From Thermincola carboxydiphila (lineage in GTDB: Bacteria > Bacillota > Thermincolia > Thermincolales > UBA2595), in the NCBI GenBank assembly GCA_016841045.1, contig JAENZX010000007.1, positions 1-64,000 of the forward strand: a stretch of DNA of 64,000 bases, given 5' to 3'. A model generated the notes under the pieces. The model had not been told where the DNA came from. It was given only the letters and a program-made list of their open reading frames with translations, and ran no database searches. The number at the start of each line of letters is the position of its first letter. Positions within the stretch are counted from its first letter, which is position 1. This document shows, piece after piece, positions 1 through 64,000 of this stretch. Made by a program: the position numbers and the translations under genes.

Positions 1-439
1 TTTCCGGATCACGAACAATGAGGAAGGTTGCTGTACCGATGTAGCGGCCGCCATCCAAGGGATAGAACTTAGGTACCGGGAATTTTTCCAGGTTAACATC
101 TTCACCCTCTTGTACATTCTCCATTACAGGGCCAGTTGCAACTTCCTCAGGTGGAATAACTTCTGACAACATTGTTTTCGTCCAACGCTGAGCTAAATCA
201 CACATGGATAAGTCAGTAGGCATGCCCAGAATAGTAGCCAGCCTTGACCCAGAACCAAAAGCGCCGGTAAGTACCGGAGAATTATGTCCTTTTACATTCT
301 CAAACAGCAGGGCGGGTCCACCCTTTTCCTCGTTCATCTTGGAAATATGCGAAATCTCCAAATCCCAGTCTACTTCTGCAGTAATCCTTTTAAGTTCACC
401 CATCTCTTCACACTTCTTGATAAACTCGCGCATATCCAT
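1..439 (-). CDS. UbiD-family decarboxylase, N-terminal part (runs off the window)
   Basis: The first 146 codons of a UbiD-type (de)carboxylase are visible; the rest lies beyond base 1. The peptide begins MDMREFIKKCEEMGELKRI and contains the family's GGPALLFENVKGH stretch near residues 39-51 and a PVPKFYP stretch near residue 127. UbiD enzymes use prenylated FMN to add or remove carboxyl groups on aromatic or alpha,beta-unsaturated acids. ATG 439 is chosen because AGGAGGGGG lies 10 bases upstream; a second in-frame ATG at 433 is too far from it. The gene follows ubiX by 31 bases on the same strand, which fits UbiX supplying its cofactor. The substrate cannot be told from this fragment; an aromatic acid is plausible given the aromatic-type regulator upstream. 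The family call is firm, the substrate is not. Confidence 0.9.
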   Translation of the reverse strand, partial: MDMREFIKKCEEMGELKRITAEVDWDLEISHISKMNEEKGGPALLFENVKGHNSPVLTGAFGSGSRLATILGMPTDLSMCDLAQRWTKTMLSEVIPPEEVATGPVMENVQEGEDVNLEKFPVPKFYPLDGGRYIGTATFLIVRDPE

Positions 440-470
440 ACGCCTTATTCCCCCTCCTAAATTTGATTTA

Positions 471-1094
471 TTAATCGATTGGCATGATGGTGGCTTTACG
501 GATTTCGCCACCTCTCAGCCTTTTGATTCTTTCCTTGTCTCCCCCAGCCCAACGCTGGAAGAGATTATGCTCAATACTAAACTGGTCAAGGGCTTTTCCA
601 ACGGTTTGATTAATGATGTCATCCATGGTTTGAGGCAGATGATAAAAAGCCGGCATTGGTGGAAGAATGGTTCCACCCATTTCTGCAACCATGGTCATAA
701 GTCTTAGGTGGCCCACATGCAGCGGGGTTTCACGGACAATTACCACCAGTTTTCGCTTTTCTTTTAATGCAACGTCAGCCGCTCGAATAAGCAAATTTTC
801 GTTATAGGAATTTGCCAAAGCCGAAAGGCTTTTTATTGCACAAGGTGCGATGATCATTCCGTCAGTCTTAAAGGAACCGCTGGCAATGGTAGCCCCGATA
901 TCGCGATAATCGTGAACTTCGGTGGCCATTGCTTCAACCTGGCTCACAGTGTAGTCGGTTTCCATATCAATAGTCCGTTTGGCGCTGTCAGTTAGCACCA
1001 GATGGGTTTCTACTGCACGTCTTTGTAATGTCTCCAGAATTCTGATTCCGTAAATACTGCCGGTTGCGCCTGATATACCTATTACCAGTCTCAT
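471..1094 (-). CDS. ubiX: Flavin prenyltransferase UbiX (copy 1)
   Basis: This 207-residue protein is a UbiX/Pad1 flavin prenyltransferase, which joins a dimethylallyl group to FMN to make the prenyl-FMN cofactor of UbiD enzymes. It starts MRLVIGISGATGSIYGIRIL, the Rossmann-like FMN-binding segment, and carries IASGSFKTDGMIIAPCAIKSL (residues 71-91) and VRETPLHVGHL, both family signatures. The C-terminus is about 20 residues longer than the second copy at 42.3 kb (184 aa), ending in a basic stretch. A GGAGGAAGAT ribosome site precedes ATG 1094. It lies directly upstream of a UbiD gene, the usual operon pairing. The upstream 260 bases separate it from a large regulator gene on the same strand, so it may have its own promoter there. 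Confidence 0.95.
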   Translation of the reverse strand: MRLVIGISGATGSIYGIRILETLQRRAVETHLVLTDSAKRTIDMETDYTVSQVEAMATEVHDYRDIGATIASGSFKTDGMIIAPCAIKSLSALANSYNENLLIRAADVALKEKRKLVVIVRETPLHVGHLRLMTMVAEMGGTILPPMPAFYHLPQTMDDIINQTVGKALDQFSIEHNLFQRWAGGDKERIKRLRGGEIRKATIMPID

Positions 1095-1311
1095 TATCTT
1101 CCTCCTTTCGATAGTCTTTTAGCATTACCACTACCATAATGGAATCTACCGTATTGCGATATACAAGCTATATTCATTTAGACATCTATGTCTGGTTTCT
1201 TGAAGTTATAGCAATATTAGCATGGTTTAACACATCCGGCTATTCCAAAAGTGGCCAAAAATCAGTTTCGCTATTTGACCAATTTGGCCAAATCGTCAAG
1301 GCAAAATAAAA
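1095..1311. other. Intergenic region with repeated TGGCCAAA boxes
   Basis: No gene is visible here. TGGCCAAA occurs at 1252-1259 and again inside the palindrome TTTGGCCAAA at 1283-1292, with a related TTTGACCAA at 1275-1283. An interrupted inverted repeat AGACAT-CT-ATGTCT lies at 1180-1193. The stretch lies upstream of ubiX-ubiD and just beyond the regulator terminator, so these boxes could be activator sites for the decarboxylase promoter. That role is inference. Confidence 0.35.
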
Positions 1312-1332
1312 AACCTGGCAGTTAACCAGGTT
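1312..1332 (-). terminator. Terminator of the XylR_N/PucR-type regulator gene
   Basis: AACCTGG (1312-1318) and CCAGGTT (1326-1332) form a perfect 7-bp stem with a 7-base loop. Read on the minus strand it is followed by a T-rich run, 26 bases past the stop of the regulator gene. T-runs flank both sides, so it could act in both directions. Confidence 0.8.
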
Positions 1333-1357
1333 TTTGTTTAATCTGTTATATTTAACT

Positions 1358-3796
1358 TTATGTCAATAGCTTCAAGGCCAGCTGCACCTGCAGGGAAGTA
1401 TCCGGATCCCCTAGGTCAATCCCTGCAATTTCCTGAATGCGCTTCAGGCGGTATTTTAGCGTACTGGGGTTAAGATACCCCCGGCGAGCCGCCTGTTGGA
1501 CATTACCATTATTGCTGTAATATAGATTCAGTGTTTCTACCAATTCTGATTTATGCTCTGCATCATAGTCCAGCAAGGGACCAATGACCTTACTGATAAA
1601 ATCGGTAAAACTCTTCTTGTTTATTTCAAGCATGCCGAAAACACGTAGTTGGTCGTACACCATAGCAGCGTCTCGGCGGTTAATATTCTGCATTAACTCC
1701 AAAGTAAAAGTGGCCTCTTCGAAGGATTGCCGAAAATCAGGAACCCGATGACAGGCAGTACCAGCCGCCAGCCGCCAAATTAAAATCGGACCGTTCTTAA
1801 GTGCCCCCTCCTTTAAGCAGCGGCTTAAATTCTCAAAACTATCTAAATAATTACCTTTTTTGGTCAAGGCCAAAAGGATTAGTATCCTTTTATTTTTGTT
1901 GACAACAATACTGTTAGGCGAACAAGCATGCACCTCCTGAGTAACCAAGCCCATCATACGCTGCATTAGCTCACTGTCACCCCTCCCGGACCCTTTAAAG
2001 TCCAAGTCCAGAAGCGTTACCATATAACCCGTCTTGAAGTTAAATCCCAGCTTATTAGCCTGCTGCAAGACCTGCTCTTCTGATTGGTAGGTGCCGGAGA
2101 TTAATTCACCAAGAAAATCTTCTTTTATGCGTTGTTCCGTTTCAAAAGCCACTTTCTGTTTTAAAAGTTCCAAAGCGTAGACAGTCCCAGCGTGCTCCAG
2201 CGCCATTCTGTCAAGTTCCTCTAATTTCTTCTTATGTCCTTCCAGACAGGAAACATAACCCAGGATGTCTCTACCGGCAGCAATGGGCACCAGGTATTGG
2301 CACCATTCCTGCTCACCAGAGCGGCCCAATGGAATTTTGACCATCCGCCGTTCATCATGTAGGATCACCCGTTGAGCTTCCCACTCAGGCTTAACCAATA
2401 TCTCCTGAGCAGAAATACAATTAATCTCTTCCTTTTCGCCAAGTCGAGAACCTGATTGTGAAATCAATTTAAAGGAGGCATCCTCTACCTTTACCGGGTT
2501 TGCAACAATTTGGGCCAGGCTATCGGTAATTACATCAATACCTTTCCCTTCCAACACCAAATTTGTAAGCTCACTATGAATGGCTGCTGATTTTTTCACC
2601 ATGGCATTCTGGTTGGAGAGAATGATATTGACTTTATTTAGCTGCGCCACCTTTTCCTGAAGCTTTTCATCGGTGCGTTCAAACAGACGGGCGTTTTCGA
2701 TAGCAACAGCTGCCTGCCCGGCGAGAATCTGCAGCAGTTCCAGGTCATTTTGACTAAAATATGTTCCGTTCTTTTTATTGGCAACTATCAGTCCCCCAAT
2801 GATCCTATTGTGAATTTTAAGAGGTACCCCTAACAAATTAGTCACATTGGAAGGAAGGTAATGTTCATCTTTTATATCAGCAAGGTTAATAGGCAATCCC
2901 TTAACAACCAGGGATGCCAATATCCCTTTTGGCTCATAATAAGTTTTTTTCCATTCCCGCTCGGCGCAGGTACGATAGACAGCTAGCCCCGAATTATTTT
3001 CATTATTAACTGCAATTAGAGAATGTTCAGCAAAAATCAAAGTCCGGGCGTAGTTGGCAAAATTCCGGAAGCGACTTTCCGAAGCGATGTCACTGGTTAT
3101 TTCAAGTGATGCCTGACTGAGTGCACGCCACTGCTCAACCATACGTCGTTCACCGGCAAGCATTTTTTCCATGCTTTTCACTACAGATATTGGCTTAAGC
3201 TCATTCAGACGAATGCCGGCCTTATTCCCCCAGGCCTCAATATTACGCATTTCCCAGGCACAATAAGGATCCCCCTTACCCCGGCACATGGTTTCAACAC
3301 ATAATACCTCCCGACCCATAAACCCACTGCCAAATCCGCTGGCGTAACCGGCAATAGTCCAGCATACGGCCTCATCAGCCTGACCAAAAAGCGCAAGATG
3401 CTGGTCAGCTTCATAGGTGTTAAGCCACTTACCATACATATGGAAAGTCCCGGCATCCCGGTCAAATTTGAGCTCATCGGTGACAACTTTAACCGACCCT
3501 TCAAGGCCGTGTATCAGTGGACCCGCCAGCATCCAGTCTGCATCGTTCTGAAAATCAAACATATTACGTGCGCTCATAACATCATTAAGACCACAGTGGT
3601 AGCCCAGCCTGATAAATACACCCCGGGCTATCTCATACCCCAGGGTATGAATAAGTTCTTCGCGCAGGAGGGACAATGCATTTGCATTTAATAACAGCAT
3701 GCGATTGCCCTGAAAGTTTATAGTCCCATCCTCAGGTTGAAACTTGATCATCTGACTAAAATTGTTGATGTTGCTATAATTGGTCATATCAAGCAA
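1358..3796 (-). CDS. XylR_N/V4R/GAF sensor with PucR-type HTH regulator
   Basis: This 812-residue transcription factor has an XylR-type N-terminal activator domain (about 10-110), a V4R domain (about 130-190) with the Cys-containing VETMCRGKGDPYC segment, a GAF domain (about 235-370), a short coiled coil, a CdaR-like middle region, and a PucR/CdaR-type helix-turn-helix at the end (about 750-810, NNGNVQQAARRGYLNPSTLKYRLKRI). XylR_N/V4R modules bind aromatic effectors in sigma-54 activators, but the AAA+ domain is absent here and replaced by the PucR-type C-terminus. TTG 3796 has GGGAGGAGGG at the right spacing; ATG 3787 is an alternative. It lies upstream of ubiX-ubiD in the same direction, so control of that decarboxylase by an aromatic ligand is likely but inferred. 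Confidence 0.85.
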   Translation of the reverse strand: MLDMTNYSNINNFSQMIKFQPEDGTINFQGNRMLLLNANALSLLREELIHTLGYEIARGVFIRLGYHCGLNDVMSARNMFDFQNDADWMLAGPLIHGLEGSVKVVTDELKFDRDAGTFHMYGKWLNTYEADQHLALFGQADEAVCWTIAGYASGFGSGFMGREVLCVETMCRGKGDPYCAWEMRNIEAWGNKAGIRLNELKPISVVKSMEKMLAGERRMVEQWRALSQASLEITSDIASESRFRNFANYARTLIFAEHSLIAVNNENNSGLAVYRTCAEREWKKTYYEPKGILASLVVKGLPINLADIKDEHYLPSNVTNLLGVPLKIHNRIIGGLIVANKKNGTYFSQNDLELLQILAGQAAVAIENARLFERTDEKLQEKVAQLNKVNIILSNQNAMVKKSAAIHSELTNLVLEGKGIDVITDSLAQIVANPVKVEDASFKLISQSGSRLGEKEEINCISAQEILVKPEWEAQRVILHDERRMVKIPLGRSGEQEWCQYLVPIAAGRDILGYVSCLEGHKKKLEELDRMALEHAGTVYALELLKQKVAFETEQRIKEDFLGELISGTYQSEEQVLQQANKLGFNFKTGYMVTLLDLDFKGSGRGDSELMQRMMGLVTQEVHACSPNSIVVNKNKRILILLALTKKGNYLDSFENLSRCLKEGALKNGPILIWRLAAGTACHRVPDFRQSFEEATFTLELMQNINRRDAAMVYDQLRVFGMLEINKKSFTDFISKVIGPLLDYDAEHKSELVETLNLYYSNNGNVQQAARRGYLNPSTLKYRLKRIQEIAGIDLGDPDTSLQVQLALKLLT

Positions 3797-3972
3797 ACTG
3801 TTTACCCTCCTCCCTTGAACTTAATATAATATTATTATAAACTGTAATTTATAAGTCAGTTGATGATAATCTTGGCAATGGCATTATTTTTCGTGTATAG
3901 TGTGTTATCCAAAGTTGAATGGAAATTCACAAGGGAAAAATTTCAAGGTTTTGACAAAAAAGCATGAAAAAA

Positions 3973-3988
3973 GCCTTATTTAAAAGGC
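3973..3988 (-). terminator. Terminator of the modABC operon
   Basis: GCCTT (3973-3977) and AAGGC (3984-3988) pair across a short AT loop and, on the minus strand, are followed by TTTTTT. The stem lies 41 bases past the modC stop. The remaining part of the gap up to the regulator start holds an imperfect AT-rich inverted repeat at 3835-3854 and no gene. Confidence 0.75.
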
Positions 3989-4028
3989 CTAATTTTCCAG
4001 ACAAACAGCAAACTGGTTTAGTACAATT

Positions 4029-5102
4029 CTAATTGTCCTCTTGGGGCAGTAAAAATATTCTTTCGGGGGGAATATATAGAAAAGTTTTTTCTCTATCAAA
4101 CTCTAGCAGTTGTTTGGCATTTTCTTTTGAAACCTCTACCTGCATTATATGCCCGGAACAGTTAACATATACCGTAATCGAAAAAATCCCTTCTATAAAC
4201 TCAATAATCTTACAGCTAAAATTGTTGATCTCTGTCACCGGTTGTGAAGATAGCTGCATATGGTGAGCCCGTATCCCGGCAGTTAATTTTGCAGGTAAAA
4301 CTACATTTGGCTTTTGGGCCTGAAAAAGCAGATACTCGGATTTGAGAGTAACAAAGGACTCATCTTCTTTTATCAGTTCAGCATTTAAGAAATTTTTACA
4401 CCCTGTTATTCTCGCTGCATCAAGGCTGGTAGGGTAGTTAATAACCACTTCTTTATTGTCAATCTGAATGGTTTTGCCTTTGGAAAATATCAGAATCCTA
4501 TTACATAGGCGATAAGCCTCTTCGGCATTATGGGTAACAAGTAAAACAGTACCTTTGTAGCTGTCCCTAATAATTTGTATCAAATCTTGTTCCAGTAAAC
4601 CCTTTATATGTTTATCCAAAGCTGAAAAAGGCTCGTCAAGAAGTAACAGTTTAGGCTTGGTAATTAAAGTTCGGGCCAAGGCTACACGCTGCTGCTGTCC
4701 CCCCGAGAGGTGTACCGGGTAGTGGTTTTCGTAACCGTTAAGATGTACTTTTTCAACCATCTCAGATACCAGCCTTTCTTTGGTTTTAGGATCAAAATCT
4801 TTAAGACCAAAACCAATATTTTTTTCGACTGTAAGATGGGGGAACAGTGCATAATTTTGAAAGACCAGTCCTATATTTCGTCGTCCTGGCGCAACATCTA
4901 TCTTATTTCGGGAATCAAAAACGGTAACTCCGTCGATAACTATTTTTCCTTCATCTGGAGTTTGCAATCCGGATATACAGCGAAGGGTCAAACTTTTACC
5001 AGAGCCTGAAGGGCCCAGAACACCTAATATTTCACTTTCAGCCTGAAAAGAGGACTCTAACATAAAATTGCCAAACTTTTTCTTAACTTTAACCTCCAGC
5101 AT
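4029..5102 (-). CDS. modC: Molybdate/tungstate ABC transporter ATP-binding protein
   Basis: A 357-residue ABC ATPase that powers import of molybdate or tungstate. Walker A is GPSGSGKS (about 30-37), the Q-loop FQNYALFPHLTV follows, the signature is LSGGQQQR (about 134-141), Walker B is LLLLDEPFSALD, and the H-loop is VTHNAEEA. The last ~120 residues are the TOBE-like regulatory part expected in ModC-type proteins. It begins two bases after the permease stop and is the last gene of modABC. The oxyanion preference (Mo or W) cannot be read from the sequence; the tungsten-type aldehyde oxidoreductase at 32.8 kb makes tungstate plausible. Confidence 0.92.
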   Translation of the reverse strand: MLEVKVKKKFGNFMLESSFQAESEILGVLGPSGSGKSLTLRCISGLQTPDEGKIVIDGVTVFDSRNKIDVAPGRRNIGLVFQNYALFPHLTVEKNIGFGLKDFDPKTKERLVSEMVEKVHLNGYENHYPVHLSGGQQQRVALARTLITKPKLLLLDEPFSALDKHIKGLLEQDLIQIIRDSYKGTVLLVTHNAEEAYRLCNRILIFSKGKTIQIDNKEVVINYPTSLDAARITGCKNFLNAELIKEDESFVTLKSEYLLFQAQKPNVVLPAKLTAGIRAHHMQLSSQPVTEINNFSCKIIEFIEGIFSITVYVNCSGHIMQVEVSKENAKQLLEFDREKTFLYIPPERIFLLPQEDN

Positions 5103-5104
5103 TT

Positions 5105-5782
5105 CTAACGCCCTCCCTTCGTAATTCTTTTTTCGAACCGGTTAAGTAAAAACAGAAAAATTGCTGCTGTCCCTGTCATAATCATAACTAATTTGTTAGT
5201 TAATTCCGTTTTACCGGCCAGCATCGAATCATAAATAGCAATAGGCATAGTAAGTGTTTGGTCAGGAATGCTTCCAGCAACCATCAGGGTAGCTCCAAAG
5301 TCCCCAAAAGCTCTGGCAAAACTCATTATTATTCCTGCAGCGATTCCTCTCCATGCCAACGGGATGCAGATAGAAAAAAAAATGTTAATTTCACTTCTCC
5401 CAAGCAATTTAGCTGCATTTAAAATATCAGAATCTATTCCTGAAAAGGCTGCTCTGGCAGATTTGATTAAAAAAGGAATTGAAACCACTGATGCTGCAAC
5501 TATTGCACCAACAGGAGTAAAAACTATCATTATATCAAACTGTTCCTCCAGAAATTTCCCGATCCAACTTTGCCGACCCAAAAGCACCAGAAGATAATAA
5601 CCTAAAACTGTTGGTGGAAAGACCACCGGAAGTGTCAGGACAGTGTCTACAAAATCTGCTGCCCTGTGGTCGGAACGGCTTAAAAAATAGGCGGTAGGTA
5701 AACCTACTATGATACTAAAGAAGGTGGCTGTCATAGCCACCTTGAGAGATAGAAATAGCGGGAAAAAATTGATATCAGCCAT
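5105..5782 (-). CDS. modB: Molybdate/tungstate ABC transporter permease
   Basis: A 225-residue inner-membrane permease with about five or six hydrophobic segments and the cytoplasmic EAA-type loop AAKLLGRSEINIFFSICIPLAWRGIAAG that docks to ModC. Opening residues are MADINFFPLFLSLKVA. ATG 5782 is preferred to the upstream in-frame ATG 5815 because GGGGAGG lies 9 bases before it. The start overlaps the end of modA by 8 bases, a sign of translational coupling. The gene's position between modA and modC and its size fit ModB. Confidence 0.92.
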   Translation of the reverse strand: MADINFFPLFLSLKVAMTATFFSIIVGLPTAYFLSRSDHRAADFVDTVLTLPVVFPPTVLGYYLLVLLGRQSWIGKFLEEQFDIMIVFTPVGAIVAASVVSIPFLIKSARAAFSGIDSDILNAAKLLGRSEINIFFSICIPLAWRGIAAGIIMSFARAFGDFGATLMVAGSIPDQTLTMPIAIYDSMLAGKTELTNKLVMIMTGTAAIFLFLLNRFEKRITKGGR

Positions 5783-6563
5783 TAGTATTATCCTCCCCAG
5801 GCAGATCGAAACCATATTCTCTCATGACTCTCCTGCCTTCCGTACTGTTTAGATACTCAATAAATTCACGTGCTAATTTCTCCTGCCTGGTTGTTGCAAT
5901 AACACCCAATGACTGTTCTAGGGGTTTGTGCATGTTTGACTCAATTAAGCTGAAATTCACCTTTTCATTCCTGGCTATTGAGAGTGCAATTATACCGGCA
6001 TCAGCATTTCCAGTATTAATAAGGGTTAATGTATCCTGAATATTTTTTCCATAGACTATTTTATCTTTTACCTGTTCCCATAAATCATCTTTTTCCAAAG
6101 CCTGTTTAGCAGCCATACCGTAAGGAGCGTGTTCTGGGTTAGCAATAGCAATTTTCTTGATACCCGGTTTCAAAAGATCTTTTAGTTCTTTAACCTCAAG
6201 GGGGTTTGTTGCCTTTGTTGCCAGCCCGATTCTTCCCGTGGCATAAATCTTTTCTGTATCAGGAATAATCAACCCCTTATTTTTTAATCCCTCAACAAAT
6301 TTAGTATCTGCTGCCGCAAAAACATCAAACGGAGCCCCATTTTCTATTTGCTGCGCCAGGGTTCCTGTTGAACCGAAAATAAAATCTACTTCCATGCCGT
6401 TTAATTCTTCAAAATCTTTCCCAATTTCCTGAAAGGCTAAGGTCAAGTTTGCAGCTGCCCCCACTCTAAGAGGCTGGTTATCAGCTGCTTTATTACATCC
6501 GTTGATTAATAAAACAGACAAACACAAATTAATAAACAAGTACCAATAACTAATTTTCTTCAT
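5775..6563 (-). CDS. modA: Molybdate/tungstate-binding lipoprotein
   Basis: A 262-residue periplasmic-type binding protein with a lipoprotein signal (LLINGC lipobox, Cys about 23), so it would be membrane-anchored outside the cell. Family features include RVGAAANLTLAFQEI after the signal, FGSTGTLAQQIENGAPFDVFAAAD (oxyanion-binding Ser and backbone contacts) and the IANPEHAPYGMAA segment. It captures molybdate or tungstate and hands it to ModB. It is the first gene of the modABC operon and has a near-consensus promoter 50 bases upstream. No molybdenum-cofactor riboswitch is visible in the short leader. Confidence 0.93.
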   Translation of the reverse strand: MKKISYWYLFINLCLSVLLINGCNKAADNQPLRVGAAANLTLAFQEIGKDFEELNGMEVDFIFGSTGTLAQQIENGAPFDVFAAADTKFVEGLKNKGLIIPDTEKIYATGRIGLATKATNPLEVKELKDLLKPGIKKIAIANPEHAPYGMAAKQALEKDDLWEQVKDKIVYGKNIQDTLTLINTGNADAGIIALSIARNEKVNFSLIESNMHKPLEQSLGVIATTRQEKLAREFIEYLNSTEGRRVMREYGFDLPGEDNTNG

Positions 6564-6612
6564 TATATTACACCTCTAACACAAAGCAGCATTAAACGAC
6601 ATTCTACAAAAA

Positions 6613-6641
6613 ATTCTACTCTGTGTTATAGTCATTGTCAA
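6613..6641 (-). promoter_or_regulatory. Sigma-A type promoter of modABC
   Basis: On the minus strand TTGACA (6636-6641) is separated by exactly 17 bases from TAGAAT (6613-6618). Transcription would start about 40 bases before the modA ATG. The remaining gap to 6722 carries imperfect direct repeats (GCTATTAAGTTGACA and GCTGTTAAGTTAACT, 6688-6718) of unknown role. Confidence 0.75.
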
Positions 6642-6721
6642 GCCGTCAGGAATTTCGGGGATTATGTCACTTTATAGATAAACCAGCTATTAAGTTGACA
6701 AGCTGTTAAGTTAACTTCATA

Positions 6722-8221
6722 TTAGTATGATAGTATTTTGTCAAATTCCTTTTCAAACTGGTTTACTATCAGAGATATGTCATGACCTATCTCCATACCT
6801 GATTCCATCAAAGTTAAATTATCCTCAAATATTTTTACCAATAGACTGTTTATACGCAAATATCGTTCTTGGGCATTTGGGGGTTCAGGGACTCTGCATC
6901 CCCAAATTTCGTCCATACGGTCAAAAAGACAGTTGGTGACTTGCCTCATCAAGCTAGATAAAGTTGATACATTTAAATCTACGAAGGTTGCTTCCCCCTC
7001 GTAGGTGCATGTAGGTTTACTCGTCAAACGTTTTTCCCGCTGCAAATGTTCAAATGCCGGTGTACCTTTTAAAACAATCTGATGATGATAAAGGACATTG
7101 GCAGTGACAGAAAGGTTATTTAACAGCTTATTTTTTTTAAGAAACTCAAAGTTGACCCTTATATCATTTAGCTTTGAATCCGGCTCGAACATGATAAACC
7201 CAATATTGGGTTCAATATTATGCCTTCTAAGAATTCTTAGGGCCTCTTCATTTTGTGCAACCGTAGTCATTTTGTTTAATCGTTTAAGGGAGCTGTCCCT
7301 CCCGCTTTCCAGGCCTACCAAGATATGGCGTAAACCCGCACCTACCAAAGCCCCAATGGTTTCATCATCTATATCATTCACTCGGCCTTCTATACCAAAG
7401 GTAATGTTTCTCGACTTCAACAGGGTCGCCAGTCGCCGAGCCCGCAGCTGGCCACTTTGACCCGGTCCGAAAAAGTTAGGGTCAGTAAAATAAAATTTGC
7501 TGATACCCCGTTCGTCAATAATCATATCTATTTCCCTGATAATATTCTCCGGGCTTCGCCCCCGCCAATGTGAACCGTAACCATAGAAAGGGTTTATGTA
7601 ACAAAATGTGCATCTGCCGTAACAGCCGCGACTGCCGAGAATATTCACCTCTGGAATTTGGTACAAGGCTTCAGTACGTACTGGAAAAGGGAGTGTATCA
7701 AGGTCGGTAACCAGTGGGCGCCGCGTATATTTAATCCCGCCTGTCCTATCATGTACGGCAAGTCCTGGCAGATTATCGGGACATATATCGTTTGATATGG
7801 CTTCAGCCAATTCGGTAAAAGTTACTTCATGTTCACCAACTATAATAGAATCAATAGCCGGACACTCTCCCAGGATATCTGTACAGGCAATGGTAGGGTA
7901 AAAGCCATAAACCGTTATATGATTGGTGAACCCGGAATCCTTAACCATTTCTAAAAAACTATAAAGAGAACTGTCCGTCTGCCAGTGGTAGACCATATGA
8001 ACACCTAGAATATCAGGCTTAAAGGAGCTTATTGTATTTTCAATTTGTGTATAAGAAAGGTTATCCATGTATCCTTCCACAATCACTACTTCATGGCCCC
8101 TGCTCTTTAACGCAGCAGCGGCGTAACCTGTATTTAGGCAAGAAGACAGTGGAGTGTTTGCAATATCGTTACACCGTTCAGCTTCAATTTGGCGCGGGTG
8201 CTCTAATAATAATATTTTCAT
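6722..8221 (-). CDS. bzaE: B12-binding radical SAM methyltransferase, BzaE-like
   Basis: A protein of 499 residues with an N-terminal cobalamin-binding fold (about 1-140) and a radical SAM core with GCYGRCTFC, the Cx3Cx2C cluster motif at Cys 200, 204 and 207. Proteins of this class use methylcobalamin and SAM to methylate unreactive carbons. In anaerobic cobamide biosynthesis BzaD and BzaE add the ring methyl groups on the way to 5,6-dimethylbenzimidazole; the order cobT-bzaC-rSAM-rSAM here matches that operon, so the last gene is called BzaE-like by synteny. ATG 8221 has AGGAGG 9 bases upstream and overlaps the previous stop as ATGA. The split between D and E roles is inferred. Confidence 0.72.
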   Translation of the reverse strand: MKILLLEHPRQIEAERCNDIANTPLSSCLNTGYAAAALKSRGHEVVIVEGYMDNLSYTQIENTISSFKPDILGVHMVYHWQTDSSLYSFLEMVKDSGFTNHITVYGFYPTIACTDILGECPAIDSIIVGEHEVTFTELAEAISNDICPDNLPGLAVHDRTGGIKYTRRPLVTDLDTLPFPVRTEALYQIPEVNILGSRGCYGRCTFCYINPFYGYGSHWRGRSPENIIREIDMIIDERGISKFYFTDPNFFGPGQSGQLRARRLATLLKSRNITFGIEGRVNDIDDETIGALVGAGLRHILVGLESGRDSSLKRLNKMTTVAQNEEALRILRRHNIEPNIGFIMFEPDSKLNDIRVNFEFLKKNKLLNNLSVTANVLYHHQIVLKGTPAFEHLQREKRLTSKPTCTYEGEATFVDLNVSTLSSLMRQVTNCLFDRMDEIWGCRVPEPPNAQERYLRINSLLVKIFEDNLTLMESGMEIGHDISLIVNQFEKEFDKILSY

Positions 8222-9546
8222 TTCTGTTTTACCTCCTGCCACATAAATACGTTTTTGGCCAATTGCAGGGTTTCCAGCTGATATCTGAACTGATCAAAGG
8301 GTTTGGGGTTATAATACGTAGGGTAAAGAAGATCGGTCTCAGGACTAATCAGCCCCTGATTCCTGGCTATTTTTTCAATAGGCGTACCCGGCAGGATACG
8401 GATATTATTCAGTACTACTGCTCCCAAATTCTTTTTTCTGCTGTGTATATCATAGATTCTTTCCAGGAAGTCAATGCTTTTTTGGCAGGTTTTTTCTGTT
8501 TCCCCGGGCACATTAACCATGAAGTGATATACACTGATCACTTCCGTTTGCGCCGTTAACCGGGCAGCATTTAAAATATCCGCTTCATGAAGGTTTTTAT
8601 TCAGGATATCCAGGGCTTCCTGGCATAGTCCGTCAGGCGAGAATGAGAAGCATTCGCAGCCAGCTTTTTCAAACAGGGGGACATTTTTTTCGTTCAGAAG
8701 GTCTTCCCGCATGAACCCATCCCACCGTATTCTTAACTTTCTATTAATTAATTCTTGACAAATTTCTTCCAGATGGCCCTGTGGAATATTAAGAACTGGG
8801 TCTGTAAAATGGAAACTTTGAATACCGTATTCCTTATTTAAAAATTCCATCTCATCCACAACAAATTTTGGCGGTCGGCAGCGCAGTTTATGTCCCTGCA
8901 GGCGGGGATAAACACAATAAGCACAATTGAAGGGGCAGCCCCTTTTAGTCTCAATCCCGATGGCCGGAACATAACTGTTTATATCAAGATAAAGAGATGG
9001 ATTTAGTACATCCCGGGACGGTGGGTTGTATTTTGACATGTCGAACTCCTGTGAAGGAGGGGTAACTCTAATTTTCATCCCTTCTCGGCAGCAAAGCCCC
9101 GGTAATGGTGAAGGGTTATCAATATTCGAGAGTAGAGCAGGAAAGGTATCTTCTGCTTCGCCAACAACACCATAGTCAATTTGCGGCAGTTCCAGCATTA
9201 GCCGTTCAGGAAACAGGGAGAAACCGGTCCCCCCTACAACTATCCTCGCTTGCGGCAGGAGAGCTGAAACAAGTCGGACCGTAACTACAAAAGGTGGAAT
9301 AAGGGAACTTGTTTTGTTGGCCAATGGATCTATGTTTCGCAGCGATATACCCACTATATCGGGCTGAACTTCCAGGAGCCTTTTCTTAACTGCACCGTAT
9401 GGATCAGGTTCAAGGTTCATATCGATAATTTCTACTTGATGTCCGCCCTCCTGAAGCTTACCGGCCAAAGTAACTATTCCGATTGGGTATACCTTTTCCT
9501 GTGAAATTCCTTCAACAGAAGACGCCTGTATCATTAAAACACGCAT
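8218..9546 (-). CDS. bzaD: B12-binding radical SAM methyltransferase, BzaD-like
   Basis: A 442-residue protein with the same layout as its downstream neighbour: a B12-binding half (VYPIGIVTLAGKLQEGGHQV, then the VVGGTGFSL segment) followed by a radical SAM core with RGCPFNCAYC (Cys 204, 208, 211). It is predicted to methylate a benzimidazole ring carbon in lower-ligand synthesis. ATG 9546 is preferred with GGAG at 8 bases; the upstream GTG 9555 would overlap the BzaC stop. Position after the BzaC-type methyltransferase gives the BzaD label; the two radical SAM proteins share architecture and could be swapped in role. Confidence 0.72.
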   Translation of the reverse strand: MRVLMIQASSVEGISQEKVYPIGIVTLAGKLQEGGHQVEIIDMNLEPDPYGAVKKRLLEVQPDIVGISLRNIDPLANKTSSLIPPFVVTVRLVSALLPQARIVVGGTGFSLFPERLMLELPQIDYGVVGEAEDTFPALLSNIDNPSPLPGLCCREGMKIRVTPPSQEFDMSKYNPPSRDVLNPSLYLDINSYVPAIGIETKRGCPFNCAYCVYPRLQGHKLRCRPPKFVVDEMEFLNKEYGIQSFHFTDPVLNIPQGHLEEICQELINRKLRIRWDGFMREDLLNEKNVPLFEKAGCECFSFSPDGLCQEALDILNKNLHEADILNAARLTAQTEVISVYHFMVNVPGETEKTCQKSIDFLERIYDIHSRKKNLGAVVLNNIRILPGTPIEKIARNQGLISPETDLLYPTYYNPKPFDQFRYQLETLQLAKNVFMWQEVKQK

Positions 9547-9551
9547 TCTAA

Positions 9552-11084
9552 TCACTCCAATAACAGTAAGCCAAAATATGTTACAAAATCGTTTTTGTTC
9601 TTCAGGGTATCAATAGCAAAACCTGCCTGCCTGACTGTTCTAAACACATCAATACCTGCTCCCTCCATGGAATTCCGGGCTTCGCGGATGTTCCGGCAGT
9701 ATCCACCGTTAGTACAGTTGTCACAGAGAGAACACGGACCGGCCCAAAAAACCATGGCTTTATAAAAACCTGCTTTAAAGGCCTGCTTTTCAGCCAGTAG
9801 TGCTCGTTGCTGAAATTCCTTGGTAGGAGGCTGGCCCTTAAGAAGTACAGCATGGGAATAGTCTTTCAATATATCCTTTGTTTGTTTGGAGGTCGGGCTG
9901 TTTGGCGGACAATGCGGCATTCCATACCTTTCGCAGCCAAGCCGGCATTTGGCTTCTACCCAATCTGCAACACATATATCCTCTGCTGATATAGGACACA
10001 CTTCATCAAAACCCATAGTTTTTAGCTGTACATTCAACCGGTCTATGGGGTTAAGCTTTAAGCCCGATAGGTCTTCTAAACTTTTAGCGGCGATAATAAG
10101 GGCTGTATCCGTCTCCAGTGGAACAATTTCCGTTGTATGTAGATTTAGATTTAAAAGTTCTTTTTGAACCCATTGATGGGAAAATACCTTTCCATTATAC
10201 GTATTGACAAACATATTTAAATCAAAAAGGGCTGCTTTTTCAGGGTAATGTTCCAGGTAAAAATCATGAATCAGGATAAACCCCCCTGGTTTTAGGAAAT
10301 CTGAAGCCTTTTTAAGAATATATAAAACCTCTTCTTCAGAATAAGCATGAATTATATTTGAGAGTATAATCAGCTCAAAATCTGCTGTGTCAACAGGCCA
10401 GGTTTCCAAAATATTGGCCGGACAAAAAGTAAGCCGTTCACTTATTTGTTGATTAATCTTCTCCCTGGTACAATCCAGCACTTCCCGAAGATCCATAAGA
10501 GTGGCGGTCATTTCTGGATAAATCTCCAGGAAACCCGCAGAAATAGCTCCTGACCCGGCGCCAACATCCAGAATTTTTCCCCTTAAGTGTATCCCCTCAA
10601 AAAATGGTGTCATTTCCCTGACTTTGGTCCTGGCAACACTATCCATAGCACTGATATATTTTTTTATCCTATTGGCCATATTAACGGGAGCTTCTCCGGC
10701 GAAATCGTACTTAACCCTGCCACCGGTTTTGAGGCAGTCCGCAAGGTCCCGCCAGTTAGAGAACAGCTGTTTTCGCCAAAGAATAGAATCACCCTGGTAA
10801 TCTTCTTTACCGATTACCAGAAATTCGCTCGAAACTTTAGTATTATAAAACCGGCCGCCATCATTAATAAGCAGCCCCACAGCACAAAGAGCCTGTAGAA
10901 ATCTCTCTGCTCCCCGAGGTTCAATACCAAGTGATATTGAAATTTCTTCAGACGACCTGCCTCCCGGCTCAATAAGACTGAAAATTTCCAGTTCAACAGC
11001 GGTATAAAGAACTTCAGAAAACCAATATCCCGTAGCTAAATTTTCCAGGTACTGCGGGCCGTTTCTATTAACCCCGCGGTACAT
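9552..11084 (-). CDS. bzaC: BzaC-like O-methyltransferase fused to DUF2284
   Basis: This 510-residue protein joins two parts. Residues 1-335 are an O-methyltransferase of the acetylserotonin/hydroxyindole type: a winged-helix dimerisation domain, then a SAM fold with ILDVGAGSGAISAGFLE. In the bza pathway BzaC methylates the hydroxyl of 5-hydroxybenzimidazole. Residues about 345-510 match DUF2284, a predicted metal-binding domain, with the cysteines of AKCRLGCERYGMPHCPPNSP and GPCSLCDNCTNGGYC and the family ending GIDVFRTVRQAGFAI. The ATG overlaps the cobT stop by 17 bases, and GGGGGTG precedes it. The fused Cys-rich domain suggests an added metal or redox role; what it does here is unknown. 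Confidence 0.78.
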   Translation of the reverse strand: MYRGVNRNGPQYLENLATGYWFSEVLYTAVELEIFSLIEPGGRSSEEISISLGIEPRGAERFLQALCAVGLLINDGGRFYNTKVSSEFLVIGKEDYQGDSILWRKQLFSNWRDLADCLKTGGRVKYDFAGEAPVNMANRIKKYISAMDSVARTKVREMTPFFEGIHLRGKILDVGAGSGAISAGFLEIYPEMTATLMDLREVLDCTREKINQQISERLTFCPANILETWPVDTADFELIILSNIIHAYSEEEVLYILKKASDFLKPGGFILIHDFYLEHYPEKAALFDLNMFVNTYNGKVFSHQWVQKELLNLNLHTTEIVPLETDTALIIAAKSLEDLSGLKLNPIDRLNVQLKTMGFDEVCPISAEDICVADWVEAKCRLGCERYGMPHCPPNSPTSKQTKDILKDYSHAVLLKGQPPTKEFQQRALLAEKQAFKAGFYKAMVFWAGPCSLCDNCTNGGYCRNIREARNSMEGAGIDVFRTVRQAGFAIDTLKNKNDFVTYFGLLLLE

Positions 11085-12144
11085 CCGGTGTCACCCCCGC
11101 ATCTTCAAAAGTAAGCATTTTTATAATAACCTGAGCGGCAGACTCTACGATATTCATAGCCAGTGCTGCTCCGGTACCTTCACCCAGGCGGAGATTTAAA
11201 TCCAGCAGCGGCTTAAGGCCCAGCTGATCAAGCATAGCATTGTGCCCTGCTTCCATCGAACGATGGGCGCCGATCATGTAATCCAGTGAAGCAGGAACCA
11301 ACTCTTTTGCCAAAAGGGCTCCGGCGGAGGAGATAAACCCATCCACCACTACAGGAATCTTGTAGTAAGCCGCCCCAAGAATAAGACCGGCGATACCACC
11401 AATCTCAAAACCTCCGACTTTGGCAAGTACATCTACCGGGTCATTGGTATTAGGCCTGTTTACTTCCAAAGCCTTTTCAATAACACGGGCTTTGTGCTTT
11501 AGGCCCTCATCACCGATTCCTGTTCCCCGGCCCGTCACTTCCTCTGCCGCCCGACCGGAGAAGGCCGCTAAAATAGCACTGCTGGGAGTGGTATTGCCAA
11601 TACCCATATCTCCTGTGGCCAATAATTCTACTCCTTCTTCGACCAATTTGCCAGCAATCTTAATTCCTGCCTCCAAAGATTGGACTGCCTGTTCCCTGGT
11701 CATAGCCGGGCCCTGAGCCATATTGTCCGTCCCGAAACCGACCTTGCAAGAAATAATGCTGCCTTTTTTAACTAACTCATCAAGTTCAGCGGCAACTCCC
11801 ATATCCACTACAACCACTTTGGCCCCTGCCACTTCTGCCAGCACATTGATAGCGGCTCCACCGGCCACAAAATTGGCAACCATTTGGGGAGTGACTTCCT
11901 GTGGAAATGCGCTGACCCCTTCATTTACAACACCATGGTCTCCGGCCATGGTTACAACTACTTTTCTTGCAACTGAAGGTTTAAGATTCTGCTTAATGGC
12001 AGCCAGCTGCTCGGCAATACCAAGCAGTTCTCCAAGACTCCCCTGGGGAATAGCCAAGTTATTCAAGTATCGTCTGGCTTTCTGCCGCCATTTTTGGCTC
12101 ACAGGTTCAATGCCTTTAATTACGTCGGCTAGTTTTAGACTCAT
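11068..12144 (-). CDS. cobT: Nicotinate-nucleotide:benzimidazole phosphoribosyltransferase
   Basis: A full-length 358-residue CobT. It makes the alpha-ribotide of the lower-ligand base from nicotinate mononucleotide, the activated form attached to cobinamide. Family segments include VTMAGDHGVVNEGVSAFPQEVT, GDMGIGNTTPSSAI and the C-terminal LRLGEGTGAALAM containing the catalytic glutamate. It lies in the riboswitch operon between the permease and bzaC, so its likely substrate is the benzimidazole produced or imported by its neighbours. A TTTGAGCATAAAGGAGAG leader gives a good ribosome site. Confidence 0.95.
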   Translation of the reverse strand: MSLKLADVIKGIEPVSQKWRQKARRYLNNLAIPQGSLGELLGIAEQLAAIKQNLKPSVARKVVVTMAGDHGVVNEGVSAFPQEVTPQMVANFVAGGAAINVLAEVAGAKVVVVDMGVAAELDELVKKGSIISCKVGFGTDNMAQGPAMTREQAVQSLEAGIKIAGKLVEEGVELLATGDMGIGNTTPSSAILAAFSGRAAEEVTGRGTGIGDEGLKHKARVIEKALEVNRPNTNDPVDVLAKVGGFEIGGIAGLILGAAYYKIPVVVDGFISSAGALLAKELVPASLDYMIGAHRSMEAGHNAMLDQLGLKPLLDLNLRLGEGTGAALAMNIVESAAQVIIKMLTFEDAGVTPDVPRG

Positions 12145-12178
12145 TGCATTCTCTCCTTTATGCTCAAAATATCAAATC

Positions 12179-13537
12179 TTATCTTTCAAGCTCCATGGAA
12201 TTATTTAACCGCACCTTCTGGCTTCTCATTTTCAGAATTAACCGGTATACAAGTGCGCTGATGGCAAGGCTTAGGAAATAACTGATATCTGCATGACCAA
12301 GATATTTTTCAGCTATAGGGCCAACATACAGAATCGAGCTCATAAATGGTATGGAGACAATTATCCCGACCATAAAAGCAGTAATTCCGGCCAGGGTGTT
12401 TGTTGTGTTATCCTCAGCAGGAGCAGTACGATAATAATAGAAATCACAAAGAATAACACCCAGCCAGGGAGCGATCCAATAAGAGAGAAGCAGTAGGAAA
12501 TTTTTATATGTATCAGCTAAATGTCCTCCCCCAAAGGAAACCAGCAAAGCCCCTATTCCACCACAAACTATGGCAGATGTCCAGCGTTTCATAGGAATTC
12601 CCATAGCCAGAGCTGCCAGGCCTCCACTGTAAATTGCCATAGCATTAACAGGAAATATGCTGAGAATAACAGTAATCAATGCAGGTATCGTAAATACACC
12701 CATTAGTTTGGCAAAAAAGTCCATTGGCCCAGAATGAGTTCCCAACGTAGCTGTTAATGCTCCCAGTATTTCTAACCAAATACAGACTGTTAAAGCTCCG
12801 AGGTAAGAAGTCAGCCAAACTTTTTTCCCTGATATATTTTTAGGAAGGTATCTGGAATAATCGGAACCAATTGGACAGTAGCTTATCTGATATGAAAAGG
12901 CCACTGCGACAGTCAATATAAACATGCCCAGATTAAAATCCCCCGTTTGTGCAGGTGAGTTACTTAGCAGCAAAGGCACGTTTTTGACGGAAACCACCGT
13001 CAAAATCAAGAAAAGTATCCCCATAACAATAGACATCCAGTGGGCAAAGGAATGAATAAAGTTATAACCGTATATGGCAATTAAAAGGGTAGCTGCAGTA
13101 AGTAGTAATAAGGCCCAACCATAACCCAAAGGAATAACTTTTTGCAAAGCCAATGCAGCCAAAACGAGATTTACTGCTAACCAGCCGATATTGTTAACAA
13201 AGTTGAGAAAGGAGAGTCCAAAAACTCCTGTTTTGCCAAAAGCTCTTTTGCTTGCCGGAATTAGGGGCTGCCCTGCTAATGGGCCCACCGCTGAAGTCAT
13301 GGCAAGAAAAACTGCGCCCAGCACATTACCGATTATAATTGCCAAAATCGCGTGCTTTAGTGATAATCCGAATTCAATCCCCAAAAAACCCGTGAACCAT
13401 GTAACCACATTCAAGTTAATTGCAAACCAGATAGTGAACATCTGACTCGGGCGACCATGCCGCTCCTCTTTTGGAATGGGTTCAATCCCGTATGGTTCCA
13501 CCTCCAAAACTTTTTCCTCATAAGCTGTTTCTGACAT
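12179..13537 (-). CDS. NCS1-family nucleobase-type permease in a B12 operon
   Basis: A 452-residue integral membrane protein with about 12 hydrophobic segments, of the nucleobase:cation symporter-1 (CodB/cytosine-purine permease) family. The N-terminal part has GIEPIPKEERHGRPSQMFTIWF and LSLKHAILAIIIGNVLG, and VAFSYQISYCPIGSDYSRYLP follows in the middle, all typical of NCS1. ATG 13537 is chosen because GGAGGG lies 6 bases upstream. It is the first gene after a cobalamin riboswitch and precedes cobT and bzaCDE. Import of a benzimidazole or an imidazole/purine precursor of the lower ligand is a reasonable inference; no CodB-type role is shown. The family call is secure, the substrate is not. 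Confidence 0.85.
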   Translation of the reverse strand: MSETAYEEKVLEVEPYGIEPIPKEERHGRPSQMFTIWFAINLNVVTWFTGFLGIEFGLSLKHAILAIIIGNVLGAVFLAMTSAVGPLAGQPLIPASKRAFGKTGVFGLSFLNFVNNIGWLAVNLVLAALALQKVIPLGYGWALLLLTAATLLIAIYGYNFIHSFAHWMSIVMGILFLILTVVSVKNVPLLLSNSPAQTGDFNLGMFILTVAVAFSYQISYCPIGSDYSRYLPKNISGKKVWLTSYLGALTVCIWLEILGALTATLGTHSGPMDFFAKLMGVFTIPALITVILSIFPVNAMAIYSGGLAALAMGIPMKRWTSAIVCGGIGALLVSFGGGHLADTYKNFLLLLSYWIAPWLGVILCDFYYYRTAPAEDNTTNTLAGITAFMVGIIVSIPFMSSILYVGPIAEKYLGHADISYFLSLAISALVYRLILKMRSQKVRLNNSMELER

Positions 13538-13603
13538 AAACATCCCTCCAAATAATTCTTTCGTTTCCCCTGCATGCACTGTTCTAAAGCTTTATCCACA
13601 AAT

Positions 13604-13636
13604 AAAAAGCCCACGCCAAATATTGGCATGAGCTTT
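13604..13636 (-). terminator. Second of two tandem terminators after the cobalamin riboswitch
   Basis: On the minus strand AAAGCTCATGCC pairs with GGCGTGGGCTTT around AATATTT and is followed by TTATTT. It resembles the stem at 13652-13687 closely in sequence and lies about 70 bases before the permease start. Either stem could end transcription when B12 is bound. Confidence 0.75.
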
Positions 13637-13651
13637 ACCACAATCCTAAAT

Positions 13652-13687
13652 AAAAAAGCCCATACCAATATTCCAGGCATGGACTTT
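13652..13687 (-). terminator. First of two tandem terminators after the cobalamin riboswitch
   Basis: On the minus strand AAAGTCCATGCC pairs with GGTATGGGCTTT around TGGAATATT, followed by TTTATTT. It lies about 50 bases past the riboswitch core and is a near copy of the next stem downstream, which suggests a duplicated expression platform. Confidence 0.78.
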
Positions 13688-13737
13688 ACCATCGTCCTCA
13701 CCTAAGCCGCATTACTTCCGACACGGCGTAGATTATT

Positions 13738-13885
13738 CCAGGCAGGTCTCCTGACTTAGAGTCATCACCAGTGTGCCCCTTCCCTCAAAGTTCTGAAGTG
13801 GTATGGCACAAGGCTTCCCTTCACAGTGGCGGGTCCGTCCGGGATTTCCACCCGGTTCCCTATTCTCCCTTGCGGGCACCTGAAA
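13738..13885 (-). promoter_or_regulatory. Cobalamin riboswitch (B12 element)
   Basis: Read on the minus strand, the conserved blocks of a cobalamin riboswitch appear in order: AGGTGCCCGC, AGGGAACCGGGTGGAAATCC, GGACCCGCCACTGTGA, a GCC-containing arm, a GGGAAGG block and the closing GTCAGGAGACCTGCCT. It lies between a consensus promoter and two tandem terminators, upstream of the permease-cobT-bzaCDE operon. Adenosyl- or methylcobalamin binding would be expected to shut the operon off. Confidence 0.95.
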
Positions 13886-13905
13886 CTTAATTTTCCATTA
13901 AATAA

Positions 13906-13934
13906 ATATTATCCTCTTTTAGGTTTAATGTCAA
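13906..13934 (-). promoter_or_regulatory. Promoter of the riboswitch-controlled bza operon
   Basis: TTGACA (13929-13934, minus strand) and TAATAT (13906-13911) are separated by exactly 17 bases. The predicted start is about 10 bases before the riboswitch, so the whole aptamer is in the leader. The upstream gene ends only 33 bases away. Confidence 0.82.
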
Positions 13935-13966
13935 TTGCCGGGAAAAAAATTTAAAGTATCAACAGA

Positions 13967-15202
13967 TTAAGATATCTGCCTGACAAAAGGCTTTTTAGAA
14001 ACAACCAGCCAGAGTATTAAACTTAACAGCCCAATTATAAAATACAACAAGCCCATTATCACAATTCTGTTAGACCAGTTCAAAGAAATAAGCAGCATAC
14101 CCAGACTGCCGAATAAGGTGAATGAAAAAGCCATCAGCGAAGCCGCAGATCCTGTATCTTCCTGCTGCTGTTCAAGCATGAGGCTGACAGAGGGCGGGCG
14201 GGTAACGCTGCCTGCCAGCGTAGAAGGCAGCAGTACGAGAGCAAATAACCAGGGACTCTTTGAGCCAAACAAACTTATTAATAACCCGCTGATACATGTG
14301 ACAATATAGCCGATAGTTATGATTGAGTTACTTTTATAATGCCTGGAAATTTTTATATAAAGTAGAGGACCAAGCACCATGAAAAAAGCATTGCCTGCGA
14401 AGTAATAACTGAATAGCTGTTCGCTTAATCCAAATTGGTCGATATAAATATAGGATGATGATGATATAAAGGACATTATGGGTATAGCCATAATTGAGAA
14501 AGTGATAATCAGAGAACTAAAACCGGGATTTTTTAAAACCACCCCTAGTCGGCCCATTGATTGAAAGATGTTTCCCTCATAGCGCTTTTCAATCGTTTCT
14601 TCCATGGCTATCCCGCCGGCAATGGCTATAAGACCTACAACTGTCAATGCCCAGAATACACCACGCCATGAAGTAAAATTTAACAGCACAGCTCCTAGGA
14701 CAGGTGCAACTATAGGTGCTATCATTACCATTGATGATACCAGGGCCAGAACAGATTCACGTTTCCGACCGGTATAGACATCCTTTACTACTGCTGACCC
14801 TACGGAAGTAACCGCCCCGCTGACAACTGCCTGCAAAATACGGAATCCGATTAGCTGGTAAATACTAGCCGACAGAGCACATAATGCACTTGCTGCTGTG
14901 TAAATAACCAGCCCTGTCAATAAAATACGTTTGCGGCCATACTTATCACTAAGGGGTCCCCACAAAAGGGTTCCTGCAGCAAAAAAAACAAAGAACAGTG
15001 TCAATGTCAAGTTTACCAGACTCGGTGCCGCTGCAAAATTCTCCGCCATACGCGGCAGAGCGGGCAGGTAAAGATCGGTAGATAACGGTATAAAGGCGCT
15101 CAGGAATGATATTAATATTATCAGGCCTTTCTCCCCAAGGTACTTTTGGCTTTTACTGCTCCCGCCGACTAGATTATTTTTGATATTCATTTCTGTATTC
15201 AT
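13967..15202 (-). CDS. MFS efflux transporter, Bcr/CflA type
   Basis: A 411-residue, 12-segment major facilitator protein. The opening LSAFIPLSTDLYLPALPRMAENF is typical of the Bcr/CflA drug:proton antiporters, and LWGPLSDKYGRKRILLTGL is the loop 2-3 signature. Such proteins export drugs such as bicyclomycin or sulfonamides, or cysteine; the actual substrate here cannot be assigned. GGAGG is 5 bases before ATG 15202. It follows the MetH-activation-like gene by 56 bases in the same direction and ends just upstream of the bza promoter, so it is probably the last gene of the activator unit. Confidence 0.85.
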   Translation of the reverse strand: MNTEMNIKNNLVGGSSKSQKYLGEKGLIILISFLSAFIPLSTDLYLPALPRMAENFAAAPSLVNLTLTLFFVFFAAGTLLWGPLSDKYGRKRILLTGLVIYTAASALCALSASIYQLIGFRILQAVVSGAVTSVGSAVVKDVYTGRKRESVLALVSSMVMIAPIVAPVLGAVLLNFTSWRGVFWALTVVGLIAIAGGIAMEETIEKRYEGNIFQSMGRLGVVLKNPGFSSLIITFSIMAIPIMSFISSSSYIYIDQFGLSEQLFSYYFAGNAFFMVLGPLLYIKISRHYKSNSIITIGYIVTCISGLLISLFGSKSPWLFALVLLPSTLAGSVTRPPSVSLMLEQQQEDTGSAASLMAFSFTLFGSLGMLLISLNWSNRIVIMGLLYFIIGLLSLILWLVVSKKPFVRQIS

Positions 15203-15258
15203 TTCTGCCTCCGATTATCTTACAGGCTAAACCCGCATTTTATGCTACCGACGATTGT

Positions 15259-15969
15259 TTATGAGCATTTTTCTCCCAATTTTCTCATGTTACAGGTTTT
15301 TTGCAGACTGCAGAAATCACAATGAGTTTTTCCCTTAAAATCCGGCAGATTTCGTCCAACACCCATTACAAAAGCAAGTGACTTCCTTGGCACCATTAAG
15401 TTGGTTTCAGTAAGGCTAATACCTATTTGATCCGCCTTAAGAAAGTTAATAATTACCCGCACATCATTCAGACCAGACCAGTAAGAGTGGCCAGGGCCAA
15501 GAGGAAATGTTGCGGTCATCCCTTCAGCCTTATACCTTGCTTCAATCTGCTCAAATACCCTAACTGAACTTTTGGCAAGAAACGTTGAACCTGCCGCATC
15601 AAGAGTAAATGCCTCCAGCATTTGCCCGGCCTCATTATACTCAGCAATGCGTTCCTCAAGAAAACTGCCAATTGTCATGGCCATTAAAATTAGGTTGTCA
15701 GCTATACCCGCAACTCTGGCCAAAAGTTTGCTCGTTAGCTTCAGCCCATTTTCTAGAAAAAGCTCCTGTTCACCAGAGCCTGATATTCTAACCTCCTGCC
15801 AGATGGCAGTAGGACGAACCAACCCAGCGGCTTCCTGCAAAATCCGTTGGTTTAACTCTATCACCTTTGGACGCGGTGAACGTTTACTGTAGTCAGCCCC
15901 CTGCGCCCGGAAAATTTCATCTATTGTAACATCCGGTACAGCAGCTTCCCAAACTATTGGCTCTTTCAT
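15259..15969 (-). CDS. MetH activation domain-like protein
   Basis: About 236 residues resembling the reactivation domain of B12-dependent methionine synthase, which brings SAM to an oxidised corrinoid. Visible features are SGSGEQELFLENGLKLTSKLL early, LDAAGSTFLAKSSVRVFEQIEARY in the middle, FPLGPGHSYWSGLNDVRVI (the metH-like R/G-x-GY-type segment) and a Cys-rich tail (HCDFCSLQKTCNMRKLGEKC) that could bind a cluster or metal. It follows the RACo-type gene, so the pair probably reactivates the corrinoid proteins of the methyltransferase cluster upstream. The start is uncertain: ATG 15969 has a distant GAGAGGA site; ATG 16005 has none. Confidence 0.7.
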   Translation of the reverse strand: MKEPIVWEAAVPDVTIDEIFRAQGADYSKRSPRPKVIELNQRILQEAAGLVRPTAIWQEVRISGSGEQELFLENGLKLTSKLLARVAGIADNLILMAMTIGSFLEERIAEYNEAGQMLEAFTLDAAGSTFLAKSSVRVFEQIEARYKAEGMTATFPLGPGHSYWSGLNDVRVIINFLKADQIGISLTETNLMVPRKSLAFVMGVGRNLPDFKGKTHCDFCSLQKTCNMRKLGEKCS

Positions 15970-16016
15970 ATCCCGCTGACATTCCTCTCTCTCAATATTC
16001 AGCATCAAAAGCGTAT

Positions 16017-17870
16017 TTAACCATTCTGTTTAAAGTACATATTTTCCGCAAATATACTGTTAAACTTGGGGTAACTCCCTAACTCAACAAATTCGACAGA
16101 AGCCGCAATATCATCTGCTCTTTTGAACTCTTCTGCCGATAGCAGAGCCAGTTTTGAGCCGGTGCCGGCAGCATTTCCGATCATCTTAATTTTACCTTCA
16201 AGTTCCCTTGGGATTAATCCAATTACACATGCACTGTGAGGATTTAGATAATTTCCAAAGGCTCCGGCCAGTAAAACTTCCTCAATGTCTTCTACCTGAA
16301 TACCGTAGGTTTCCATCAAAACTTTGACACCTGCTGCCATAGCACCCTTTGCCAGCTGAAGTTCACGGATATCCTTCTGAGTAATCATAATAGGCCTGCC
16401 ATGACTGGTATTGTCAGAATCAGCCAGCAAAAATGCTCCTGCACCCTCATACTGAATAATATTATTTTTAAACCCTTGTAAAGCGGGACTTGTTAATTTA
16501 TCCGGTGATAAAAACTTGCCCCTCTTATCGATGATGCCCAGCTCAACCAATCCGGCTACAGCGTCCAGTAAAGCAGATCCGGCAATACCCTGTGGACTGC
16601 CCCCGCCGATCACGGAATACTCAAGCCTGTCCGTAAAGTAAACGTGGTCGATAGCTCCAGCCGCCCCTCTCATTCCACTGCTTATCTGTGCACCTTCAAA
16701 GGCAGGTCCGGCCGCAGCCGAACAGGCGACTATTTTTTTGTTTGAACCAAGGGCAATCTCCCCGTTAGTGCCAATATCTATAATGAGCTTAACATCCTCA
16801 CTTCGGTCCAACTCGGTTGCCAGAAGAACTGCTGTCGTGTCTGCCCCAACAAACCCGGCGATATTGGGTAGCACAAAAATCTTGCCCGCCTGGTTTATTT
16901 GAATCTCCAGTTCAGAAGGACTTACGGCCACTGCTTCAGTAATACTTGAAACATACGGCGATACCGCTATATTCCGGGGAGTTATACCCAGAAAAAGATG
17001 ATGCATAGTGGTATTTGCCGCAATGGACACACCATAAATATCACTTCTGCTTATTCCGGCTTTTTCCATTGCTTCCCCGATTAGTTTGTTTATAGCCTCT
17101 ATTACTTCCTTGTGCAGCTTAGCAAGTCCATCCTTCTCCTGATTTGAGAAAGTAATCCGTGAAATAACATCTGCACCAAATTTAGTCTGTGGATTCAAGG
17201 TTGACACCACACTTAACTCTTTTCCTGTATAAAGGTCAAGCAGATATCCCACGATGGTGGTAGTACCAATATCAAAAGCCATTCCCAACATAGTTGCTGT
17301 GGTATCCCCCTGTTCGACGCCCAGCACTTTACTATCATACAAAACAGCTGTCAATTTATGTTTTGCTTCACGAATTGTGTCTGGCAGCTGGCGTAAGATA
17401 GAAACCGGCACCTTCACCTCGCCAAGATGTCGGACCGTCTTGTTCAAACTATCCTTAACACGACTCCAGTCAGAGCGGTGATCCTGCATTGAAGCTTTGT
17501 CCACTTCTATAAAGACCTTGTTAAGGTGTGGTTGAATTTTTCCAGCTCTTTCTTCTGATGCAACTAATATATTATGCTCAAGTTTGTTATGTTCCAAAAG
17601 CTCTACTACAATATGGTCATTAACTTCAGTCATACAAGCCAGGCGGATTCCGCCCTCCAATTCTTTTATATTAAGGGTTTCCTCCTCCACAGCGGTGGGC
17701 TTTCCAATCCCTGTCATCAGGCGAACCCTGCATTTTCCACATTTACCCCTGCCTCCACAGGGAAAATCAGCCTCAAGCCCGGCTTCGTTCATCGCTTCCA
17801 TAATAGTAGTGCCTTTTCCAACTTCTATATTCACATCTCCGGGTTGAAAAACAACTTGAAATTTATTCAA
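16017..17870 (-). CDS. RACo-type corrinoid activation protein (2Fe-2S, ASKHA)
   Basis: A 617-residue ATP-dependent reductive activator of corrinoid proteins. The N-terminus is a plant-type [2Fe-2S] ferredoxin domain with FPCGGRGKCGKC and LACMTEV (Cys 38, 44, 47, 79). The rest is the DUF4445/ASKHA fold: MAFDIGTTTIVGYLLDL, LIIDIGTNGEIALG, and the C-terminal LLAGAFGNYLNPHSA. In acetogens such proteins return Co(II) to Co(I) in methyltransferase or O-demethylase systems. TTG 17870 is chosen with GGAGGG 6-7 bases upstream. The gene lies beyond a strong terminator from the methyltransferase operon and so has separate transcription, with the MetH-activation-like gene 48-ish bases downstream. Confidence 0.9.
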   Translation of the reverse strand: MNKFQVVFQPGDVNIEVGKGTTIMEAMNEAGLEADFPCGGRGKCGKCRVRLMTGIGKPTAVEEETLNIKELEGGIRLACMTEVNDHIVVELLEHNKLEHNILVASEERAGKIQPHLNKVFIEVDKASMQDHRSDWSRVKDSLNKTVRHLGEVKVPVSILRQLPDTIREAKHKLTAVLYDSKVLGVEQGDTTATMLGMAFDIGTTTIVGYLLDLYTGKELSVVSTLNPQTKFGADVISRITFSNQEKDGLAKLHKEVIEAINKLIGEAMEKAGISRSDIYGVSIAANTTMHHLFLGITPRNIAVSPYVSSITEAVAVSPSELEIQINQAGKIFVLPNIAGFVGADTTAVLLATELDRSEDVKLIIDIGTNGEIALGSNKKIVACSAAAGPAFEGAQISSGMRGAAGAIDHVYFTDRLEYSVIGGGSPQGIAGSALLDAVAGLVELGIIDKRGKFLSPDKLTSPALQGFKNNIIQYEGAGAFLLADSDNTSHGRPIMITQKDIRELQLAKGAMAAGVKVLMETYGIQVEDIEEVLLAGAFGNYLNPHSACVIGLIPRELEGKIKMIGNAAGTGSKLALLSAEEFKRADDIAASVEFVELGSYPKFNSIFAENMYFKQNG

Positions 17871-17906
17871 GAAAATCCCTCCAAACGAGCTCAGCATAAT
17901 TAAAAA

Positions 17907-17942
17907 ATATACAGAGAGAGATAAAACACTCTCTCTGTATAT
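17907..17942 (-). terminator. Strong terminator ending the methyltransferase/GPH operon
   Basis: ATATACAGAGAGAG (17907-17920) and CTCTCTCTGTATAT (17929-17942) form a perfect 14-bp stem with an 8-base loop. On the minus strand it is followed by TTTTTAATT. It ends the unit that starts with the corrinoid protein at 22803. A related TACAGAGAG stem closes another unit at 26402-26429. Confidence 0.9.
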
Positions 17943-17975
17943 AATGGTTTTTGCTACAGCTTTATTATACCAAAA

Positions 17976-19331
17976 TTAAGCTACAATACCTGATCTTTTC
18001 TGCATATCCTGTCTAATTTCAACTATCTTTTTTTCGTCTAAACGGTAAAAAAGCACACCTATAAGCGCAAATGCAGCTATCACCCCTGGTACCATCGAAG
18101 CTATTAAAATGATTGATCTGGTCAACTCAGGAGTTGGGGCCGCACCTGCTACATAACCAATAGCCGCTAAACTAAATCCTATAACGGCCCCGCTTAAGGC
18201 CACCCCAATTTTTATTGGAAGAGCGCTTAGTGCCATAATCAATCCCTTAGCATTTTTCCCGGTTTTCCATTCACTGTATTCTGATATATCGGCATACATT
18301 GCGTACATCACCGCATTGGCAAAACCTGTACCAAACGTTGCTACAGCATTAAGACCGATATAGGCCATTGGATTTTCGGCAACAACCCAAATCAATGCAA
18401 AGCAGATAATCTCGATACTCAAACCTACAATATAAACCTTTTTCTTGGAAACCTTTCTGGCCGCCGCTTCACCAACAAATGAACCAATTAATAAACCGAA
18501 ACTTACAGTGGTAAAGAAAGCAGATACCAGAAGCATGTTTTGTGCAACATATTTGAAATAGTAAACTGCCAAACCTAAAATCATATACCTGGCAGTTAGT
18601 ATAAAAACTTCTACCATAAAGAAAATCATAAGGTATTTGTTCGAGAAGACCTGTTTTAGCATGTCCCTTAATGTTGCTGTTTGCTTTACCTCAGTTTGAA
18701 GATCAATTGCCCAGGGTTTTACAACACGGGCCATTAACCTGTAACCAAAAACTTGTAGTAGAGCAAAAATGATTATCGTCAGGAAGAATCCTTTTGCCTC
18801 ATTGCCCCCTCCCAACGCAATAATCATTGGCATGGCAATCAAACCTAAGAGGATTTGAGCAGCTGACACAAATTGCTGCCTACGCGACGAAATGGTAACC
18901 CGGTCTTCCTGATGAAAACCTAAAACCGGTATAAGGGCGGTATGGGCCGACCACGCAAGGTTTACAAAAAAGTGTGCACACACGTAAATTGACCCCAGAG
19001 TTATAGCTTTGGCCGCAGTGCTTAACGAACTAAAATTGGTAAACATCAAGATAAAGAAAGTAGCTGTGATTGGAGGAACAACTAAAAGCCAGGAACGGTA
19101 CTTGCCCCATTTTAAGTTAGTCTTCTCAATGATCGCCCCTGCAACCGGAACTGAAAAAGCATCACCAATTCGTGCAAACAACAATATTGTCCCTGCAGTG
19201 GCAGCACCAATAGCTGCAACATCAGTAAGAAAGTAAGCATAATAGTTGACTGCCAAATACATCATGAGCTGAAAGCCTGTTTCACCAATACTAAAGAGAT
19301 TTATCGTACTAGACTTAGGTCTATTCGCCAT
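17976..19331 (-). CDS. GPH-family (MelB-like) sugar/aromatic cation symporter 2
   Basis: A 451-residue, 12-segment carrier of the glycoside-pentoside-hexuronide:cation symporter group. NLKWGKYRSWLLVVPP is the loop 2-3 signature of MelB-like proteins, and DISEYSEWKTGKNAKGLIMAL is the second conserved motif. It pairs with a paralogue just upstream (45-base gap). ATG 19331 has AGGAG 8 bases upstream; the longer reading to 19364 lacks one. In this operon, with UroD-type methyltransferase and corrinoid protein, the two carriers probably import the methylated substrate. The substrate is not shown by sequence. Confidence 0.82.
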   Translation of the reverse strand: MANRPKSSTINLFSIGETGFQLMMYLAVNYYAYFLTDVAAIGAATAGTILLFARIGDAFSVPVAGAIIEKTNLKWGKYRSWLLVVPPITATFFILMFTNFSSLSTAAKAITLGSIYVCAHFFVNLAWSAHTALIPVLGFHQEDRVTISSRRQQFVSAAQILLGLIAMPMIIALGGGNEAKGFFLTIIIFALLQVFGYRLMARVVKPWAIDLQTEVKQTATLRDMLKQVFSNKYLMIFFMVEVFILTARYMILGLAVYYFKYVAQNMLLVSAFFTTVSFGLLIGSFVGEAAARKVSKKKVYIVGLSIEIICFALIWVVAENPMAYIGLNAVATFGTGFANAVMYAMYADISEYSEWKTGKNAKGLIMALSALPIKIGVALSGAVIGFSLAAIGYVAGAAPTPELTRSIILIASMVPGVIAAFALIGVLFYRLDEKKIVEIRQDMQKRSGIVA

Positions 19332-19375
19332 TTCATTCTCTCCTCTCATGATCAAAAAGATCATGTTTCAGCTTA

Positions 19376-20734
19376 TTAGGCCGCCTTTCTGGCTGCAATC
19401 TCTTTTTGCATTTGTTCAAGCTTTTTAGGTGTAATTCTATAGAGGAACATAATACACATTAGCCCTGCAAGTATGATAACTGCTGGAATTAAGGTAATTC
19501 CGTTTTTTACACCGTTTACCAGTTCCGGCGTGGGAGCCATCTCGGCAACATATCCCGCTCCTGCAAGCACAGCCGTAATTATAACACTTCTTGCCAGTAT
19601 GGCCGCCTTAATGGGAAAACTAAGCAAAGACATTACAAAACCTCTGGCATTCTTTCCTGTTTTCCATTCAGCATAGTCAACAGTAGATGAGTACATTACG
19701 ACACCCAATGCATCAGGCATTGCATATCCTATATATGCTAAGAACATTACTATCATAAATGAAATATAATTCATTGGCATCAGCCATATAGCTAACAAGC
19801 CAACTACGAATATTCCTAGAGATGCCATATATACATTTCTTTCTCCGAACTTTTTAGCAAGTGGATTGGAAACGGCAGCTCCCAGGAAAATCACAACATT
19901 TAACCCTGTAAAGAATATCGTTATTACTGCCAGGTTATTTACTACATATTTAAAATAATAAAATGCAAGCCCAAAGATAACAAAACGCCCTAAGTATCTT
20001 CCAAATTCACCCAGCATTAATCCAATGAGAGGTGGATTGTAAGCAATCTGTTTAAACATATCGCCAACAGACATTTTTTGTTCCGCTTGACCTGTCTGAA
20101 CAGACGTTCCGTGGAAGGCATAGTCTTTGGTAATAAAAAACAGCACATAATAACAAGCAACCATAACTAAACCTGTTATTGCAACAGTAATTGTATAACC
20201 CATCGGAGGATTGTTCTTGCCAAGAGCCAGAATTAATGGCATACCGATTAGAGAAAAAGCGATAGCCCCTAATCCATTAAACATTCCTCTGTTAGATGAC
20301 ATGGCAATTCGATCTTCTCTAACAGTTGTCATAGAAGAATTCATTGCGATATGTCCCCCGTAGTAAATGTTCCAAATCAAATGACTAACGACAAATCCAA
20401 CCGTAATAATAATGGCATTCACGCTTGGAGAACCGATTTTGGAAAACTGCAGAATGAAAAACAATGCTGCCAATGGAGGACCCACCAATAGCCAAGAGCG
20501 GTATTTACCCCATTTCATATTGCTCTTTTCTAAAATAACTCCTGCAGTAGGAACCCATATAATATCAAATATACTGGTAATCAATAATACTGTGCCAACT
20601 AAAGCCATTGGGAGTTTCGCAAAATCAGTCAAAAATGCCGCAAAATAGAATACCTCCATATTTACGAACAACTGAAACCCAAATGATGGCAATCCATACA
20701 AATTGATAATTGACTTCTTTAATTGCTCTGCCAT
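19376..20734 (-). CDS. GPH-family (MelB-like) cation symporter 1
   Basis: A 452-residue paralogue of the next gene, with the same NMKWGKYRSWLLVGPPLAAL and DYAEWKTGKNARGFVMSLLSFP motifs and about 12 membrane segments. ATG 20734 has GGGGAG 8 bases upstream. The conserved N-terminal cation-binding Asp of MelB cannot be verified by eye (ITSIFDIIWVP). It follows a small protein gene and precedes the second symporter in one operon. Two carriers may serve different methoxylated compounds, or a substrate-product exchange; both ideas are inference. Confidence 0.82.
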   Translation of the reverse strand: MAEQLKKSIINLYGLPSFGFQLFVNMEVFYFAAFLTDFAKLPMALVGTVLLITSIFDIIWVPTAGVILEKSNMKWGKYRSWLLVGPPLAALFFILQFSKIGSPSVNAIIITVGFVVSHLIWNIYYGGHIAMNSSMTTVREDRIAMSSNRGMFNGLGAIAFSLIGMPLILALGKNNPPMGYTITVAITGLVMVACYYVLFFITKDYAFHGTSVQTGQAEQKMSVGDMFKQIAYNPPLIGLMLGEFGRYLGRFVIFGLAFYYFKYVVNNLAVITIFFTGLNVVIFLGAAVSNPLAKKFGERNVYMASLGIFVVGLLAIWLMPMNYISFMIVMFLAYIGYAMPDALGVVMYSSTVDYAEWKTGKNARGFVMSLLSFPIKAAILARSVIITAVLAGAGYVAEMAPTPELVNGVKNGITLIPAVIILAGLMCIMFLYRITPKKLEQMQKEIAARKAA

Positions 20735-20841
20735 ATTATTCTCTCCCCTTAACAAATTTCTTTACTCCGCATCTGTGTTAATTACAAAACCCCGTTCATA
20801 ATTTAAGTGGGAAGTAGTGGGGTTTCTATTTTCGGCAGACT

Positions 20842-20985
20842 TTACAGCACTAACCCTAGAATGAAATTAAACATGACATCTTCGTATTTCTCAATTTTAG
20901 GCGCAATTACTTTTTCAGGCTTGCCCTCCAACTCAGGATGTTTCTCCCTGTACTCTTCCCAGGTTGTATAGTATTTTGACTTCAT
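20842..20985 (-). CDS. Small operon protein of 47 residues, function unknown
   Basis: An open frame from ATG 20985 to TAA 20842 encodes a 47-residue charged protein starting MKSKYYTTWEEYREKHPELE, with a hydrophobic tail MFNFILGLVL. GGAGAGATAATGT precedes the ATG. It lies between the UroD-type methyltransferase and the first symporter in the same direction. I do not recognise a family. The following 107 bases to the symporter contain a weak inverted repeat (AAACCCC near 20787 and GGGGTTT near 20819) that may slow transcription. Confidence 0.6.
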   Translation of the reverse strand: MKSKYYTTWEEYREKHPELEGKPEKVIAPKIEKYEDVMFNFILGLVL

Positions 20986-21006
20986 ACATTATCTCTCCTT
21001 TCCTTA

Positions 21007-22161
21007 TTAATAGGTGCCATTTGTATAGACATACTCTAAAACAGCCCGCAGATTATCAGCTACCTTACCGTCTGAATCGGTACTGATTATACTCTTATCT
21101 GCCTGGAACCAATACCTGCCGGTGGGTGCTAAAATATCAAGCAGTTCCTTTGCCTTATCAATACATTGAGCTTTGTCCCCGGTCTGCAGCAATGTTACAG
21201 GATAGAAACCAGACAGGACATGCTTCTTGCCAAGCTTGTCTGCAACAACTTTGGGGTCTCCATATTCGAACCTCATAATTGTGTTTTCAGGTAGTTCATA
21301 TAAATAATCCAGGTATCTCATCCAGTCATGTTCTACAAACAACTGTACTTTTTGACCCATGACGGCTAATTCTTCTACTAAAGTTTTGAATGTTGGCCAG
21401 TAGAACTTGGCAAAGTCTTTTTCCCGCATGTAAGGAGCCATATGAAGTGGAATAAAGCTAAATCCAAGTATATTAGGGTTTGGCAGCTTGCCTTTCTTAA
21501 TCATTAACGGCAGCACTGCCTCACAAGCGGCTACCACTTTCTCAGGATACCGTCTGATGTCACTGGAAATACCTTTGAAGCTTCTTAGAAAATCTGCCAT
21601 AAAGTCAAAGGGGGCTTCTGTTAAAGAGACCACTGGGGCAACCATTCCGTATTTTGCATTAGTCCTATCTCTTATTGCTCCCAAAGTAGCCCAATCATCA
21701 GAAAAGGCTTTTACAGCTTTAGCCAAAACCATAGCCTTTTTACTTGGTTCTGCGTCAAGCTCGGTATAAAGACGGGGCAGTACAGTATCAATTATGAAAT
21801 CATACGGAGCTGCAATGAACTCATCATATTCTTCAGGCATTAGCCCCATAACTTCTGGGTGCTGCATAAATCCACCCGAACCCATTACAATAGCCTTAGA
21901 GCCCAGTATCTGATAAAAGGCAGGAAGCCTTAAACTGCCAACAGGACTGGTATCTGTAGGAAACTCCTGGCAAAACTTATCAAAAACCGGCTCGCAGCGA
22001 GCGATATCCCATTGAGCTTCAGCCAGGTCTTCACCATAGTACTGAATTGCAAACTCCAAAGTTGCAGGGTTGGTAACAGGCACTCTCTTGGGAGCCTTAC
22101 CGCTAAAAAGATCCCGGAAAAGCTGCTCCCTCTCGTTTTGTAATTCTTTAATATCTGTCAT
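21007..22161 (-). CDS. UroD-superfamily corrinoid methyltransferase (MT I type)
   Basis: A 384-residue protein of the uroporphyrinogen decarboxylase superfamily, which includes the substrate-specific methyltransferases (MtaA/CmuA, and the O-demethylase MT I of acetogens). Typical segments are RDLFSGKAPKRVPVTNP near the N-terminus, and LFVEHDWMRYLDYLYELPENTIMRFEYGDP and SGFYPVTLLQTGDKAQCIDKAKELLD near the C-terminus. Cys 335-ish and His 294-ish are candidates for zinc binding but I could not align them. It starts seven bases after the corrinoid protein stop and is followed by transporters. Demethylation of a methoxylated or methylated compound onto the corrinoid protein is the likely role; the substrate is unknown. 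Confidence 0.82.
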   Translation of the reverse strand: MTDIKELQNEREQLFRDLFSGKAPKRVPVTNPATLEFAIQYYGEDLAEAQWDIARCEPVFDKFCQEFPTDTSPVGSLRLPAFYQILGSKAIVMGSGGFMQHPEVMGLMPEEYDEFIAAPYDFIIDTVLPRLYTELDAEPSKKAMVLAKAVKAFSDDWATLGAIRDRTNAKYGMVAPVVSLTEAPFDFMADFLRSFKGISSDIRRYPEKVVAACEAVLPLMIKKGKLPNPNILGFSFIPLHMAPYMREKDFAKFYWPTFKTLVEELAVMGQKVQLFVEHDWMRYLDYLYELPENTIMRFEYGDPKVVADKLGKKHVLSGFYPVTLLQTGDKAQCIDKAKELLDILAPTGRYWFQADKSIISTDSDGKVADNLRAVLEYVYTNGTY

Positions 22162-22167
22162 AATCGA

Positions 22168-22803
22168 TTACACCCACCCTTGACAAATTTTTACGCCTTC
22201 AGCTGCGTTTGTAGTAAATGCATCAGCGCCAATATGCTTACAAGCGTCCTCATTAACAGGATTTCCACCAATGATAACCCTTACTCCATCCCGAACCCCT
22301 GCCTCATTAAGAGCATCTACCGTAGCCTTCATTGCATCAAGGGCCAATGTAAGAACACCACTCATGCCTACTATTTGGGGTTTTACTTCTTTTACCTTAT
22401 CAACAAACGCAGCGGCAGTTACATCAATACCCAGGTCATATACTTCAAAACCCGCGGCTTCAATCATGCTGCCAAAAATGTTCTTACCGATATCGTGCAG
22501 GTCCCCTTCTACAGTACCAATAACCACTTTGCCAACCTTTTGTGATTCTTCTCCACCAAGTACAGGCTTTAAGATGTCGATTGCTTGGGTAAGCAGCTCT
22601 CCTGCAAATATTAAATCTCCGACAAAGTATTCATTTTTCTCGAATAGGTCTCCCACAATAGCCATCCCTTGCTGACAAGCGCCAACCACTTTGTATGCTT
22701 CATCTCCACTTGGATCTGAAGCTACAAATTCTTCCAACATACTTACTACCACTTCTTCATCAAGGTCTCCAACTGCCTGTGTCAATGCCTGTAAATCTAA
22801 CAT
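22168..22803 (-). CDS. Corrinoid (B12-binding) methyltransferase protein, copy 1
   Basis: A 211-residue corrinoid protein: an N-terminal four-helix cap (about 1-88) and a Rossmann B12-binding domain with GTVEGDLHDIGKNIFGSMI, whose His103 is the lower axial cobalt ligand, and IIGGNPV near the end. It carries the methyl group between the UroD-type MT I next to it and a methyltetrahydrofolate methyltransferase. It is nearly identical to the copy at 26482-27120. It starts a unit containing the MT I, the small protein and two symporters, and a GTATATAC palindrome lies about 92 bases upstream. Confidence 0.93.
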   Translation of the reverse strand: MLDLQALTQAVGDLDEEVVVSMLEEFVASDPSGDEAYKVVGACQQGMAIVGDLFEKNEYFVGDLIFAGELLTQAIDILKPVLGGEESQKVGKVVIGTVEGDLHDIGKNIFGSMIEAAGFEVYDLGIDVTAAAFVDKVKEVKPQIVGMSGVLTLALDAMKATVDALNEAGVRDGVRVIIGGNPVNEDACKHIGADAFTTNAAEGVKICQGWV

Positions 22804-22894
22804 ATTAGCCCTCCTTAATTATTAATAAAAGCAGTTATGCTTAAAATTCCTATCTTGATCACAAATTAGCATGCACTGTTGAGCCATGTTTAGC

Positions 22895-22904
22895 TGTATA
22901 TACA
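22895..22904 (-). promoter_or_regulatory. Probable GntR/HutC operator (corrinoid protein 1 unit)
   Basis: TGTATATACA within TAGCTGTATATACAAGTT. It contains GTATATAC, which fits the HutC-subfamily operator pattern GT-N-TA-N-AC. The longer context AGCTGTATATACAAG is shared with the site at 23852-23861. Confidence 0.6.
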
Positions 22905-22977
22905 AGTTATATTAAAAAATTTTGTTCATATATGGATTCAATTTTGGGAATTCCATTCGATGAAAACAGCCTATATT

Positions 22978-23787
22978 CTAAGCTGGTTTAACAGGTCCAA
23001 TATGGTTTTTCCTGTATGCATTTGAAAACTTCCGGCAAAACTTGTCACGTCCTAATAACGCTTCAGTAGTGATCAAGGTTGTGTACATATCCCTGTTACA
23101 CGGGTCCATTATGGCTGAATCCATTCCTGCGTAAGCTGCGATTGTTAGGAAATGCTGATTTACAATTTTTCTTAATGGCATACCGAAGGAAATGTTGCTT
23201 AAGCCAGAGGTAACTTTAATAGTGGGATAGAGGCTTTTGACAGTTTGTAAGGTTTCCACAAAGTTCAATAAGGAATTGTTATCTGCTGAAAGAGCCATTA
23301 CCAGAGGGTCAATGTGAATTCTGTCAGGTGTTATATCGTATTTTTCAGCTTTTTCAACCATTATTTTTGTTATATCTACTCTTGTCTGAACATCTGATGG
23401 GATTCCCCTGCTGTCACAAGTTAGAGCAATAACGTGCCACTCTGTTCCCTGAATCATCGGGTAAATAACTTCACACTTATCCCCTTCTTCTGATACTGAG
23501 TTAATCAAACCAGGACGTCTTGCGTATTTAAAAACTTTTTCAATAGTTCTGGCATTAGGGCTGTCAATACACAGTGGTGTATCAACTGCGTCTTGGACTA
23601 TGTCCATCAACCAAATCAAAGTAGCAACTTCAATTTCAGGTGCGGTGCTAGCACAGACATCAAGATAATGAGCACCCGCATCAGCCTGTTTTACGGCAAG
23701 TTCCCTAATGAAGTGTTCGTCCTTGTCTTCAATTGCTTTTTTTACACTTGGGATAGTTCCATTGATTTTTTCGCCAATAATAATCAA
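22978..23787 (-). CDS. Methyltetrahydrofolate:corrinoid methyltransferase, copy 1
   Basis: A 269-residue pterin-binding-domain protein (MtgA/AcsE-like MT II). MIIIGEKINGTIPSVKKAI begins it, followed by DAGAHYLDVCAS (pteridine-binding barrel), PLCIDSPNARTIEKVF and VTSGLSNISFGMPLR. Such proteins move the methyl group from a corrinoid protein to tetrahydrofolate, feeding the Wood-Ljungdahl pathway. It has its own promoter region with two GTATATAC sites upstream and ends 175 bases before corrinoid protein 1. The paralogue at 27182-27991 is almost identical in sequence. Confidence 0.92.
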   Translation of the reverse strand: MIIIGEKINGTIPSVKKAIEDKDEHFIRELAVKQADAGAHYLDVCASTAPEIEVATLIWLMDIVQDAVDTPLCIDSPNARTIEKVFKYARRPGLINSVSEEGDKCEVIYPMIQGTEWHVIALTCDSRGIPSDVQTRVDITKIMVEKAEKYDITPDRIHIDPLVMALSADNNSLLNFVETLQTVKSLYPTIKVTSGLSNISFGMPLRKIVNQHFLTIAAYAGMDSAIMDPCNRDMYTTLITTEALLGRDKFCRKFSNAYRKNHIGPVKPA

Positions 23788-24122
23788 TTTTTCTCCCCCC
23801 TTTCTAAAGTTAATTCTTTAAACTATCAATCTATATCAATCGATATTTAGCTGTATATACAAGTTTTGTCAAAAAAATATTAGTTAAAGATTTGTATTAA
23901 AATTTTTCTGATTTGTTTAAACATTGTAACGTTTAAATATTCAGATAAATTGCCATGTATATACATGTTTATATATTTAATATACAAATTTCCAAACAGT
24001 ATGTCAATAGCAAAGTTTAACATTATATTTAACAAAAACAAAATCTAAAACTATCTAAATAAAAAATAAGACTGCATCAACTTCTGATGCAGTAGGCAGC
24101 CTTAATATATTGACTTATAATA
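23788..24122. promoter_or_regulatory. Intergenic region with two operator palindromes
   Basis: No gene is seen. TGTATATACA occurs at 23852-23861 and again within the palindrome CATGTATATACATG at 23954-23967; an AT-rich arm with TTAATATACAAA follows. These sites are 65 and 170 bases upstream of the methyltransferase ATG. The left end of the stretch holds the terminator of the GntR unit (24071-24093). Confidence 0.6.
24071..24093 (-). terminator. Terminator of the DUF1638-corrinoid-GntR unit
   Basis: ACTGCATCA (24071-24079) and TGATGCAGT (24085-24093) form a perfect 9-bp stem with a 5-base loop. On the minus strand CTTATTTTTTATTT follows. It is 30 bases past the GntR stop. Confidence 0.85.
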
Positions 24123-24821
24123 TTATCCAGAGATTCCGCGAAGTCTGATATAGTCTCCCCGATAATGAGTCACCCCTAAGCCGATTGGTTTGCTTTCATT
24201 ATTAAATAACTTTTGTTCAACTACTAATAAAGCTAGCTCATCATAAATATTCAGATATCTTTTAATTTCCTCATTCGGCATTCGAGAATATATAGACAAT
24301 TCTTTTTTTAACGCGTAAATTGGCATGCTGTTCGACACCATTTCAGCAAAAGTCGCGTGTTCGATTTCCTTCTCAACAATAGGCATTCCTTTTTGATAAA
24401 GCAAATACTTAACATCATATGCTACTGGAGCGCCATCTGTATAAAATAACCTACGAATCAAAATAACGTTTTTATTCCTGGTAATCTGAAGTTCAGCAGC
24501 CAGCTTTTCATCAGGCATTATAATATTAACTTCTAACAATTTTATTTTGTCAACCCGGTTAATAGAATTGTTCATCTCATCATAGTGAACGATATATTTA
24601 TCTTGTTCGGGTTTTTGAACAAAGTTCCCTTTCCCAGGAATAGAATATATATACCCTTCACTCACCAATATAGCCAGTCCTTTTCGCACAGTCATACGAC
24701 TGGCACCATATTCTTTACACAAGGAAGTTTCAGAGGAGATGGCATCTCCCGGTTTTAGCTCAGCACCGTTTATCTTCTTTTTTATATCTTCAACTATTTT
24801 TAAATAGACCGGATTAATCAT
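24123..24821 (-). CDS. GntR-family regulator, HutC/UTRA subfamily
   Basis: A 232-residue repressor: a winged helix (about 1-72; SETSLCKEYGASRMTVRKGLAIL) and a UTRA ligand-binding domain (about 90-230; VILIRRLFYTDGAPVAYDVKYLL). HutC-type members recognise GT-N-TA-N-AC operators, and GTATATAC palindromes are found upstream of four units in this block. Its start overlaps the corrinoid protein stop by 8 bases, so it is translationally coupled to the gene it most likely controls. The ligand is probably a substrate or product of the methyltransferase system; this is not shown. Confidence 0.88.
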   Translation of the reverse strand: MINPVYLKIVEDIKKKINGAELKPGDAISSETSLCKEYGASRMTVRKGLAILVSEGYIYSIPGKGNFVQKPEQDKYIVHYDEMNNSINRVDKIKLLEVNIIMPDEKLAAELQITRNKNVILIRRLFYTDGAPVAYDVKYLLYQKGMPIVEKEIEHATFAEMVSNSMPIYALKKELSIYSRMPNEEIKRYLNIYDELALLVVEQKLFNNESKPIGLGVTHYRGDYIRLRGISG

Positions 24822-25491
24822 TATCAGTTACTCCCCGTTCAGTTGAATTCATCCATCCCCGGCACAGCTTTACCCCGGTGGAAGCATCATTAGCAAAGCT
24901 GTCGGCGCCAATGTAGCGGCATGTATCAACCGTCAGGTGGTTACCTCCAACAATAAACTTAAAATTCTCTTTTAGTCCAGCATTTATAAATTCATCAATT
25001 ACTTCCTTCATGGCCTCTACGGTGTTTGTCAATACACCACTTAAACCTACTATATCAGGTTTATGTTCGTCAGCCTTTTTAAGGAATGATTCTTTTGAGA
25101 CATCAACTCCCAGGTCAATCACCTCAAAACCATTGGCTTCTAACATTCCCCTGAAAATATCTTTTCCAATATCGTGAATGTCCCCTTTAACGGTTCCAAG
25201 TAACACTTTCCCAACCTTTTTATTAAAGCGGCTATGAAAATGAGTATTTACTTTGTCTAATTCCAAAACTTGTTTAAAGATGAGTCCTGCCATTATAAGA
25301 TCCGCTATATAGTAGTCTTTTGTCTGATACAATTCACCGACCAGGTTCATACCTTCGTTCATTAGTTCCAATAGTTCCATTGGATCAATACCTTCACTTA
25401 ATAGCTGATTAGCAAGTTCTAAGGCCTTTTCCTCGTCTAGCTGTTTGACATAGTTTATCAATAATTTTTTCTTGTCATCAAAGTCCTTCAT
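24814..25491 (-). CDS. Corrinoid protein, copy 3 (divergent)
   Basis: A 225-residue corrinoid protein with the same cap-plus-Rossmann plan as the others. GTVKGDIHDIGKDIFRGML gives the cobalt-ligand His106, and VGGNHLTVDTCRYIGADSFAND the nucleotide-tail region. It is clearly less similar to copies 1 and 2 than they are to each other. ATG 25491 is preferred to the track-style TTG 25506 because GGTGG lies 8 bases upstream. It lies between DUF1638 and GntR, so it may serve a different methyl donor from that of copies 1 and 2. Confidence 0.88.
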   Translation of the reverse strand: MKDFDDKKKLLINYVKQLDEEKALELANQLLSEGIDPMELLELMNEGMNLVGELYQTKDYYIADLIMAGLIFKQVLELDKVNTHFHSRFNKKVGKVLLGTVKGDIHDIGKDIFRGMLEANGFEVIDLGVDVSKESFLKKADEHKPDIVGLSGVLTNTVEAMKEVIDEFINAGLKENFKFIVGGNHLTVDTCRYIGADSFANDASTGVKLCRGWMNSTERGVTDND

Positions 25492-25529
25492 GTTTCCCAC
25501 CACCAATCCTATAATTGGAGTAACTAGAC

Positions 25530-26210
25530 TTATAATGTCTGTTGAGGCATCTTTAAATAATCATATCCAAAGTCTGATATATTAACTGCCGTGTCTTTTT
25601 CGACAATACAAAAATCATCGTCATAGGGTCCTGTAAGCAGTTTTTTAAGAAACCAGATGTCACCTTTTTCTACAATAAGTTTCAAGTTGGTATTATTAGC
25701 TAATTTTTCAGCCTCAGGTGAACAACTAGCCAAGTCATATGCTCCTGTATCTATAAGCATCAAATAATTATAATGTTTGAGCATCAACTCAAACAGCCTC
25801 TTGGCCCTTTTTTCACCATACTTCTTTAAGGCATGCAAGTATTCATTTAATATGCTTTTTGAACTTTCCATCCAACTCCTGGTTAAAAAATAGGTTTCCT
25901 TGTGCCGTTCATATCTTTTACCTGGCTGACTCAATACCATTGATATACAATCGTCAGTCTTGGGAATTATCAATTTAGCTGTTAAAGCCCTTAACCCTAT
26001 AAGGCCATTCCCGCAACAACCATAGGCAAATAAAATATTATCAACATTGTTAAGTTTATCTATTTCCTCCTGAAGTTTCAACCTTAGTTTGTCAGGGTCT
26101 ATGTGGTAATCCGATTCAATCCAGATTACAGGATACTGACATCCCGTTTCGTACATTGCCATATTTAATTCATCACAAAGCATTTGACAGGCAATTATTG
26201 TATAATTCAT
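25530..26210 (-). CDS. DUF1638 protein in the corrinoid cluster
   Basis: A 226-residue protein with the DUF1638 look: MNYTIIACQMLCDELNMAM at the start, then LFAYGCCGNGLIGL and KTDDCISMVLSQPGKRYE. It is known to occur beside corrinoid methyltransferase genes; a substrate-handling or catalytic role is plausible but unproven. Cys pairs (CC at about 64) could bind a metal. It is first in the unit with corrinoid protein 3 and the GntR regulator, with a GTATATAC site 77 bases upstream. Confidence 0.75.
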   Translation of the reverse strand: MNYTIIACQMLCDELNMAMYETGCQYPVIWIESDYHIDPDKLRLKLQEEIDKLNNVDNILFAYGCCGNGLIGLRALTAKLIIPKTDDCISMVLSQPGKRYERHKETYFLTRSWMESSKSILNEYLHALKKYGEKRAKRLFELMLKHYNYLMLIDTGAYDLASCSPEAEKLANNTNLKLIVEKGDIWFLKKLLTGPYDDDFCIVEKDTAVNISDFGYDYLKMPQQTL

Positions 26211-26286
26211 TTTTAAACCATCCTTGTACAGATAATGTATAAACGTTGATATATCAAATTGACCGACTAAACAACATATTCAGAGA

Positions 26287-26296
26287 CGTATATACA
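26287..26296 (-). promoter_or_regulatory. Probable GntR/HutC operator (DUF1638 unit)
   Basis: CGTATATACA with GTATATAC, followed a few bases on by the half-site-like AATATACA. It lies 77 bases upstream of the DUF1638 start. Confidence 0.55.
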
Positions 26297-26401
26297 GCAA
26301 TATACACTTATTTTAATCATATAGTCGGGAAATACTTTTGTCAACTGTCGGACGTGCTCTAGAGACTAATTCCGGGGCGGCTTTAATGTTCTTCATAATA
26401 A

Positions 26402-26429
26402 TACAGAGAGAGACTCAGCCCTCTCTGTA
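26402..26429 (-). terminator. Terminator of the DUF2294-MT II-corrinoid 2 unit
   Basis: TACAGAGAG (26402-26410) pairs with CTCTCTGTA (26421-26429). It follows corrinoid protein 2 by about 50 bases on the minus strand and resembles the stem at 17907-17942. The T-run after it is weak. Confidence 0.65.
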
Positions 26430-26481
26430 CTACGTCATTTATTTTCATTAAGATTATAAGTGACTGTATAAGGATGGGTTA

Positions 26482-27120
26482 TTATTTCACCCATTCCTGA
26501 CAAATTTTCACACCTTCAGCAGCGTTTGTGGTAAATACGTCAGAACCAATCTGCCTGCAAGCTTCTTCAGTAACAGGATTCCCTCCGATAATAATTTTTA
26601 CACCATCACGAACACCCGCTTCTTTAAGGGCATCTACTGTCGACTTCATTGCGTCGAGGGCCAGTGTGAGAACACCACTCATGCCTACTATCTGCGGTTG
26701 CACTTCTTTAACTTTTTCTACAAATACACCAGGTGCTACATCGATACCCAAATCATATACTTCAAAACCTGCTGCTTCTATCATGCTGCCGAAAATATTC
26801 TTACCTATATCATGCAGGTCTCCTTCTACAGTGCCTATAACTATTTTACCAACCTTTTGTGATTCTTCCCCGCCAAGTACAGGTTTTAAGATATCTATTG
26901 CCTGGGTAAGCAGTTCGCCTGCGAATATTAGATCTCCAACAAAATATTCATTTTTCTCAAACAGTTCTCCTACAATAGCCATCCCTTGCTGACAAGCACC
27001 AACTACCTTGTATGCTTCTTCTCCACTGGGGTTTGAAGATACAAACTTCTCCAACATGATTACTACCTGTTCTTCGTCAAGATCTCCAACCGCTTGAGTT
27101 AATCCTTGTAAATCTAACAT
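26482..27120 (-). CDS. Corrinoid (B12-binding) methyltransferase protein, copy 2
   Basis: A protein of 212 residues, nearly identical to copy 1, with GTVEGDLHDIGKNIFGSMI around His104 and the same IIIGGNPVTEEACRQIG tail. ATG 27120 and 27123 are adjacent; AGGAGG lies 8 bases before the former. It follows MT II copy 2 by 60 bases. There is no UroD-type MT I beside it, so it may share the MT I at 21007-22161 or another enzyme outside the window. Confidence 0.92.
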   Translation of the reverse strand: MLDLQGLTQAVGDLDEEQVVIMLEKFVSSNPSGEEAYKVVGACQQGMAIVGELFEKNEYFVGDLIFAGELLTQAIDILKPVLGGEESQKVGKIVIGTVEGDLHDIGKNIFGSMIEAAGFEVYDLGIDVAPGVFVEKVKEVQPQIVGMSGVLTLALDAMKSTVDALKEAGVRDGVKIIIGGNPVTEEACRQIGSDVFTTNAAEGVKICQEWVK

Positions 27121-27181
27121 CATGTAATCCTCCTTTAATAAATACGTACAACAAAATATCCGTCCCTATTTCGTTTTTGTT

Positions 27182-27991
27182 TTAAGCTGTTTTAACAGGA
27201 CCAATAGTATTCTTTCTATACGCATTTGAGAACTTCCGGCAGAACTTATCCCGTCCTAAGAGTGCTTCGGCAGTAACCAGTGTTGTATTCATATCTCTGT
27301 TTAACGGATCCATAATAGCCGAATCCATTCCTGCATAAACTGCAATTGTCAGGAAGTGTTGATTTACAATTTTTCTTAATGGCATACCGAAGGAAATGTT
27401 GCTTAAGCCAGAGGTAACTTTTATGGTTGGGTAAAGTTTTTTGACAGTTTGTAAAGTTTCAACAAAGTTCATTAGGGAGTTGTTATCTGCTGAAAGGGCC
27501 ATTACTAGAGGGTCAACGTGAATTCTGTCAGGGGTGATATCGTACTTTTGGGCCTTTTCTACCATTATTTTCGTAATATCTACTCTTGTTTGAACATCTG
27601 ATGGTATTCCTCTGTTGTCACAGGTGAGGGCGATAACCTGCCAGTCTGTGCCCTTTATCATCGGGAAAATTATTTCACATTTATCCCCTTCTTCAGATAC
27701 CGAGTTAATTAAACCCGGGCGTTTTGCGTTTTGGAAGACCTTTTCAATTGTTTTAGCATTAGGGCTGTCAATACATAATGGTGTATCAACTGCGTCCTGA
27801 ACTATATTCATGAGCCAAATCAAAGTTTCTACTTCATGTTCCGGCGCAGTACTTGCGCAAACGTCAAGATAATGAGCCCCGGCCTCAGCCTGCTTCAGAG
27901 CGAGATTCCGAATGAATCCCTCATCTCTTTCTTCAATAGCCTTTTTGACACTTGGAATGGTACCATTGATTTTTTCGCCAATAATAATCAA
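27182..27991 (-). CDS. Methyltetrahydrofolate:corrinoid methyltransferase, copy 2
   Basis: A 269-residue pterin-binding methyltransferase, the twin of the gene at 22978-23787; long stretches are identical at the DNA level (for example around TTTCTTAATGGCATACCGAA). Segments ALKQAEAGAHYLDVCAS and PLCIDSPNAKTIEKVF are conserved. It passes methyl groups between a corrinoid protein and tetrahydrofolate. It stands between a DUF2294-like gene and corrinoid protein 2 in one unit. Confidence 0.92.
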   Translation of the reverse strand: MIIIGEKINGTIPSVKKAIEERDEGFIRNLALKQAEAGAHYLDVCASTAPEHEVETLIWLMNIVQDAVDTPLCIDSPNAKTIEKVFQNAKRPGLINSVSEEGDKCEIIFPMIKGTDWQVIALTCDNRGIPSDVQTRVDITKIMVEKAQKYDITPDRIHVDPLVMALSADNNSLMNFVETLQTVKKLYPTIKVTSGLSNISFGMPLRKIVNQHFLTIAVYAGMDSAIMDPLNRDMNTTLVTAEALLGRDKFCRKFSNAYRKNTIGPVKTA

Positions 27992-28040
27992 GTTAGTGTC
28001 TCCTCCTTATTAAGTAATGTTAATTAACAGTTAATTTTAG

Positions 28041-28388
28041 TTAGCAGGCAATTTCATAAAGCTGAACCTGAATGCTTATTTTTTCCTGAAGCAATTCTTC
28101 AGTAACGTCCAAAATTCTTATATCACTTCTAAAAACCTGGGAAAAAGCACGTGACAAGTTACCTTTTGCATCTTCATGGAGTTTGCTTGTCATTGAATCA
28201 ACCAAGTCCTGATTCTTGCAATTACTTAAGAAACTTTTTTCGATGTTATTCAAAACCCATTTAAGTTGAACAGTTGCCTTATTTTCGTTGAATTTCACCT
28301 TAATTACAGCAGGGCTTCTACCGGTAAAATTTTTTATTCTTCCTGACAGTCTTACTGCTATGTTTTCTTCCTTGCTTGTAAAGCCCAT
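28041..28388 (-). CDS. DUF2294/MpsC-like protein heading a methyltransferase unit
   Basis: A 115-residue soluble protein. VRLSGRIKNFTGRSPAVIKVKFNENKATVQLKWVLNNIEKSFLS resembles the DUF2294 (MpsC-like) pattern of a G-[KR]-x-P segment followed by beta strands and an E-K-x-L helix. I am only moderately sure of the family. It is the first gene of the unit with MT II copy 2 and corrinoid protein 2, with a perfect 20-base palindrome 79 bases upstream. A second relative, at 35675-36037, is more divergent. Confidence 0.6.
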   Translation of the reverse strand: MGFTSKEENIAVRLSGRIKNFTGRSPAVIKVKFNENKATVQLKWVLNNIEKSFLSNCKNQDLVDSMTSKLHEDAKGNLSRAFSQVFRSDIRILDVTEELLQEKISIQVQLYEIAC

Positions 28389-28466
28389 GTTTTATCCTCC
28401 TTTGTTTTTCTCTTGAGTGAAAAAACATAATAGAAATTATGTAAGTTATAATCAAACTCTCTGTCG

Positions 28467-28486
28467 ATACATGTATATACATGTAT
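28467..28486 (-). promoter_or_regulatory. 20-base perfect palindrome, probable GntR operator
   Basis: ATACATGTATATACATGTAT is a perfect palindrome with GTATATAC at its centre. It is the longest of five such sites between 22.9 and 28.5 kb. Confidence 0.7.
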
Positions 28487-28540
28487 AACTTTGTAGTTTA
28501 ATATTACAAACTTTTGATCAGTTTGTCAAGAATCAATAAC

Positions 28541-28575
28541 AAAAAGAAGCCAACCAAATGGTTAGCTTCTTTTTC
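28541..28575. terminator. Bidirectional-looking terminator near the phn-like operon end
   Basis: AAAAAGAAGCCAACC and GGTTAGCTTCTTTTT pair over 15 bases with one wobble and a 4-base loop. A-runs and T-runs flank both sides, so it could end minus-strand transcription of the phn-like operon. The 130 bases between it and 28709 hold only a short remnant-like frame. Confidence 0.75.
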
Positions 28576-28708
28576 CAGTAAATATTATTTAACTGGTCTC
28601 AGGCCAGTCCAAAGCTTTTTGAAATTATTGACCGACAGGCCGCTGATGGAATTGACTTCCTGGCCCTGTACTGTGGTACTACCATAGTATTTTCAGAAAC
28701 AACTGCTT

Positions 28709-29641
28709 TTATTGGTCTACCTTCATCCCTGCATGTACTATTTTGCCTTCACTAAGACAGTTTACTTCATCGTCCTGAGCACTGTATGATTTGTTATCAA
28801 GCAGCCTAGTTCTTATAAACTGCCCAATTAAATCAACGGCCACTACTAGAAGCAAAATCGCTGCAACCAAAGAAGAAACTTCATTATAAGCAAACAACTG
28901 CATGCTTATAGTCAGCTGTGTACCAATACCACCGGCTCCTACAAGCCCCAACAGGGTAGCTGACCGCATATTACACTCCCACCTAAACAGAGTATAGGAA
29001 AGCAGAACCGGCAGACTGGCCGGTATGCGTACAAAAGCCAAAACAGCTAACTCACCTGCCCCTGTGGCCCTTCCTGCTTCCACCAGCCTTTGATCAACTG
29101 CTTCCAGCACTTCCGAATAAAGCTTACCCAGTATTCCCGTACTATGAACAGCTAAAGCCAGCACACCCGGAAACGGGCCCAGGCCTACCGCAACTACAAA
29201 AATCAAAGCCCACAGGAGTTCCGGAATACCCCGCCCCAGATTTAACAAAGACCGGGACATGTAATAAATCCCCCATCTGTACACCCAAAATACCGTTCCC
29301 CTGCTTCGGCGGGAAAACTCTTCACCGCGTACTCTCGTTGCACCAATGGTAAGAGGAACAGCCATTATTACAGCCAGAACTGTTCCCGCAACTGATATAG
29401 CTACTGTCTCAGAAACAAGCCTGACAACATCTTTTAAAAATTCTGGGGCAAGCTCCATAGGCCACAGCCCTGATACAAACTGCCTGATACTGTCAATATT
29501 CCTGGCATCTGCAAAAGCAGTAAATTCAAGTCTGGTTGACTTTGCAGACCATAGGAAAGCAGATATTAAACCAATGAGAATCAAAAGATTTAGATATCCT
29601 TCTCTACGAAGCCGCTTAAGCTTCTTTACAGGTACAGTCAT
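28709..29641 (-). CDS. phnE: PhnE-like ABC transporter permease
   Basis: A 310-residue permease with about six membrane segments and the docking loop EVLEAVDQRLVEAGRATGAGELAVLAFVRIPASLPVL, typical of PhnE-type phosphonate permeases. Other landmarks are LLNLGRGIPELLWALIFV and NMRSATLLGLVGAGGIGTQL. The GGGGGAGTAGACA leader overlaps the phnC stop, so it is coupled. Substrate may be phosphonate, phosphite or another oxyanion; sequence alone does not say. Confidence 0.85.
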   Translation of the reverse strand: MTVPVKKLKRLRREGYLNLLILIGLISAFLWSAKSTRLEFTAFADARNIDSIRQFVSGLWPMELAPEFLKDVVRLVSETVAISVAGTVLAVIMAVPLTIGATRVRGEEFSRRSRGTVFWVYRWGIYYMSRSLLNLGRGIPELLWALIFVVAVGLGPFPGVLALAVHSTGILGKLYSEVLEAVDQRLVEAGRATGAGELAVLAFVRIPASLPVLLSYTLFRWECNMRSATLLGLVGAGGIGTQLTISMQLFAYNEVSSLVAAILLLVVAVDLIGQFIRTRLLDNKSYSAQDDEVNCLSEGKIVHAGMKVDQ

Positions 29642-29644
29642 TGT

Positions 29645-30412
29645 CTACTCCCCCCGTTCAAACTTTTCGGGAGGGCCGTCAAAGACCACTTTACCCTTTT
29701 CAAATACAATTATCCGGGAACAATAGTTAATGGCAGCATCCTGCTGATGAAGATTCATAATAACAGTAACATCCTTCTCCTGGTTTAAACGACTGAATAA
29801 TCCAAGAATTGTTTCTGCGGTAAGGTAGTCAACTGACGCAATGGGTTCGTCGGCCAAAATTACAGAAGCCTCTCCCATCAATGCCCTTGCTATGGCAACC
29901 CTCTGCTGCTGCCCGCCTGACAGGTCAGTGGCCCGGTCAAAGATTTTTTCTGTAAGTCCCAGCAATTCCAAGATACCGTAAACTTTATCCAGTTCCTTTT
30001 CCTTTACATAAAAAGCTATTCTCAATGCCTGAAGAATGGACACGGCACCCAGCTTCCCCATAAGTACGTTTTTGGCAACTGATAATCCGGGTATTATGTT
30101 ATGATGCTGATAAATCATAGCAATGTGGGAACGCATTTTCTTCAGTTGGCCATATGAAATCTGCCGCATTTGTTTTCCCAAGACGGCAAGCTCCCCACCG
30201 CTAGGCATTAAGGCCCCGTTCAACAGACGAAAAAAAGTGGTTTTACCAGAGCCGCTGGCTCCGAGCACACCGACAATTTCACCTCTTGTAACAGTAAGGC
30301 TGATACCGTTTATAGCTGTGACCCCGTTGGGAAAATTTTTGGTCAGATTATCGGCTCTTATAATTTCTTCATCTGCCCTTATTACTTCTACCAGGTCGTT
30401 CTGCCTTACCAT
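29645..30412 (-). CDS. phnC: PhnC-like ABC transporter ATP-binding protein
   Basis: A 255-residue ATPase with Walker A GASGSGKT (about 51-58), Q-loop IYQHHNIIPGLSV, signature DLSGGQQQRVAIAR and Walker B VILADEPIASVD, followed by the H-loop NLHQQDAAINYC. The QHHNI motif is typical of PhnC relatives. GGAGGTATT precedes the ATG, 12 bases after the phnD stop. It powers the importer with PhnD and PhnE. Confidence 0.87.
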   Translation of the reverse strand: MVRQNDLVEVIRADEEIIRADNLTKNFPNGVTAINGISLTVTRGEIVGVLGASGSGKTTFFRLLNGALMPSGGELAVLGKQMRQISYGQLKKMRSHIAMIYQHHNIIPGLSVAKNVLMGKLGAVSILQALRIAFYVKEKELDKVYGILELLGLTEKIFDRATDLSGGQQQRVAIARALMGEASVILADEPIASVDYLTAETILGLFSRLNQEKDVTVIMNLHQQDAAINYCSRIIVFEKGKVVFDGPPEKFERGE

Positions 30413-30424
30413 AATACCTCCGAG

Positions 30425-31327
30425 TTATTTAAGCAGCCCCAAACGGCCAGCTTGTTCCGCAATATATTTATAGTCAGCTGCAGTTACTTTGGCAAACTTC
30501 TCGGCCTTCATCAGCTTTAGAAGTTCCTGGTCTTCTATAGCCAGAAAAGCGTCAATTATTTTTTCTTCAAGTTCGCTATTCATGGAATCCTGGACAACCC
30601 AGGGATACCCTTCAATAAAATCAGATTTGGCAAGCACCTTGATTTTGGTTTTATCAACCTTACCATCTGCAATAAGTTTGTTTAAAATCCTGCCCTCAAG
30701 GCCTCCGGCATCTACTTTACCGTTCTGCACAGCTAAAGCTGTAGCATCATGCTTGCCAGTGAAAATTACGTTGGCGAAATCATCCGGCACCTTAAGTCCA
30801 GCGTTATCAAGCATTATTTGGGGATAAAGGGATCCTGAAGTAGAACTGATGTCACCAAAGGCAAAGGTTTTACCCTTCAGCTCGGATAAATCTTTTATCT
30901 TACTATCTGATTGAGTTATGATTAGGCTGTAATATTTGGTGGTTTTTGTTTCAGAATCAATTTCAGTAACTACAGGGTGCACTGCTGCCCTTTGCCTGGC
31001 CTGTACATATGTTAATCCACCGAAATAAGCCATATCCAGTTTATTGCTGGCCATTGCTTCTACTACACCGGCATAGTTATTTGCCACGAACAGCTCTACT
31101 TCCAAACCCAGCTTTTGCTCCAGATATTTTTTAAAGGGCTCATATTTAGCTTTTATCTGATCCGGGGCCTGGTTGGGTACTAACCCTACCCGGAGCACTG
31201 TAGAGGATGCATTTTTAGAGGCTGCAGGTTTGTCCTGCGAGGCTTTTCCACTGCCGGAACATCCTGTAAATAGTACTCCCAACATAAGTACGGACAAAAC
31301 AAAAACAAGTCTTAAACTATTTCTCAT
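30425..31327 (-). CDS. phnD: PhnD-like oxyanion-binding lipoprotein
   Basis: A 300-residue lipoprotein (LFTGC lipobox, Cys near 23) of the PhnD/SsuA-type substrate-binding family. VLRVGLVPNQAPDQIKAKYEPFKKYLEQKLGL and DMAYFGGLTYVQARQRAAVHPVV and FAFGDISSTSGSLYPQIML are family segments that shape the anion pocket. ATG 31327 has GGAGG 10 bases upstream. The gene is divergent from yedF. A selenium or other oxyanion role is a possibility because of that neighbour; phosphonate or phosphite is the family default. Confidence 0.85.
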   Translation of the reverse strand: MRNSLRLVFVLSVLMLGVLFTGCSGSGKASQDKPAASKNASSTVLRVGLVPNQAPDQIKAKYEPFKKYLEQKLGLEVELFVANNYAGVVEAMASNKLDMAYFGGLTYVQARQRAAVHPVVTEIDSETKTTKYYSLIITQSDSKIKDLSELKGKTFAFGDISSTSGSLYPQIMLDNAGLKVPDDFANVIFTGKHDATALAVQNGKVDAGGLEGRILNKLIADGKVDKTKIKVLAKSDFIEGYPWVVQDSMNSELEEKIIDAFLAIEDQELLKLMKAEKFAKVTAADYKYIAEQAGRLGLLK

Positions 31328-31648
31328 CAATTACTAACCTCCCTAGTAGCTTTGTTTCAATATACCATAAGAGAATTCCATTGGTCTAATTGCTTTTTTT
31401 TATTAGTCGAGAAACAGTCATAAACAGTTTTTATTAAAACAGCTTTATTAAGTTGGTCACCCGAGGCATATTTACTGCAAACGTGCATAAATGCATCAAA
31501 TAAATAATCTTTATATATCAAACAATATTTATGATATTTTTTTATTGGTTCCCTATATCACTTATATATTATAATGAGTCTATAGAGGTAATACTGACAA
31601 TCAGAGGCCAATTTTCTGGTAATTCATCACAAAGAGGAGTGTTTTAAA
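31328..31648. promoter_or_regulatory. Divergent promoter region between phnD and yedF
   Basis: No gene is visible in this 320-base AT-rich stretch. A TATAAT lies at about 31569-31574 for yedF, with a TTGGTT upstream at a longer than ideal spacing of about 19. No riboswitch-like structure was seen. Confidence 0.4.
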
Positions 31649-32233
31649 TTGGAACCAAAAATCGTAGACGCTAGAGGAATGGCTTGTCCCCTTCCTGTAA
31701 TCAATACTAAAAAAGTTCTGGAGGCTATGTCGGAGGGCGCTGTAACCACCATTGTGGATAATGAGGCCGCCAAAGAGAATATCTTGACACTGGCAAAAGG
31801 CATGGGACTGGACGTAGAAATTCGGCAGGATGAAGGAGAATATCACCTTTTAATCACCAAAAGGGGCGGCCAACCTTTGGTAGAGACAAATGCTGCCGGC
31901 AGCAGCGTAGTTTTTGTTCCCTCATCGGAATTTGGCCGCGGCAGCGATGAATTGGGAAAGATCCTGATGAGAAGCTTTATGGTAACTCTTGTAGAAAGTG
32001 AGACTCCACCTCAGAGCTTGTTGTTTGTTAACAGTGGCATTTACCTCACCTGCGAGGGATCGCCGGTATTGGACCACCTGCTTACCCTTGCAGAACAGGG
32101 TGTTAAAATTTTATCCTGCGGCACTTGCCTGGATTACTTCAAGCTTAAGGATAAACTGGCTGTAGGACAGGTATCAAATATGTACACTATTTATGAAGAG
32201 ATGAACAACGCTGCCAAAGTTATTTCTCTTTAA
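31649..32233 (+). CDS. yedF: YedF-type selenium-metabolism sulfurtransferase-like protein
   Basis: A 194-residue protein with a TusA-like N-terminal domain (VDARGMACPLPVINTKKVL, Cys about 13) and a DsrE-like C-terminal part (VVFVPSSEFGRGSDELGKILM, then CGTCLDYF near 150). This fusion is YedF, found with selenium metabolism genes. TTG 31649 has GAGGAG upstream. It is plus-strand, divergent from the PhnD-type gene. A role in moving sulfur or selenium is accepted for the family, but its biochemical step is not established. Confidence 0.88.
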   Translation: MEPKIVDARGMACPLPVINTKKVLEAMSEGAVTTIVDNEAAKENILTLAKGMGLDVEIRQDEGEYHLLITKRGGQPLVETNAAGSSVVFVPSSEFGRGSDELGKILMRSFMVTLVESETPPQSLLFVNSGIYLTCEGSPVLDHLLTLAEQGVKILSCGTCLDYFKLKDKLAVGQVSNMYTIYEEMNNAAKVISL

Positions 32234-32267
32234 ACAGGCCAGGGAATCCGCAAATCAGAAAATAATT

Positions 32268-32298
32268 AGGGATTGCCCGTAAGATAGGGGCAATCCCT
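32268..32298 (+). terminator. Terminator of yedF
   Basis: AGGGATTGCCC (32268-32278) and GGGCAATCCCT (32288-32298) form an 11-bp perfect stem followed by TTGGTTTT. It lies 35 bases past the yedF stop and also faces the end of the ferredoxin gene. Confidence 0.85.
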
Positions 32299-32340
32299 TT
32301 GGTTTTAGCTTGCTGCATTAACCGGTAGTCCTGTTGACGT

Positions 32341-32760
32341 TTACGCCTCACCGGGCAGGGTCAGGGCCTGCACCGGACAAATACTCACACAACGGGGACC
32401 GTCTGAAGAACCATAGCAAAGGTCACACTTTACAGCTGCTTTGTCAATGGGGTCTCTATGCATGGCACCAAAAGGACACGCGTCAACACAAGCCCAGCAG
32501 CCGGTACACTTGCTTTTATCTAGTATTACCACTCCATCTTCTGTCTGGGTTAAACTGCCTGTTGGGCATACTTCAACACACTTGGGCTTTTTACACTGCC
32601 GGCAGAGGATGGGCTTTTCTTCCTTCTTAAACTGGTCAATGTGTACTACCACCCCGGCTGCTTTAGGCCGAATGGAACCAGTTTTAGTCAATGAACAAAC
32701 CAGCGAACAGGATTTGCAGCCTATACATTTCTCTACATTCACCTTAATTGGTTTTGCCAT
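32341..32760 (-). CDS. Ferredoxin partner of the aldehyde oxidoreductase
   Basis: A 139-residue protein with four [4Fe-4S] cysteine groups: CIGCKSCSLVC, CRQCKKPKCVEVCP, CTGCWACVDACP and CDLCYGSSDGPRCVSICP. This is the HycB/CooF-type electron-transfer subunit. ATG overlaps the last base of the upstream stop and has GGGGGAGTGGCG upstream, so it is coupled to the aldehyde oxidoreductase gene. It probably carries electrons from the tungsten enzyme to ferredoxin or another acceptor. Confidence 0.92.
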   Translation of the reverse strand: MAKPIKVNVEKCIGCKSCSLVCSLTKTGSIRPKAAGVVVHIDQFKKEEKPILCRQCKKPKCVEVCPTGSLTQTEDGVVILDKSKCTGCWACVDACPFGAMHRDPIDKAAVKCDLCYGSSDGPRCVSICPVQALTLPGEA

Positions 32761-34727
32761 TACGCCACTCCCCCTTCCGCAGTCTCCAGCTTACCATCGT
32801 TTCTTTTCTTCAGTTTAGCTGAAGCCATTCCTTCCAGTTCAATTGCAGCCAGTTCCTTCACGCTAACACCAGCCGTTTCTGCCAATTCAACTGCTGCCAG
32901 TTCCTCCAGTTCAGCAGTTCGTACTGTAGAAGGTTTTCCATCCTGATCCCAATTACGCAGTTGGTAATACAATGACAGCATCTTGGCAAACTCCTGCCGG
33001 TCAATCTTATGTCCCCTGGTCTTGCCGTCAGGCATCTCATCATCAAAATAACGCTTGGGTAAAGTATCATCTGCCCTGGTAACTCCTTCGCGCATATTTA
33101 TAATTCGTTCTAAGTCAATTATGCGTTTGGCAATTTCCTTTAATTCCGCCGGGGTAAATTTCAAACCGGTTGTTTCTTTGACAAGAGTTGCAAAATGCTC
33201 GTCATTTAATAGATTTGGGCTGTTAAAACTATGGCAGATAAACTTGCATATCCCCAGACAATCAGTGATTACGTACATATTCTCATGGTAATAAACCATT
33301 TTTTCCTTGTCTTCATAGGTTGTTACATCTGTTGATATTGGGCTTCCGTAAATCTTTTTTGTTACCTCGGCAGGTAGACCAAGAATGTCCAGAGTGGGTC
33401 TGCTGCGTAAATGGTCAGCTCCACGGGAGGAAGTGGCAATCCCCAGAGCAAAGCTCTTAATATACCGCACATCATGGGGGTCTGATTGAGGTAACCCTTT
33501 AACAGCAATCAGATAATCTTTCGACTCCTCCCCAAAAAACCTGGCCGCCTGACTGCTCTCAGCCAGCAGATTTCCCAATCCCCGCCGCTCAGCTATGTCT
33601 AAAATAAGGGATTTAACAAGTTCAAAATTACCAAATTCCAGAGGCTGGCCTGTAAGTTTATCACCGATAATCCCCCGCTCATATAGTTCTATAGCCCAGG
33701 GAATAACAGTTCCTGTTGAGGAGGAATCCAATCCCAGGTCATTGACCAGGTTGTTTAGCTCAATAACCTGAGCAGTATCAGCTATACCACAGTTGGCCCC
33801 CAGAAGGGCAAGAGTAGAATAATCAGGCCCCTCTCCGCCCAATTTATTGCGGTGTCGGCAGTGAACAACACAGTTATAGCAGGACAGCATTTTCTCGGCG
33901 AATTTCTCAACTTCACCGGCATTTAAGCTCTCTGCGAAAGAATTATGCTGACTGTTATTTGTTCTCATAGCACCCAAATTGTTGCTGTTCTCATAAAGCA
34001 GCGGAGTTCCTACCTTGCCCAGTGTCTGACAGACCTTAGACTTAAGCAGGTACTGCTGCAGTTCCTGTCTGGTTTTATATAATCCGGCAGCGTCATGAAC
34101 CTGCAGTCCCTGATTACCACGTACAACCACTGCCTTCAGGTTTTTGGAGCCCATTACGGCACCCATTCCACCACGCCCGGCCGCATTCTTGAGACCTGTC
34201 ATCACACAGGCCATGCGTACCATTTTTTCCCCCGACCGACCAATACAAGCAGTCTGGATATCCTCACCGAGGTCATGGCGCAGCCGTTTTTGAGTATCAT
34301 TAACATTATAACCCCAGTACTGATCAGCCGGTCTGATTTCCAGGGTTCCGTCCTCCAGATATAGGTAGACCGGAGATGAGGCCTTGCCCAGTATAATCAG
34401 TCGGTCAAAACCTGCCAGGCGCATTTCTGCTCCAAAGAAGCCGCCAATATTGGCATCCCCTAAAATACCTGATTCCGGTGACTTAGCCGTAATATTAATC
34501 CGACCGGAATTAGGAGCCAGTGTCCCTGTCAACATCCCGGCACCAAAAATCAGGACATTATCAGGGGAAAGTGGATCAACACCCGGTTTTAACAGCTTAT
34601 GCAGATAATACATATTTAGCCCGCGACCGCCCAGGTACTTATCAACCAGCTTTTGTGGAGTGTATGTAAACTGCACTTCTCCACTTGAAAGATTCACTAT
34701 GGCCAGTTTCCCTTGTGAAGTAAACAT
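32760..34727 (-). CDS. Tungsten-type aldehyde:ferredoxin oxidoreductase
   Basis: A 655-residue AOR-family protein. The N-terminal domain begins GKLAIVNLSSGEVQFTYTPQKLVDKYLGGRGLNMYYL; SGRINITAKSPESGILGDANIGGFFGAEMR and ACVMTGLKNAAGRGGMGAVMGSKNLKAV are the pterin-binding segments; CYNCVVHCRH and the later CLGICKFIC hold the [4Fe-4S] cysteines. It oxidises aldehydes to acids (or the reverse) with a bis-pterin tungsten or molybdenum site. ATG 34727 is preferred over 34769 because GAGGGGGAG is closer. The last ~55 residues (AELEELAAVELAETAG, ELAAIELEGMASAKL) are an unusual repetitive extension. The modABC importer could supply its metal. Confidence 0.9.
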   Translation of the reverse strand: MFTSQGKLAIVNLSSGEVQFTYTPQKLVDKYLGGRGLNMYYLHKLLKPGVDPLSPDNVLIFGAGMLTGTLAPNSGRINITAKSPESGILGDANIGGFFGAEMRLAGFDRLIILGKASSPVYLYLEDGTLEIRPADQYWGYNVNDTQKRLRHDLGEDIQTACIGRSGEKMVRMACVMTGLKNAAGRGGMGAVMGSKNLKAVVVRGNQGLQVHDAAGLYKTRQELQQYLLKSKVCQTLGKVGTPLLYENSNNLGAMRTNNSQHNSFAESLNAGEVEKFAEKMLSCYNCVVHCRHRNKLGGEGPDYSTLALLGANCGIADTAQVIELNNLVNDLGLDSSSTGTVIPWAIELYERGIIGDKLTGQPLEFGNFELVKSLILDIAERRGLGNLLAESSQAARFFGEESKDYLIAVKGLPQSDPHDVRYIKSFALGIATSSRGADHLRSRPTLDILGLPAEVTKKIYGSPISTDVTTYEDKEKMVYYHENMYVITDCLGICKFICHSFNSPNLLNDEHFATLVKETTGLKFTPAELKEIAKRIIDLERIINMREGVTRADDTLPKRYFDDEMPDGKTRGHKIDRQEFAKMLSLYYQLRNWDQDGKPSTVRTAELEELAAVELAETAGVSVKELAAIELEGMASAKLKKRNDGKLETAEGGVA

Positions 34728-35103
34728 AGGCTTCTCCCCCTCGCTTTTTAGAGTATTTATGTTCATCATTGTAAACGTCGTTCTGTATAATATAATTATA
34801 GGCCGTTTTTCTTACTCTGTCAAGGAATTAATTTTACTGCAATTGGACTTAAAAAAAGTGCGCAACCAAACAAAAAGAGCGGCTTAATGCCGCCCTCAAC
34901 AGTTGTTCATAGAAAAACTAGACAAAAGAAAAACGGATGTTCACCAACTTTGCGGAAACACCCATTGTAACAATCAGTAACTAAGCGGATATTCAAGCTT
35001 ATGCAGCATAATAGCCAGCCGCCATGCTTCATCTTTGTGATAATTATTCATAATGTGTATTTGATGAGCCATCCATGAGTTAGGAGCCATTTGATAATAG
35101 CGG
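34728..35103. other. Intergenic region with a minus-strand terminator
   Basis: No convincing gene. GCGGC (34879-34883) and GCCGC (34889-34893) form the core of a short GC-rich stem followed on the minus strand by TCTTTTTG, ending the MerT-like gene's transcript. The aldehyde oxidoreductase promoter should be in the AT-rich part near 34770-34800 but no clear -35/-10 pair was seen. A 38-residue frame at 34974-35090 lacks a ribosome site. Confidence 0.5.
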
Positions 35104-35406
35104 TTAAAGCATTATTGCCAGTACTAATAACACGGATATCCAGTAAACCACTTTTTCAATCCAATGGCTGTCTCTGCTATAAGTCCTCCAACCGGCTATA
35201 ATTAACATGAAAATTGGTATTAGATTAAAATAAAATCTATAAGCATCAATAAAGTTTCCAACTAAATGTTTAGCTCCTCCGAAACCTAACGGAACTAACA
35301 ATAGCGGCCCCCAACAACATATATGCACCAATAAGGCGGTTACGAGGGCACTAAGGGTAAAGATTAGTGAATTCTTTTGGTTAATCCTCCAAATTATTAT
35401 CCGCAT
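35104..35406 (-). CDS. MerT-like small membrane protein
   Basis: A 100-residue protein with three hydrophobic segments. HICCWGPLLLVPLGFGGAKHLVGNF resembles the vicinal-Cys segment CCLGPLVLVxLGVxGAW of MerT mercury importers, and a basic loop WRTYSRDSH separates helices 2 and 3. It probably moves a thiophilic metal or has another thiol-dependent transport role. GGGGAGGTCAGAT precedes ATG 35406. No MerA, MerR or MerP is seen nearby, so a full mercury resistance system is not supported. Confidence 0.65.
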   Translation of the reverse strand: MRIIIWRINQKNSLIFTLSALVTALLVHICCWGPLLLVPLGFGGAKHLVGNFIDAYRFYFNLIPIFMLIIAGWRTYSRDSHWIEKVVYWISVLLVLAIML

Positions 35407-35516
35407 ATCTGACCTCCCCTAAAAACTTTGTTAGAAAAATGTATGGCCGACTCCCTAATCTCATACCAATTTTCTACTAAGTTCTATAGTAGAACATGCT
35501 ATTTCTATTTAAGGTG

Positions 35517-35542
35517 TAAAAAAAAGCAGCTTTACGCCGCTG
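35517..35542 (-). terminator. Terminator of the DUF2294-like gene
   Basis: On the minus strand AGCGGC-GTAAA-GCTGCT (one wobble) is followed by TTTTTTTT. A second possible stem AGGAGTC/GACTCCT at 35598-35617 lies between it and the gene end. The remaining gap up to 35675 contains no gene. Confidence 0.7.
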
Positions 35543-35674
35543 TCAATAGGTATACAAAGCTTCTTTTTTTAATTAAATGCCAAACTAAAAAATATTAAGG
35601 AGTCCAAAGTGACTCCTCTTTTGAATAGCTTCAATGCTATTGTACAAAATTTATGTCTTTGAGCACTTGGACCC

Positions 35675-36037
35675 CTAAATAACATCTTCATATACTTGCT
35701 TGAAATTAAAAGTATGTTGTAGTATTCCACGCTCTAGGTCAATATCAACAAACGACTCATGAACAACTAAACCTGTCAAACTGCTAATTTGAGCATTTAT
35801 AAAAGGCCTTGCTTCCTCCAATAAACCTAAACGTACCTGGCGAACCAGCTTTTTTCCGGCTTGGCTGGTCAAATACTTTGATTCCTCACTTGTAGGTGAA
35901 ATCTTTCCCTTTAAAACCAGAAGCTTGTCTTCGAACTCCGTTTGAACCTCAGATATTTCTGTACCAGTCTGAGCGCTATGAATTTGTCGATATGCTGCAA
36001 TTAAAGCTTTTCTTAATGAGTCCCTGTCGAAAGGCAT
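35675..36037 (-). CDS. DUF2294-like small protein
   Basis: A 120-residue soluble protein starting MPFDRDSLRKALIAAYRQI. It has a beta strand pair (DKLLVLKGKISPTSEESKYL), a basic helix (LVRQVRLGLLEEARPFI) and a C-terminal strand (VDIDLERGILQHTF). The pattern loosely matches the DUF2294 (MpsC-like) family, but I am unsure. It stands alone between hairpins, with GGAGGGAAAAT upstream of the start. Confidence 0.45.
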   Translation of the reverse strand: MPFDRDSLRKALIAAYRQIHSAQTGTEISEVQTEFEDKLLVLKGKISPTSEESKYLTSQAGKKLVRQVRLGLLEEARPFINAQISSLTGLVVHESFVDIDLERGILQHTFNFKQVYEDVI

Positions 36038-36132
36038 ATTTTCCCTCCTTTTCTATTTACCGGGATAAATGTAACTAAACCTGTCATTTCTAAAATACGA
36101 ATGAGAAATTTATTTTGCGACCCTATAAACAA

Positions 36133-36158
36133 AGAAGGCTGTCAATTGACGGCCTTCT
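36133..36158 (-). terminator. Terminator of the TPR-protein gene
   Basis: AAGAAGGC (36133-36140) and GCCTTCTT (36151-36158) pair around a TGTCAATTGACG loop. On the minus strand TTTGTTTATAG follows. Confidence 0.75.
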
Positions 36159-36212
36159 TCTTAATACTCGCATCTGATAAAATTGCTTACTGCCCATTAC
36201 AGCAAACGCAGA

Positions 36213-36833
36213 TTACTTTTGATATTGTTGAATCAAGGACTGAGCCTGACTATACTGTGGTGCACCGGAAGGTACCTTTTGCCACTGCTTAATTGCATTT
36301 GCATAGTCACCCTTACCGTTTGCCAGGTAAATTCCATAGTTCATTAGGGCTGGAACAAAATTAGGATCAATCTTCAATGCCTTTTCAACGGTGGAAATAG
36401 CTTGGTCCACCTGATTGGTATAGAAATAAGCCGTTGCCAGATCTCCTAGTGCTTCCTTGCTATTTGGCTCTAACTGGAGTGTTTTGTTATAGGCTTCGAT
36501 GGCTTTATTAAAGGTATCATTAGCTCTCTGGTCATTAGAGTCTCTGTATGCATTTGCCAGGTTGAATAAAGCAGTACCTAAATCCTCCTGAAGTGAAGCA
36601 TTTTTAGGATTAGAGTTAACTTGTTCTGTCAATGTCTTAACCTGACTTTCAAGTGAACTAATGTTTTGCCCGCCTGAGGTATTTACTCCACCTCCGGCGT
36701 TACCTCCACCCCCCATAGCGTACAGAGTGCCAAGACCCATCAGAAGTACTACAACTATTACAATAAACATAGTAGTATCTCCGCTGTTATTATTGGCATT
36801 CCGCTGTCGGCTGCCGCCCTTTTTCTTTGCCAT
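36213..36833 (-). CDS. Membrane-anchored TPR protein
   Basis: A 206-residue protein with a basic N-terminus (MAKKKGGSRQRN), one membrane helix (about 22-40, IVIVVVLLMGLGTLYAM), a glycine-rich linker (GGGGNAGGGVNTSGG) and about three tetratricopeptide repeats (LGTALFNLANAYRD, EAYNKTLQLEPNSKEALGDLA, AISTVEKALKIDPNFVPALMN). Its likely role is to scaffold proteins at the membrane; no partner can be named. Single gene between a terminator and the FAD dehydrogenase gene. Confidence 0.75.
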   Translation of the reverse strand: MAKKKGGSRQRNANNNSGDTTMFIVIVVVLLMGLGTLYAMGGGGNAGGGVNTSGGQNISSLESQVKTLTEQVNSNPKNASLQEDLGTALFNLANAYRDSNDQRANDTFNKAIEAYNKTLQLEPNSKEALGDLATAYFYTNQVDQAISTVEKALKIDPNFVPALMNYGIYLANGKGDYANAIKQWQKVPSGAPQYSQAQSLIQQYQK

Positions 36834-36964
36834 CTATTGTCCCCCTTAGAATACATTCTTTGACATAGTTTTTTGATTACCTTCACTACTATATCAAGTA
36901 GTACCGCACCTTATATAATACACTATGACATTCGAGAGAACAATAAGGTAAATTTATGCCAGCT

Positions 36965-39649
36965 TTATTTTATTTTCTTCATTGCTGACGTTTGAAGCAT
37001 TTGTACAGCAGCGCCCATGAACTTGCCTATATTTTCAGTGGGATCTGCAGCCTCAATGCCCAGAGCCCTTGCAACCAGGTCGGTAAGATCCATCTGACGA
37101 ACTTTTGTCTGCATTGTGCAGCTGGTCGCATTGAACTGTGACCCACACCCGGCACAGTTGGTGATGAGGTAATCAGCGCCAGTCGCTTCCGCCTCGCTGA
37201 CCCTTTTCATTCCGCTGTGAGCAACAGTGGGAAGAGAATCAAAGGCTGAAACCAACCCGCAGCACAAGCTATCCTGCCGGTTATGCTCCATTTCAACCAG
37301 TTCAATTCCAGGAATTGCCTTCATAACGTTACGTGGTTCCTCATAGTGCCCGAACCAGCGTCCCACATGACAGGAATCGTGGTACGTGACCTTGTGGTTA
37401 ACAAGGGTTTCAAATTTCAGTTTACCCATGTTAATAAGCTCACTGAGGTAGTAAGTTACATGGCGGAATTTTATATTGCAATCCATACCCAATTGTTCGG
37501 CAATTACCGGATAGTTTTCGGAGAAGGTGGCATAACATCCCGGGCATGAGAAAACCATGGTATCTATTCCGGCTTCTTTGAACATTTCCAGGTTTCGCTT
37601 CACCAGGTAAGAAAAGTCATCCATATAGCCCCCTAAGGCTAGATATAAACCGCAGCAGGTTTCTCCCTGCCCGAAATGCACAAAGTCAATACCTATTTTG
37701 TTAAAGATTCTGGTTATATTTTGTGGCATATTGCTCATTACAATATTGGCCCAGCATCCTGCCCAGTAAGCAATTTTGCCCTTTTTATGAGTCGGCACAT
37801 CGAGCCAGCTGAATTTACTTTCTGCCGGCACTCCCCAGAAGTTACCTGTTTTTAAGACGTTTTCCCTCACTGCCGCTAACCCTGTGTTTTCCAATCCATT
37901 AGCATGGAAACAGGGTCTTAAGGACATCCAGTTATGGGCATTATGGGCCTTAATTTGGCAGACAAAATCACATTTTTTGCAGGTTGTACACGAATACAGA
38001 GCTTTGGCAACTTCTTCGTCCATTTCCAGATTACCTTTAATGTATTGTGTCAGTAGGAAGTACTTTCCCCTGGGGGAATTACTCTCCCACGGAATTGCGT
38101 CAAAAACAGTACAGGTGTTCCGGCAGTAACCACATAAAGCGCAGGCAAAAGTGTCTTTGGTAATGTGTTCGTTAAGCGGCGACTTAAAATTATCCCCCTG
38201 TAGCTTATTAACCAATTTTCCAGCCAGACTAAATAGTCCCTTCCCGGCATTGGCTACAGCCATAGCTTTGCTCAACAATTTAGCGGGTGAATTCTTATCT
38301 AGAGAACCTGGTATTACTTTCCCGGGGTTTTGGATACCGTGTGGATCGATTTTCTGCTTGAAATTCCAAACCCGACCGGCCAATCCTTCACCCAGAACAT
38401 CATATGCCTTATCGGCAAAATAAAGTCCTAGAGTAAACACTCTACCTCCCAGCTTTTCACCCATTTCGATAACTGTAAGTGAATTAGCATAGGCCATTGG
38501 GAATCCAGCTTTGCGCTCATCAGAGAGCATAAATCCCAGAACGGCCATTTTATCATTATGAATCATAGTACCTTCCAGGGCAAACTCGCCTTTATATTTC
38601 TTTTCAACTTCCGAAACCAGGTCACCTAGTTTTTCAACAGGCACTATCACTTCAGTTGCAATAAGAGTTGGCCCCAGCTTTTTAAAGCGCATGGGGTAAA
38701 ATCGTTCGCTCCACTCTTCTTTGGCCAGAGCTTCTCTCATTATTTCACCGTTAAGGGAAGAAACAATATTTTTTACAGCACTTTGAACAGAATTTTTTCT
38801 TACTTTCGGGTATACCATGGTTAGAAAGTATCGGTCTTCGGGAAGCACCACATGTTGTGCAGCCCTCTGCTTTAATCTAATATAAGCAGGTGTAGACATG
38901 CTTACAGACCATAAGGGGATCCTTTGATCCTTAATTTTCTGCAGTGCCCTGACAGCATCCCTGAGATCATCAAAACTGGCAAGCAATACTGTCTCTTCAT
39001 CAATCTCTTTTATCTTAACTTTAACTTTAACAATAGTTCCGGTTATGCCGCAGAGACTATTAATCAGTTCAAGTTCATCGCCTGCGAATGTTTTTAAAGT
39101 ACCCTCCGGCAATACTGCTTCAACTGACTCAATATTTTCCCCGCAGAATCCAAACTCGTAGCTACCATAGCCGCTTCCACCCTGAGCAACCCAACCCGCC
39201 ACGGTAGCGGAAGGAGCGCTCGACGGGTATAACCGCAGACCGTATCCCCTGGCCTGCAGGTAATCTTGTAAATCGCCCCAAATGACTCCCGGTTCTACAG
39301 TCACAGTCTGCTTATCTGTATCAATCTCAATGACTTTATTTAAGCGTGCAAGATCAAGAACAATTCCACCCCGGGTAGGAAGAGCCCCTCCAAAACCGCT
39401 GGTCCCGCTGCCCCTTGGAATAAGCGGCCATTTATGTTCATTTGCCAGTTTTGTTATAGATACAACTTCATCAACCGAAACAGGTTGCACAACCGCTTCC
39501 GGCATATTATCAATAAGCTTTAAAACCTGTGAGGGCAGTACTCCCATATCGTGGGAGTACACAAGCCTCTCAACTTTATTGAATCTGACGCGGTCTTTAA
39601 ACAGATTTTCAAGCTTTACCTTTAGTAAATCAGGCAGACCATTTTTCAT
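36965..39649 (-). CDS. FAD-linked D-2-hydroxyacid-type dehydrogenase fused to Fe-S/CCG domains
   Basis: An 894-residue fusion. Residues about 45-185 are an FAD_binding_4 (GlcD-type) domain with WPLIPRGSGTSGFGGALP; about 220-445 is the FAD-oxidase C-terminal domain. From about 500 two [4Fe-4S] groups occur (CALCGYCRNTC, CTTCKKCDFVC), then two CCG domains (CCGLYLALGGY with CPGCYATF, and CHVGRWFGHYEEPRN to CCG and NCAGCGSQF). It probably oxidises a D-2-hydroxyacid such as lactate or glycolate and passes electrons to another carrier. A TetR-type palindrome 37-62 bases upstream suggests repression by the TetR protein nearby. GGGAGGG precedes the ATG. Confidence 0.88.
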   Translation of the reverse strand: MKNGLPDLLKVKLENLFKDRVRFNKVERLVYSHDMGVLPSQVLKLIDNMPEAVVQPVSVDEVVSITKLANEHKWPLIPRGSGTSGFGGALPTRGGIVLDLARLNKVIEIDTDKQTVTVEPGVIWGDLQDYLQARGYGLRLYPSSAPSATVAGWVAQGGSGYGSYEFGFCGENIESVEAVLPEGTLKTFAGDELELINSLCGITGTIVKVKVKIKEIDEETVLLASFDDLRDAVRALQKIKDQRIPLWSVSMSTPAYIRLKQRAAQHVVLPEDRYFLTMVYPKVRKNSVQSAVKNIVSSLNGEIMREALAKEEWSERFYPMRFKKLGPTLIATEVIVPVEKLGDLVSEVEKKYKGEFALEGTMIHNDKMAVLGFMLSDERKAGFPMAYANSLTVIEMGEKLGGRVFTLGLYFADKAYDVLGEGLAGRVWNFKQKIDPHGIQNPGKVIPGSLDKNSPAKLLSKAMAVANAGKGLFSLAGKLVNKLQGDNFKSPLNEHITKDTFACALCGYCRNTCTVFDAIPWESNSPRGKYFLLTQYIKGNLEMDEEVAKALYSCTTCKKCDFVCQIKAHNAHNWMSLRPCFHANGLENTGLAAVRENVLKTGNFWGVPAESKFSWLDVPTHKKGKIAYWAGCWANIVMSNMPQNITRIFNKIGIDFVHFGQGETCCGLYLALGGYMDDFSYLVKRNLEMFKEAGIDTMVFSCPGCYATFSENYPVIAEQLGMDCNIKFRHVTYYLSELINMGKLKFETLVNHKVTYHDSCHVGRWFGHYEEPRNVMKAIPGIELVEMEHNRQDSLCCGLVSAFDSLPTVAHSGMKRVSEAEATGADYLITNCAGCGSQFNATSCTMQTKVRQMDLTDLVARALGIEAADPTENIGKFMGAAVQMLQTSAMKKIK

Positions 39650-39685
39650 GAAAAACCCTCCCTTAAATTTGTGATAAAATAGACA

Positions 39686-39711
39686 AAACCGAACGATTAT
39701 TCGTTCGGTTT
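39686..39711. promoter_or_regulatory. TetR-type operator before the FAD dehydrogenase gene
   Basis: AAACCGAACGA (39686-39696) and TCGTTCGGTTT (39701-39711) form an 11-bp perfect inverted repeat. ACCGAC/CGAAT-like sequence occurs again upstream of the tetR gene (about 41160-41170, GACCGAATGTTC). This supports a TetR-controlled unit. Confidence 0.72.
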
Positions 39712-39809
39712 AATTATAAGTTTAATGAAGATTCCTGTAATGAATCCGGGTATTCATTTTAACCTAATAGAAAGAACTAATTTTTTAGTTCCTAAGAACT
39801 ACATTTTCT

Positions 39810-40520
39810 TTAGCAAGTCGGAAGACATGGCCTGGTAAAAAGGTATATGGCAGCAACCGAAAATACCATTAATATACCGCTGACCAATCCACGGGTAAGT
39901 GCATAAGATACAAGCTTTGTGCGGTTATCAATGCCAAGTTTTTCAAGAATGTTATGAACATGGTTTTTTACAGTGTAAATACTTATTACAAGTTTCTGGG
40001 CAATTTGACTGTTGGAAGAACCGGTAGCCAGGAGCCGTAGTATTTCTTTCTCCCTCGGTGTTAAAACGGCATCTTTCTGTTCTTCTTCAAGCTCAGTTAG
40101 ATTAGCTGACATACTCTCAACCAGTTCCGGAACCAGGCTATCAGCAATTATAGTCGCTCCGCTCAGAACTTTATCAAGCAATAGTAAAAATTCGTTTTCA
40201 CTGACATCCGTGGTGAAATAGCCATCTGCTTTCAACGATAACAGCTGCAAAATTCTTTTCTTATTGTAAACGCTCCCCAGAAGTACAATCCGGCAAAGTT
40301 CATTTTTAAAGGAGCCTATCAGCTTAGAAATCTCAGCGCAGGGTATTTCAGCATCAACAATAAAAAGACTGTTAGACAAACCTGTGGTCATTCTTTTTAT
40401 ATCCGGGCAGGAACTAAGCTCTTCCATAACCTCGTATTGTGCCCATGAGGATACTAATGACACTAACCCCCGGCGGAAAAGTAACTGCTCACTGATAACA
40501 TAAACTGCTATCTTATCCAT
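39810..40520 (-). CDS. LuxR-type regulator with a C-terminal membrane helix
   Basis: A 236-residue protein: a receiver-like domain (about 1-115; VLLGSVYNKKRILQLLSLKADGYF with a possible acidic Asp in FIVDAEIP) and a LuxR/GerE helix-turn-helix (about 150-205; LTPREKEILRLLATGSSNSQIAQKL and YTVKNHVHNILEKLGI). The C-terminus GILMVFSVAAIYLFT is a membrane-helix-like extension not usual for NarL-type regulators. GGAGG precedes ATG 40520. It follows the TetR gene by 13 bases in the same direction, so they are one unit. Confidence 0.82.
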   Translation of the reverse strand: MDKIAVYVISEQLLFRRGLVSLVSSWAQYEVMEELSSCPDIKRMTTGLSNSLFIVDAEIPCAEISKLIGSFKNELCRIVLLGSVYNKKRILQLLSLKADGYFTTDVSENEFLLLLDKVLSGATIIADSLVPELVESMSANLTELEEEQKDAVLTPREKEILRLLATGSSNSQIAQKLVISIYTVKNHVHNILEKLGIDNRTKLVSYALTRGLVSGILMVFSVAAIYLFTRPCLPTC

Positions 40521-40533
40521 GAGAACTTACCTC

Positions 40534-41142
40534 CTAAATTTTCAAAGATAACCAAATATTATTTGCAGTGGCCTCAATATATTCAACCAGTGAGTGTTGT
40601 ATAAACCCGTCAAGCCTTAATTCTATCATTCTGACTATTATTCCCGAAATGACACTGGCTGCGAGAAATGTGCTCATAGGTCTAATCTCGCCGCTGTTAA
40701 TACCCTGTTCTACCAGCTCCACCGTGTTTTGCAATCCTTCTTCCGAACAGATACTGAGGCATTTATTCAGTATTTCCCTGGGCCTGCTATATAGGAGATA
40801 CTGAACCATCACCGGATCATGTTCCAGCCATCTGAACAATAAGCCGGTATATGCCCTGACTTTATCGTAAGTCGAATTTTTTGACCTAACTTCTTTATCA
40901 TATTTCTTCAAGTATTCTTCAATGGCATACTTGTGAATTTCTCTCGCCAGGTCTTCTTTACTTGGATAATGGTGATATAAAGCTCCGGTGCTTACACCGG
41001 CTTCCCTGACAATATCGGGAATACTGGTACTATGGTAGCCCTTCTCTACAAATAATTTAAGGGCTGCATTAAATATTTTTTCTTTCAACTGCGTATTAGG
41101 CGTTTTTTTCTCTTCAGCAGTAAATTTATCGTCAACCTGCAT
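40534..41142 (-). CDS. TetR-family regulator
   Basis: A 202-residue repressor. The N-terminal helix-turn-helix reads NAALKLFVEKGYHSTSIPDIVREAGVSTGALYHHYPSKEDL (about 25-65), the family signature. The C-terminal ligand domain is divergent. A consensus promoter (41184-41213) and a half-palindrome lie upstream, and a perfect related palindrome is found before the FAD dehydrogenase gene, so it probably controls both itself and that gene. Effector unknown. Confidence 0.88.
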   Translation of the reverse strand: MQVDDKFTAEEKKTPNTQLKEKIFNAALKLFVEKGYHSTSIPDIVREAGVSTGALYHHYPSKEDLAREIHKYAIEEYLKKYDKEVRSKNSTYDKVRAYTGLLFRWLEHDPVMVQYLLYSRPREILNKCLSICSEEGLQNTVELVEQGINSGEIRPMSTFLAASVISGIIVRMIELRLDGFIQHSLVEYIEATANNIWLSLKI

Positions 41143-41183
41143 ATTTGGCCCCTCCGTTTACCGACCGAATGTTCTTTCTTTTA

Positions 41184-41213
41184 CTTATATCATAATATTA
41201 TTAAAAATGTCAA
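41184..41213 (-). promoter_or_regulatory. Promoter of the tetR-luxR unit
   Basis: On the minus strand TTGACA (41208-41213) and TATAAG (41184-41189) are 18 bases apart. The half-palindrome GACCGAATGTTC lies just downstream, near the start of transcription. Confidence 0.65.
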
Positions 41214-41253
41214 ATATCTGTTGACAATATTTCGCTCTTATTATTTATTGCAC

Positions 41254-42156
41254 TTAAAGCCTGTTCCTTATTAATGAATTTTTATATACTCCTGTAATTA
41301 TTATGATAATACTTGCAATTTTAAGGAAAGTAATCTCTTCGTTAAGGACAGCAGCGGATAAAAAGAGAGAAAAGACCGGCACTAGGTTTAAAAAAATCAT
41401 TGTCTTACTGGGGCCTATGGAATTAATTGAAATTACCTGAAACAGCGAGCCGACGGCTGAAGCAAATATGGCCATATAAAAAACTGAACTCCATCCCTTC
41501 CATGTAATATCAAAAAGAAAGTTCCGGGGGTTTTCGATAACCACAAAGGGCATTAGAATAACCATACTCACTAAAAAAGAGAAATATATCACTAATATGG
41601 GGGATACTTTGCCCTTTAATGTTCTGCTGATAACACTAAAGGATGCCTGACAAAATACAGCGCAGATCATGATAAAGTCACCTACGTTGAACCTGATATT
41701 GGTAAGAACTGCGATGTCGCCGTTTGTAATTGCAAGAAGGACTCCCAAAACTGTTAAAAGTATTGCTCTTATCCTTTCAACCCCAAAGTTTTCTCCCAGA
41801 AAAAGCGCGGCAAGAATTGATGTTACCAAGGGGCTAGTAGCACAAATTATCGAATCATTTATTGCACTGGTATATTTCAGTGAAATAAAAAAAAGCACAT
41901 GATAGCCAAACATGCCTACAATACCTAATATCACTATAATAAAAATCTCTTTTTTACCAATCCTGAAAATATCCCGGCCAAAGGCAGAAACTACAGGAAG
42001 CATTACGACCGCAGCAAACAGAAACCGAAAAAAAGTCAAGGAAAAAGGTGGTATTTCCTGAACCCCTATCTTCCCGGTTATAAAAGCACCTGACCAAAAC
42101 AGAGCAGTCATTGTCATCAGCATATAATAGCTTTTCTCACCTTTCATGGCCTGCAT
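41254..42156 (-). CDS. EamA/DMT-family transporter
   Basis: A 300-residue protein with about ten membrane helices and two EamA repeats. TMTALFWSGAFITGKIGVQEIPPFSLTFFRFLFAA opens the first, and FFISLKYTSAINDSIICATSPLVTSILAALFLGE gives the repeat signature; SINSIGPSKTMIFLNLVPVFSLFLSAAVLNE the second. Such proteins export amino acids, nucleobases or drugs. ATG 42156 has GGAGGCAATT upstream. Its substrate cannot be assigned. Confidence 0.82.
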   Translation of the reverse strand: MQAMKGEKSYYMLMTMTALFWSGAFITGKIGVQEIPPFSLTFFRFLFAAVVMLPVVSAFGRDIFRIGKKEIFIIVILGIVGMFGYHVLFFISLKYTSAINDSIICATSPLVTSILAALFLGENFGVERIRAILLTVLGVLLAITNGDIAVLTNIRFNVGDFIMICAVFCQASFSVISRTLKGKVSPILVIYFSFLVSMVILMPFVVIENPRNFLFDITWKGWSSVFYMAIFASAVGSLFQVISINSIGPSKTMIFLNLVPVFSLFLSAAVLNEEITFLKIASIIIIITGVYKNSLIRNRL

Positions 42157-42274
42157 AATTGCCTCCATCCACTCAAAATGAAACTTTTCCCACTATAAAT
42201 CTACTGGTTTCAGTGCCGAAATATCACAAAACAAAAAAATAAACCGGGAACCTGGCAATTATTTAGGTAAAAAA

Positions 42275-42303
42275 TGAGGCCCGACTGCAGTCCAGTCAGA
42301 CCT
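42275..42303 (-). terminator. Terminator of the exosortase operon and ubiX copy 2
   Basis: On the minus strand AGGTCTGACTG and CAGTCGGGCCT pair with two wobbles and are followed by CATTTTTTACC. It lies 16 bases past the ubiX stop. Confidence 0.78.
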
Positions 42304-42318
42304 TTACCAGATTACATA

Positions 42319-42873
42319 TTAATCGCCCCAGCGTTTTAATGATTCAGTCTCAATCCCCAATTGGTCCAGAGCCCGTCCTACCGTCTGGCTAACAATGTCA
42401 TCAATGGTTTCCGGCCTTGTATAAAAGGCCGGTACCGGTGGCATAATTACGACTCCCAGGTTTGAAAGCTTTAGCATATTCTCCAAATGAATTGGATTTA
42501 GGGGAGTTTCTCTTACCATTAACACCAGCGGTCTTCTCTCCTTAAGTGAAACATCAGCCGCTCTGACAACCAGATTATCAGCCAATCCGTGAGCGATCCC
42601 GGCCAGAGTCTTAACACTGCAGGGAGCAACTATCATCCCGTCACATTTAAAGGACCCACTGGCAATTGCTGCTGCCAGGTCATCTTCTTTGTAATAAATG
42701 TCGGCTAACCCCTTTACCCTTTCAACAGCATAATCCGTTTCTTCATTTATTGTAGTTTCAGCCCACTTTGTAAGTATAAGGTGAGTTTCCACGTGGTTTT
42801 TGCTGCATTCCTCAAGAAGCCGGATTCCGTATATAGCCCCGGATGCTCCGGTAATAGCGATAATGATTTTCAT
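42319..42873 (-). CDS. ubiX: Flavin prenyltransferase UbiX (copy 2), coupled to the exosortase operon
   Basis: A 184-residue UbiX paralogue with MKIIIAITGASGAIYGIRLLE, IASGSFKCDGMIVAPCSVKTL and VRETPLNPIHLENML, all conserved. The ATG overlaps the glycosyltransferase stop as ATGA, so the two are translated together. No UbiD gene is next to it. It may supply prenyl-FMN to the UbiD at the start of the window or to an unknown enzyme. Its being locked into a cell-surface operon is unusual. Confidence 0.92.
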   Translation of the reverse strand: MKIIIAITGASGAIYGIRLLEECSKNHVETHLILTKWAETTINEETDYAVERVKGLADIYYKEDDLAAAIASGSFKCDGMIVAPCSVKTLAGIAHGLADNLVVRAADVSLKERRPLVLMVRETPLNPIHLENMLKLSNLGVVIMPPVPAFYTRPETIDDIVSQTVGRALDQLGIETESLKRWGD

Positions 42874-44273
42874 ATTGAATCTCTCTCTTTCGTTACCCTA
42901 GCTAAAATGCTTCTTTTGAACCATTGCCAAATGGCATGCTTTGTTTTATATAAAGATACAAAAGTCTCTTCCACCGGATTTCTTACATTCCATTGGGCGG
43001 TTTCTGTAACTGCATGAATAGCTCCGGCAGCCCGGAACCAGAAAACAACAAACCTATATAAAGGCAGGAAAATTATCTTCCACCCGTTTGAAAACAAAAA
43101 GTCCCTGTATTCTTTTCCGACATAAAGAGAACTCACCAACAGATAGTTAATATCTATAAAAAGGTAAATAAAGTATACAAACAAATTGGCAAAAAATATT
43201 AACTGTAAAGGGTATCCCATAAAGATCAGAAAAGGTGTCAGTACTGTCCAAACAACTCGTGGAAAAATCATTGTATGGTCAATAAAAAGCAATCGGGCAG
43301 CAAAAGATTTGAACAGTTTAAACAAACTACCCTGGTAGTATTCCATATATGAACTGATTACATCCAATTCGCCTCTTTGCCACCTAACCCTCTGAGAATA
43401 TAGTTTTGCCATAGACGAAATAGGCTCAACAAAAATCTTTGCATTTTCAAGAAAAGTGACTCTTTTGTTTTCGTTTTTTCGGCGGAGCTCAAAAGTAAGC
43501 TTAGTATCTTCTGCAATAGAATTGGAATCATATAAAAAAGTTTTCAGTAAAAACTGTCTGTTAAAACAAGAAAACGCCCCGGCAAGAGTAAAAAGGGTGT
43601 TATGGTATGCCTGATACTTACGGCCTATATAGAATGCTTCCATGTATTCAAAAAGTTCGCAGCATTGAAGAAGGTTCAGGTACCATGAATTCTGCTCAAT
43701 TTGCCTGCTATCTATCAAAATAGCGCCCGTTGCCCCAGAAATTCCCTCATCATTTGATAAAGCTTTGACCGCTTCACTAATCACATCTTTGTCCAATACG
43801 GTGTCTGAATCGAGATTGATCAGAATATCACTGCTGCCAAGAAAGATTCCGGTGTTCAAAGCTTTAGCTTTTCCAGTTTGGGGAATCCTTACCCAATGTA
43901 CAGGCATGTTAGGAAATTTGGTTAGAAATTGGTTAAACATATTAAAACTATCATCTGTACTACCGTTATCAACAAGCATAACCTCGATCCTGCTCAGAGG
44001 ATAACTTTGGCCGGCAAGTGATACAAGACAGTTATACAGGGTGTCTTGAGAGTTATGAACAGGTATGACAACAGACACCTTGGGTTGATAAACAGGGGGT
44101 AACCCCTCTACTGGAACCTGTTCCTGTTCACAAGCACGCTGCCGTTTCAGCTTCCAATACATTCGCCACGAAAAAGTGATATGATTTAAGGCAATTGTAC
44201 CATCTAACATGACGGGGATAAGAATCCATATTGCCCAAAAGACCATAAAATTAGTGATAAAATCGTTAGTCAT
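42870..44273 (-). CDS. Glycosyltransferase family 2, exosortase-associated
   Basis: A 467-residue membrane glycosyltransferase. VSVVIPVHNSQDTLYNCLVSLAGQSYPLSRIEVMLVDNGS is the GT-A nucleotide-sugar pocket, DSDTVLD and AEDTKLTFELRR the catalytic Asp-containing parts, and QRVRWQRGELDV the Q/RxxRW motif of processive enzymes. N- and C-terminal hydrophobic segments anchor it. It resembles the XrtG-associated glycosyltransferase. ATG 44273 has GAGGG 9 bases upstream and lies one base after the exosortase stop. It probably builds a surface polysaccharide or glycan for exosortase substrates. Confidence 0.8.
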   Translation of the reverse strand: MTNDFITNFMVFWAIWILIPVMLDGTIALNHITFSWRMYWKLKRQRACEQEQVPVEGLPPVYQPKVSVVIPVHNSQDTLYNCLVSLAGQSYPLSRIEVMLVDNGSTDDSFNMFNQFLTKFPNMPVHWVRIPQTGKAKALNTGIFLGSSDILINLDSDTVLDKDVISEAVKALSNDEGISGATGAILIDSRQIEQNSWYLNLLQCCELFEYMEAFYIGRKYQAYHNTLFTLAGAFSCFNRQFLLKTFLYDSNSIAEDTKLTFELRRKNENKRVTFLENAKIFVEPISSMAKLYSQRVRWQRGELDVISSYMEYYQGSLFKLFKSFAARLLFIDHTMIFPRVVWTVLTPFLIFMGYPLQLIFFANLFVYFIYLFIDINYLLVSSLYVGKEYRDFLFSNGWKIIFLPLYRFVVFWFRAAGAIHAVTETAQWNVRNPVEETFVSLYKTKHAIWQWFKRSILARVTKERDSI

Positions 44274-44274
44274 C

Positions 44275-44880
44275 TCAACTAACCCTCGATTCAGCCCGTT
44301 TATAAAGGAATACGAGTGTACTTTTGGTAAAAAAGAACCAATATATTGCAATCATCATAAAAAAGAACACTCCGCGCCCTAACACAGTGTGAGCAATAAA
44401 TATTGTTTCCCGTCCCCAAAGATAGATAGAAACAATTATCATTTCTATCCGTATCAAGTTGATGAGATATATAAGCAAGCTACCTATTAGTAGAGATATC
44501 ATCTTCTTGGATGGAGACATTACCGGATAAAAAAGAGTTAGGCCAATAAAAACAGAGGCTTCGAGAAGCCCGGAGCACTCAGTACCAATTTCCAGTGATG
44601 TAAAACCACTAATGCGGGAACTGGTCATAAGTACCGTGCCGGCACCCGAAAAAGGGAATACAGGAATGTTAAAATATTTGTTAAAGGCAGTTATAATATC
44701 TATTGCGGCATGACTCAGCCCATCTTCGATAATAGTATTTGAAAGGCCAAACACGCTTATAAGTGCAAACCCTATAGCACCCCAGAAAAAGTAAAAGGTC
44801 CAAATCTTGTTAATTCTGAAGAAAAGCAATACTCCTGCCCATATAAGAAGAAAATAAATATATTCAGAATTAAATTCCAT
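44275..44880 (-). CDS. xrtG: Exosortase family protein, XrtG-like
   Basis: A 201-residue membrane protein with about six helices. It has the exosortase triad: Cys102 in SLEIGTECSGLLEA, Arg144 in LIRIEMI, and His164 in IAHTVLGRG. Size and neighbours (glycosyltransferase, large PTPS-related-type protein) match the Gram-positive XrtG set. Exosortases cleave and attach proteins with C-terminal PEP-CTERM-like signals. The gene overlaps its upstream gene by 11 bases. Since the upstream gene is interrupted, its expression is probably reduced or lost. Confidence 0.82.
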   Translation of the reverse strand: MEFNSEYIYFLLIWAGVLLFFRINKIWTFYFFWGAIGFALISVFGLSNTIIEDGLSHAAIDIITAFNKYFNIPVFPFSGAGTVLMTSSRISGFTSLEIGTECSGLLEASVFIGLTLFYPVMSPSKKMISLLIGSLLIYLINLIRIEMIIVSIYLWGRETIFIAHTVLGRGVFFFMMIAIYWFFFTKSTLVFLYKRAESRVS

Positions 44881-47320
44881 TAGAGCTCATCTTTCTTTTC
44901 CTGATTTTTTGAATTCCAATAACCAATGCGATTAGGACAAAGACTGTCAACAATGGATATCCCAGAACTGGGACCGGTGAATATTGAATATCTCTGATCC
45001 CGTTGATGTCAGGATCGGGGATAAGGTCAAAGTCATGTTTGAATAAATCAAAGTCATTAAAATCAGCGCTTCTGACCCAATCTTCGTCTCTCTTGGGATT
45101 ATCATTAGCAATAAAAGACGTTGTTGCATAAAACCTAATTGGTTGGTTTGCTATGATGCCCAAACTGCTAAAAGGGAAATAGAATTCAAACTGGAGCCCG
45201 TCATCCGGCCCATTTCTCTTGGCACCCCATTTACCTATCTCATGCCAGGCTGGACTGTTATTCTGATCATCCACCCTAAATATTTTCACAGCAACTTTGC
45301 CGGAATTGGGGATATACCGAAAAAATCCGATTCTGTCATCTGGGTCAGTGTAGTCACCGTTGTTATTAATATCAAACATTATTTTACCGGTCATTTTATG
45401 GTTGTCATCCATAGGCTGGTATCTGACTATGGAAAAATACAAATTAGGATCATTGTCATTTCTATTTGTACCCCAATAAATCCGTCGGGTATCACCTGCG
45501 ATGGCCGTCCGGTCCGAAACATCCATTACATCTCCCTCAGGGTCGGCAAGATAAGCTGCCTGTTCCCAATCCTCAAACTGCCCGTCCATCACTATTTCCG
45601 GTGAAGCAAAAGCATTCTGTGGCACAATACCAAGTAAGACCAATAGCAGAACAGCAGTTAAGCCGACAGACTTGAATTTTTTTAACATCGGCCTTGCTCC
45701 CACAACCATAAGCAGTAGAAAAAGACCGATCATGGATAAAAACAATCCTTTTGGGGTTGAAGACGGCCACTCATTCCTAAATTCCACTTGATAGTCCCCC
45801 TCTCTACCATTGATTGAAATAAAGTTATGAATTGTGCCTAATTTATGCTCGGGTCCGGTAACCGTAAGCTTCATAGTATCCAGATAAGCCAGCGGAATCA
45901 AGATATTATGATTGCGAAATTCTTCCGGCAGGGTAAACTTCACTTTACCACTGTCCCCGGCAAATGTCAGTTCTGTCAGAGCAACAGTTTTTCTGGGAAT
46001 AGTCTTTTTGGCATCAGACTTTAAAAGATTGCCCAGCATATTCAAAATAACCGGGTCCTTTGTAAGATACGCATAATATGGAAGGTTAAGGCCGATGAAG
46101 TAAATGTTTTGATTGCGGTAAACCTTATACCCTTCTATTGGCCGTTTCCGGTCATAATAGCTAACCAGCGAAGACACCTTGTCCACTCCCTCTAAAACAA
46201 AGGTCTTCCATGGCAGATTCTCACGGGGAAGCTGAGTCAGCCTGGTTACAGTTGAACCAACATTGATTAACGGAGGAACTTCCATGACCACTGGCTCTGC
46301 CACCACTCCTAAGAATGAAGAACGGTTTGATAACACATCACTTGGTGAACCACTTAGATCAATTACCACCCTGCCACCTTTCTTCACATAAGCTAACAAG
46401 AGGTCTTCGGCTGTTTTTTTTGATTTCCATGAAAACCCTGACAAGAAGATAGTCTTATATTTTGTTAACTCTTTAAGAGAATATTTATCAACCTCATAAT
46501 AAGACCCCAGCCGGATTTCGGGAAAAACTGTAGCAATAGTAGGCGTAAACCGCCCGATTCCCAGAATCTCGTAATCAGCGGTTACCAAATATGGGCCATT
46601 TTCCCGGGTAAAAAGAGTCATTCCATTCTGCGAAACCTGAACCAAGAAACCAAATTCCTTGGCTTTATCTCTAAAAATTCCAGGTTCCTTTAATATATCG
46701 CTCTTTACAACAAGATGAGTTGCTCCCATTTCAATCAGACGGTCAAAGAGATAATCATTCCATCCTTTTTGTAAAGCAGTGTTAATCAGCATAGTATTCG
46801 ATGCTGTATATGCCCCCTGCCATGCCCATCCAAAGATTTGTGATATTCCATATTTTTGACCTGCCAGATAAGTAGGTATAGACCCAAGCCTGCTGGTATC
46901 CAGGACAGCCAGTTTAAAATTTTTCGTTCCCGAAGCTGCCCGTAAAATATTGTCTATATCACGTGGATAAGTCCTGGTTCTTATTAATGTTGAGGATATT
47001 AAGCTATCTGCGAGAATAGTCATCAGAAGCAGTGTGGTTAAACCAAGTGTAATAAATCGCTTACTCCTAAACAGTTCCCAAAAATTAAAGGTCTTAATGC
47101 TTCCAAATAAAAGGGCAGCCACTCCCACAGTCACAAAACGGTCAGGCCAAAGGAGATTGTGAAGTGGCAGCTTAGCATATATAGGTTTAGCCAGAGGGGT
47201 GGTAATTATAAATATTGCTATACCTAAAAGAATCCCGGCTTTTTGAAAAGGGTCATTGATCCGCCACTTATAAAGGGTAATCAGTGCTAAAGCCAGATAA
47301 CCTATGCCAAAGTACAACAC
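44870..47320 (-). CDS. Large exosortase-operon membrane protein, 5' end lost to prophage insertion
   Basis: Codons from GTG 47320 give 816 residues: several membrane helices (PTPS-related-type region), a luminal part (TKNFKLAVLDTSRLGS onward), a second helix pair, a signal-like segment (VLLGIVPQNAFASPEIV) and a CBM9-like domain (MDGQFEDWEQAAYL), ending in PVPVLGYPLLTVFVLIALVIG and a basic tail. GTG 47320 is not the true start: the frame stays open upstream through 30 more codons (GYSFYISPFVSYSVNQHL) and stops only at 47413, inside phage DNA. The gene is therefore truncated at the prophage left end, about 47395. The intact 5' part should lie beyond the right end of the prophage. Confidence 0.8.
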   Translation of the reverse strand: MLYFGIGYLALALITLYKWRINDPFQKAGILLGIAIFIITTPLAKPIYAKLPLHNLLWPDRFVTVGVAALLFGSIKTFNFWELFRSKRFITLGLTTLLLMTILADSLISSTLIRTRTYPRDIDNILRAASGTKNFKLAVLDTSRLGSIPTYLAGQKYGISQIFGWAWQGAYTASNTMLINTALQKGWNDYLFDRLIEMGATHLVVKSDILKEPGIFRDKAKEFGFLVQVSQNGMTLFTRENGPYLVTADYEILGIGRFTPTIATVFPEIRLGSYYEVDKYSLKELTKYKTIFLSGFSWKSKKTAEDLLLAYVKKGGRVVIDLSGSPSDVLSNRSSFLGVVAEPVVMEVPPLINVGSTVTRLTQLPRENLPWKTFVLEGVDKVSSLVSYYDRKRPIEGYKVYRNQNIYFIGLNLPYYAYLTKDPVILNMLGNLLKSDAKKTIPRKTVALTELTFAGDSGKVKFTLPEEFRNHNILIPLAYLDTMKLTVTGPEHKLGTIHNFISINGREGDYQVEFRNEWPSSTPKGLFLSMIGLFLLLMVVGARPMLKKFKSVGLTAVLLLVLLGIVPQNAFASPEIVMDGQFEDWEQAAYLADPEGDVMDVSDRTAIAGDTRRIYWGTNRNDNDPNLYFSIVRYQPMDDNHKMTGKIMFDINNNGDYTDPDDRIGFFRYIPNSGKVAVKIFRVDDQNNSPAWHEIGKWGAKRNGPDDGLQFEFYFPFSSLGIIANQPIRFYATTSFIANDNPKRDEDWVRSADFNDFDLFKHDFDLIPDPDINGIRDIQYSPVPVLGYPLLTVFVLIALVIGIQKIRKRKMSSNGI

Positions 47321-47500
47321 CTCAGGATTAGATAGGTGTTGATTAACAGAATAACTGACAAAAGGAGAGATATAAAAAGAATACCCGGGATATAGTGGGA
47401 AACCCTGATATTACTGGGGATAACGTGGGACAACGATAGAAACGATTGACAAATATATTGAGACGAGATTCATTGTGGATTAAGTTGTGGATAAATATAA

Positions 47501-47572
47501 AAGAAAGAGCAGAGAAAGCACTGGAAGCCTTGTAGCGTAAGGGATAAGGTGCTTTTATTACTGCTCTTTCTT
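47501..47572. terminator. Long hairpin near the prophage left end
   Basis: AAGAAAGAGCAG (47501-47512) and CTGCTCTTTCTT (47561-47572) pair perfectly, with an inner AAAGCAC/GTGCTTT stem (47515-47521, 47549-47555). On the minus strand CTTTTATATTT follows, so it can end the repressor transcript before the host junction. A structured RNA role is also possible. Confidence 0.6.
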
Positions 47573-47703
47573 AATTATATCAGCAATGGAGTCGAAATGA
47601 AAGTGATTGAGCGTGCGAACAGTGGCGTTATTAAGCGTGCGGCGTGCGTGCGGTCATTGTCAACTATGTTGAGAACTCCCTAAAATACAGCGTTTGAAAA
47701 CTT

Positions 47704-47719
47704 ACACGTATATTCGTGG
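47704..47719. promoter_or_regulatory. Phage repressor operator, left site
   Basis: ACACGTATATTCGTGG resembles the operators near the early promoter (CACGAATATAC and ACACGAATTTTCGTGT). Confidence 0.5.
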
Positions 47720-47915
47720 GCGTGCGGAGAGCGTGCGAATTATATTACCATGATGCTCAAATTTTATAAAAATCAATTCTGCAAATTAACAAAATCTATC
47801 ATTGTATGCAGAAATGCAGTAAAATCAATAGTTTCAACCATAATATGATATGTAAAAACAATTAAAACCAATTCTGCAAATATTGATATATAAATCTATC
47901 AAACAAGCACAAAAA

Positions 47916-48347
47916 TTAAACAGCCTCACTTGTTGCTGCTTCTTCCCCTGTTCCTCCATTCGATGAGTTGGATGACATTCCCCTTTTAACCTTTCTATTG
48001 TATTTCATATCAATAATATCAATAGTGTCTTGTTGGTCTTCATAGTTAAGTTTGCGAAACTTCATAATCATGTCAATCTCTTCTTCAGTAAAATTCATTT
48101 GAGAGTTAGACTCTTTGACCTTCTCGGTCTTTTCAGTTAGAATTTGTTGTTCTTTTCCTGTCAGTAAATAATCAGCACTGACCTTGAAGTAGTTCATTAA
48201 AGCAATCAATGCTTCAGCTCCCGGCTTAACTCTCCCCCTTTCCCAATCTCCAACATTACCAGAAGAGACCCCAATCTTTTTAGCAAGTTCAGCCTGAGAC
48301 ACTTTGGAATTTTTCCTGAGCTCCCTGATTCTTTCACCTATATCCAT
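47916..48347 (-). CDS. Phage repressor, XRE-family (CI/c-like)
   Basis: A 143-residue protein with an N-terminal helix-turn-helix (about 4-65; SKVSQAELAKKIGVSSGNVGDWERGRVKPGAEALIALMNYFKVSADYLL). The rest is acidic and helical (NFTEEEIDMIMKFRKLNYEDQQDTIDIIDMKY), with a Ser/Gly-rich C-terminus. It is the only long leftward gene in the left part of the prophage and lies next to palindromic operators, which is the usual lysogeny-control arrangement. A GGAGG precedes ATG 48347. Confidence 0.85.
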   Translation of the reverse strand: MDIGERIRELRKNSKVSQAELAKKIGVSSGNVGDWERGRVKPGAEALIALMNYFKVSADYLLTGKEQQILTEKTEKVKESNSQMNFTEEEIDMIMKFRKLNYEDQQDTIDIIDMKYNRKVKRGMSSNSSNGGTGEEAATSEAV

Positions 48348-48367
48348 TATAAACCTCCTTTATATTA

Positions 48368-48410
48368 ACGTATATTCGTGTGCGGATTTAGAAAACACAC
48401 GAATATGTAT
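48368..48410. promoter_or_regulatory. Two repressor operator-like sites between repressor and early promoter
   Basis: ACGTATATTCGTGT (48369-48382) and ACACGAATATGTAT (48397-48410) are close relatives of the palindrome within the early promoter. They could give cooperative control of both the repressor and the early genes. Confidence 0.6.
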
Positions 48411-48419
48411 AAATTTTAT

Positions 48420-48447
48420 TTGACATACACGAATTTTCGTGTATAAT
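48420..48447 (+). promoter_or_regulatory. Phage early promoter with embedded repressor operator
   Basis: TTGACA (48420-48425) and TATAAT (48442-48447) are perfect consensus hexamers, 16 bases apart. Between and overlapping them lies the palindrome ATACACGAATTTTCGTGTAT (48425-48444), so bound repressor would block RNA polymerase. Confidence 0.85.
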
Positions 48448-48618
48448 TATATTAGATAGACAAATACATCAAAATAATTTTATCACAATATCGTCTGAAA
48501 AGCGATAGATTCACAACATTTCAGTAAGGTTTTTCCAACACCTTACTACAAAAAGCCAATCAAGAAATATGTGCTCCTGTCTCATGGCACACGAAAAACT
48601 ATAGAGGGGGTGAGGGTT

Positions 48619-48777
48619 CTGAAGCATGGAAAAAGACCGACAAGGGTTCAGAAAATCAGAATAAAATCCTTTGGACTTAATCCTGATAACTGGCTTGTGG
48701 TCAAAGATTGCAGAGAGTGTTTTGAAGTGGTTCACAGAGTGTCAGGGAAGATAAGAAAACTAAAAAAGGAGGCTTGA
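48619..48777 (+). CDS. DUF6906-like small phage protein
   Basis: About 52 residues: KHGKRPTRVQKIRIKSFGLNPDNWLVVKDCRECFEVVHRVSGKIR. KRPT, LNPDNWLVVKD and VHRxSGK are the pattern of DUF6906-type phage proteins. The start is unclear: CTG 48619 fits the family N-terminus and has GGGGGTGA upstream; GTG 48610 and GTG 48571 are alternatives. Function unknown. It overlaps the start region of the next gene by a few bases. Confidence 0.6.
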   Translation: MKHGKRPTRVQKIRIKSFGLNPDNWLVVKDCRECFEVVHRVSGKIRKLKKEA

Positions 48778-48779
48778 CA

Positions 48780-48974
48780 ATGAATTACAAGGAACAAATT
48801 ACAACATCAGAAAAAAAGGCTATTGACCTTGATGAACAACTGCAAGGCCAACAGCAAGCAAATGAGTTTATAGGTTGCAATACTGACATTAATATTCTTG
48901 AATTTCATACTAAAATGCAGAAAAGACAGGGCAAAATTGACAAAGCTATTCTTGCACAGCTTGCTCGGATTTAA
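48780..48974 (+). CDS. Small early phage protein, function unknown
   Basis: A 64-residue, mostly helical, charged protein (MNYKEQITTSEKKAIDLDEQL; C-terminus KIDKAILAQLARI). GGAGGCTTGACA lies upstream of ATG 48780. It overlaps a minus-strand gene at its 3' end by 29 bases. I do not recognise a family. Confidence 0.5.
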   Translation: MNYKEQITTSEKKAIDLDEQLQGQQQANEFIGCNTDINILEFHTKMQKRQGKIDKAILAQLARI

Positions 48975-49155
48975 GAATTGCATGAATAGTCAATTTAGAC
49001 TCAGTATTAAGAAATTCAAGAAATTCGTCTCGATTTAAAAGACCTTTAGCTTCAAAATAAGAAACTAAAGCCCATAGACCTATATTGTCAACGAGCTGCT
49101 TTCTTAAAAAATTATCAGCTATAGGGTCGCCGGTCGAGATAATTTTATCATCCAT
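48946..49155 (-). CDS. Small leftward phage gene, function unknown
   Basis: A 69-residue protein (MDDKIISTGDPIADNFLRKQL; then DNIGLWALVSYFEAKGLLNRDEFLEFL). AGGAGGTTTCTT before ATG 49155 is a strong ribosome site, while the longer reading to 49293 has none. A TATAAT-like box (minus strand, about 49194-49199) could drive it. It runs against the early genes and its 3' end overlaps the previous gene. It may be expressed in lysogeny; this is inference. Confidence 0.6.
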   Translation of the reverse strand: MDDKIISTGDPIADNFLRKQLVDNIGLWALVSYFEAKGLLNRDEFLEFLNTESKLTIHAILKSEQAVQE

Positions 49156-49241
49156 AAGAAACCTCCTTTTATATAGATTGTGTGACAACTTTATTATACC
49201 ACGGGAGGTAAAAGGAAAGTACAACGAAAGGAGGATGCTTG

Positions 49242-49457
49242 ATGCAACGCAAAAGAAAATTAACACCGTTTGGAGTGTTAGTGAAAAAGACACTTATAGA
49301 GAAGGGCATGACTCAAGTACAGCTTGCAGAAGAGGTCGGGACAAGCAACAAGTACCTCAATCTTATCCTATACGGTGACAGGTCAGGAGAAAAGTATATC
49401 AGTAGCATAGCGAATGTGCTTGGCTTAGACTTGGACTCGTTAAAAAAAATAGCGTAA
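49242..49457 (+). CDS. Cro-like / XRE-family small regulator (Ner-like role)
   Basis: A 71-residue helix-turn-helix protein: FGVLVKKTLIEKGMTQVQLAEEVGTSNKYLNLILYGDRSGEKYISSIANVLGLDLDSLKKIA. It is essentially only the DNA-binding domain. ATG 49242 has GGAGG 7 bases upstream. Its early position fits a Cro/Ner-like switch protein. Confidence 0.7.
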   Translation: MQRKRKLTPFGVLVKKTLIEKGMTQVQLAEEVGTSNKYLNLILYGDRSGEKYISSIANVLGLDLDSLKKIA

Positions 49458-49470
49458 GGGAGGAAGGAAA

Positions 49471-49773
49471 TTGAAAAAGGTTGATGTGTTTTTGAAAGAG
49501 CTTGAGGAATTAAAAGCCGGCATGAATCAGAATGAACAGAATCTCAGTGATGATTCAAAGGTTATTATCCTTGAGAGGAAGCAAAAAGAGCTCAAGAGAA
49601 AAGCAGAGCAGATTCAGGAAGAAATCGAGAGAGAGGTCGAGGACTTTTTCCAGTACCTCAATATGAAGCAGGCAAGCATTGAAACACTCAGCAAGATGAA
49701 CGCTTATATCGAGGAAGAATTGAAAAAGGTTGAGCAGCTTATTGACAGTATCAAGGTGACAAAAGGTGCATAA
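49471..49773 (+). CDS. Coiled-coil phage early protein
   Basis: A 100-residue highly charged helical protein with heptad-like stretches (LKELEELKAG; ELKRKAEQIQEEIEREVEDFF; YIEEELKKVEQLIDSI). TTG 49471 has GGGAGGAAGG upstream. It lies just before the transposase. No family recognised; coiled-coil dimerisation is likely. Confidence 0.55.
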   Translation: MKKVDVFLKELEELKAGMNQNEQNLSDDSKVIILERKQKELKRKAEQIQEEIEREVEDFFQYLNMKQASIETLSKMNAYIEEELKKVEQLIDSIKVTKGA

Positions 49774-49787
49774 CCGGAGGGATTGGA

Positions 49788-49901
49788 ATGACAAAAGGCA
49801 AAAAGAAAAGAGCGTCCACGGGCAAGGTGACACTCTTTTCAAAAGCCGTTGATGAAATGATTCATCCCCTCCATTTTATCAGAATCAATGTCACTTTGTA
49901 A
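49788..49901 (+). CDS. Small basic phage peptide (37 residues)
   Basis: An open frame of 37 codons after GGAGGGATTGGA. MTKGKKKRASTGKVTLFSK is basic at the N-terminus, with a short hydrophobic tail (FIRINVTL). It fills the gap between the coiled-coil gene and the transposase. Function unknown; the ribosome site supports translation. Confidence 0.45.
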   Translation: MTKGKKKRASTGKVTLFSKAVDEMIHPLHFIRINVTL

Positions 49902-49922
49902 AGTGTAAAGGGGGGAAAGAAA

Positions 49923-52007
49923 TTGGCTGAAACATTTGTCACTCTTGAGGAAGCTGCTGAACTTGAAAATTTAAGCTATAAAGGAATGGCATCAAGAATA
50001 CAAAGAAATCCAACAAGTTTCAAAACTAAGACTGAAGCAAGGGACGGAGGAAAAGACAGGGTTTTGGTTGCTCTCTCCTCTCTCTCCAAGAAAGCAAGAA
50101 GAGCTCATAAGGAAAAAATGAATATAGACGGGAGGGATGTTGTGATTGACCAAAGAGCAAGCGAGGAGGCAACTCCTTGGTATGTAGATATTGACTTGAA
50201 TTGGTACATTGAGAAGTTTTCAAAACAGTATTATCAGGCGGTTGAGCTTGGAAAGCAAATACAGAAGTTCCTTAACTATGATGAAGGCGACAGGACGGCC
50301 TTTGCGGATGAATTTGCAGCAGAGCTCAGTATCAGTCAAAGAACTTTATACAGATATTCGCAGGCATATCTTGAGGCGGCGGCATGGGCCATGAAGCTTC
50401 AGAAGGAAGACGGCAACAATTACGACTTTTTTAAAGTGCTCTCATTATGCAGGAAGCCAAAAGAAAGACACACGTTCCCCTCTCTGTCTGCTGAGGTCAG
50501 GGCTTACATAGAGAATGTGTGGTTTGACAAACACTTTGCAGCAAATGCCGGCACGGTGGAAATGTTATACATGAAGCTTGAAGAGGTTGTAGAGTCAAAA
50601 GGATGGGAATACCCCTCCTACCAGACGGTATCAAGGTACATCAATTATTTGATGGATGAAGCACGAGGGAAAAACGCTCATTTCCTTGCAGCTAAGGGCA
50701 CGCGGGAATACAAGAATAAAGTTATGGTGAAGGGTTCGAGAGACACCAAGTCACTTCCGGTCATGGGCCTTGTACAAGGTGACGAGCATACGTTTGATTG
50801 TTGGGTTGCGTATACCCATCCAAACGGTAAGGTGACAGCTATTAGGCCAAGGCTTGTGGCTTGGATTGATACACGAAGCAGGACGATTCTTGGCGATGTA
50901 ATGTGTCTAAATGCTAACTCTCAGATACTAAAGCAATCACTACTCAAAATGATTTATGGGACACCGGGAGGAGTACCTCAGTGGTTGCTCATAGATAACG
51001 GCAAGGACTATACAGCAGAGACTATGACAGGAAGAAAGCGAAGCCAAAGAAGAAAAGAAGAGCTCTCTTTTGATAGTGAGACTCAAGGCTTTTATAGGAG
51101 CATAGGAATTCAGGACGATATGAGAAGCTTACCATATCAACCTTGGAGCAAGGCTCAAATGGAGAGGTTTTTTGGAACGGTCTGCTCAAACTTTACAAAA
51201 TGGATGTTCTCCTATACCGGAACTTTGACGGGCTCGAAGACAGCAGCCAAAATCAAGAAGGACATTCCCAAAATGCTTGAGCGTGGAGAGCTCCTCACAA
51301 TGGAAGAGTTTTATGATGTATGGGCCAAATGGAGAGACGAGGTTTATCATAAGCGGCAACACTCGGGACTCAAGAGACAAAAGGAAAAATATCTTGCTCC
51401 GATTGAGTTGTTTATGAAGGCTGAGGATAGATATTACAAGCCTGCTCCTCCGAAGTCATATGCTTCAGTATTGATGATGAAGGCTGAAAGGGTTCACGTA
51501 TACAACATAGGAATCAGAAAGTTTGGTTATGAGTACAGAGCTCAGGAGCTTGTTGACTATATCGGTGAGAAGGTTGATATCAAGTGGGATACTGAAGACA
51601 TTACAAGGCTTTATGTGTACACGAGAGAGGGTAAGAAAATTTGTGAGGCGGTATCTCAAGAGCTTCTCATGATAGCTCCAAAAGTTCAACAGAAGGCTCT
51701 CGAAGAGCATATGAAGATGCAAAAGAGACAGCTCAGAAATGACATGGAACGCCTTGAGGAATATACTACTCCATTTGAGGAAAGAGTTGCTCAGTACAAC
51801 GAAGCTCCCGGGGAGGTCGTTGGAGCTGCTAACCTGATGATAAAAGGAAAAGGCAACAAGGATGACAGAGTTATTGCTCTTCCTCAAGACAAGCAGTTTG
51901 TTTCAGAACTCAAGGATAAAAAGAGCAGACAAAAGCAAGAGTTTGAAGACGAGTTCTTCAACAAGAAGGCTCAGGATGCACTTTCAAAATTAAGGTTACT
52001 CGGTTAA
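49923..52007 (+). CDS. MuA-like transposase (DDE integrase)
   Basis: A 694-residue transposase of the Mu family. An N-terminal HTH region precedes a retroviral-type integrase core in which the DDE residues are visible: Asp287 in QGDEHTFDCW, Asp358 in LLIDNGKDY and Glu414 in SKAQMERFFGTV. The C-terminal half (about 480-690) is the Mu transposase C-terminal domain that contacts MuB. TTG 49923 has GGGGGG and 7 bases before it. It cuts and joins phage ends to target DNA, making replicative transposition possible. Confidence 0.93.
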   Translation: MAETFVTLEEAAELENLSYKGMASRIQRNPTSFKTKTEARDGGKDRVLVALSSLSKKARRAHKEKMNIDGRDVVIDQRASEEATPWYVDIDLNWYIEKFSKQYYQAVELGKQIQKFLNYDEGDRTAFADEFAAELSISQRTLYRYSQAYLEAAAWAMKLQKEDGNNYDFFKVLSLCRKPKERHTFPSLSAEVRAYIENVWFDKHFAANAGTVEMLYMKLEEVVESKGWEYPSYQTVSRYINYLMDEARGKNAHFLAAKGTREYKNKVMVKGSRDTKSLPVMGLVQGDEHTFDCWVAYTHPNGKVTAIRPRLVAWIDTRSRTILGDVMCLNANSQILKQSLLKMIYGTPGGVPQWLLIDNGKDYTAETMTGRKRSQRRKEELSFDSETQGFYRSIGIQDDMRSLPYQPWSKAQMERFFGTVCSNFTKWMFSYTGTLTGSKTAAKIKKDIPKMLERGELLTMEEFYDVWAKWRDEVYHKRQHSGLKRQKEKYLAPIELFMKAEDRYYKPAPPKSYASVLMMKAERVHVYNIGIRKFGYEYRAQELVDYIGEKVDIKWDTEDITRLYVYTREGKKICEAVSQELLMIAPKVQQKALEEHMKMQKRQLRNDMERLEEYTTPFEERVAQYNEAPGEVVGAANLMIKGKGNKDDRVIALPQDKQFVSELKDKKSRQKQEFEDEFFNKKAQDALSKLRLLG

Positions 52008-52036
52008 AAAAATATTAGAAAAGTGAGGGATAAATT

Positions 52037-53008
52037 ATGGAAGCAGTAGCGGCTATCTATACAAGTGAAGTGAGGACACTGGCTCAGAGAGTCAATGAAT
52101 ATTTGGAAGCAAACAAGAAGACAAAGGCAGAATTGGCAAACGAAATAAATTACTCAAGGACAACAGTTTCAAGATATCTGTCCGGCAAGTATGACAGTGA
52201 CACAACGGAGATTGAGGCAAAGCTTGAGGAGTACCTCAAGAATCAGACCGGAGAAGCTGCCGACACCGAGCAGGAAACCAAAAGCTCGGTCATCAAGCTC
52301 TCGAGGAGAAAAGGATTCTTTGAAAACAGGGACTCAGCAAATGTTATTGGAGTATGCAGCTCCTGTCAGGAAGACATGGGCCTTGGTATTGTGGTTGGAA
52401 AGTCAGGTTTTGGCAAGACTCACGCTTTGAAGTATTACTCTAAAATGCCCCGTGTGGCCTATATCGAATGTGACGACACCATGTCAAGCCGTGATTTGGT
52501 TGAAGCCATTGAGAGAGCTCTTGGAATACCTCAGTCATACGGTACGATTTGGAAGAGAGTTAACGGAATCAGAGAGTTTTTCAATGTGAATCATGGATAC
52601 CTCCTCATTATTGACGAGGCTGACAAGTTAATCAGCAAGTACACTCAAAAGAAAATGGAAATCCTCAGAGGGATATTCGACCAGTCGGATGTTGGGATGG
52701 TTATTGCCGGAGAGCCAAAGCTTGAGGCTCAGATAAAAAGCTATCTTACACGGTTTGCAAACAGGGTTGACTTTTATGCCTGCCTCAAGGGTCTCACTCC
52801 TCAAGAGGTTGAGAAATACCTTTCAGGATACAACATTGAGCCGGATGCAATGAACGAGTTAATCTCAAGAGCCTGCAATCATCAAACAGGATGCTTCAGG
52901 CTGCTTGATAGGACACTGAACAATGTTATCAGGATTATGAACGAAAGCGGACAGGAAGTCATCACTCTGAAGGTTATAGCTCAAGCAAGTAACATGATGA
53001 TGCTTTAA
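52037..53008 (+). CDS. MuB-like AAA+ ATPase, target selector
   Basis: A 323-residue protein with an N-terminal Cro-type helix-turn-helix (about 14-60; KAELANEINYSRTTVSRYL) and an AAA+ ATPase: Walker A GKSGFGKT (121-128), Walker B LLIIDEADKL (about 190-199). This is the usual MuB-like layout in transposable phages of Firmicutes. MuB binds DNA, selects targets and activates MuA. It lies 29 bases after the transposase. Confidence 0.9.
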   Translation: MEAVAAIYTSEVRTLAQRVNEYLEANKKTKAELANEINYSRTTVSRYLSGKYDSDTTEIEAKLEEYLKNQTGEAADTEQETKSSVIKLSRRKGFFENRDSANVIGVCSSCQEDMGLGIVVGKSGFGKTHALKYYSKMPRVAYIECDDTMSSRDLVEAIERALGIPQSYGTIWKRVNGIREFFNVNHGYLLIIDEADKLISKYTQKKMEILRGIFDQSDVGMVIAGEPKLEAQIKSYLTRFANRVDFYACLKGLTPQEVEKYLSGYNIEPDAMNELISRACNHQTGCFRLLDRTLNNVIRIMNESGQEVITLKVIAQASNMMML

Positions 53009-53040
53009 TCTCAAAATAATTGTCAATGGAGGGTTAGGAT

Positions 53041-53322
53041 ATGAAAGCAGCTCTTAATGATTTAAACTCAGTGGTTTTACGTGCAATAAACGGAATGGAA
53101 GCCGGAGACACCAAGCAGGAAGCAGTTCAGTCAATAACTTCCTTTGTGAAAATGAACTATATCAGGAAGGCAACACTCGGAGACCTTGACAATTTGCCGG
53201 CTGAGGATGCAATGATGCTTCATAAAAGGCATGGTATTGAGTTCAAGGTGAATGACGGCAAGGTCTCAGGGGTAAGGTTCGGGGGTGTTAATCATCATAC
53301 AGATAATGCTCTTGTGGGATAA
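53041..53322 (+). CDS. Hypothetical early phage protein (93 residues)
   Basis: MKAALNDLNSVVLRAINGMEAGDTKQEAVQSITSFVK begins a mostly helical protein ending YRKATLGDLDNLPAEDAMMLHKRHGIEFKVNDG-like strands. GGAGGGTTAGGAT precedes ATG. It sits between MuB and Gam. I do not recognise a family. Confidence 0.55.
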   Translation: MKAALNDLNSVVLRAINGMEAGDTKQEAVQSITSFVKMNYIRKATLGDLDNLPAEDAMMLHKRHGIEFKVNDGKVSGVRFGGVNHHTDNALVG

Positions 53323-53518
53323 CACAGACCCGGAGGATGTTCAAATGCTCGAAAAGCTCAGAAGGGGCTTTGATAGGATGGGATGTTGGAGGGCTGAGCT
53401 CCCTCCAAAGGATTCCATATACAAGATGGTTTTAACAGTAGAAAAAGAAAATATGGAGGCGGTCAAAAATGGCAAGAACAAGAATCAAGAATCAGCCTGT
53501 ACTCAAAAGTTGGGCTGA
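53285..53518 (+). CDS. Hypothetical early phage protein (about 70-77 residues)
   Basis: The frame overlaps the previous gene by 38 bases. GTG 53285 gives 77 residues; ATG 53306 gives 70 (MLLWDNTDPEDVQMLEKLRRGFDRMGCWRAELPPKD). Its 3' end overlaps the Gam gene start by 50 bases. Ribosome sites are weak, so translation coupling is likely. Function unknown. Confidence 0.4.
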   Translation: MLIIIQIMLLWDNTDPEDVQMLEKLRRGFDRMGCWRAELPPKDSIYKMVLTVEKENMEAVKNGKNKNQESACTQKLG

Positions 53519-53978
53519 AGTAGATGCAGCACTGAGGGAGATTGCAGAAAGAGAGCTCATGATTGAGGAAATTGAGGGCGAAATGAACAAACAAATTAAC
53601 GGAATCAAGATATCTTCTGAGCTTGAGGCAAAACCTCATCAAGACAGAATCTCAAAGCTTGGGAATGATATCAAGGAGTTTGTCACAGAGCACAAGGATG
53701 AAATTGACGGCAAGACAAAGATTTTGAACTTTGGCAAGACAGGCTTCAGGTTGAGCACTTCTATCTCTATACCAAGGGCAAAGGATAAGGTTGCAGCAAT
53801 CATCAAGAGTCTTAAAATTCGTAAAATGACGGATTGCATAATCGTTGAAGAGAAGGTCAACAAGGAAGTTCTCAAAAAGTACAGTGAGGACGATATCATC
53901 AAAGTTGGAGCTAAACTCAAGAAAGAAGATGTATTTTGGTACGAGACGGCCCGTGAAAAGCTGAAGGTCGCAAAATAG
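53469..53978 (+). CDS. gam: Mu Gam-like double-strand DNA end-binding protein
   Basis: A 169-residue protein. KSWAEVDAALREIAERELMIEEIEGEMNKQINGIK and NFGKTGFRLSTSISIPRAK and the C-terminal VKKEDVFWYETAREKLK-type region match the Mu Gam family, which binds DNA ends (Ku-like) and blocks exonucleases. GGAGGCGGTCAAAA precedes ATG. It overlaps the previous gene and leads into GemA, the usual Mu order. Confidence 0.88.
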   Translation: MARTRIKNQPVLKSWAEVDAALREIAERELMIEEIEGEMNKQINGIKISSELEAKPHQDRISKLGNDIKEFVTEHKDEIDGKTKILNFGKTGFRLSTSISIPRAKDKVAAIIKSLKIRKMTDCIIVEEKVNKEVLKKYSEDDIIKVGAKLKKEDVFWYETAREKLKVAK

Positions 53979-53996
53979 AAAAAGGAGGTCTGTTTA

Positions 53997-54461
53997 ATGG
54001 CTTACAGTAGCAGGGGGCGTTCCTACGCTCCCCATTATACTATAAAGACTATTTGGGGGCTTGCAAAGTCTCCTGAGCTTCTCTTGAGTGATGAAGACCT
54101 ATACTCCATCATATACCGGGAGACAGGAAAGGAAAGCATGAGAAAGCTCAATCAAAAGGAAATAAACAAGGTCTGCTCCGCTCTCTCTGAAATGAAAGAT
54201 TCTGCCAAGGGTTCAAAGAGCCGGACTGATGTTGGGGGCAACAAGCTCACCAAGGAGCAAAGACGGAAAATATACATGCTGACTGAGGAGCTCGGATGGA
54301 ATAACAACAATGCAAGAATCAATGGCTTTGTCAAAAAAATGTTCAAAGTTGAGCGGCTTGAGTGGCTCAACAATAACCAATGCAGCAGGCTCATTGAAAT
54401 GCTCAAGAGCATGGTCGACAGAGAGGCCTCCAAGAAAGAGGGTGGCTCAAATGGCAACTAA
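53997..54461 (+). CDS. gemA: GemA-like regulatory protein (DUF1018)
   Basis: A 154-residue protein with the DUF1018/GemA pattern in its second half: LTKEQRRKIYMLTEELGWN, then INGFVKKMFKVERLEWLNNNQCSRLIEMLK. GemA affects DNA superhelicity and late gene control in Mu. AAGGAGGTCTGTTTA precedes ATG 53997. Confidence 0.88.
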   Translation: MAYSSRGRSYAPHYTIKTIWGLAKSPELLLSDEDLYSIIYRETGKESMRKLNQKEINKVCSALSEMKDSAKGSKSRTDVGGNKLTKEQRRKIYMLTEELGWNNNNARINGFVKKMFKVERLEWLNNNQCSRLIEMLKSMVDREASKKEGGSNGN

Positions 54462-54855
54462 AAAGAAGAAATACAAAAAGATGACCAACAAAGAAAAACA
54501 ATTTAGGAAGGAGCTCAGGGAAGAAATGAGAGAGCAAGGCATCCTTCCTCCTGTGAAACCAAGACTCAACAGAAGCAAATTTGCTATTGAAGTCGTTAAT
54601 GACTTCAGAGAGAACTTTGGAGCTTTTGGTGATATTGAATATTTATTTAAAGCAATTAGTTGGATGACTCCTCATGTTGACCTGAATGAAAAGCCAAGAG
54701 TAAAAATTGATTCTGAGCAGATTGGAGTCATAAAGCTAATGAAGCTTGCAATGGAAATTAAGAAATTTGAGAAAGATATTTTAGCAAAAGGTGAAACAAA
54801 ATATAGTATCGGAGACATATATGAGCAAGTAGTTGAGCCGGTGCTTAAACTTTGA
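54451..54855 (+). CDS. Hypothetical phage protein (134 residues)
   Basis: MATKKKKYKKMTNKEKQFRK begins a basic, helical protein; middle FRENFGAFGDIEYLFKAISWMTPHVDLNEKPRVKIDSEQIG. ATG 54451 overlaps the GemA stop by 11 bases and has GAGGGTGG nearby. Function unknown. The longer frame back to 54310 shares no sign of coding. Confidence 0.6.
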   Translation: MATKKKKYKKMTNKEKQFRKELREEMREQGILPPVKPRLNRSKFAIEVVNDFRENFGAFGDIEYLFKAISWMTPHVDLNEKPRVKIDSEQIGVIKLMKLAMEIKKFEKDILAKGETKYSIGDIYEQVVEPVLKL

Positions 54856-54867
54856 GGAGGGAATGAG

Positions 54868-55182
54868 TTGAGTAAAAACAACAAGAGGTTGAATGCTTTT
54901 GAAATCTTTAGCGAAATGAGCTCTGTCATTAAAGAGAATCTGATACAAGAAGCAATCAGAATGAATAATGCTACAAAATTTATGGACTCTCAAGAATTTG
55001 AGAAAAAGATTAGATGCTTGAATAACTGGCAAATTTCAGAAATCACAAAAGATATAGGACTTTGGCAAATAAACAGAAGTCTCAATATAAGTTTTGAAGA
55101 GAGTGAGAAAGATAGACTTAAACAAAAGGATGTTGATGAAGTTATGGAAGAATTAAGGAAAAAGTTTACAAGGGGGAATTAA
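54868..55182 (+). CDS. Hypothetical phage protein (104 residues)
   Basis: A helical protein starting with TTG 54868 (GAGGAGGGAATGAG upstream). MSKNNKRLNAFEIFSEMSSVIKEN leads to a charged end (EESEKDRLKQKDVDEVMEELRKKF). Just before the lysin. No family recognised. Confidence 0.5.
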   Translation: MSKNNKRLNAFEIFSEMSSVIKENLIQEAIRMNNATKFMDSQEFEKKIRCLNNWQISEITKDIGLWQINRSLNISFEESEKDRLKQKDVDEVMEELRKKFTRGN

Positions 55183-55183
55183 G

Positions 55184-56566
55184 ATGATTAAGATTCAGAA
55201 AAAACTCATTAAGTACAATTTTTCAAAAGGCAACAATCCGAAGTATATTGTTGTACACGACACCGGGAATCCGAACAAAGGAGCAGATGCAGAAGCTCAC
55301 TACAAGTATTTTAACGGTGGCAACAGGAACGCTTCAGCTCATTACTTTGTTGATGACCATTCCATTATTCAGACGGTTGAGGACTCGGATGCTTCTTGGC
55401 ATTGCGGAGACGGAAAAGGCAAGTATGGCATAACAAACTATAATTCCATTGGGATTGAGATTTGCATAAACAGCGACGGAGATTATGACAAAGCTGTTCA
55501 AAGTACAATTGAGCTTGTCGAGCTGCTGATGAAGAGGCACAATATATCTCTTGATAAAGTAGTAAGACACTATGATGCAAGCAGGAAGAATTGTCCCGGA
55601 ACTATGAGCTCAAATAATTGGGCCAAGTGGTATTGGTTTAAAAAACAACTCAAGGATAATGCAAATGAAGTTCCTCAGCCTGCTCCAAAAGAAGGACTTT
55701 ACAGAGTGAGAGCATCATGGGAAGATGCAGGCTCTCAGGTTGGAGCATACAGAGTCCTTGAAAATGCAAAGACAGAATGTGACAAGCATCCGGGATATGG
55801 AGTATTTGATGAATCAGGAAACAAGGTCTATCCTCTTCCCTCCCCTGCTCCTGAGCAGCCAAAAGAAGAACAAGGCACTCTCATAATGGGCCATACAGAG
55901 GCAACGGTTGCACAGATGGTATCATATGCTTTAAAGGGCAACTCTGCTCCTCTTCTTCCAAACTGCACTATTCAGGAGCTTGCACAGATATTCATTGAGG
56001 AGGCTGAGACTGAGGGTGTGAGAGCTGATATTGCTTGGGCCCAATCCCTCAAGGAAACCGGATATTTCAAATATGGCGGTATTGTACTTCCTGAACAAAA
56101 CAACTATGCCGGCATCGGAGCTCTCAATAACAATTCAAAGGGTGATGCTGCTGTCTTTGAAAGTCCAAGGATAGGAGTGAGAGCTCAAATACAGCACTTG
56201 AAAGCTTATGCAAGCACTGAGGCACTCAAGGGAGAATGTGTTGACCCAAGATTCCACTTGGTAAAGAGAGGCTCTTCAAAATATGCTGAGTGGCTCGGGT
56301 ATGAAGATAATCCAAACGGTGCAGGATGGGCTTGGCCCGGTAAAGGTTACGGGTACGATATCGTAAAGATACTGAACAGCATACTCCAAGAGCCAAAAGA
56401 AACAGAAGAAAAGCCGGCTGATGATGGTGTTCCTCAGTGGCAACGAGAAGCTTTGAAGAAGCTTGTTAAAAATAAAGTCATCAACACCCCTGAAGTTTGG
56501 GAGAATAGGCTTGGTGAGACAATAACAATCGGTGAAGTCATGGGAATAATAGCAAATATGCTATAA
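55184..56566 (+). CDS. Endolysin: amidase plus glucosaminidase
   Basis: A 460-residue peptidoglycan hydrolase. Residues about 15-155 are an N-acetylmuramoyl-L-alanine amidase (Amidase_2): PKYIVVHDTGNPNKGADAEAHYKYF, ASWHCGDGKGKYGITNYNSIGIEICIN and HYDASRKNCPGTM hold the zinc-binding histidines and Cys. Next is a SPOR-like segment (YRVRASWEDAGSQVGAYRVLENAKTEC). From about 235 to 400 is a glucosaminidase-type domain (ADIAWAQSLKETGYFKYGG, NNYAGIGALNN). A short C-terminal helix region follows. It degrades the host wall at lysis. Two bases separate it from the preceding stop. Confidence 0.9.
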   Translation: MIKIQKKLIKYNFSKGNNPKYIVVHDTGNPNKGADAEAHYKYFNGGNRNASAHYFVDDHSIIQTVEDSDASWHCGDGKGKYGITNYNSIGIEICINSDGDYDKAVQSTIELVELLMKRHNISLDKVVRHYDASRKNCPGTMSSNNWAKWYWFKKQLKDNANEVPQPAPKEGLYRVRASWEDAGSQVGAYRVLENAKTECDKHPGYGVFDESGNKVYPLPSPAPEQPKEEQGTLIMGHTEATVAQMVSYALKGNSAPLLPNCTIQELAQIFIEEAETEGVRADIAWAQSLKETGYFKYGGIVLPEQNNYAGIGALNNNSKGDAAVFESPRIGVRAQIQHLKAYASTEALKGECVDPRFHLVKRGSSKYAEWLGYEDNPNGAGWAWPGKGYGYDIVKILNSILQEPKETEEKPADDGVPQWQREALKKLVKNKVINTPEVWENRLGETITIGEVMGIIANML

Positions 56567-56591
56567 ACAAGACGGTAACGTCAAAAAGGGG

Positions 56592-56930
56592 GTGGACGTC
56601 ATAGACGGATATATCAATGAACTGACACCAGAAATGATTCCCGAAGGCATTTACCGTGAAATCGCTGAAGAGATTGGAGTCACAAACTTTATAAAACTGG
56701 CTGAGCTTGTTGGAGGGTCTACATTCTACATACCAAAATCAGAGTCCTTCCTCCGTCCAGTCAGAGACCTCCGTATAAAACAGGAGTTCAACGGATATAA
56801 TCACGCTGAGCTTGCAAAGAAATACAACTTGAGTGAGCGGTGGATAAGGGAAATATGCGGAGAAGGTCATTGCAAAGGTCAATACAGTCTCTTTGACTAC
56901 ATGGAAGGTGCTGAGGAATCATTGGGTTGA
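56592..56930 (+). CDS. mor: Mor-like middle transcription activator
   Basis: A 112-residue protein. EGIYREIAEEIGVTNFIKLAELVGGSTFYIPKSESFLRPVRDLRIKQEFNGYNHAELAKKYNLSERWIREI is the Mor/C-type dimerisation and helix-turn-helix pattern. GTG 56592 has a close AAAGGGG; the start could be further in. Mor switches phage middle or late genes on. An unusual -10 box and terminator follow its stop. Confidence 0.88.
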   Translation: MDVIDGYINELTPEMIPEGIYREIAEEIGVTNFIKLAELVGGSTFYIPKSESFLRPVRDLRIKQEFNGYNHAELAKKYNLSERWIREICGEGHCKGQYSLFDYMEGAEESLG

Positions 56931-56959
56931 GGTGAAGCAATCCTCAGAAGTGCTTGGAA

Positions 56960-56965
56960 TATAAT
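56960..56965 (+). promoter_or_regulatory. Late promoter -10 box, likely activator-dependent
   Basis: TATAAT (56960-56965) without a good -35 partner, about 30 bases past the mor stop. An imperfect inverted repeat TGAGGAATCATTG / GCAATCCTCA (about 56911-56946) lies at a suitable place for an activator such as Mor. Transcription would start near 56972. Confidence 0.55.
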
Positions 56966-56988
56966 GTACTGGAAAAGCTTGCTAATAT

Positions 56989-57025
56989 AAGTATTAAGAA
57001 CATAGTTCTTAATACTTATTTTTTT
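56989..57025 (+). terminator. Strong terminator in the late leader
   Basis: AAGTATTAAGAAC (56989-57001) and GTTCTTAATACTT (57005-57017) form a perfect 13-bp stem with a 3-base loop and then ATTTTTTTA. It lies between the putative late -10 box and the holin gene, so the late operon would need read-through or anti-termination, or another promoter. Confidence 0.88.
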
Positions 57026-57050
57026 ATGAAAATTTAAAGGAGGCGAAGTC

Positions 57051-57485
57051 ATGGACACAGCACAACAGTTTTTGAGTCAGATTGTCATTGATGTTGCAAT
57101 GGCAGCGATAGCTTTGTTGGCAGCCTATGCCATTAACGCCATGCGTAAGCTTACGGAAAAGGCGAAGCTTGAGACAAAGCGTATCCAAGACGAGGCACAA
57201 AGGAAGCTGCTCACGGATGCACTGGACGACCTTGAGACATTAACGTCAAAGACGGTGGCTCAGATTGAGCAGACGACAGCAAAAACCTTGAGAGAAGCCG
57301 TCAAGAACGGTGTCAAGGACAAGGCAGAGCTTGAAGCACTATCCAAGAAGGCTTTTAACGAAATTGCCGAAGCGTTGAAGCCTGAAAGCAAAGCTCTGAT
57401 TCAGAAAAACTTTGGGAACTTCTCAAAATATTTGACAAATGCTATTGAGGCCAAAGTTCTTGAGCTCAAGAGTGGCGGTAATTAA
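57051..57485 (+). CDS. Holin, LLH (Phage_holin_6_1)-like
   Basis: A 144-residue protein with one N-terminal membrane helix (VIDVAMAAIALLAAYAIN, about 12-30) and a long charged helical tail ending KLELKSGGN-like. TLREAVKNGVKDKAELEALSKKAFNEIAEALKPESKALIQK is family-like. It would form membrane pores that free the endolysin. AAGGAGGCGAAGTC precedes ATG 57051. Confidence 0.75.
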   Translation: MDTAQQFLSQIVIDVAMAAIALLAAYAINAMRKLTEKAKLETKRIQDEAQRKLLTDALDDLETLTSKTVAQIEQTTAKTLREAVKNGVKDKAELEALSKKAFNEIAEALKPESKALIQKNFGNFSKYLTNAIEAKVLELKSGGN

Positions 57486-57496
57486 GGGGACTGATT

Positions 57497-57811
57497 ATGG
57501 AGCTTAGTTGGATTTTACAGACAATCACGACCCTTGCTATTGGTGCAATAGGGTTCTTCCTGAAGGGCACAATGGCAGACATTAAAGAAGGCATAAAAAA
57601 GAATGACCTGAAGGTCAAAGAGATTGAGGTCAAGCTTACAAAAGATATCGAAGACCTCAAAGACGAGCTGCACGACCTAAAGAGCGACTTGCCTTTTGTC
57701 TATGTTCTGAGGGAAGACTTCATCCGCTCCCTCAACAATGTGGATACCAAGATGGGCAACATAGACAACAAGATTGACAAGCTGCTGCAATTTAAGGGTA
57801 AGGGGGAATAA
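57497..57811 (+). CDS. DUF2730-like membrane coiled-coil protein (Mu gp25-like)
   Basis: A 104-residue protein with an N-terminal membrane helix (MELSWILQTITTLAIGAIGFFL) and a coiled-coil tail (KVKEIEVKLTKDIEDLKDELHDLKSDL; NVDTKMGNIDNKIDKLL). Size and position before the gp26/gp27-like genes match DUF2730 proteins of Mu-like phages. Role unknown in detail; possibly linked with lysis or assembly. Confidence 0.65.
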   Translation: MELSWILQTITTLAIGAIGFFLKGTMADIKEGIKKNDLKVKEIEVKLTKDIEDLKDELHDLKSDLPFVYVLREDFIRSLNNVDTKMGNIDNKIDKLLQFKGKGE

Positions 57812-58128
57812 TGATGGATGAACGTATGGAATTAGAGATAAAACAGAACAAAGCAATAAGAGGTTATATTATACGCTCTTTAGTCAAGGGACATCAAAAC
57901 TCTTTACTGCTCAGACAAATTACCAATGCACTTGTGGCAGATGGTTTGATTGTTTCTCCTGACATTTCAAAACACTTGGATTACCTTTTGGAAGCCGGGT
58001 ATATCTGTTTCACAGACAAGTCTGTCACTGCTTACAACGCATACAGAAGGGATGCTGTAATTAAGCTGACAAAGGAAGGTGTTGACTTAGTCGAGGGAAC
58101 AATTGACGACCCGGGAGTTGATATTTAA
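57811..58128 (+). CDS. Mu gp26-like winged-helix protein
   Basis: A 105-residue protein resembling a winged helix: LLLRQITNALVADGLIVSPDISKHLDYLLEAGYICFTD and AVIKLTKEGVDLVEGTIDDPGVDI. Its place (between gp25- and gp27-like genes) and ending are those of the Mu gp26 group. Start and stop overlap the neighbours by 1 base each (ATGATG and TAATG). Confidence 0.7.
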   Translation: MMDERMELEIKQNKAIRGYIIRSLVKGHQNSLLLRQITNALVADGLIVSPDISKHLDYLLEAGYICFTDKSVTAYNAYRRDAVIKLTKEGVDLVEGTIDDPGVDI

Positions 58129-58691
58129 TGGGAAAAGAAAGAGCAAGAACAAGAATCAACTCAAAGATTGACTCCTTACCGGATGATATCCGGGCTCAAG
58201 TGGATGAAATGATAATTGATACAAACAACACCTATCAGGAGATTGCGGATTGGGTCAAGGAGCAAGGGTTTGAAGTTAGCAAGAGCAGCGTTGGAAGATA
58301 TGCCATGAGAACAACAGGAGCAACACAAAGGCTTATTGAAGCACAAAAGCAGACTGAGGCCCTTGTCAGTGTTATAAAAAAAAATCCTGATATTGACTAC
58401 ACAGATGCAGGACTCATGATGCTCATGGACGGCCTTGTGAAAAAACTAACCACAGCTGAGGAAGAGTTTGACAATATGCCGCTTGATAAAGCTGGAAGAC
58501 TTATAACTGCAATCAGCAGGACAAAGGTTTATAAAGACCGTGTCAAGCAGGATATGAAGAAAAAAGTTGAGCTTGCATTTCAGGGCATGGAAAATGAGTT
58601 GATGGCTGCAATTAAGTCAGACCCGTCCCTTGCAAAAGAGTTGAAATCGGTGCTTGAAAGAGCCAAAGAAAAGATGATGCAAGATGATTAA
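58128..58691 (+). CDS. DUF3486 protein, Mu gp27-like (terminase small-subunit role)
   Basis: A 187-residue protein. An N-terminal helix-turn-helix-like region (RINSKIDSLPDDIRAQVDEMIIDTNNTYQEIADWVKEQGFEVSKSSVGRYAM) is typical of DUF3486. The rest is helical. It stands before the large terminase and probably recognises phage DNA for packaging. It overlaps the terminase start by 8 bases. Confidence 0.85.
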   Translation: MGKERARTRINSKIDSLPDDIRAQVDEMIIDTNNTYQEIADWVKEQGFEVSKSSVGRYAMRTTGATQRLIEAQKQTEALVSVIKKNPDIDYTDAGLMMLMDGLVKKLTTAEEEFDNMPLDKAGRLITAISRTKVYKDRVKQDMKKKVELAFQGMENELMAAIKSDPSLAKELKSVLERAKEKMMQDD

Positions 58692-60441
58692 ATTAAACGA
58701 CTATATTCAGCAATTGGAAGAGAAAGACCTTGAACAGTTGGAAAACAAGGAATATCAGAAACAGCTCTTTGAAAACTACATCATGAGAAACAAGCAACAT
58801 CTTGAGGTCAGAGAGAAGCTCCTAAAGGAGTACAAAGACGGAGCAGAACTGACAGGCCCAAAGGGTCTCAGGAAAAAACTTGCTGCCATAGACCTTGGAT
58901 ATTTTGGAAGAGCCTATCTACCTCATTATTTTATCCGGGAGTCCCCTCCTTTTCATGAGCGATTGGATGACATATGGACTGAAGGAGTTATGAAGGGAAA
59001 GAATCCTGTCACCCAGTATAAGGAGATATCAAGGGACAAAGGATGCAGAAGAGGAATTGCTGCCCCTCGTGGACATGCAAAATCAACAAACTTTACATTC
59101 AAAGACACGCTGCACGCCATCCTCTATCAATACAAACATTATCCAATTATTCTCTCTGACAGCTCCGACCAGGCAGAAGGATTCCTGACCGACATCAAGA
59201 CAGAGCTTGAAGAAAACAAGAATATCATTGAGGACTTTGGAAACCTCAAGGGAAAAGTTTGGAAAACAGGAGTAATATTGACTTCAACTGATATCAAGAT
59301 TGAAGCCATTGGTTCAGGAAAGAAGATTCGTGGACGAAGACACAGGAATTGGAGACCTGACCTTTTAGTCCTTGACGATATTGAAAATGACGAAAATGTA
59401 AACACGCCGGAGCAAAGGAAAAAGCTTGAGAACTGGTTCTATAAAGCAGTATCAAAAGCCGGGGATACATACACGGATATAGTTTATATTGGAACTATCC
59501 TCCACTATGACTCCCTGCTTTCCAAGGTTCTCAAGAATCCTGAATATCATTGCGTTAAGTATCGAGGCGTCATCAGCTTCTCGGAAAATCACGAGCTTTG
59601 GAGTGCATGGGAAGCTATATACACAGACCTTGAAAACGAGCAAAGACAGGAAGATGCAAAAGAGTTTTTTGAAGCTAACAAGGAAGAAATGCTTGAGGGA
59701 ACTGAAGTCTTGTGGGAGGCAAAGCTCTCTTACTATGACTTAATGATAATCAAGATATCTGAAGGAGAAGCATCCTTCAACAGTGAGATTCAGAATGACC
59801 CTATTGACCCGGATTCATGTACTTTTAATGAGGAATGGTTTGACTTTTATGACGAGAGCTCCATTGACTTCAAGGATTCAAGATTTATATTCATTGGAGC
59901 AAATGACCCGTCACTTGGCAAAAACAAAAAGAGTGATACCTCCTCTATCATCATTATTGCAAAAGATACACTTTCAGGATACATGTACGTCCTTGAGGCA
60001 TCTATTGAGAAAAGAAAACCTGATGCAATCATTGATGATGCCATTGAGACATCCAAGAGGCTCAAGAGAGACTATAAAAAGCCGCTCTTCAAGTTTGGAG
60101 TTGAGACTGTTCAGTTTCAACACTTCTTCAAGGATGTAATGGTTAAAAAGAGTGCCGAGGCAGGAGAATATCTCCCTATTGAAGAGATAAACAGCGTACA
60201 AAACAAGAACATGAGAATCGAATCCTTGCAGCCGTTTGTTAAAAATAAGTATTTAAAATTCAATGCAAGGCACAAAACACTCTTACAGCAGCTCAAGGAG
60301 TACCCAATGGGGAAAAATGATGACGGCCCGGACGGTCTTGAAATGGCGGTAAGGATTGCACTCAGTATCAAGAGCAATACCAAAGTTGACTATAAATCGG
60401 TTATAAGCAGGATGATGAAGTTCAAAAGAGGGGCTTATTAA
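58684..60441 (+). CDS. Terminase large subunit (Mu gp28-like)
   Basis: A 585-residue packaging motor. The ATPase part has a Walker-A-like AAPRGHAKST (about 127-136) and Walker B LLVLDDIEND (about 229-238); the nuclease part begins FIGANDPSLGKNKK (about 404-417) with later FGVETVQFQHFF. It cuts and pumps phage DNA into heads. The ATG overlaps the gp27-like stop by 8 bases. Confidence 0.9.
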   Translation: MIKLNDYIQQLEEKDLEQLENKEYQKQLFENYIMRNKQHLEVREKLLKEYKDGAELTGPKGLRKKLAAIDLGYFGRAYLPHYFIRESPPFHERLDDIWTEGVMKGKNPVTQYKEISRDKGCRRGIAAPRGHAKSTNFTFKDTLHAILYQYKHYPIILSDSSDQAEGFLTDIKTELEENKNIIEDFGNLKGKVWKTGVILTSTDIKIEAIGSGKKIRGRRHRNWRPDLLVLDDIENDENVNTPEQRKKLENWFYKAVSKAGDTYTDIVYIGTILHYDSLLSKVLKNPEYHCVKYRGVISFSENHELWSAWEAIYTDLENEQRQEDAKEFFEANKEEMLEGTEVLWEAKLSYYDLMIIKISEGEASFNSEIQNDPIDPDSCTFNEEWFDFYDESSIDFKDSRFIFIGANDPSLGKNKKSDTSSIIIIAKDTLSGYMYVLEASIEKRKPDAIIDDAIETSKRLKRDYKKPLFKFGVETVQFQHFFKDVMVKKSAEAGEYLPIEEINSVQNKNMRIESLQPFVKNKYLKFNARHKTLLQQLKEYPMGKNDDGPDGLEMAVRIALSIKSNTKVDYKSVISRMMKFKRGAY

Positions 60442-60455
60442 GGAGGTGGGAAGTT

Positions 60456-62045
60456 TTGGCATTTTGGAATAGCAAGGCAAAGAATAAGACAAAAAACAAA
60501 AGTCCTGAGCTCTTGGAAATTGCAGTTGCTCAGGTACAGGACAAATATTCAACATATCCCTCTAATGGACTAACTCCGGTGAGGCTTGCTCAGATATTCA
60601 GGGATGCAGACTCAGGGGACGTCATGAGGCAGATGGAGCTCTTTGAAGAAATGGAAGAAAAAGACCCTCACCTTTTCTCTCAGCTTCAGACAAGAAAAAA
60701 TGCAGTAACCGGCCTTGATTATGAAATCATCCCTTTTTCTGATGAAGAGGTTGACAAAGATATTGCTGAGTTCGTAAAGCAGGAAATTGAGAGCCTTGAA
60801 AATTTTGAGGATGTATTGATGGACTTGTTGGATGCCATTGGCAAAGGAATTGCCATGAGCGAAATAATTTGGACTTATGATGAAGGTAAGGTCACTATTG
60901 ATGATATCAGGTGGAGACATCAAAAAAGATTCTTTTGGGATGAAAACGACACGCTGAAGGTCATTACAAAGGACTTTCCTGCCGGAATAGAAATTCCTGA
61001 AAATAAGTTCATCATTCACAGGTACAAGGCGAGGTCGGGACATCCATCAAGAGCAGGAGTGCTCCGTGTTGTTGCTTGGATGTATTTATTCAAGAATTAT
61101 GACCTCAAAGATTGGGTGAGCTTCTGCGAAGTGTTCGGGATGCCTCTCAGACTTGGGAAGTATAATCCTTCAGCAAGCGAAGAAGACAAAGCGGCTCTCA
61201 TGAGGGCGTTGGTTCAGATTGGGACGGATGCAGCCGGCATCATACCAGATGGCACTGAGATTGAGTTCAAGGAAAGCTCAAAGACAACGTCAATCAATGT
61301 ATATGAATCCTTGGCTCGGTTCTGTGATGAACAGATATCAAAGGCCGTACTCGGCCAGACATTGACTTCTGACTCGGGAAGTGGCTCATATGCCCAATCA
61401 AAAACTCATAACGAGGTAAGGCATGACCTTACGGTTGCAGACTGCAAAGCTCTTGCAGCTACACTCAGGAGAGACTTGATTCGTCCTCTTGTCCTTTTCA
61501 ACTTTGGAGAAGACAAGAGAATCCCATATATCAGGTTTGATGCTGAAGAAGCCGGAGACATGAAAGAAACAGCTGACATATACGAAAAGCTTATTTGTCA
61601 AATAGGTCTCAAGATACCAACGGCTCATTTGTACAAAAAATTCAGCATACCAAAGCCGGAAGACGGAGAAGAAGTTGCAGCTCCTCCAACGACAGCAGCA
61701 TCTGTTCAAACTTTAAAAAATGATTTGATAGTACGAAGCAACAAAGAAGTAACTGACACGGAGCTTCAGAAGATTGACAAGGAGTATCAAGAGAAAATTG
61801 ATAGTTTTGCGGACATGGCTGTTGCACAAAGTTCAAGTGTTTTTGCCAAAATTTTTGAGCCGGTGATGAAGCTGCTTGATGATGTTGAAAGTCTTGACGA
61901 GTTGAAGAAACAGCTTGAGGACGAGAAGTTTGTTGAGGCCCTTTACAAGAAGATGGATGTCAAAGACCTTGACGAGCTCCTTCAAAAGTCAATGTTTTAC
62001 GCTGATATGCTTGGAAGGATGAAAGAAAATGAAAGACCTGTTTGA
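60456..62045 (+). CDS. Portal protein, DUF935 (Mu gp29-like)
   Basis: A 529-residue DUF935 portal. LAQIFRDADSGDVMRQMELFEEMEEKDPHLFSQLQTRKNAVTGLDYEIIPF is the family start, and LTSDSGSGSYAQSKTHNEVRHDLTVADCKALAATLRRDLIRPLVLFNFG the conserved middle. A helical C-terminus (about 430-529) follows. TTG 60456 has GGAGGTGGGAAG upstream. It forms the DNA channel at one head vertex. Confidence 0.92.
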   Translation: MAFWNSKAKNKTKNKSPELLEIAVAQVQDKYSTYPSNGLTPVRLAQIFRDADSGDVMRQMELFEEMEEKDPHLFSQLQTRKNAVTGLDYEIIPFSDEEVDKDIAEFVKQEIESLENFEDVLMDLLDAIGKGIAMSEIIWTYDEGKVTIDDIRWRHQKRFFWDENDTLKVITKDFPAGIEIPENKFIIHRYKARSGHPSRAGVLRVVAWMYLFKNYDLKDWVSFCEVFGMPLRLGKYNPSASEEDKAALMRALVQIGTDAAGIIPDGTEIEFKESSKTTSINVYESLARFCDEQISKAVLGQTLTSDSGSGSYAQSKTHNEVRHDLTVADCKALAATLRRDLIRPLVLFNFGEDKRIPYIRFDAEEAGDMKETADIYEKLICQIGLKIPTAHLYKKFSIPKPEDGEEVAAPPTTAASVQTLKNDLIVRSNKEVTDTELQKIDKEYQEKIDSFADMAVAQSSSVFAKIFEPVMKLLDDVESLDELKKQLEDEKFVEALYKKMDVKDLDELLQKSMFYADMLGRMKENERPV

Positions 62046-62760
62046 GCTATTAACTAAAGAGATTGTCTTTGAGGAAGCTGTAAACTATTTCAAAGAAAAG
62101 ATTCCAATGAAGCCCTCTGAGTTTTACAAGTTGGCTGAGGAATACAAGGCCCTTGCATTTACTGTCTCGGGATATACAACGGCTCAGATACTCAACAAGT
62201 TTTATGACGAGCTCCTGAAGGCAATCGAAGAAGGAACGACCATGAGGGACTTTAAAAACAATATGAATGAGTTCCTTGAAAAGAAAGGTTATAAGGGAAT
62301 CACAAACTTTCAGGCTGATAACATATTCAGGATGAACATGCAAACAGCCTATCAAGTAGGACATTATAAGCAGATGACCTCCCCGGACGTTTTAAAGTAT
62401 AGACCTTATTGGCAGTATGATGCAGTAAACGACAAGGGCACAAGACCCTCTCATTTGGCAATGGACGGCAGAGTCTTTAGAGCAGATGACCCTGTTTGGG
62501 ATACATGGTATCCTCCGAACGGCTTCCGGTGCAGATGCGGAGTCAGGACATTGTCAGAAAGGCAGGTCAAGGAAAGAGGTCTTGTGGTTGAGTCAGAAGC
62601 TCCAAGAGCTGCTGAGGTAGACGGACGGTTTGTGAACGTGATGCCTGACCCGGGCTTTTCAAATAATCCGGCAAAGGTTGCCTTTAAACCTGACCTGAAG
62701 GACTACCCTGAGCCTATCAAAAAGGCATTTGAAAAGAGGGAATCATCCAAAGGCAAATAA
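62029..62760 (+). CDS. Head morphogenesis protein, Mu F (gp30)-like
   Basis: A 243-residue protein of the Mu F / SPP1 gp7 family. MQTAYQVGHYKQMTSPDVLKYRPYWQYDAVNDKGTRPSHLAMDGRVFRADDPVWDTWYPPNGFRCRCGVRTLSERQV is the conserved C-terminal part with a CRC metal-like pair. It is shorter than some F proteins. The ATG overlaps the portal stop by 17 bases. It is needed for head assembly. Confidence 0.9.
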   Translation: MKDLFELLTKEIVFEEAVNYFKEKIPMKPSEFYKLAEEYKALAFTVSGYTTAQILNKFYDELLKAIEEGTTMRDFKNNMNEFLEKKGYKGITNFQADNIFRMNMQTAYQVGHYKQMTSPDVLKYRPYWQYDAVNDKGTRPSHLAMDGRVFRADDPVWDTWYPPNGFRCRCGVRTLSERQVKERGLVVESEAPRAAEVDGRFVNVMPDPGFSNNPAKVAFKPDLKDYPEPIKKAFEKRESSKGK

Positions 62761-62896
62761 GACGAATTTAAAAGCCTAATTTAATAGTTTTCCCATTAAG
62801 TAAGGGGTTTATACCTAAATTCAAAAAAACAAGCGTTATAACGCGTGCTAACGGCGTTAGCAGTGGAAACAAATTGAGACAAAGAGTGGTGAGTGC
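62761..62896. other. Short intergenic region with two inverted repeats
   Basis: GCGTTATAACGC (62833-62844) is a perfect palindrome, and GCTAAC-GGC-GTTAGC (62847-62861) a small hairpin. There is no T-run, so termination is not supported. A site for protein binding or RNA processing is possible. Confidence 0.45.
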
Positions 62897-63946
62897 ATGG
62901 CAAAGAAATTTATATTAAGTGTAAGCTCCTCCGAAATCCAAGGAGTTCCTGATGTGGTGAAGCTTTTACCTCTTGGAATGGTCAAGTCACAAAAGGGAGA
63001 CTTCATGGTTGACGAAGAGAGCTTTGCAAAAATCAAGGACACCTTCAAAGAAAGAGGCATTGACATTGTCATTGACTATGAACACCAAACTCTTGAGGAT
63101 GTTCAAGCTCCTGCCGGTGGATGGATAAAGGATTTATTCATTCAGGACGGAGCAATTGCAGCAAAGGTCGAATGGACTCCAAAGGCTCAGGAGTATTTGA
63201 AGAATAAGGAATACAAATACCTCTCTCCTGTTGTCCTTGTGAGGAAAAGTGACCAAAAGGCGGTTGTATTACATTCCGCAGCGTTAACAAACACGCCGGC
63301 AATAGACGGTATGTTTGCGATAGTAAACTCAATCAACATTGATGAATTTGAAGAAGGAGGAAACAACATGGATTTAAAACAGTTGGCGGCTCTTCTCGGT
63401 CTTCCTGAAGATGCGACAGAGGAGCAAATAATGCAGGCAATTAAAAATGCCGTTGGAGAAGTTGAGAAGCTAAAAGAGGAAATCAAGAAGCAAGGCGGCA
63501 ATGGTGGAGGCTCTGAAACTGAGACAGTTGCAAACAAAGTAATTTGCGGATTACTTGGAATCGACAGCAAAGAGGCAAAAACTGAGGACGTGGCTGCCGC
63601 TATCATGGCCCTGAAGAATCCTGCAAACTATGTACCGGTTACTGAGTTCAACAAGCTCAAGGAAAGGCTTGACAAAAAAGACAGTGAAGAGCTTGTGACC
63701 AAGGCGTTAAAGGCAGGAAAAATCTCAGCGGCTCAAAAAGAATGGGCTCAGGAGTATGCTTTGAAAGACCCTGAAGGCTTCAAGAAGTTTGTTGAGAAAG
63801 CTCCTCAAGCCGTGCCAATGGGAGAAATCGAAATTGAAGACTCCAAGTGTGATGACGGCAAGGTCACTGAGACAACAATGACAGTCTGCAAGATGCTCGG
63901 AGTTTCCAAAGAAGACCTTGAGAAATACGGAAAGGATGTGAGATAA
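62897..63946 (+). CDS. Mu I-like protease/scaffold protein (gp32-like)
   Basis: A 349-residue protein of the Mu-like prophage I family. The N-terminal half is the protease: LSVSSSEIQGVPDVVKLLPLGMVKSQKGDF and GIDIVIDYEHQTLEDVQAPAGGWIKDL and KYLSPVVLVRKSDQKAVVLHSAALTNTPAIDGM. The C-terminal half has the scaffold-like LEDATEEQIMQAIK-type helices and an acidic end. It matures the head. GTG... ATG 62897 has AAAGAGTGGTGAG upstream. Confidence 0.88.
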   Translation: MAKKFILSVSSSEIQGVPDVVKLLPLGMVKSQKGDFMVDEESFAKIKDTFKERGIDIVIDYEHQTLEDVQAPAGGWIKDLFIQDGAIAAKVEWTPKAQEYLKNKEYKYLSPVVLVRKSDQKAVVLHSAALTNTPAIDGMFAIVNSINIDEFEEGGNNMDLKQLAALLGLPEDATEEQIMQAIKNAVGEVEKLKEEIKKQGGNGGGSETETVANKVICGLLGIDSKEAKTEDVAAAIMALKNPANYVPVTEFNKLKERLDKKDSEELVTKALKAGKISAAQKEWAQEYALKDPEGFKKFVEKAPQAVPMGEIEIEDSKCDDGKVTETTMTVCKMLGVSKEDLEKYGKDVR

Positions 63947-63947
63947 C

Positions 63948-64000
63948 ATGGCATTATCAGCAGGAAGAAACACCGTTGAAGTCAGAGACGGAAAAACTCT
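63948..64000 (+). CDS. Start of a decoration/capsid-type protein (runs off the window)
   Basis: Only 17 codons are visible: MALSAGRNTVEVRDGKT. This is the kind of start seen in Mu-like phage decoration (DUF2190-type) proteins placed just after the protease. AAAGGATGTGAG precedes ATG 63948. The remaining sequence lies outside. Confidence 0.55.
   Translation, partial: MALSAGRNTVEVRDGKT

Follow-up and report, generated by a model that had tools for sequence, protein, structure and literature searches.

An operon of Thermincola carboxydiphila that seems to have exchanged the first enzyme of cobamide lower-base synthesis for a probable base carrier

The DNA analyzed here (hereafter, the window) is a stretch of 64,000 nucleotides from Thermincola carboxydiphila. 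Its minus strand carries, from position 13934 down to position 6722, a single unit composed of a promoter, a riboswitch, a hairpin and five close-set genes:

13905-13934, minus strand: sigma-70-like promoter (TTGACA, 17, TAATAT), agreeing with the consensus at 10 of 12 positions
13724-13898, minus strand: cobalamin riboswitch aptamer, full length (RF00174, 105.9 bits, E 1.7e-25)
13606-13636, minus strand: terminator-like hairpin of 14 pairs with a T-run, between the aptamer and the permease gene
12179-13579, minus strand: NCS1-fold permease of the clade that we call NCS1bza, proposed importer of a benzimidazole base (PF02133)
11068-12144, minus strand: cobT, nicotinate-nucleotide:benzimidazole phosphoribosyltransferase (TIGR03160, 446.7 bits, cut-off 319.3)
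9552-11084, minus strand: BzaC-like O-methyltransferase with a C-terminal DUF2284 metal-binding domain (PF00891, PF08100, PF10050; named by slot)
8218-9555, minus strand: BzaD, a B12-binding radical SAM methyltransferase (TIGR04385, 728.6 bits, cut-off 450)
6722-8242, minus strand: BzaE-like B12-binding radical SAM protein (PF02310, PF04055; named by slot and similarity)

The aptamer scores far above the Rfam gathering score of 31.5. The promoter match is weak, with two overlapping matches found where shuffling predicts 1.0, and the terminator-like hairpin is likewise close to expectation (one found, 0.7 expected in shuffles); a second, similar hairpin can be discerned by eye immediately upstream of it, at approximately 13693-13650. 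Only 34 bases separate the stop codon of the permease gene from the start of cobT. For the proteins encoded at 9552-11084 and 6722-8242, NCBIfam gives no match to a curated BzaC or BzaE family, and we therefore name them by slot and similarity, relying on likeness and gene order across approximately 70 bza loci, including those of Eubacterium and Acetobacterium, and on comparison with the corresponding slots of named bza operons such as that of Eubacterium callanderi (L095). Several of the Acetobacterium BzaC frames (L084, L085 and L098) fall short of the window's protein by about 150 residues, and DUF2284 is probably absent from them. A sequence-only reading of the window had listed a riboswitch, an NCS1 permease, cobT, a BzaC-like methyltransferase and two B12-binding radical SAM proteins, all in one direction, and Rfam, Pfam, NCBIfam and the open reading frames bear out every part of that description.

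Other features of the window deserve brief mention. Genes for a modABC-like molybdate transporter lie directly downstream of the operon (4029-6563), and Mu-like prophage genes, among them a transposase with a Mu C-terminal domain and a Mu portal protein, occupy positions 49923-62045. Upstream, on the minus strand, a corrinoid methyl-transfer cluster (16017-27123) includes genes for a RACo reactivator, a URO-D-type methyltransferase, two corrinoid proteins, a pterin-binding methyltransferase and two MFS_2 carriers, which implies heavy use of cobamides beside the operon.

The proteins and the order of the cobT-bzaC-bzaD-bzaE segment resemble those of known anaerobic bza operons, and the window thus contains BzaD, CobT and ordered homologues of BzaC and BzaE. 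In contrast to those operons, it encodes neither the BzaA-BzaB pair nor BzaF, and the first gene after the riboswitch is the one for the NCS1-fold permease. The earlier reading had noted that no ThiC-like first enzyme was in view, and the first of its conditions for refuting the salvage interpretation was that bzaF or bzaAB should turn up at another place in the genome. A search of the whole genome (4.16 Mb, 100% complete by markers, 2.5% contamination) recovers exactly one protein of the ThiC family (PF01964). This protein is not a BzaF, since its gene resides in an operon with thiH and thiE under the control of a TPP riboswitch, and a 129-protein tree places it with thiC and apart from BzaA, BzaB and BzaF; it also scores 542.9 bits against a BzaB cut-off of 700. 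Neither bzaA, bzaB nor bzaF is therefore present genome-wide by PF01964 search and tree, and the original observation extends from the window to the entire genome. BluB gives nothing above its cut-off in the same genome, while CbiC and CobS are both present. As a result, the organism can probably make the corrin ring and the nucleotide loop of a cobamide, and it would do so without a known route to a benzimidazole.

The permease is a member of the NCS1 superfamily (PF02133, Transp_cyt_pur, 117.1 bits, cut-off 23.5) that lies outside the TIGR00800 ncs1 subfamily (121.4 bits, cut-off 353.1). An AlphaFold2 model (pLDDT 79, pTM 0.81) adopts the NCS1 fold, and its structural matches are led clearly by CodB (Z 37.0) and Mhp1 (Z 32.5), which carry cytosine and hydantoin, respectively. 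The permease shares with them the fold and a stacking tryptophan: W133 corresponds to the base-stacking tryptophan known in CodB (PMC9379551). A second aromatic residue, Y234 in TM6, occupies an alignment column in which only Y, F or W occurs; its assignment as a stacking residue relies on this column and on a modeled helix break, because the alignment of TM6 to CodB is ambiguous residue by residue. In contrast, identity to CodB and Mhp1 is only about 18%, and the permease belongs to a separate clade with its own binding-site residues and B12-linked neighbors. Positions that set this clade apart, with a residue invariant within it and not found in its relatives, are concentrated at the predicted binding helices (8 of 21, with 2.1 expected, p = 4e-4, for site windows set by hand). 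We considered whether the protein might be the hydroxymethylpyrimidine transporter CytX and rejected this assignment, as it scores 98.9 bits on TIGR02358 (cut-off 309.85), follows a cobalamin rather than a TPP riboswitch and has no thiamin context.

The clade is compact and well separated. Its members share at least 63% identity, are joined with support of 100/99, and occur in about 12 genomes besides that of the window. Among 398 genomes drawn from the phylum, seven carry a member (at least 66% identity), and the next relatives stand at about 40% or below. A BzaD scan of named genomes yielded 79 loci, with a close permease relative in seven of those loci or their genomes; the phylum search added G073, G108 and G145, and a class search added G477. 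Every member examined resides inside a bza operon or adjoins cobT, with cobS between permease and cobT in several cases, and a cobalamin riboswitch lies just upstream of the permease in every complete leader scanned (a set that excludes G477, and G042, whose contig is cut there). Distant NCS1 relatives (36-48% identity) whose surroundings were examined are not near cobamide genes. Those at 44-48% from Desulfosporosinus and Peptococcaceae CEB3 form a sister group with other neighbors, and we do not count them as members.

The most reduced arrangement is seen in G145, where riboswitch, permease and cobT are retained and BzaD is absent, and so the smallest unit consists of the predicted carrier and the enzyme that activates the base. 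An apparent 807-residue permease-CobT fusion in this genome spans a 100-base N gap and is really two genes joined across it, and for this reason we claim no fusion. Three further peculiarities were encountered among the loci examined. In G041, a second, truncated permease copy directly follows the first (L239:2194-2919), and two tandem Moco riboswitches lie near the bza operon (L060:14250-14563). In a Desulfosporosinus bza operon (L041:6366-8365), purE (AIR carboxylase) and a purF-like gene are inserted between bzaB and bzaC, perhaps to steer aminoimidazole ribotide, the precursor used by BzaAB.

How closely is the permease linked to loss of the first enzyme? ThiC-family searches find no bzaA, bzaB or bzaF genome-wide in six permease genomes, namely that of the window, G042 (Tepidanaerobacteraceae), G043 (a Syntrophomonadaceae MAG, 84% complete), G045 (Syntrophaceticus schinkii, 97%), G052 (Thermacetogenium sp., 95%) and G145 (98%), where the completeness values for G043, G045 and G052 are those of G302, G478 and G347, which have identical contig coordinates. 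G042 has only a true thiC, and the last four have no ThiC-family protein whatever, thiC included. Six other permease genomes also carry bzaAB. In G009 the pair lies between permease and cobS-cobT; in the other five it has a riboswitch of its own, and is found downstream in G073 and at another site in G041, G044, G046 and G108. Since about half of the permease genomes keep bzaAB, the permease appears to supplement synthesis as well as to replace it; on gene content, the permease and loss of the first enzyme do not strictly go together, and the permease is not simply a substitute for that enzyme. Nevertheless, 5 of 11 genomes with both permease and bzaD lack the first enzyme, compared with 2 among the roughly 70 bza genomes that have no permease (Fisher p = 3e-4), a hand-tallied comparison that ignores kinship among few, partly related lineages and is only indicative. 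The two exceptions that lack both, G050 and G053, are small drafts, and their bza contigs break off at cobT or close to it.

Several individual operons are telling. The permease nearest to that of the window (84% identity, sister in the tree) belongs to G009, whose operon reads permease-bzaA-bzaB-cobS-cobT-bzaCDE, and the window operon looks like this arrangement from which bzaA-bzaB-cobS has been removed. G001, from the same family as the window's organism, has bzaAB and no permease. In G036, the riboswitch is followed by a permease stump (43 residues of the C-terminus, 58% identity, E 5e-11) and then by bzaAB-cobT-bzaCDE. Complementary losses of this kind are the pattern expected if two routes led to one and the same compound.

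These observations suggested the following scheme to us. When cobamide is scarce, the riboswitch would permit transcription of the operon, which is presumed to be B12-repressed. The permease would then bring in a free benzimidazole released by other microbes, for which 5-hydroxybenzimidazole or a methoxy derivative is the best candidate, and CobT would join this base to ribose-phosphate. BzaC would methylate the 5-hydroxyl group, and BzaD and BzaE would take the product toward 5,6-dimethylbenzimidazole, following the steps of the known pathway (PMC6461909, PMC8123684). The cell could thereby build its preferred cobamide on its own corrin ring without a ThiC-like first enzyme. The sequence-only reading had already proposed an import-and-tailor route, and it gains support from the recurrent riboswitch-permease-cobT-bzaCDE set without a first enzyme, from the unit reduced to permease and cobT, and from the complementary losses; we infer transport itself, its direction and substrate, and that each enzyme is active in this organism. 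Overall, we regard it as reasonably probable that the permease supplies CobT with an imported benzimidazole base, likely the 5-hydroxy or a methoxy form, and that BzaC, BzaD and BzaE convert it toward dimethylbenzimidazole.

Feeding a base into the tail of the pathway is real biochemistry, because Eubacterium limosum turns exogenous 5-hydroxybenzimidazole into dimethylbenzimidazole (Renz 1993, cited by title in PMC4230183), and free benzimidazoles are present in environmental samples (PMC4230183). Benzimidazoles supplied in guided biosynthesis enter bacteria without any known carrier (PMC6389850), and so a dedicated carrier need not be essential. Because CobT rather than a kinase accompanies the permease, alpha-ribazole is a less likely cargo than the base.

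Four other explanations were weighed against import of a benzimidazole. An unlikely one is that the permease imports a nucleobase or purine-like compound (adenine, purine or hypoxanthine), either for purinyl cobamides made via CobT or for general salvage, and that benzimidazole is incidental. NCS1 carriers of known substrate move pyrimidines, purines and hydantoins, a relative with 39% identity adjoins a xanthine-dehydrogenase-like gene, and CobT can act on adenine in some bacteria (PMC8123684). Against this reading stand the consistent B12-riboswitch control of the permease and its company with bzaC, bzaD and bzaE, whose products act on benzimidazoles; the clade also departs from its relatives at predicted binding-site positions. 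Alternatively, the base might be made de novo by an unrecognized first enzyme outside the ThiC family, with the permease serving otherwise, for example by importing a precursor for that route. Intact CobT and BzaC, BzaD and BzaE do lead one to expect a supply of 5-hydroxybenzimidazole, yet the relatives' operons that we examined have no candidate gene in common between permease and cobT, where only cobS is found besides bzaAB, and we consider such an enzyme quite improbable.

It is very improbable that the operon is decaying, having lost bzaAB with the rest on its way out, and that the cell makes another cobamide or imports complete ones. Parts of such operons do decay, as illustrated by the loss of bzaD in G145 and the permease stump in G036, but all five genes of the window are intact and close-set behind a full riboswitch, and G042 and G043, members of other families, likewise keep this bzaAB-less set intact. 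Finally, an assembly gap that hides bzaAB or bzaF is extremely improbable: most of the genomes are drafts, but that of the window is 100% complete by markers, its operon is located within a contig of 160,870 bases with those 34 bases between permease and cobT, and the same absence recurs at 95-98% completeness (G347, G478, G145).

Salvage of lower-ligand precursors has precedent. CblT and CblS salvage alpha-ribazole (or DMB) in Bacillota (PMC8123684) and, as predicted for the window, bypass synthesis by importing a precursor. The window differs in that its carrier belongs to another family, that CobT, present in the operon in place of the kinase CblS, would act on the free base, and that tailoring enzymes follow. 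Partial bza sets are also known: the portion of Shelton et al. 2018 (PMC6461909) that we consulted describes 8 of 96 bza-bearing genomes without bzaF or a bzaA-bzaB pair, and 10 of the 96 for which no cobamide was predictable, and that portion does not give a transporter as the missing link. In the open literature, to which our search was confined, we found no report of an NCS1 carrier linked to cobT, bza or a B12 riboswitch, and hence no prior report of an NCS1 benzimidazole carrier, nor did the literature found establish an importer of a free lower base.

We put forward, tentatively and with slightly less than even confidence, the broader proposal that the members of this clade are carriers dedicated to benzimidazoles, the first such carriers with the NCS1 fold, and that they mark a class of organisms auxotrophic for the lower ligand, which would take up an incomplete base and complete it to dimethylbenzimidazole. 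That base might perhaps be the 5-hydroxybenzimidazole of methanogen or Geobacter cobamides. Carriers of the operon include syntrophic acetate-oxidizing groups (Thermacetogenium, Syntrophaceticus and possibly Tepidanaerobacteraceae), which fits with feeding by methanogen partners.

Which microbes can use a given cobamide depends on its lower base. Judged from its genes, the anaerobic bacterium studied here seems to have exchanged the first enzyme of lower-base synthesis for a membrane carrier that probably imports the ready-made base. If the clade does consist of importers, then one could score genomes for auxotrophy of the lower base, some of the bza-partial genomes left uninterpreted by Shelton et al. 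would find an explanation, and the exchange of incomplete B12 parts among syntrophs and the partners that they live with would become concrete and testable. With the carrier recurring in about a dozen relatives, the question of who feeds whom in B12-making communities would be open to direct test.
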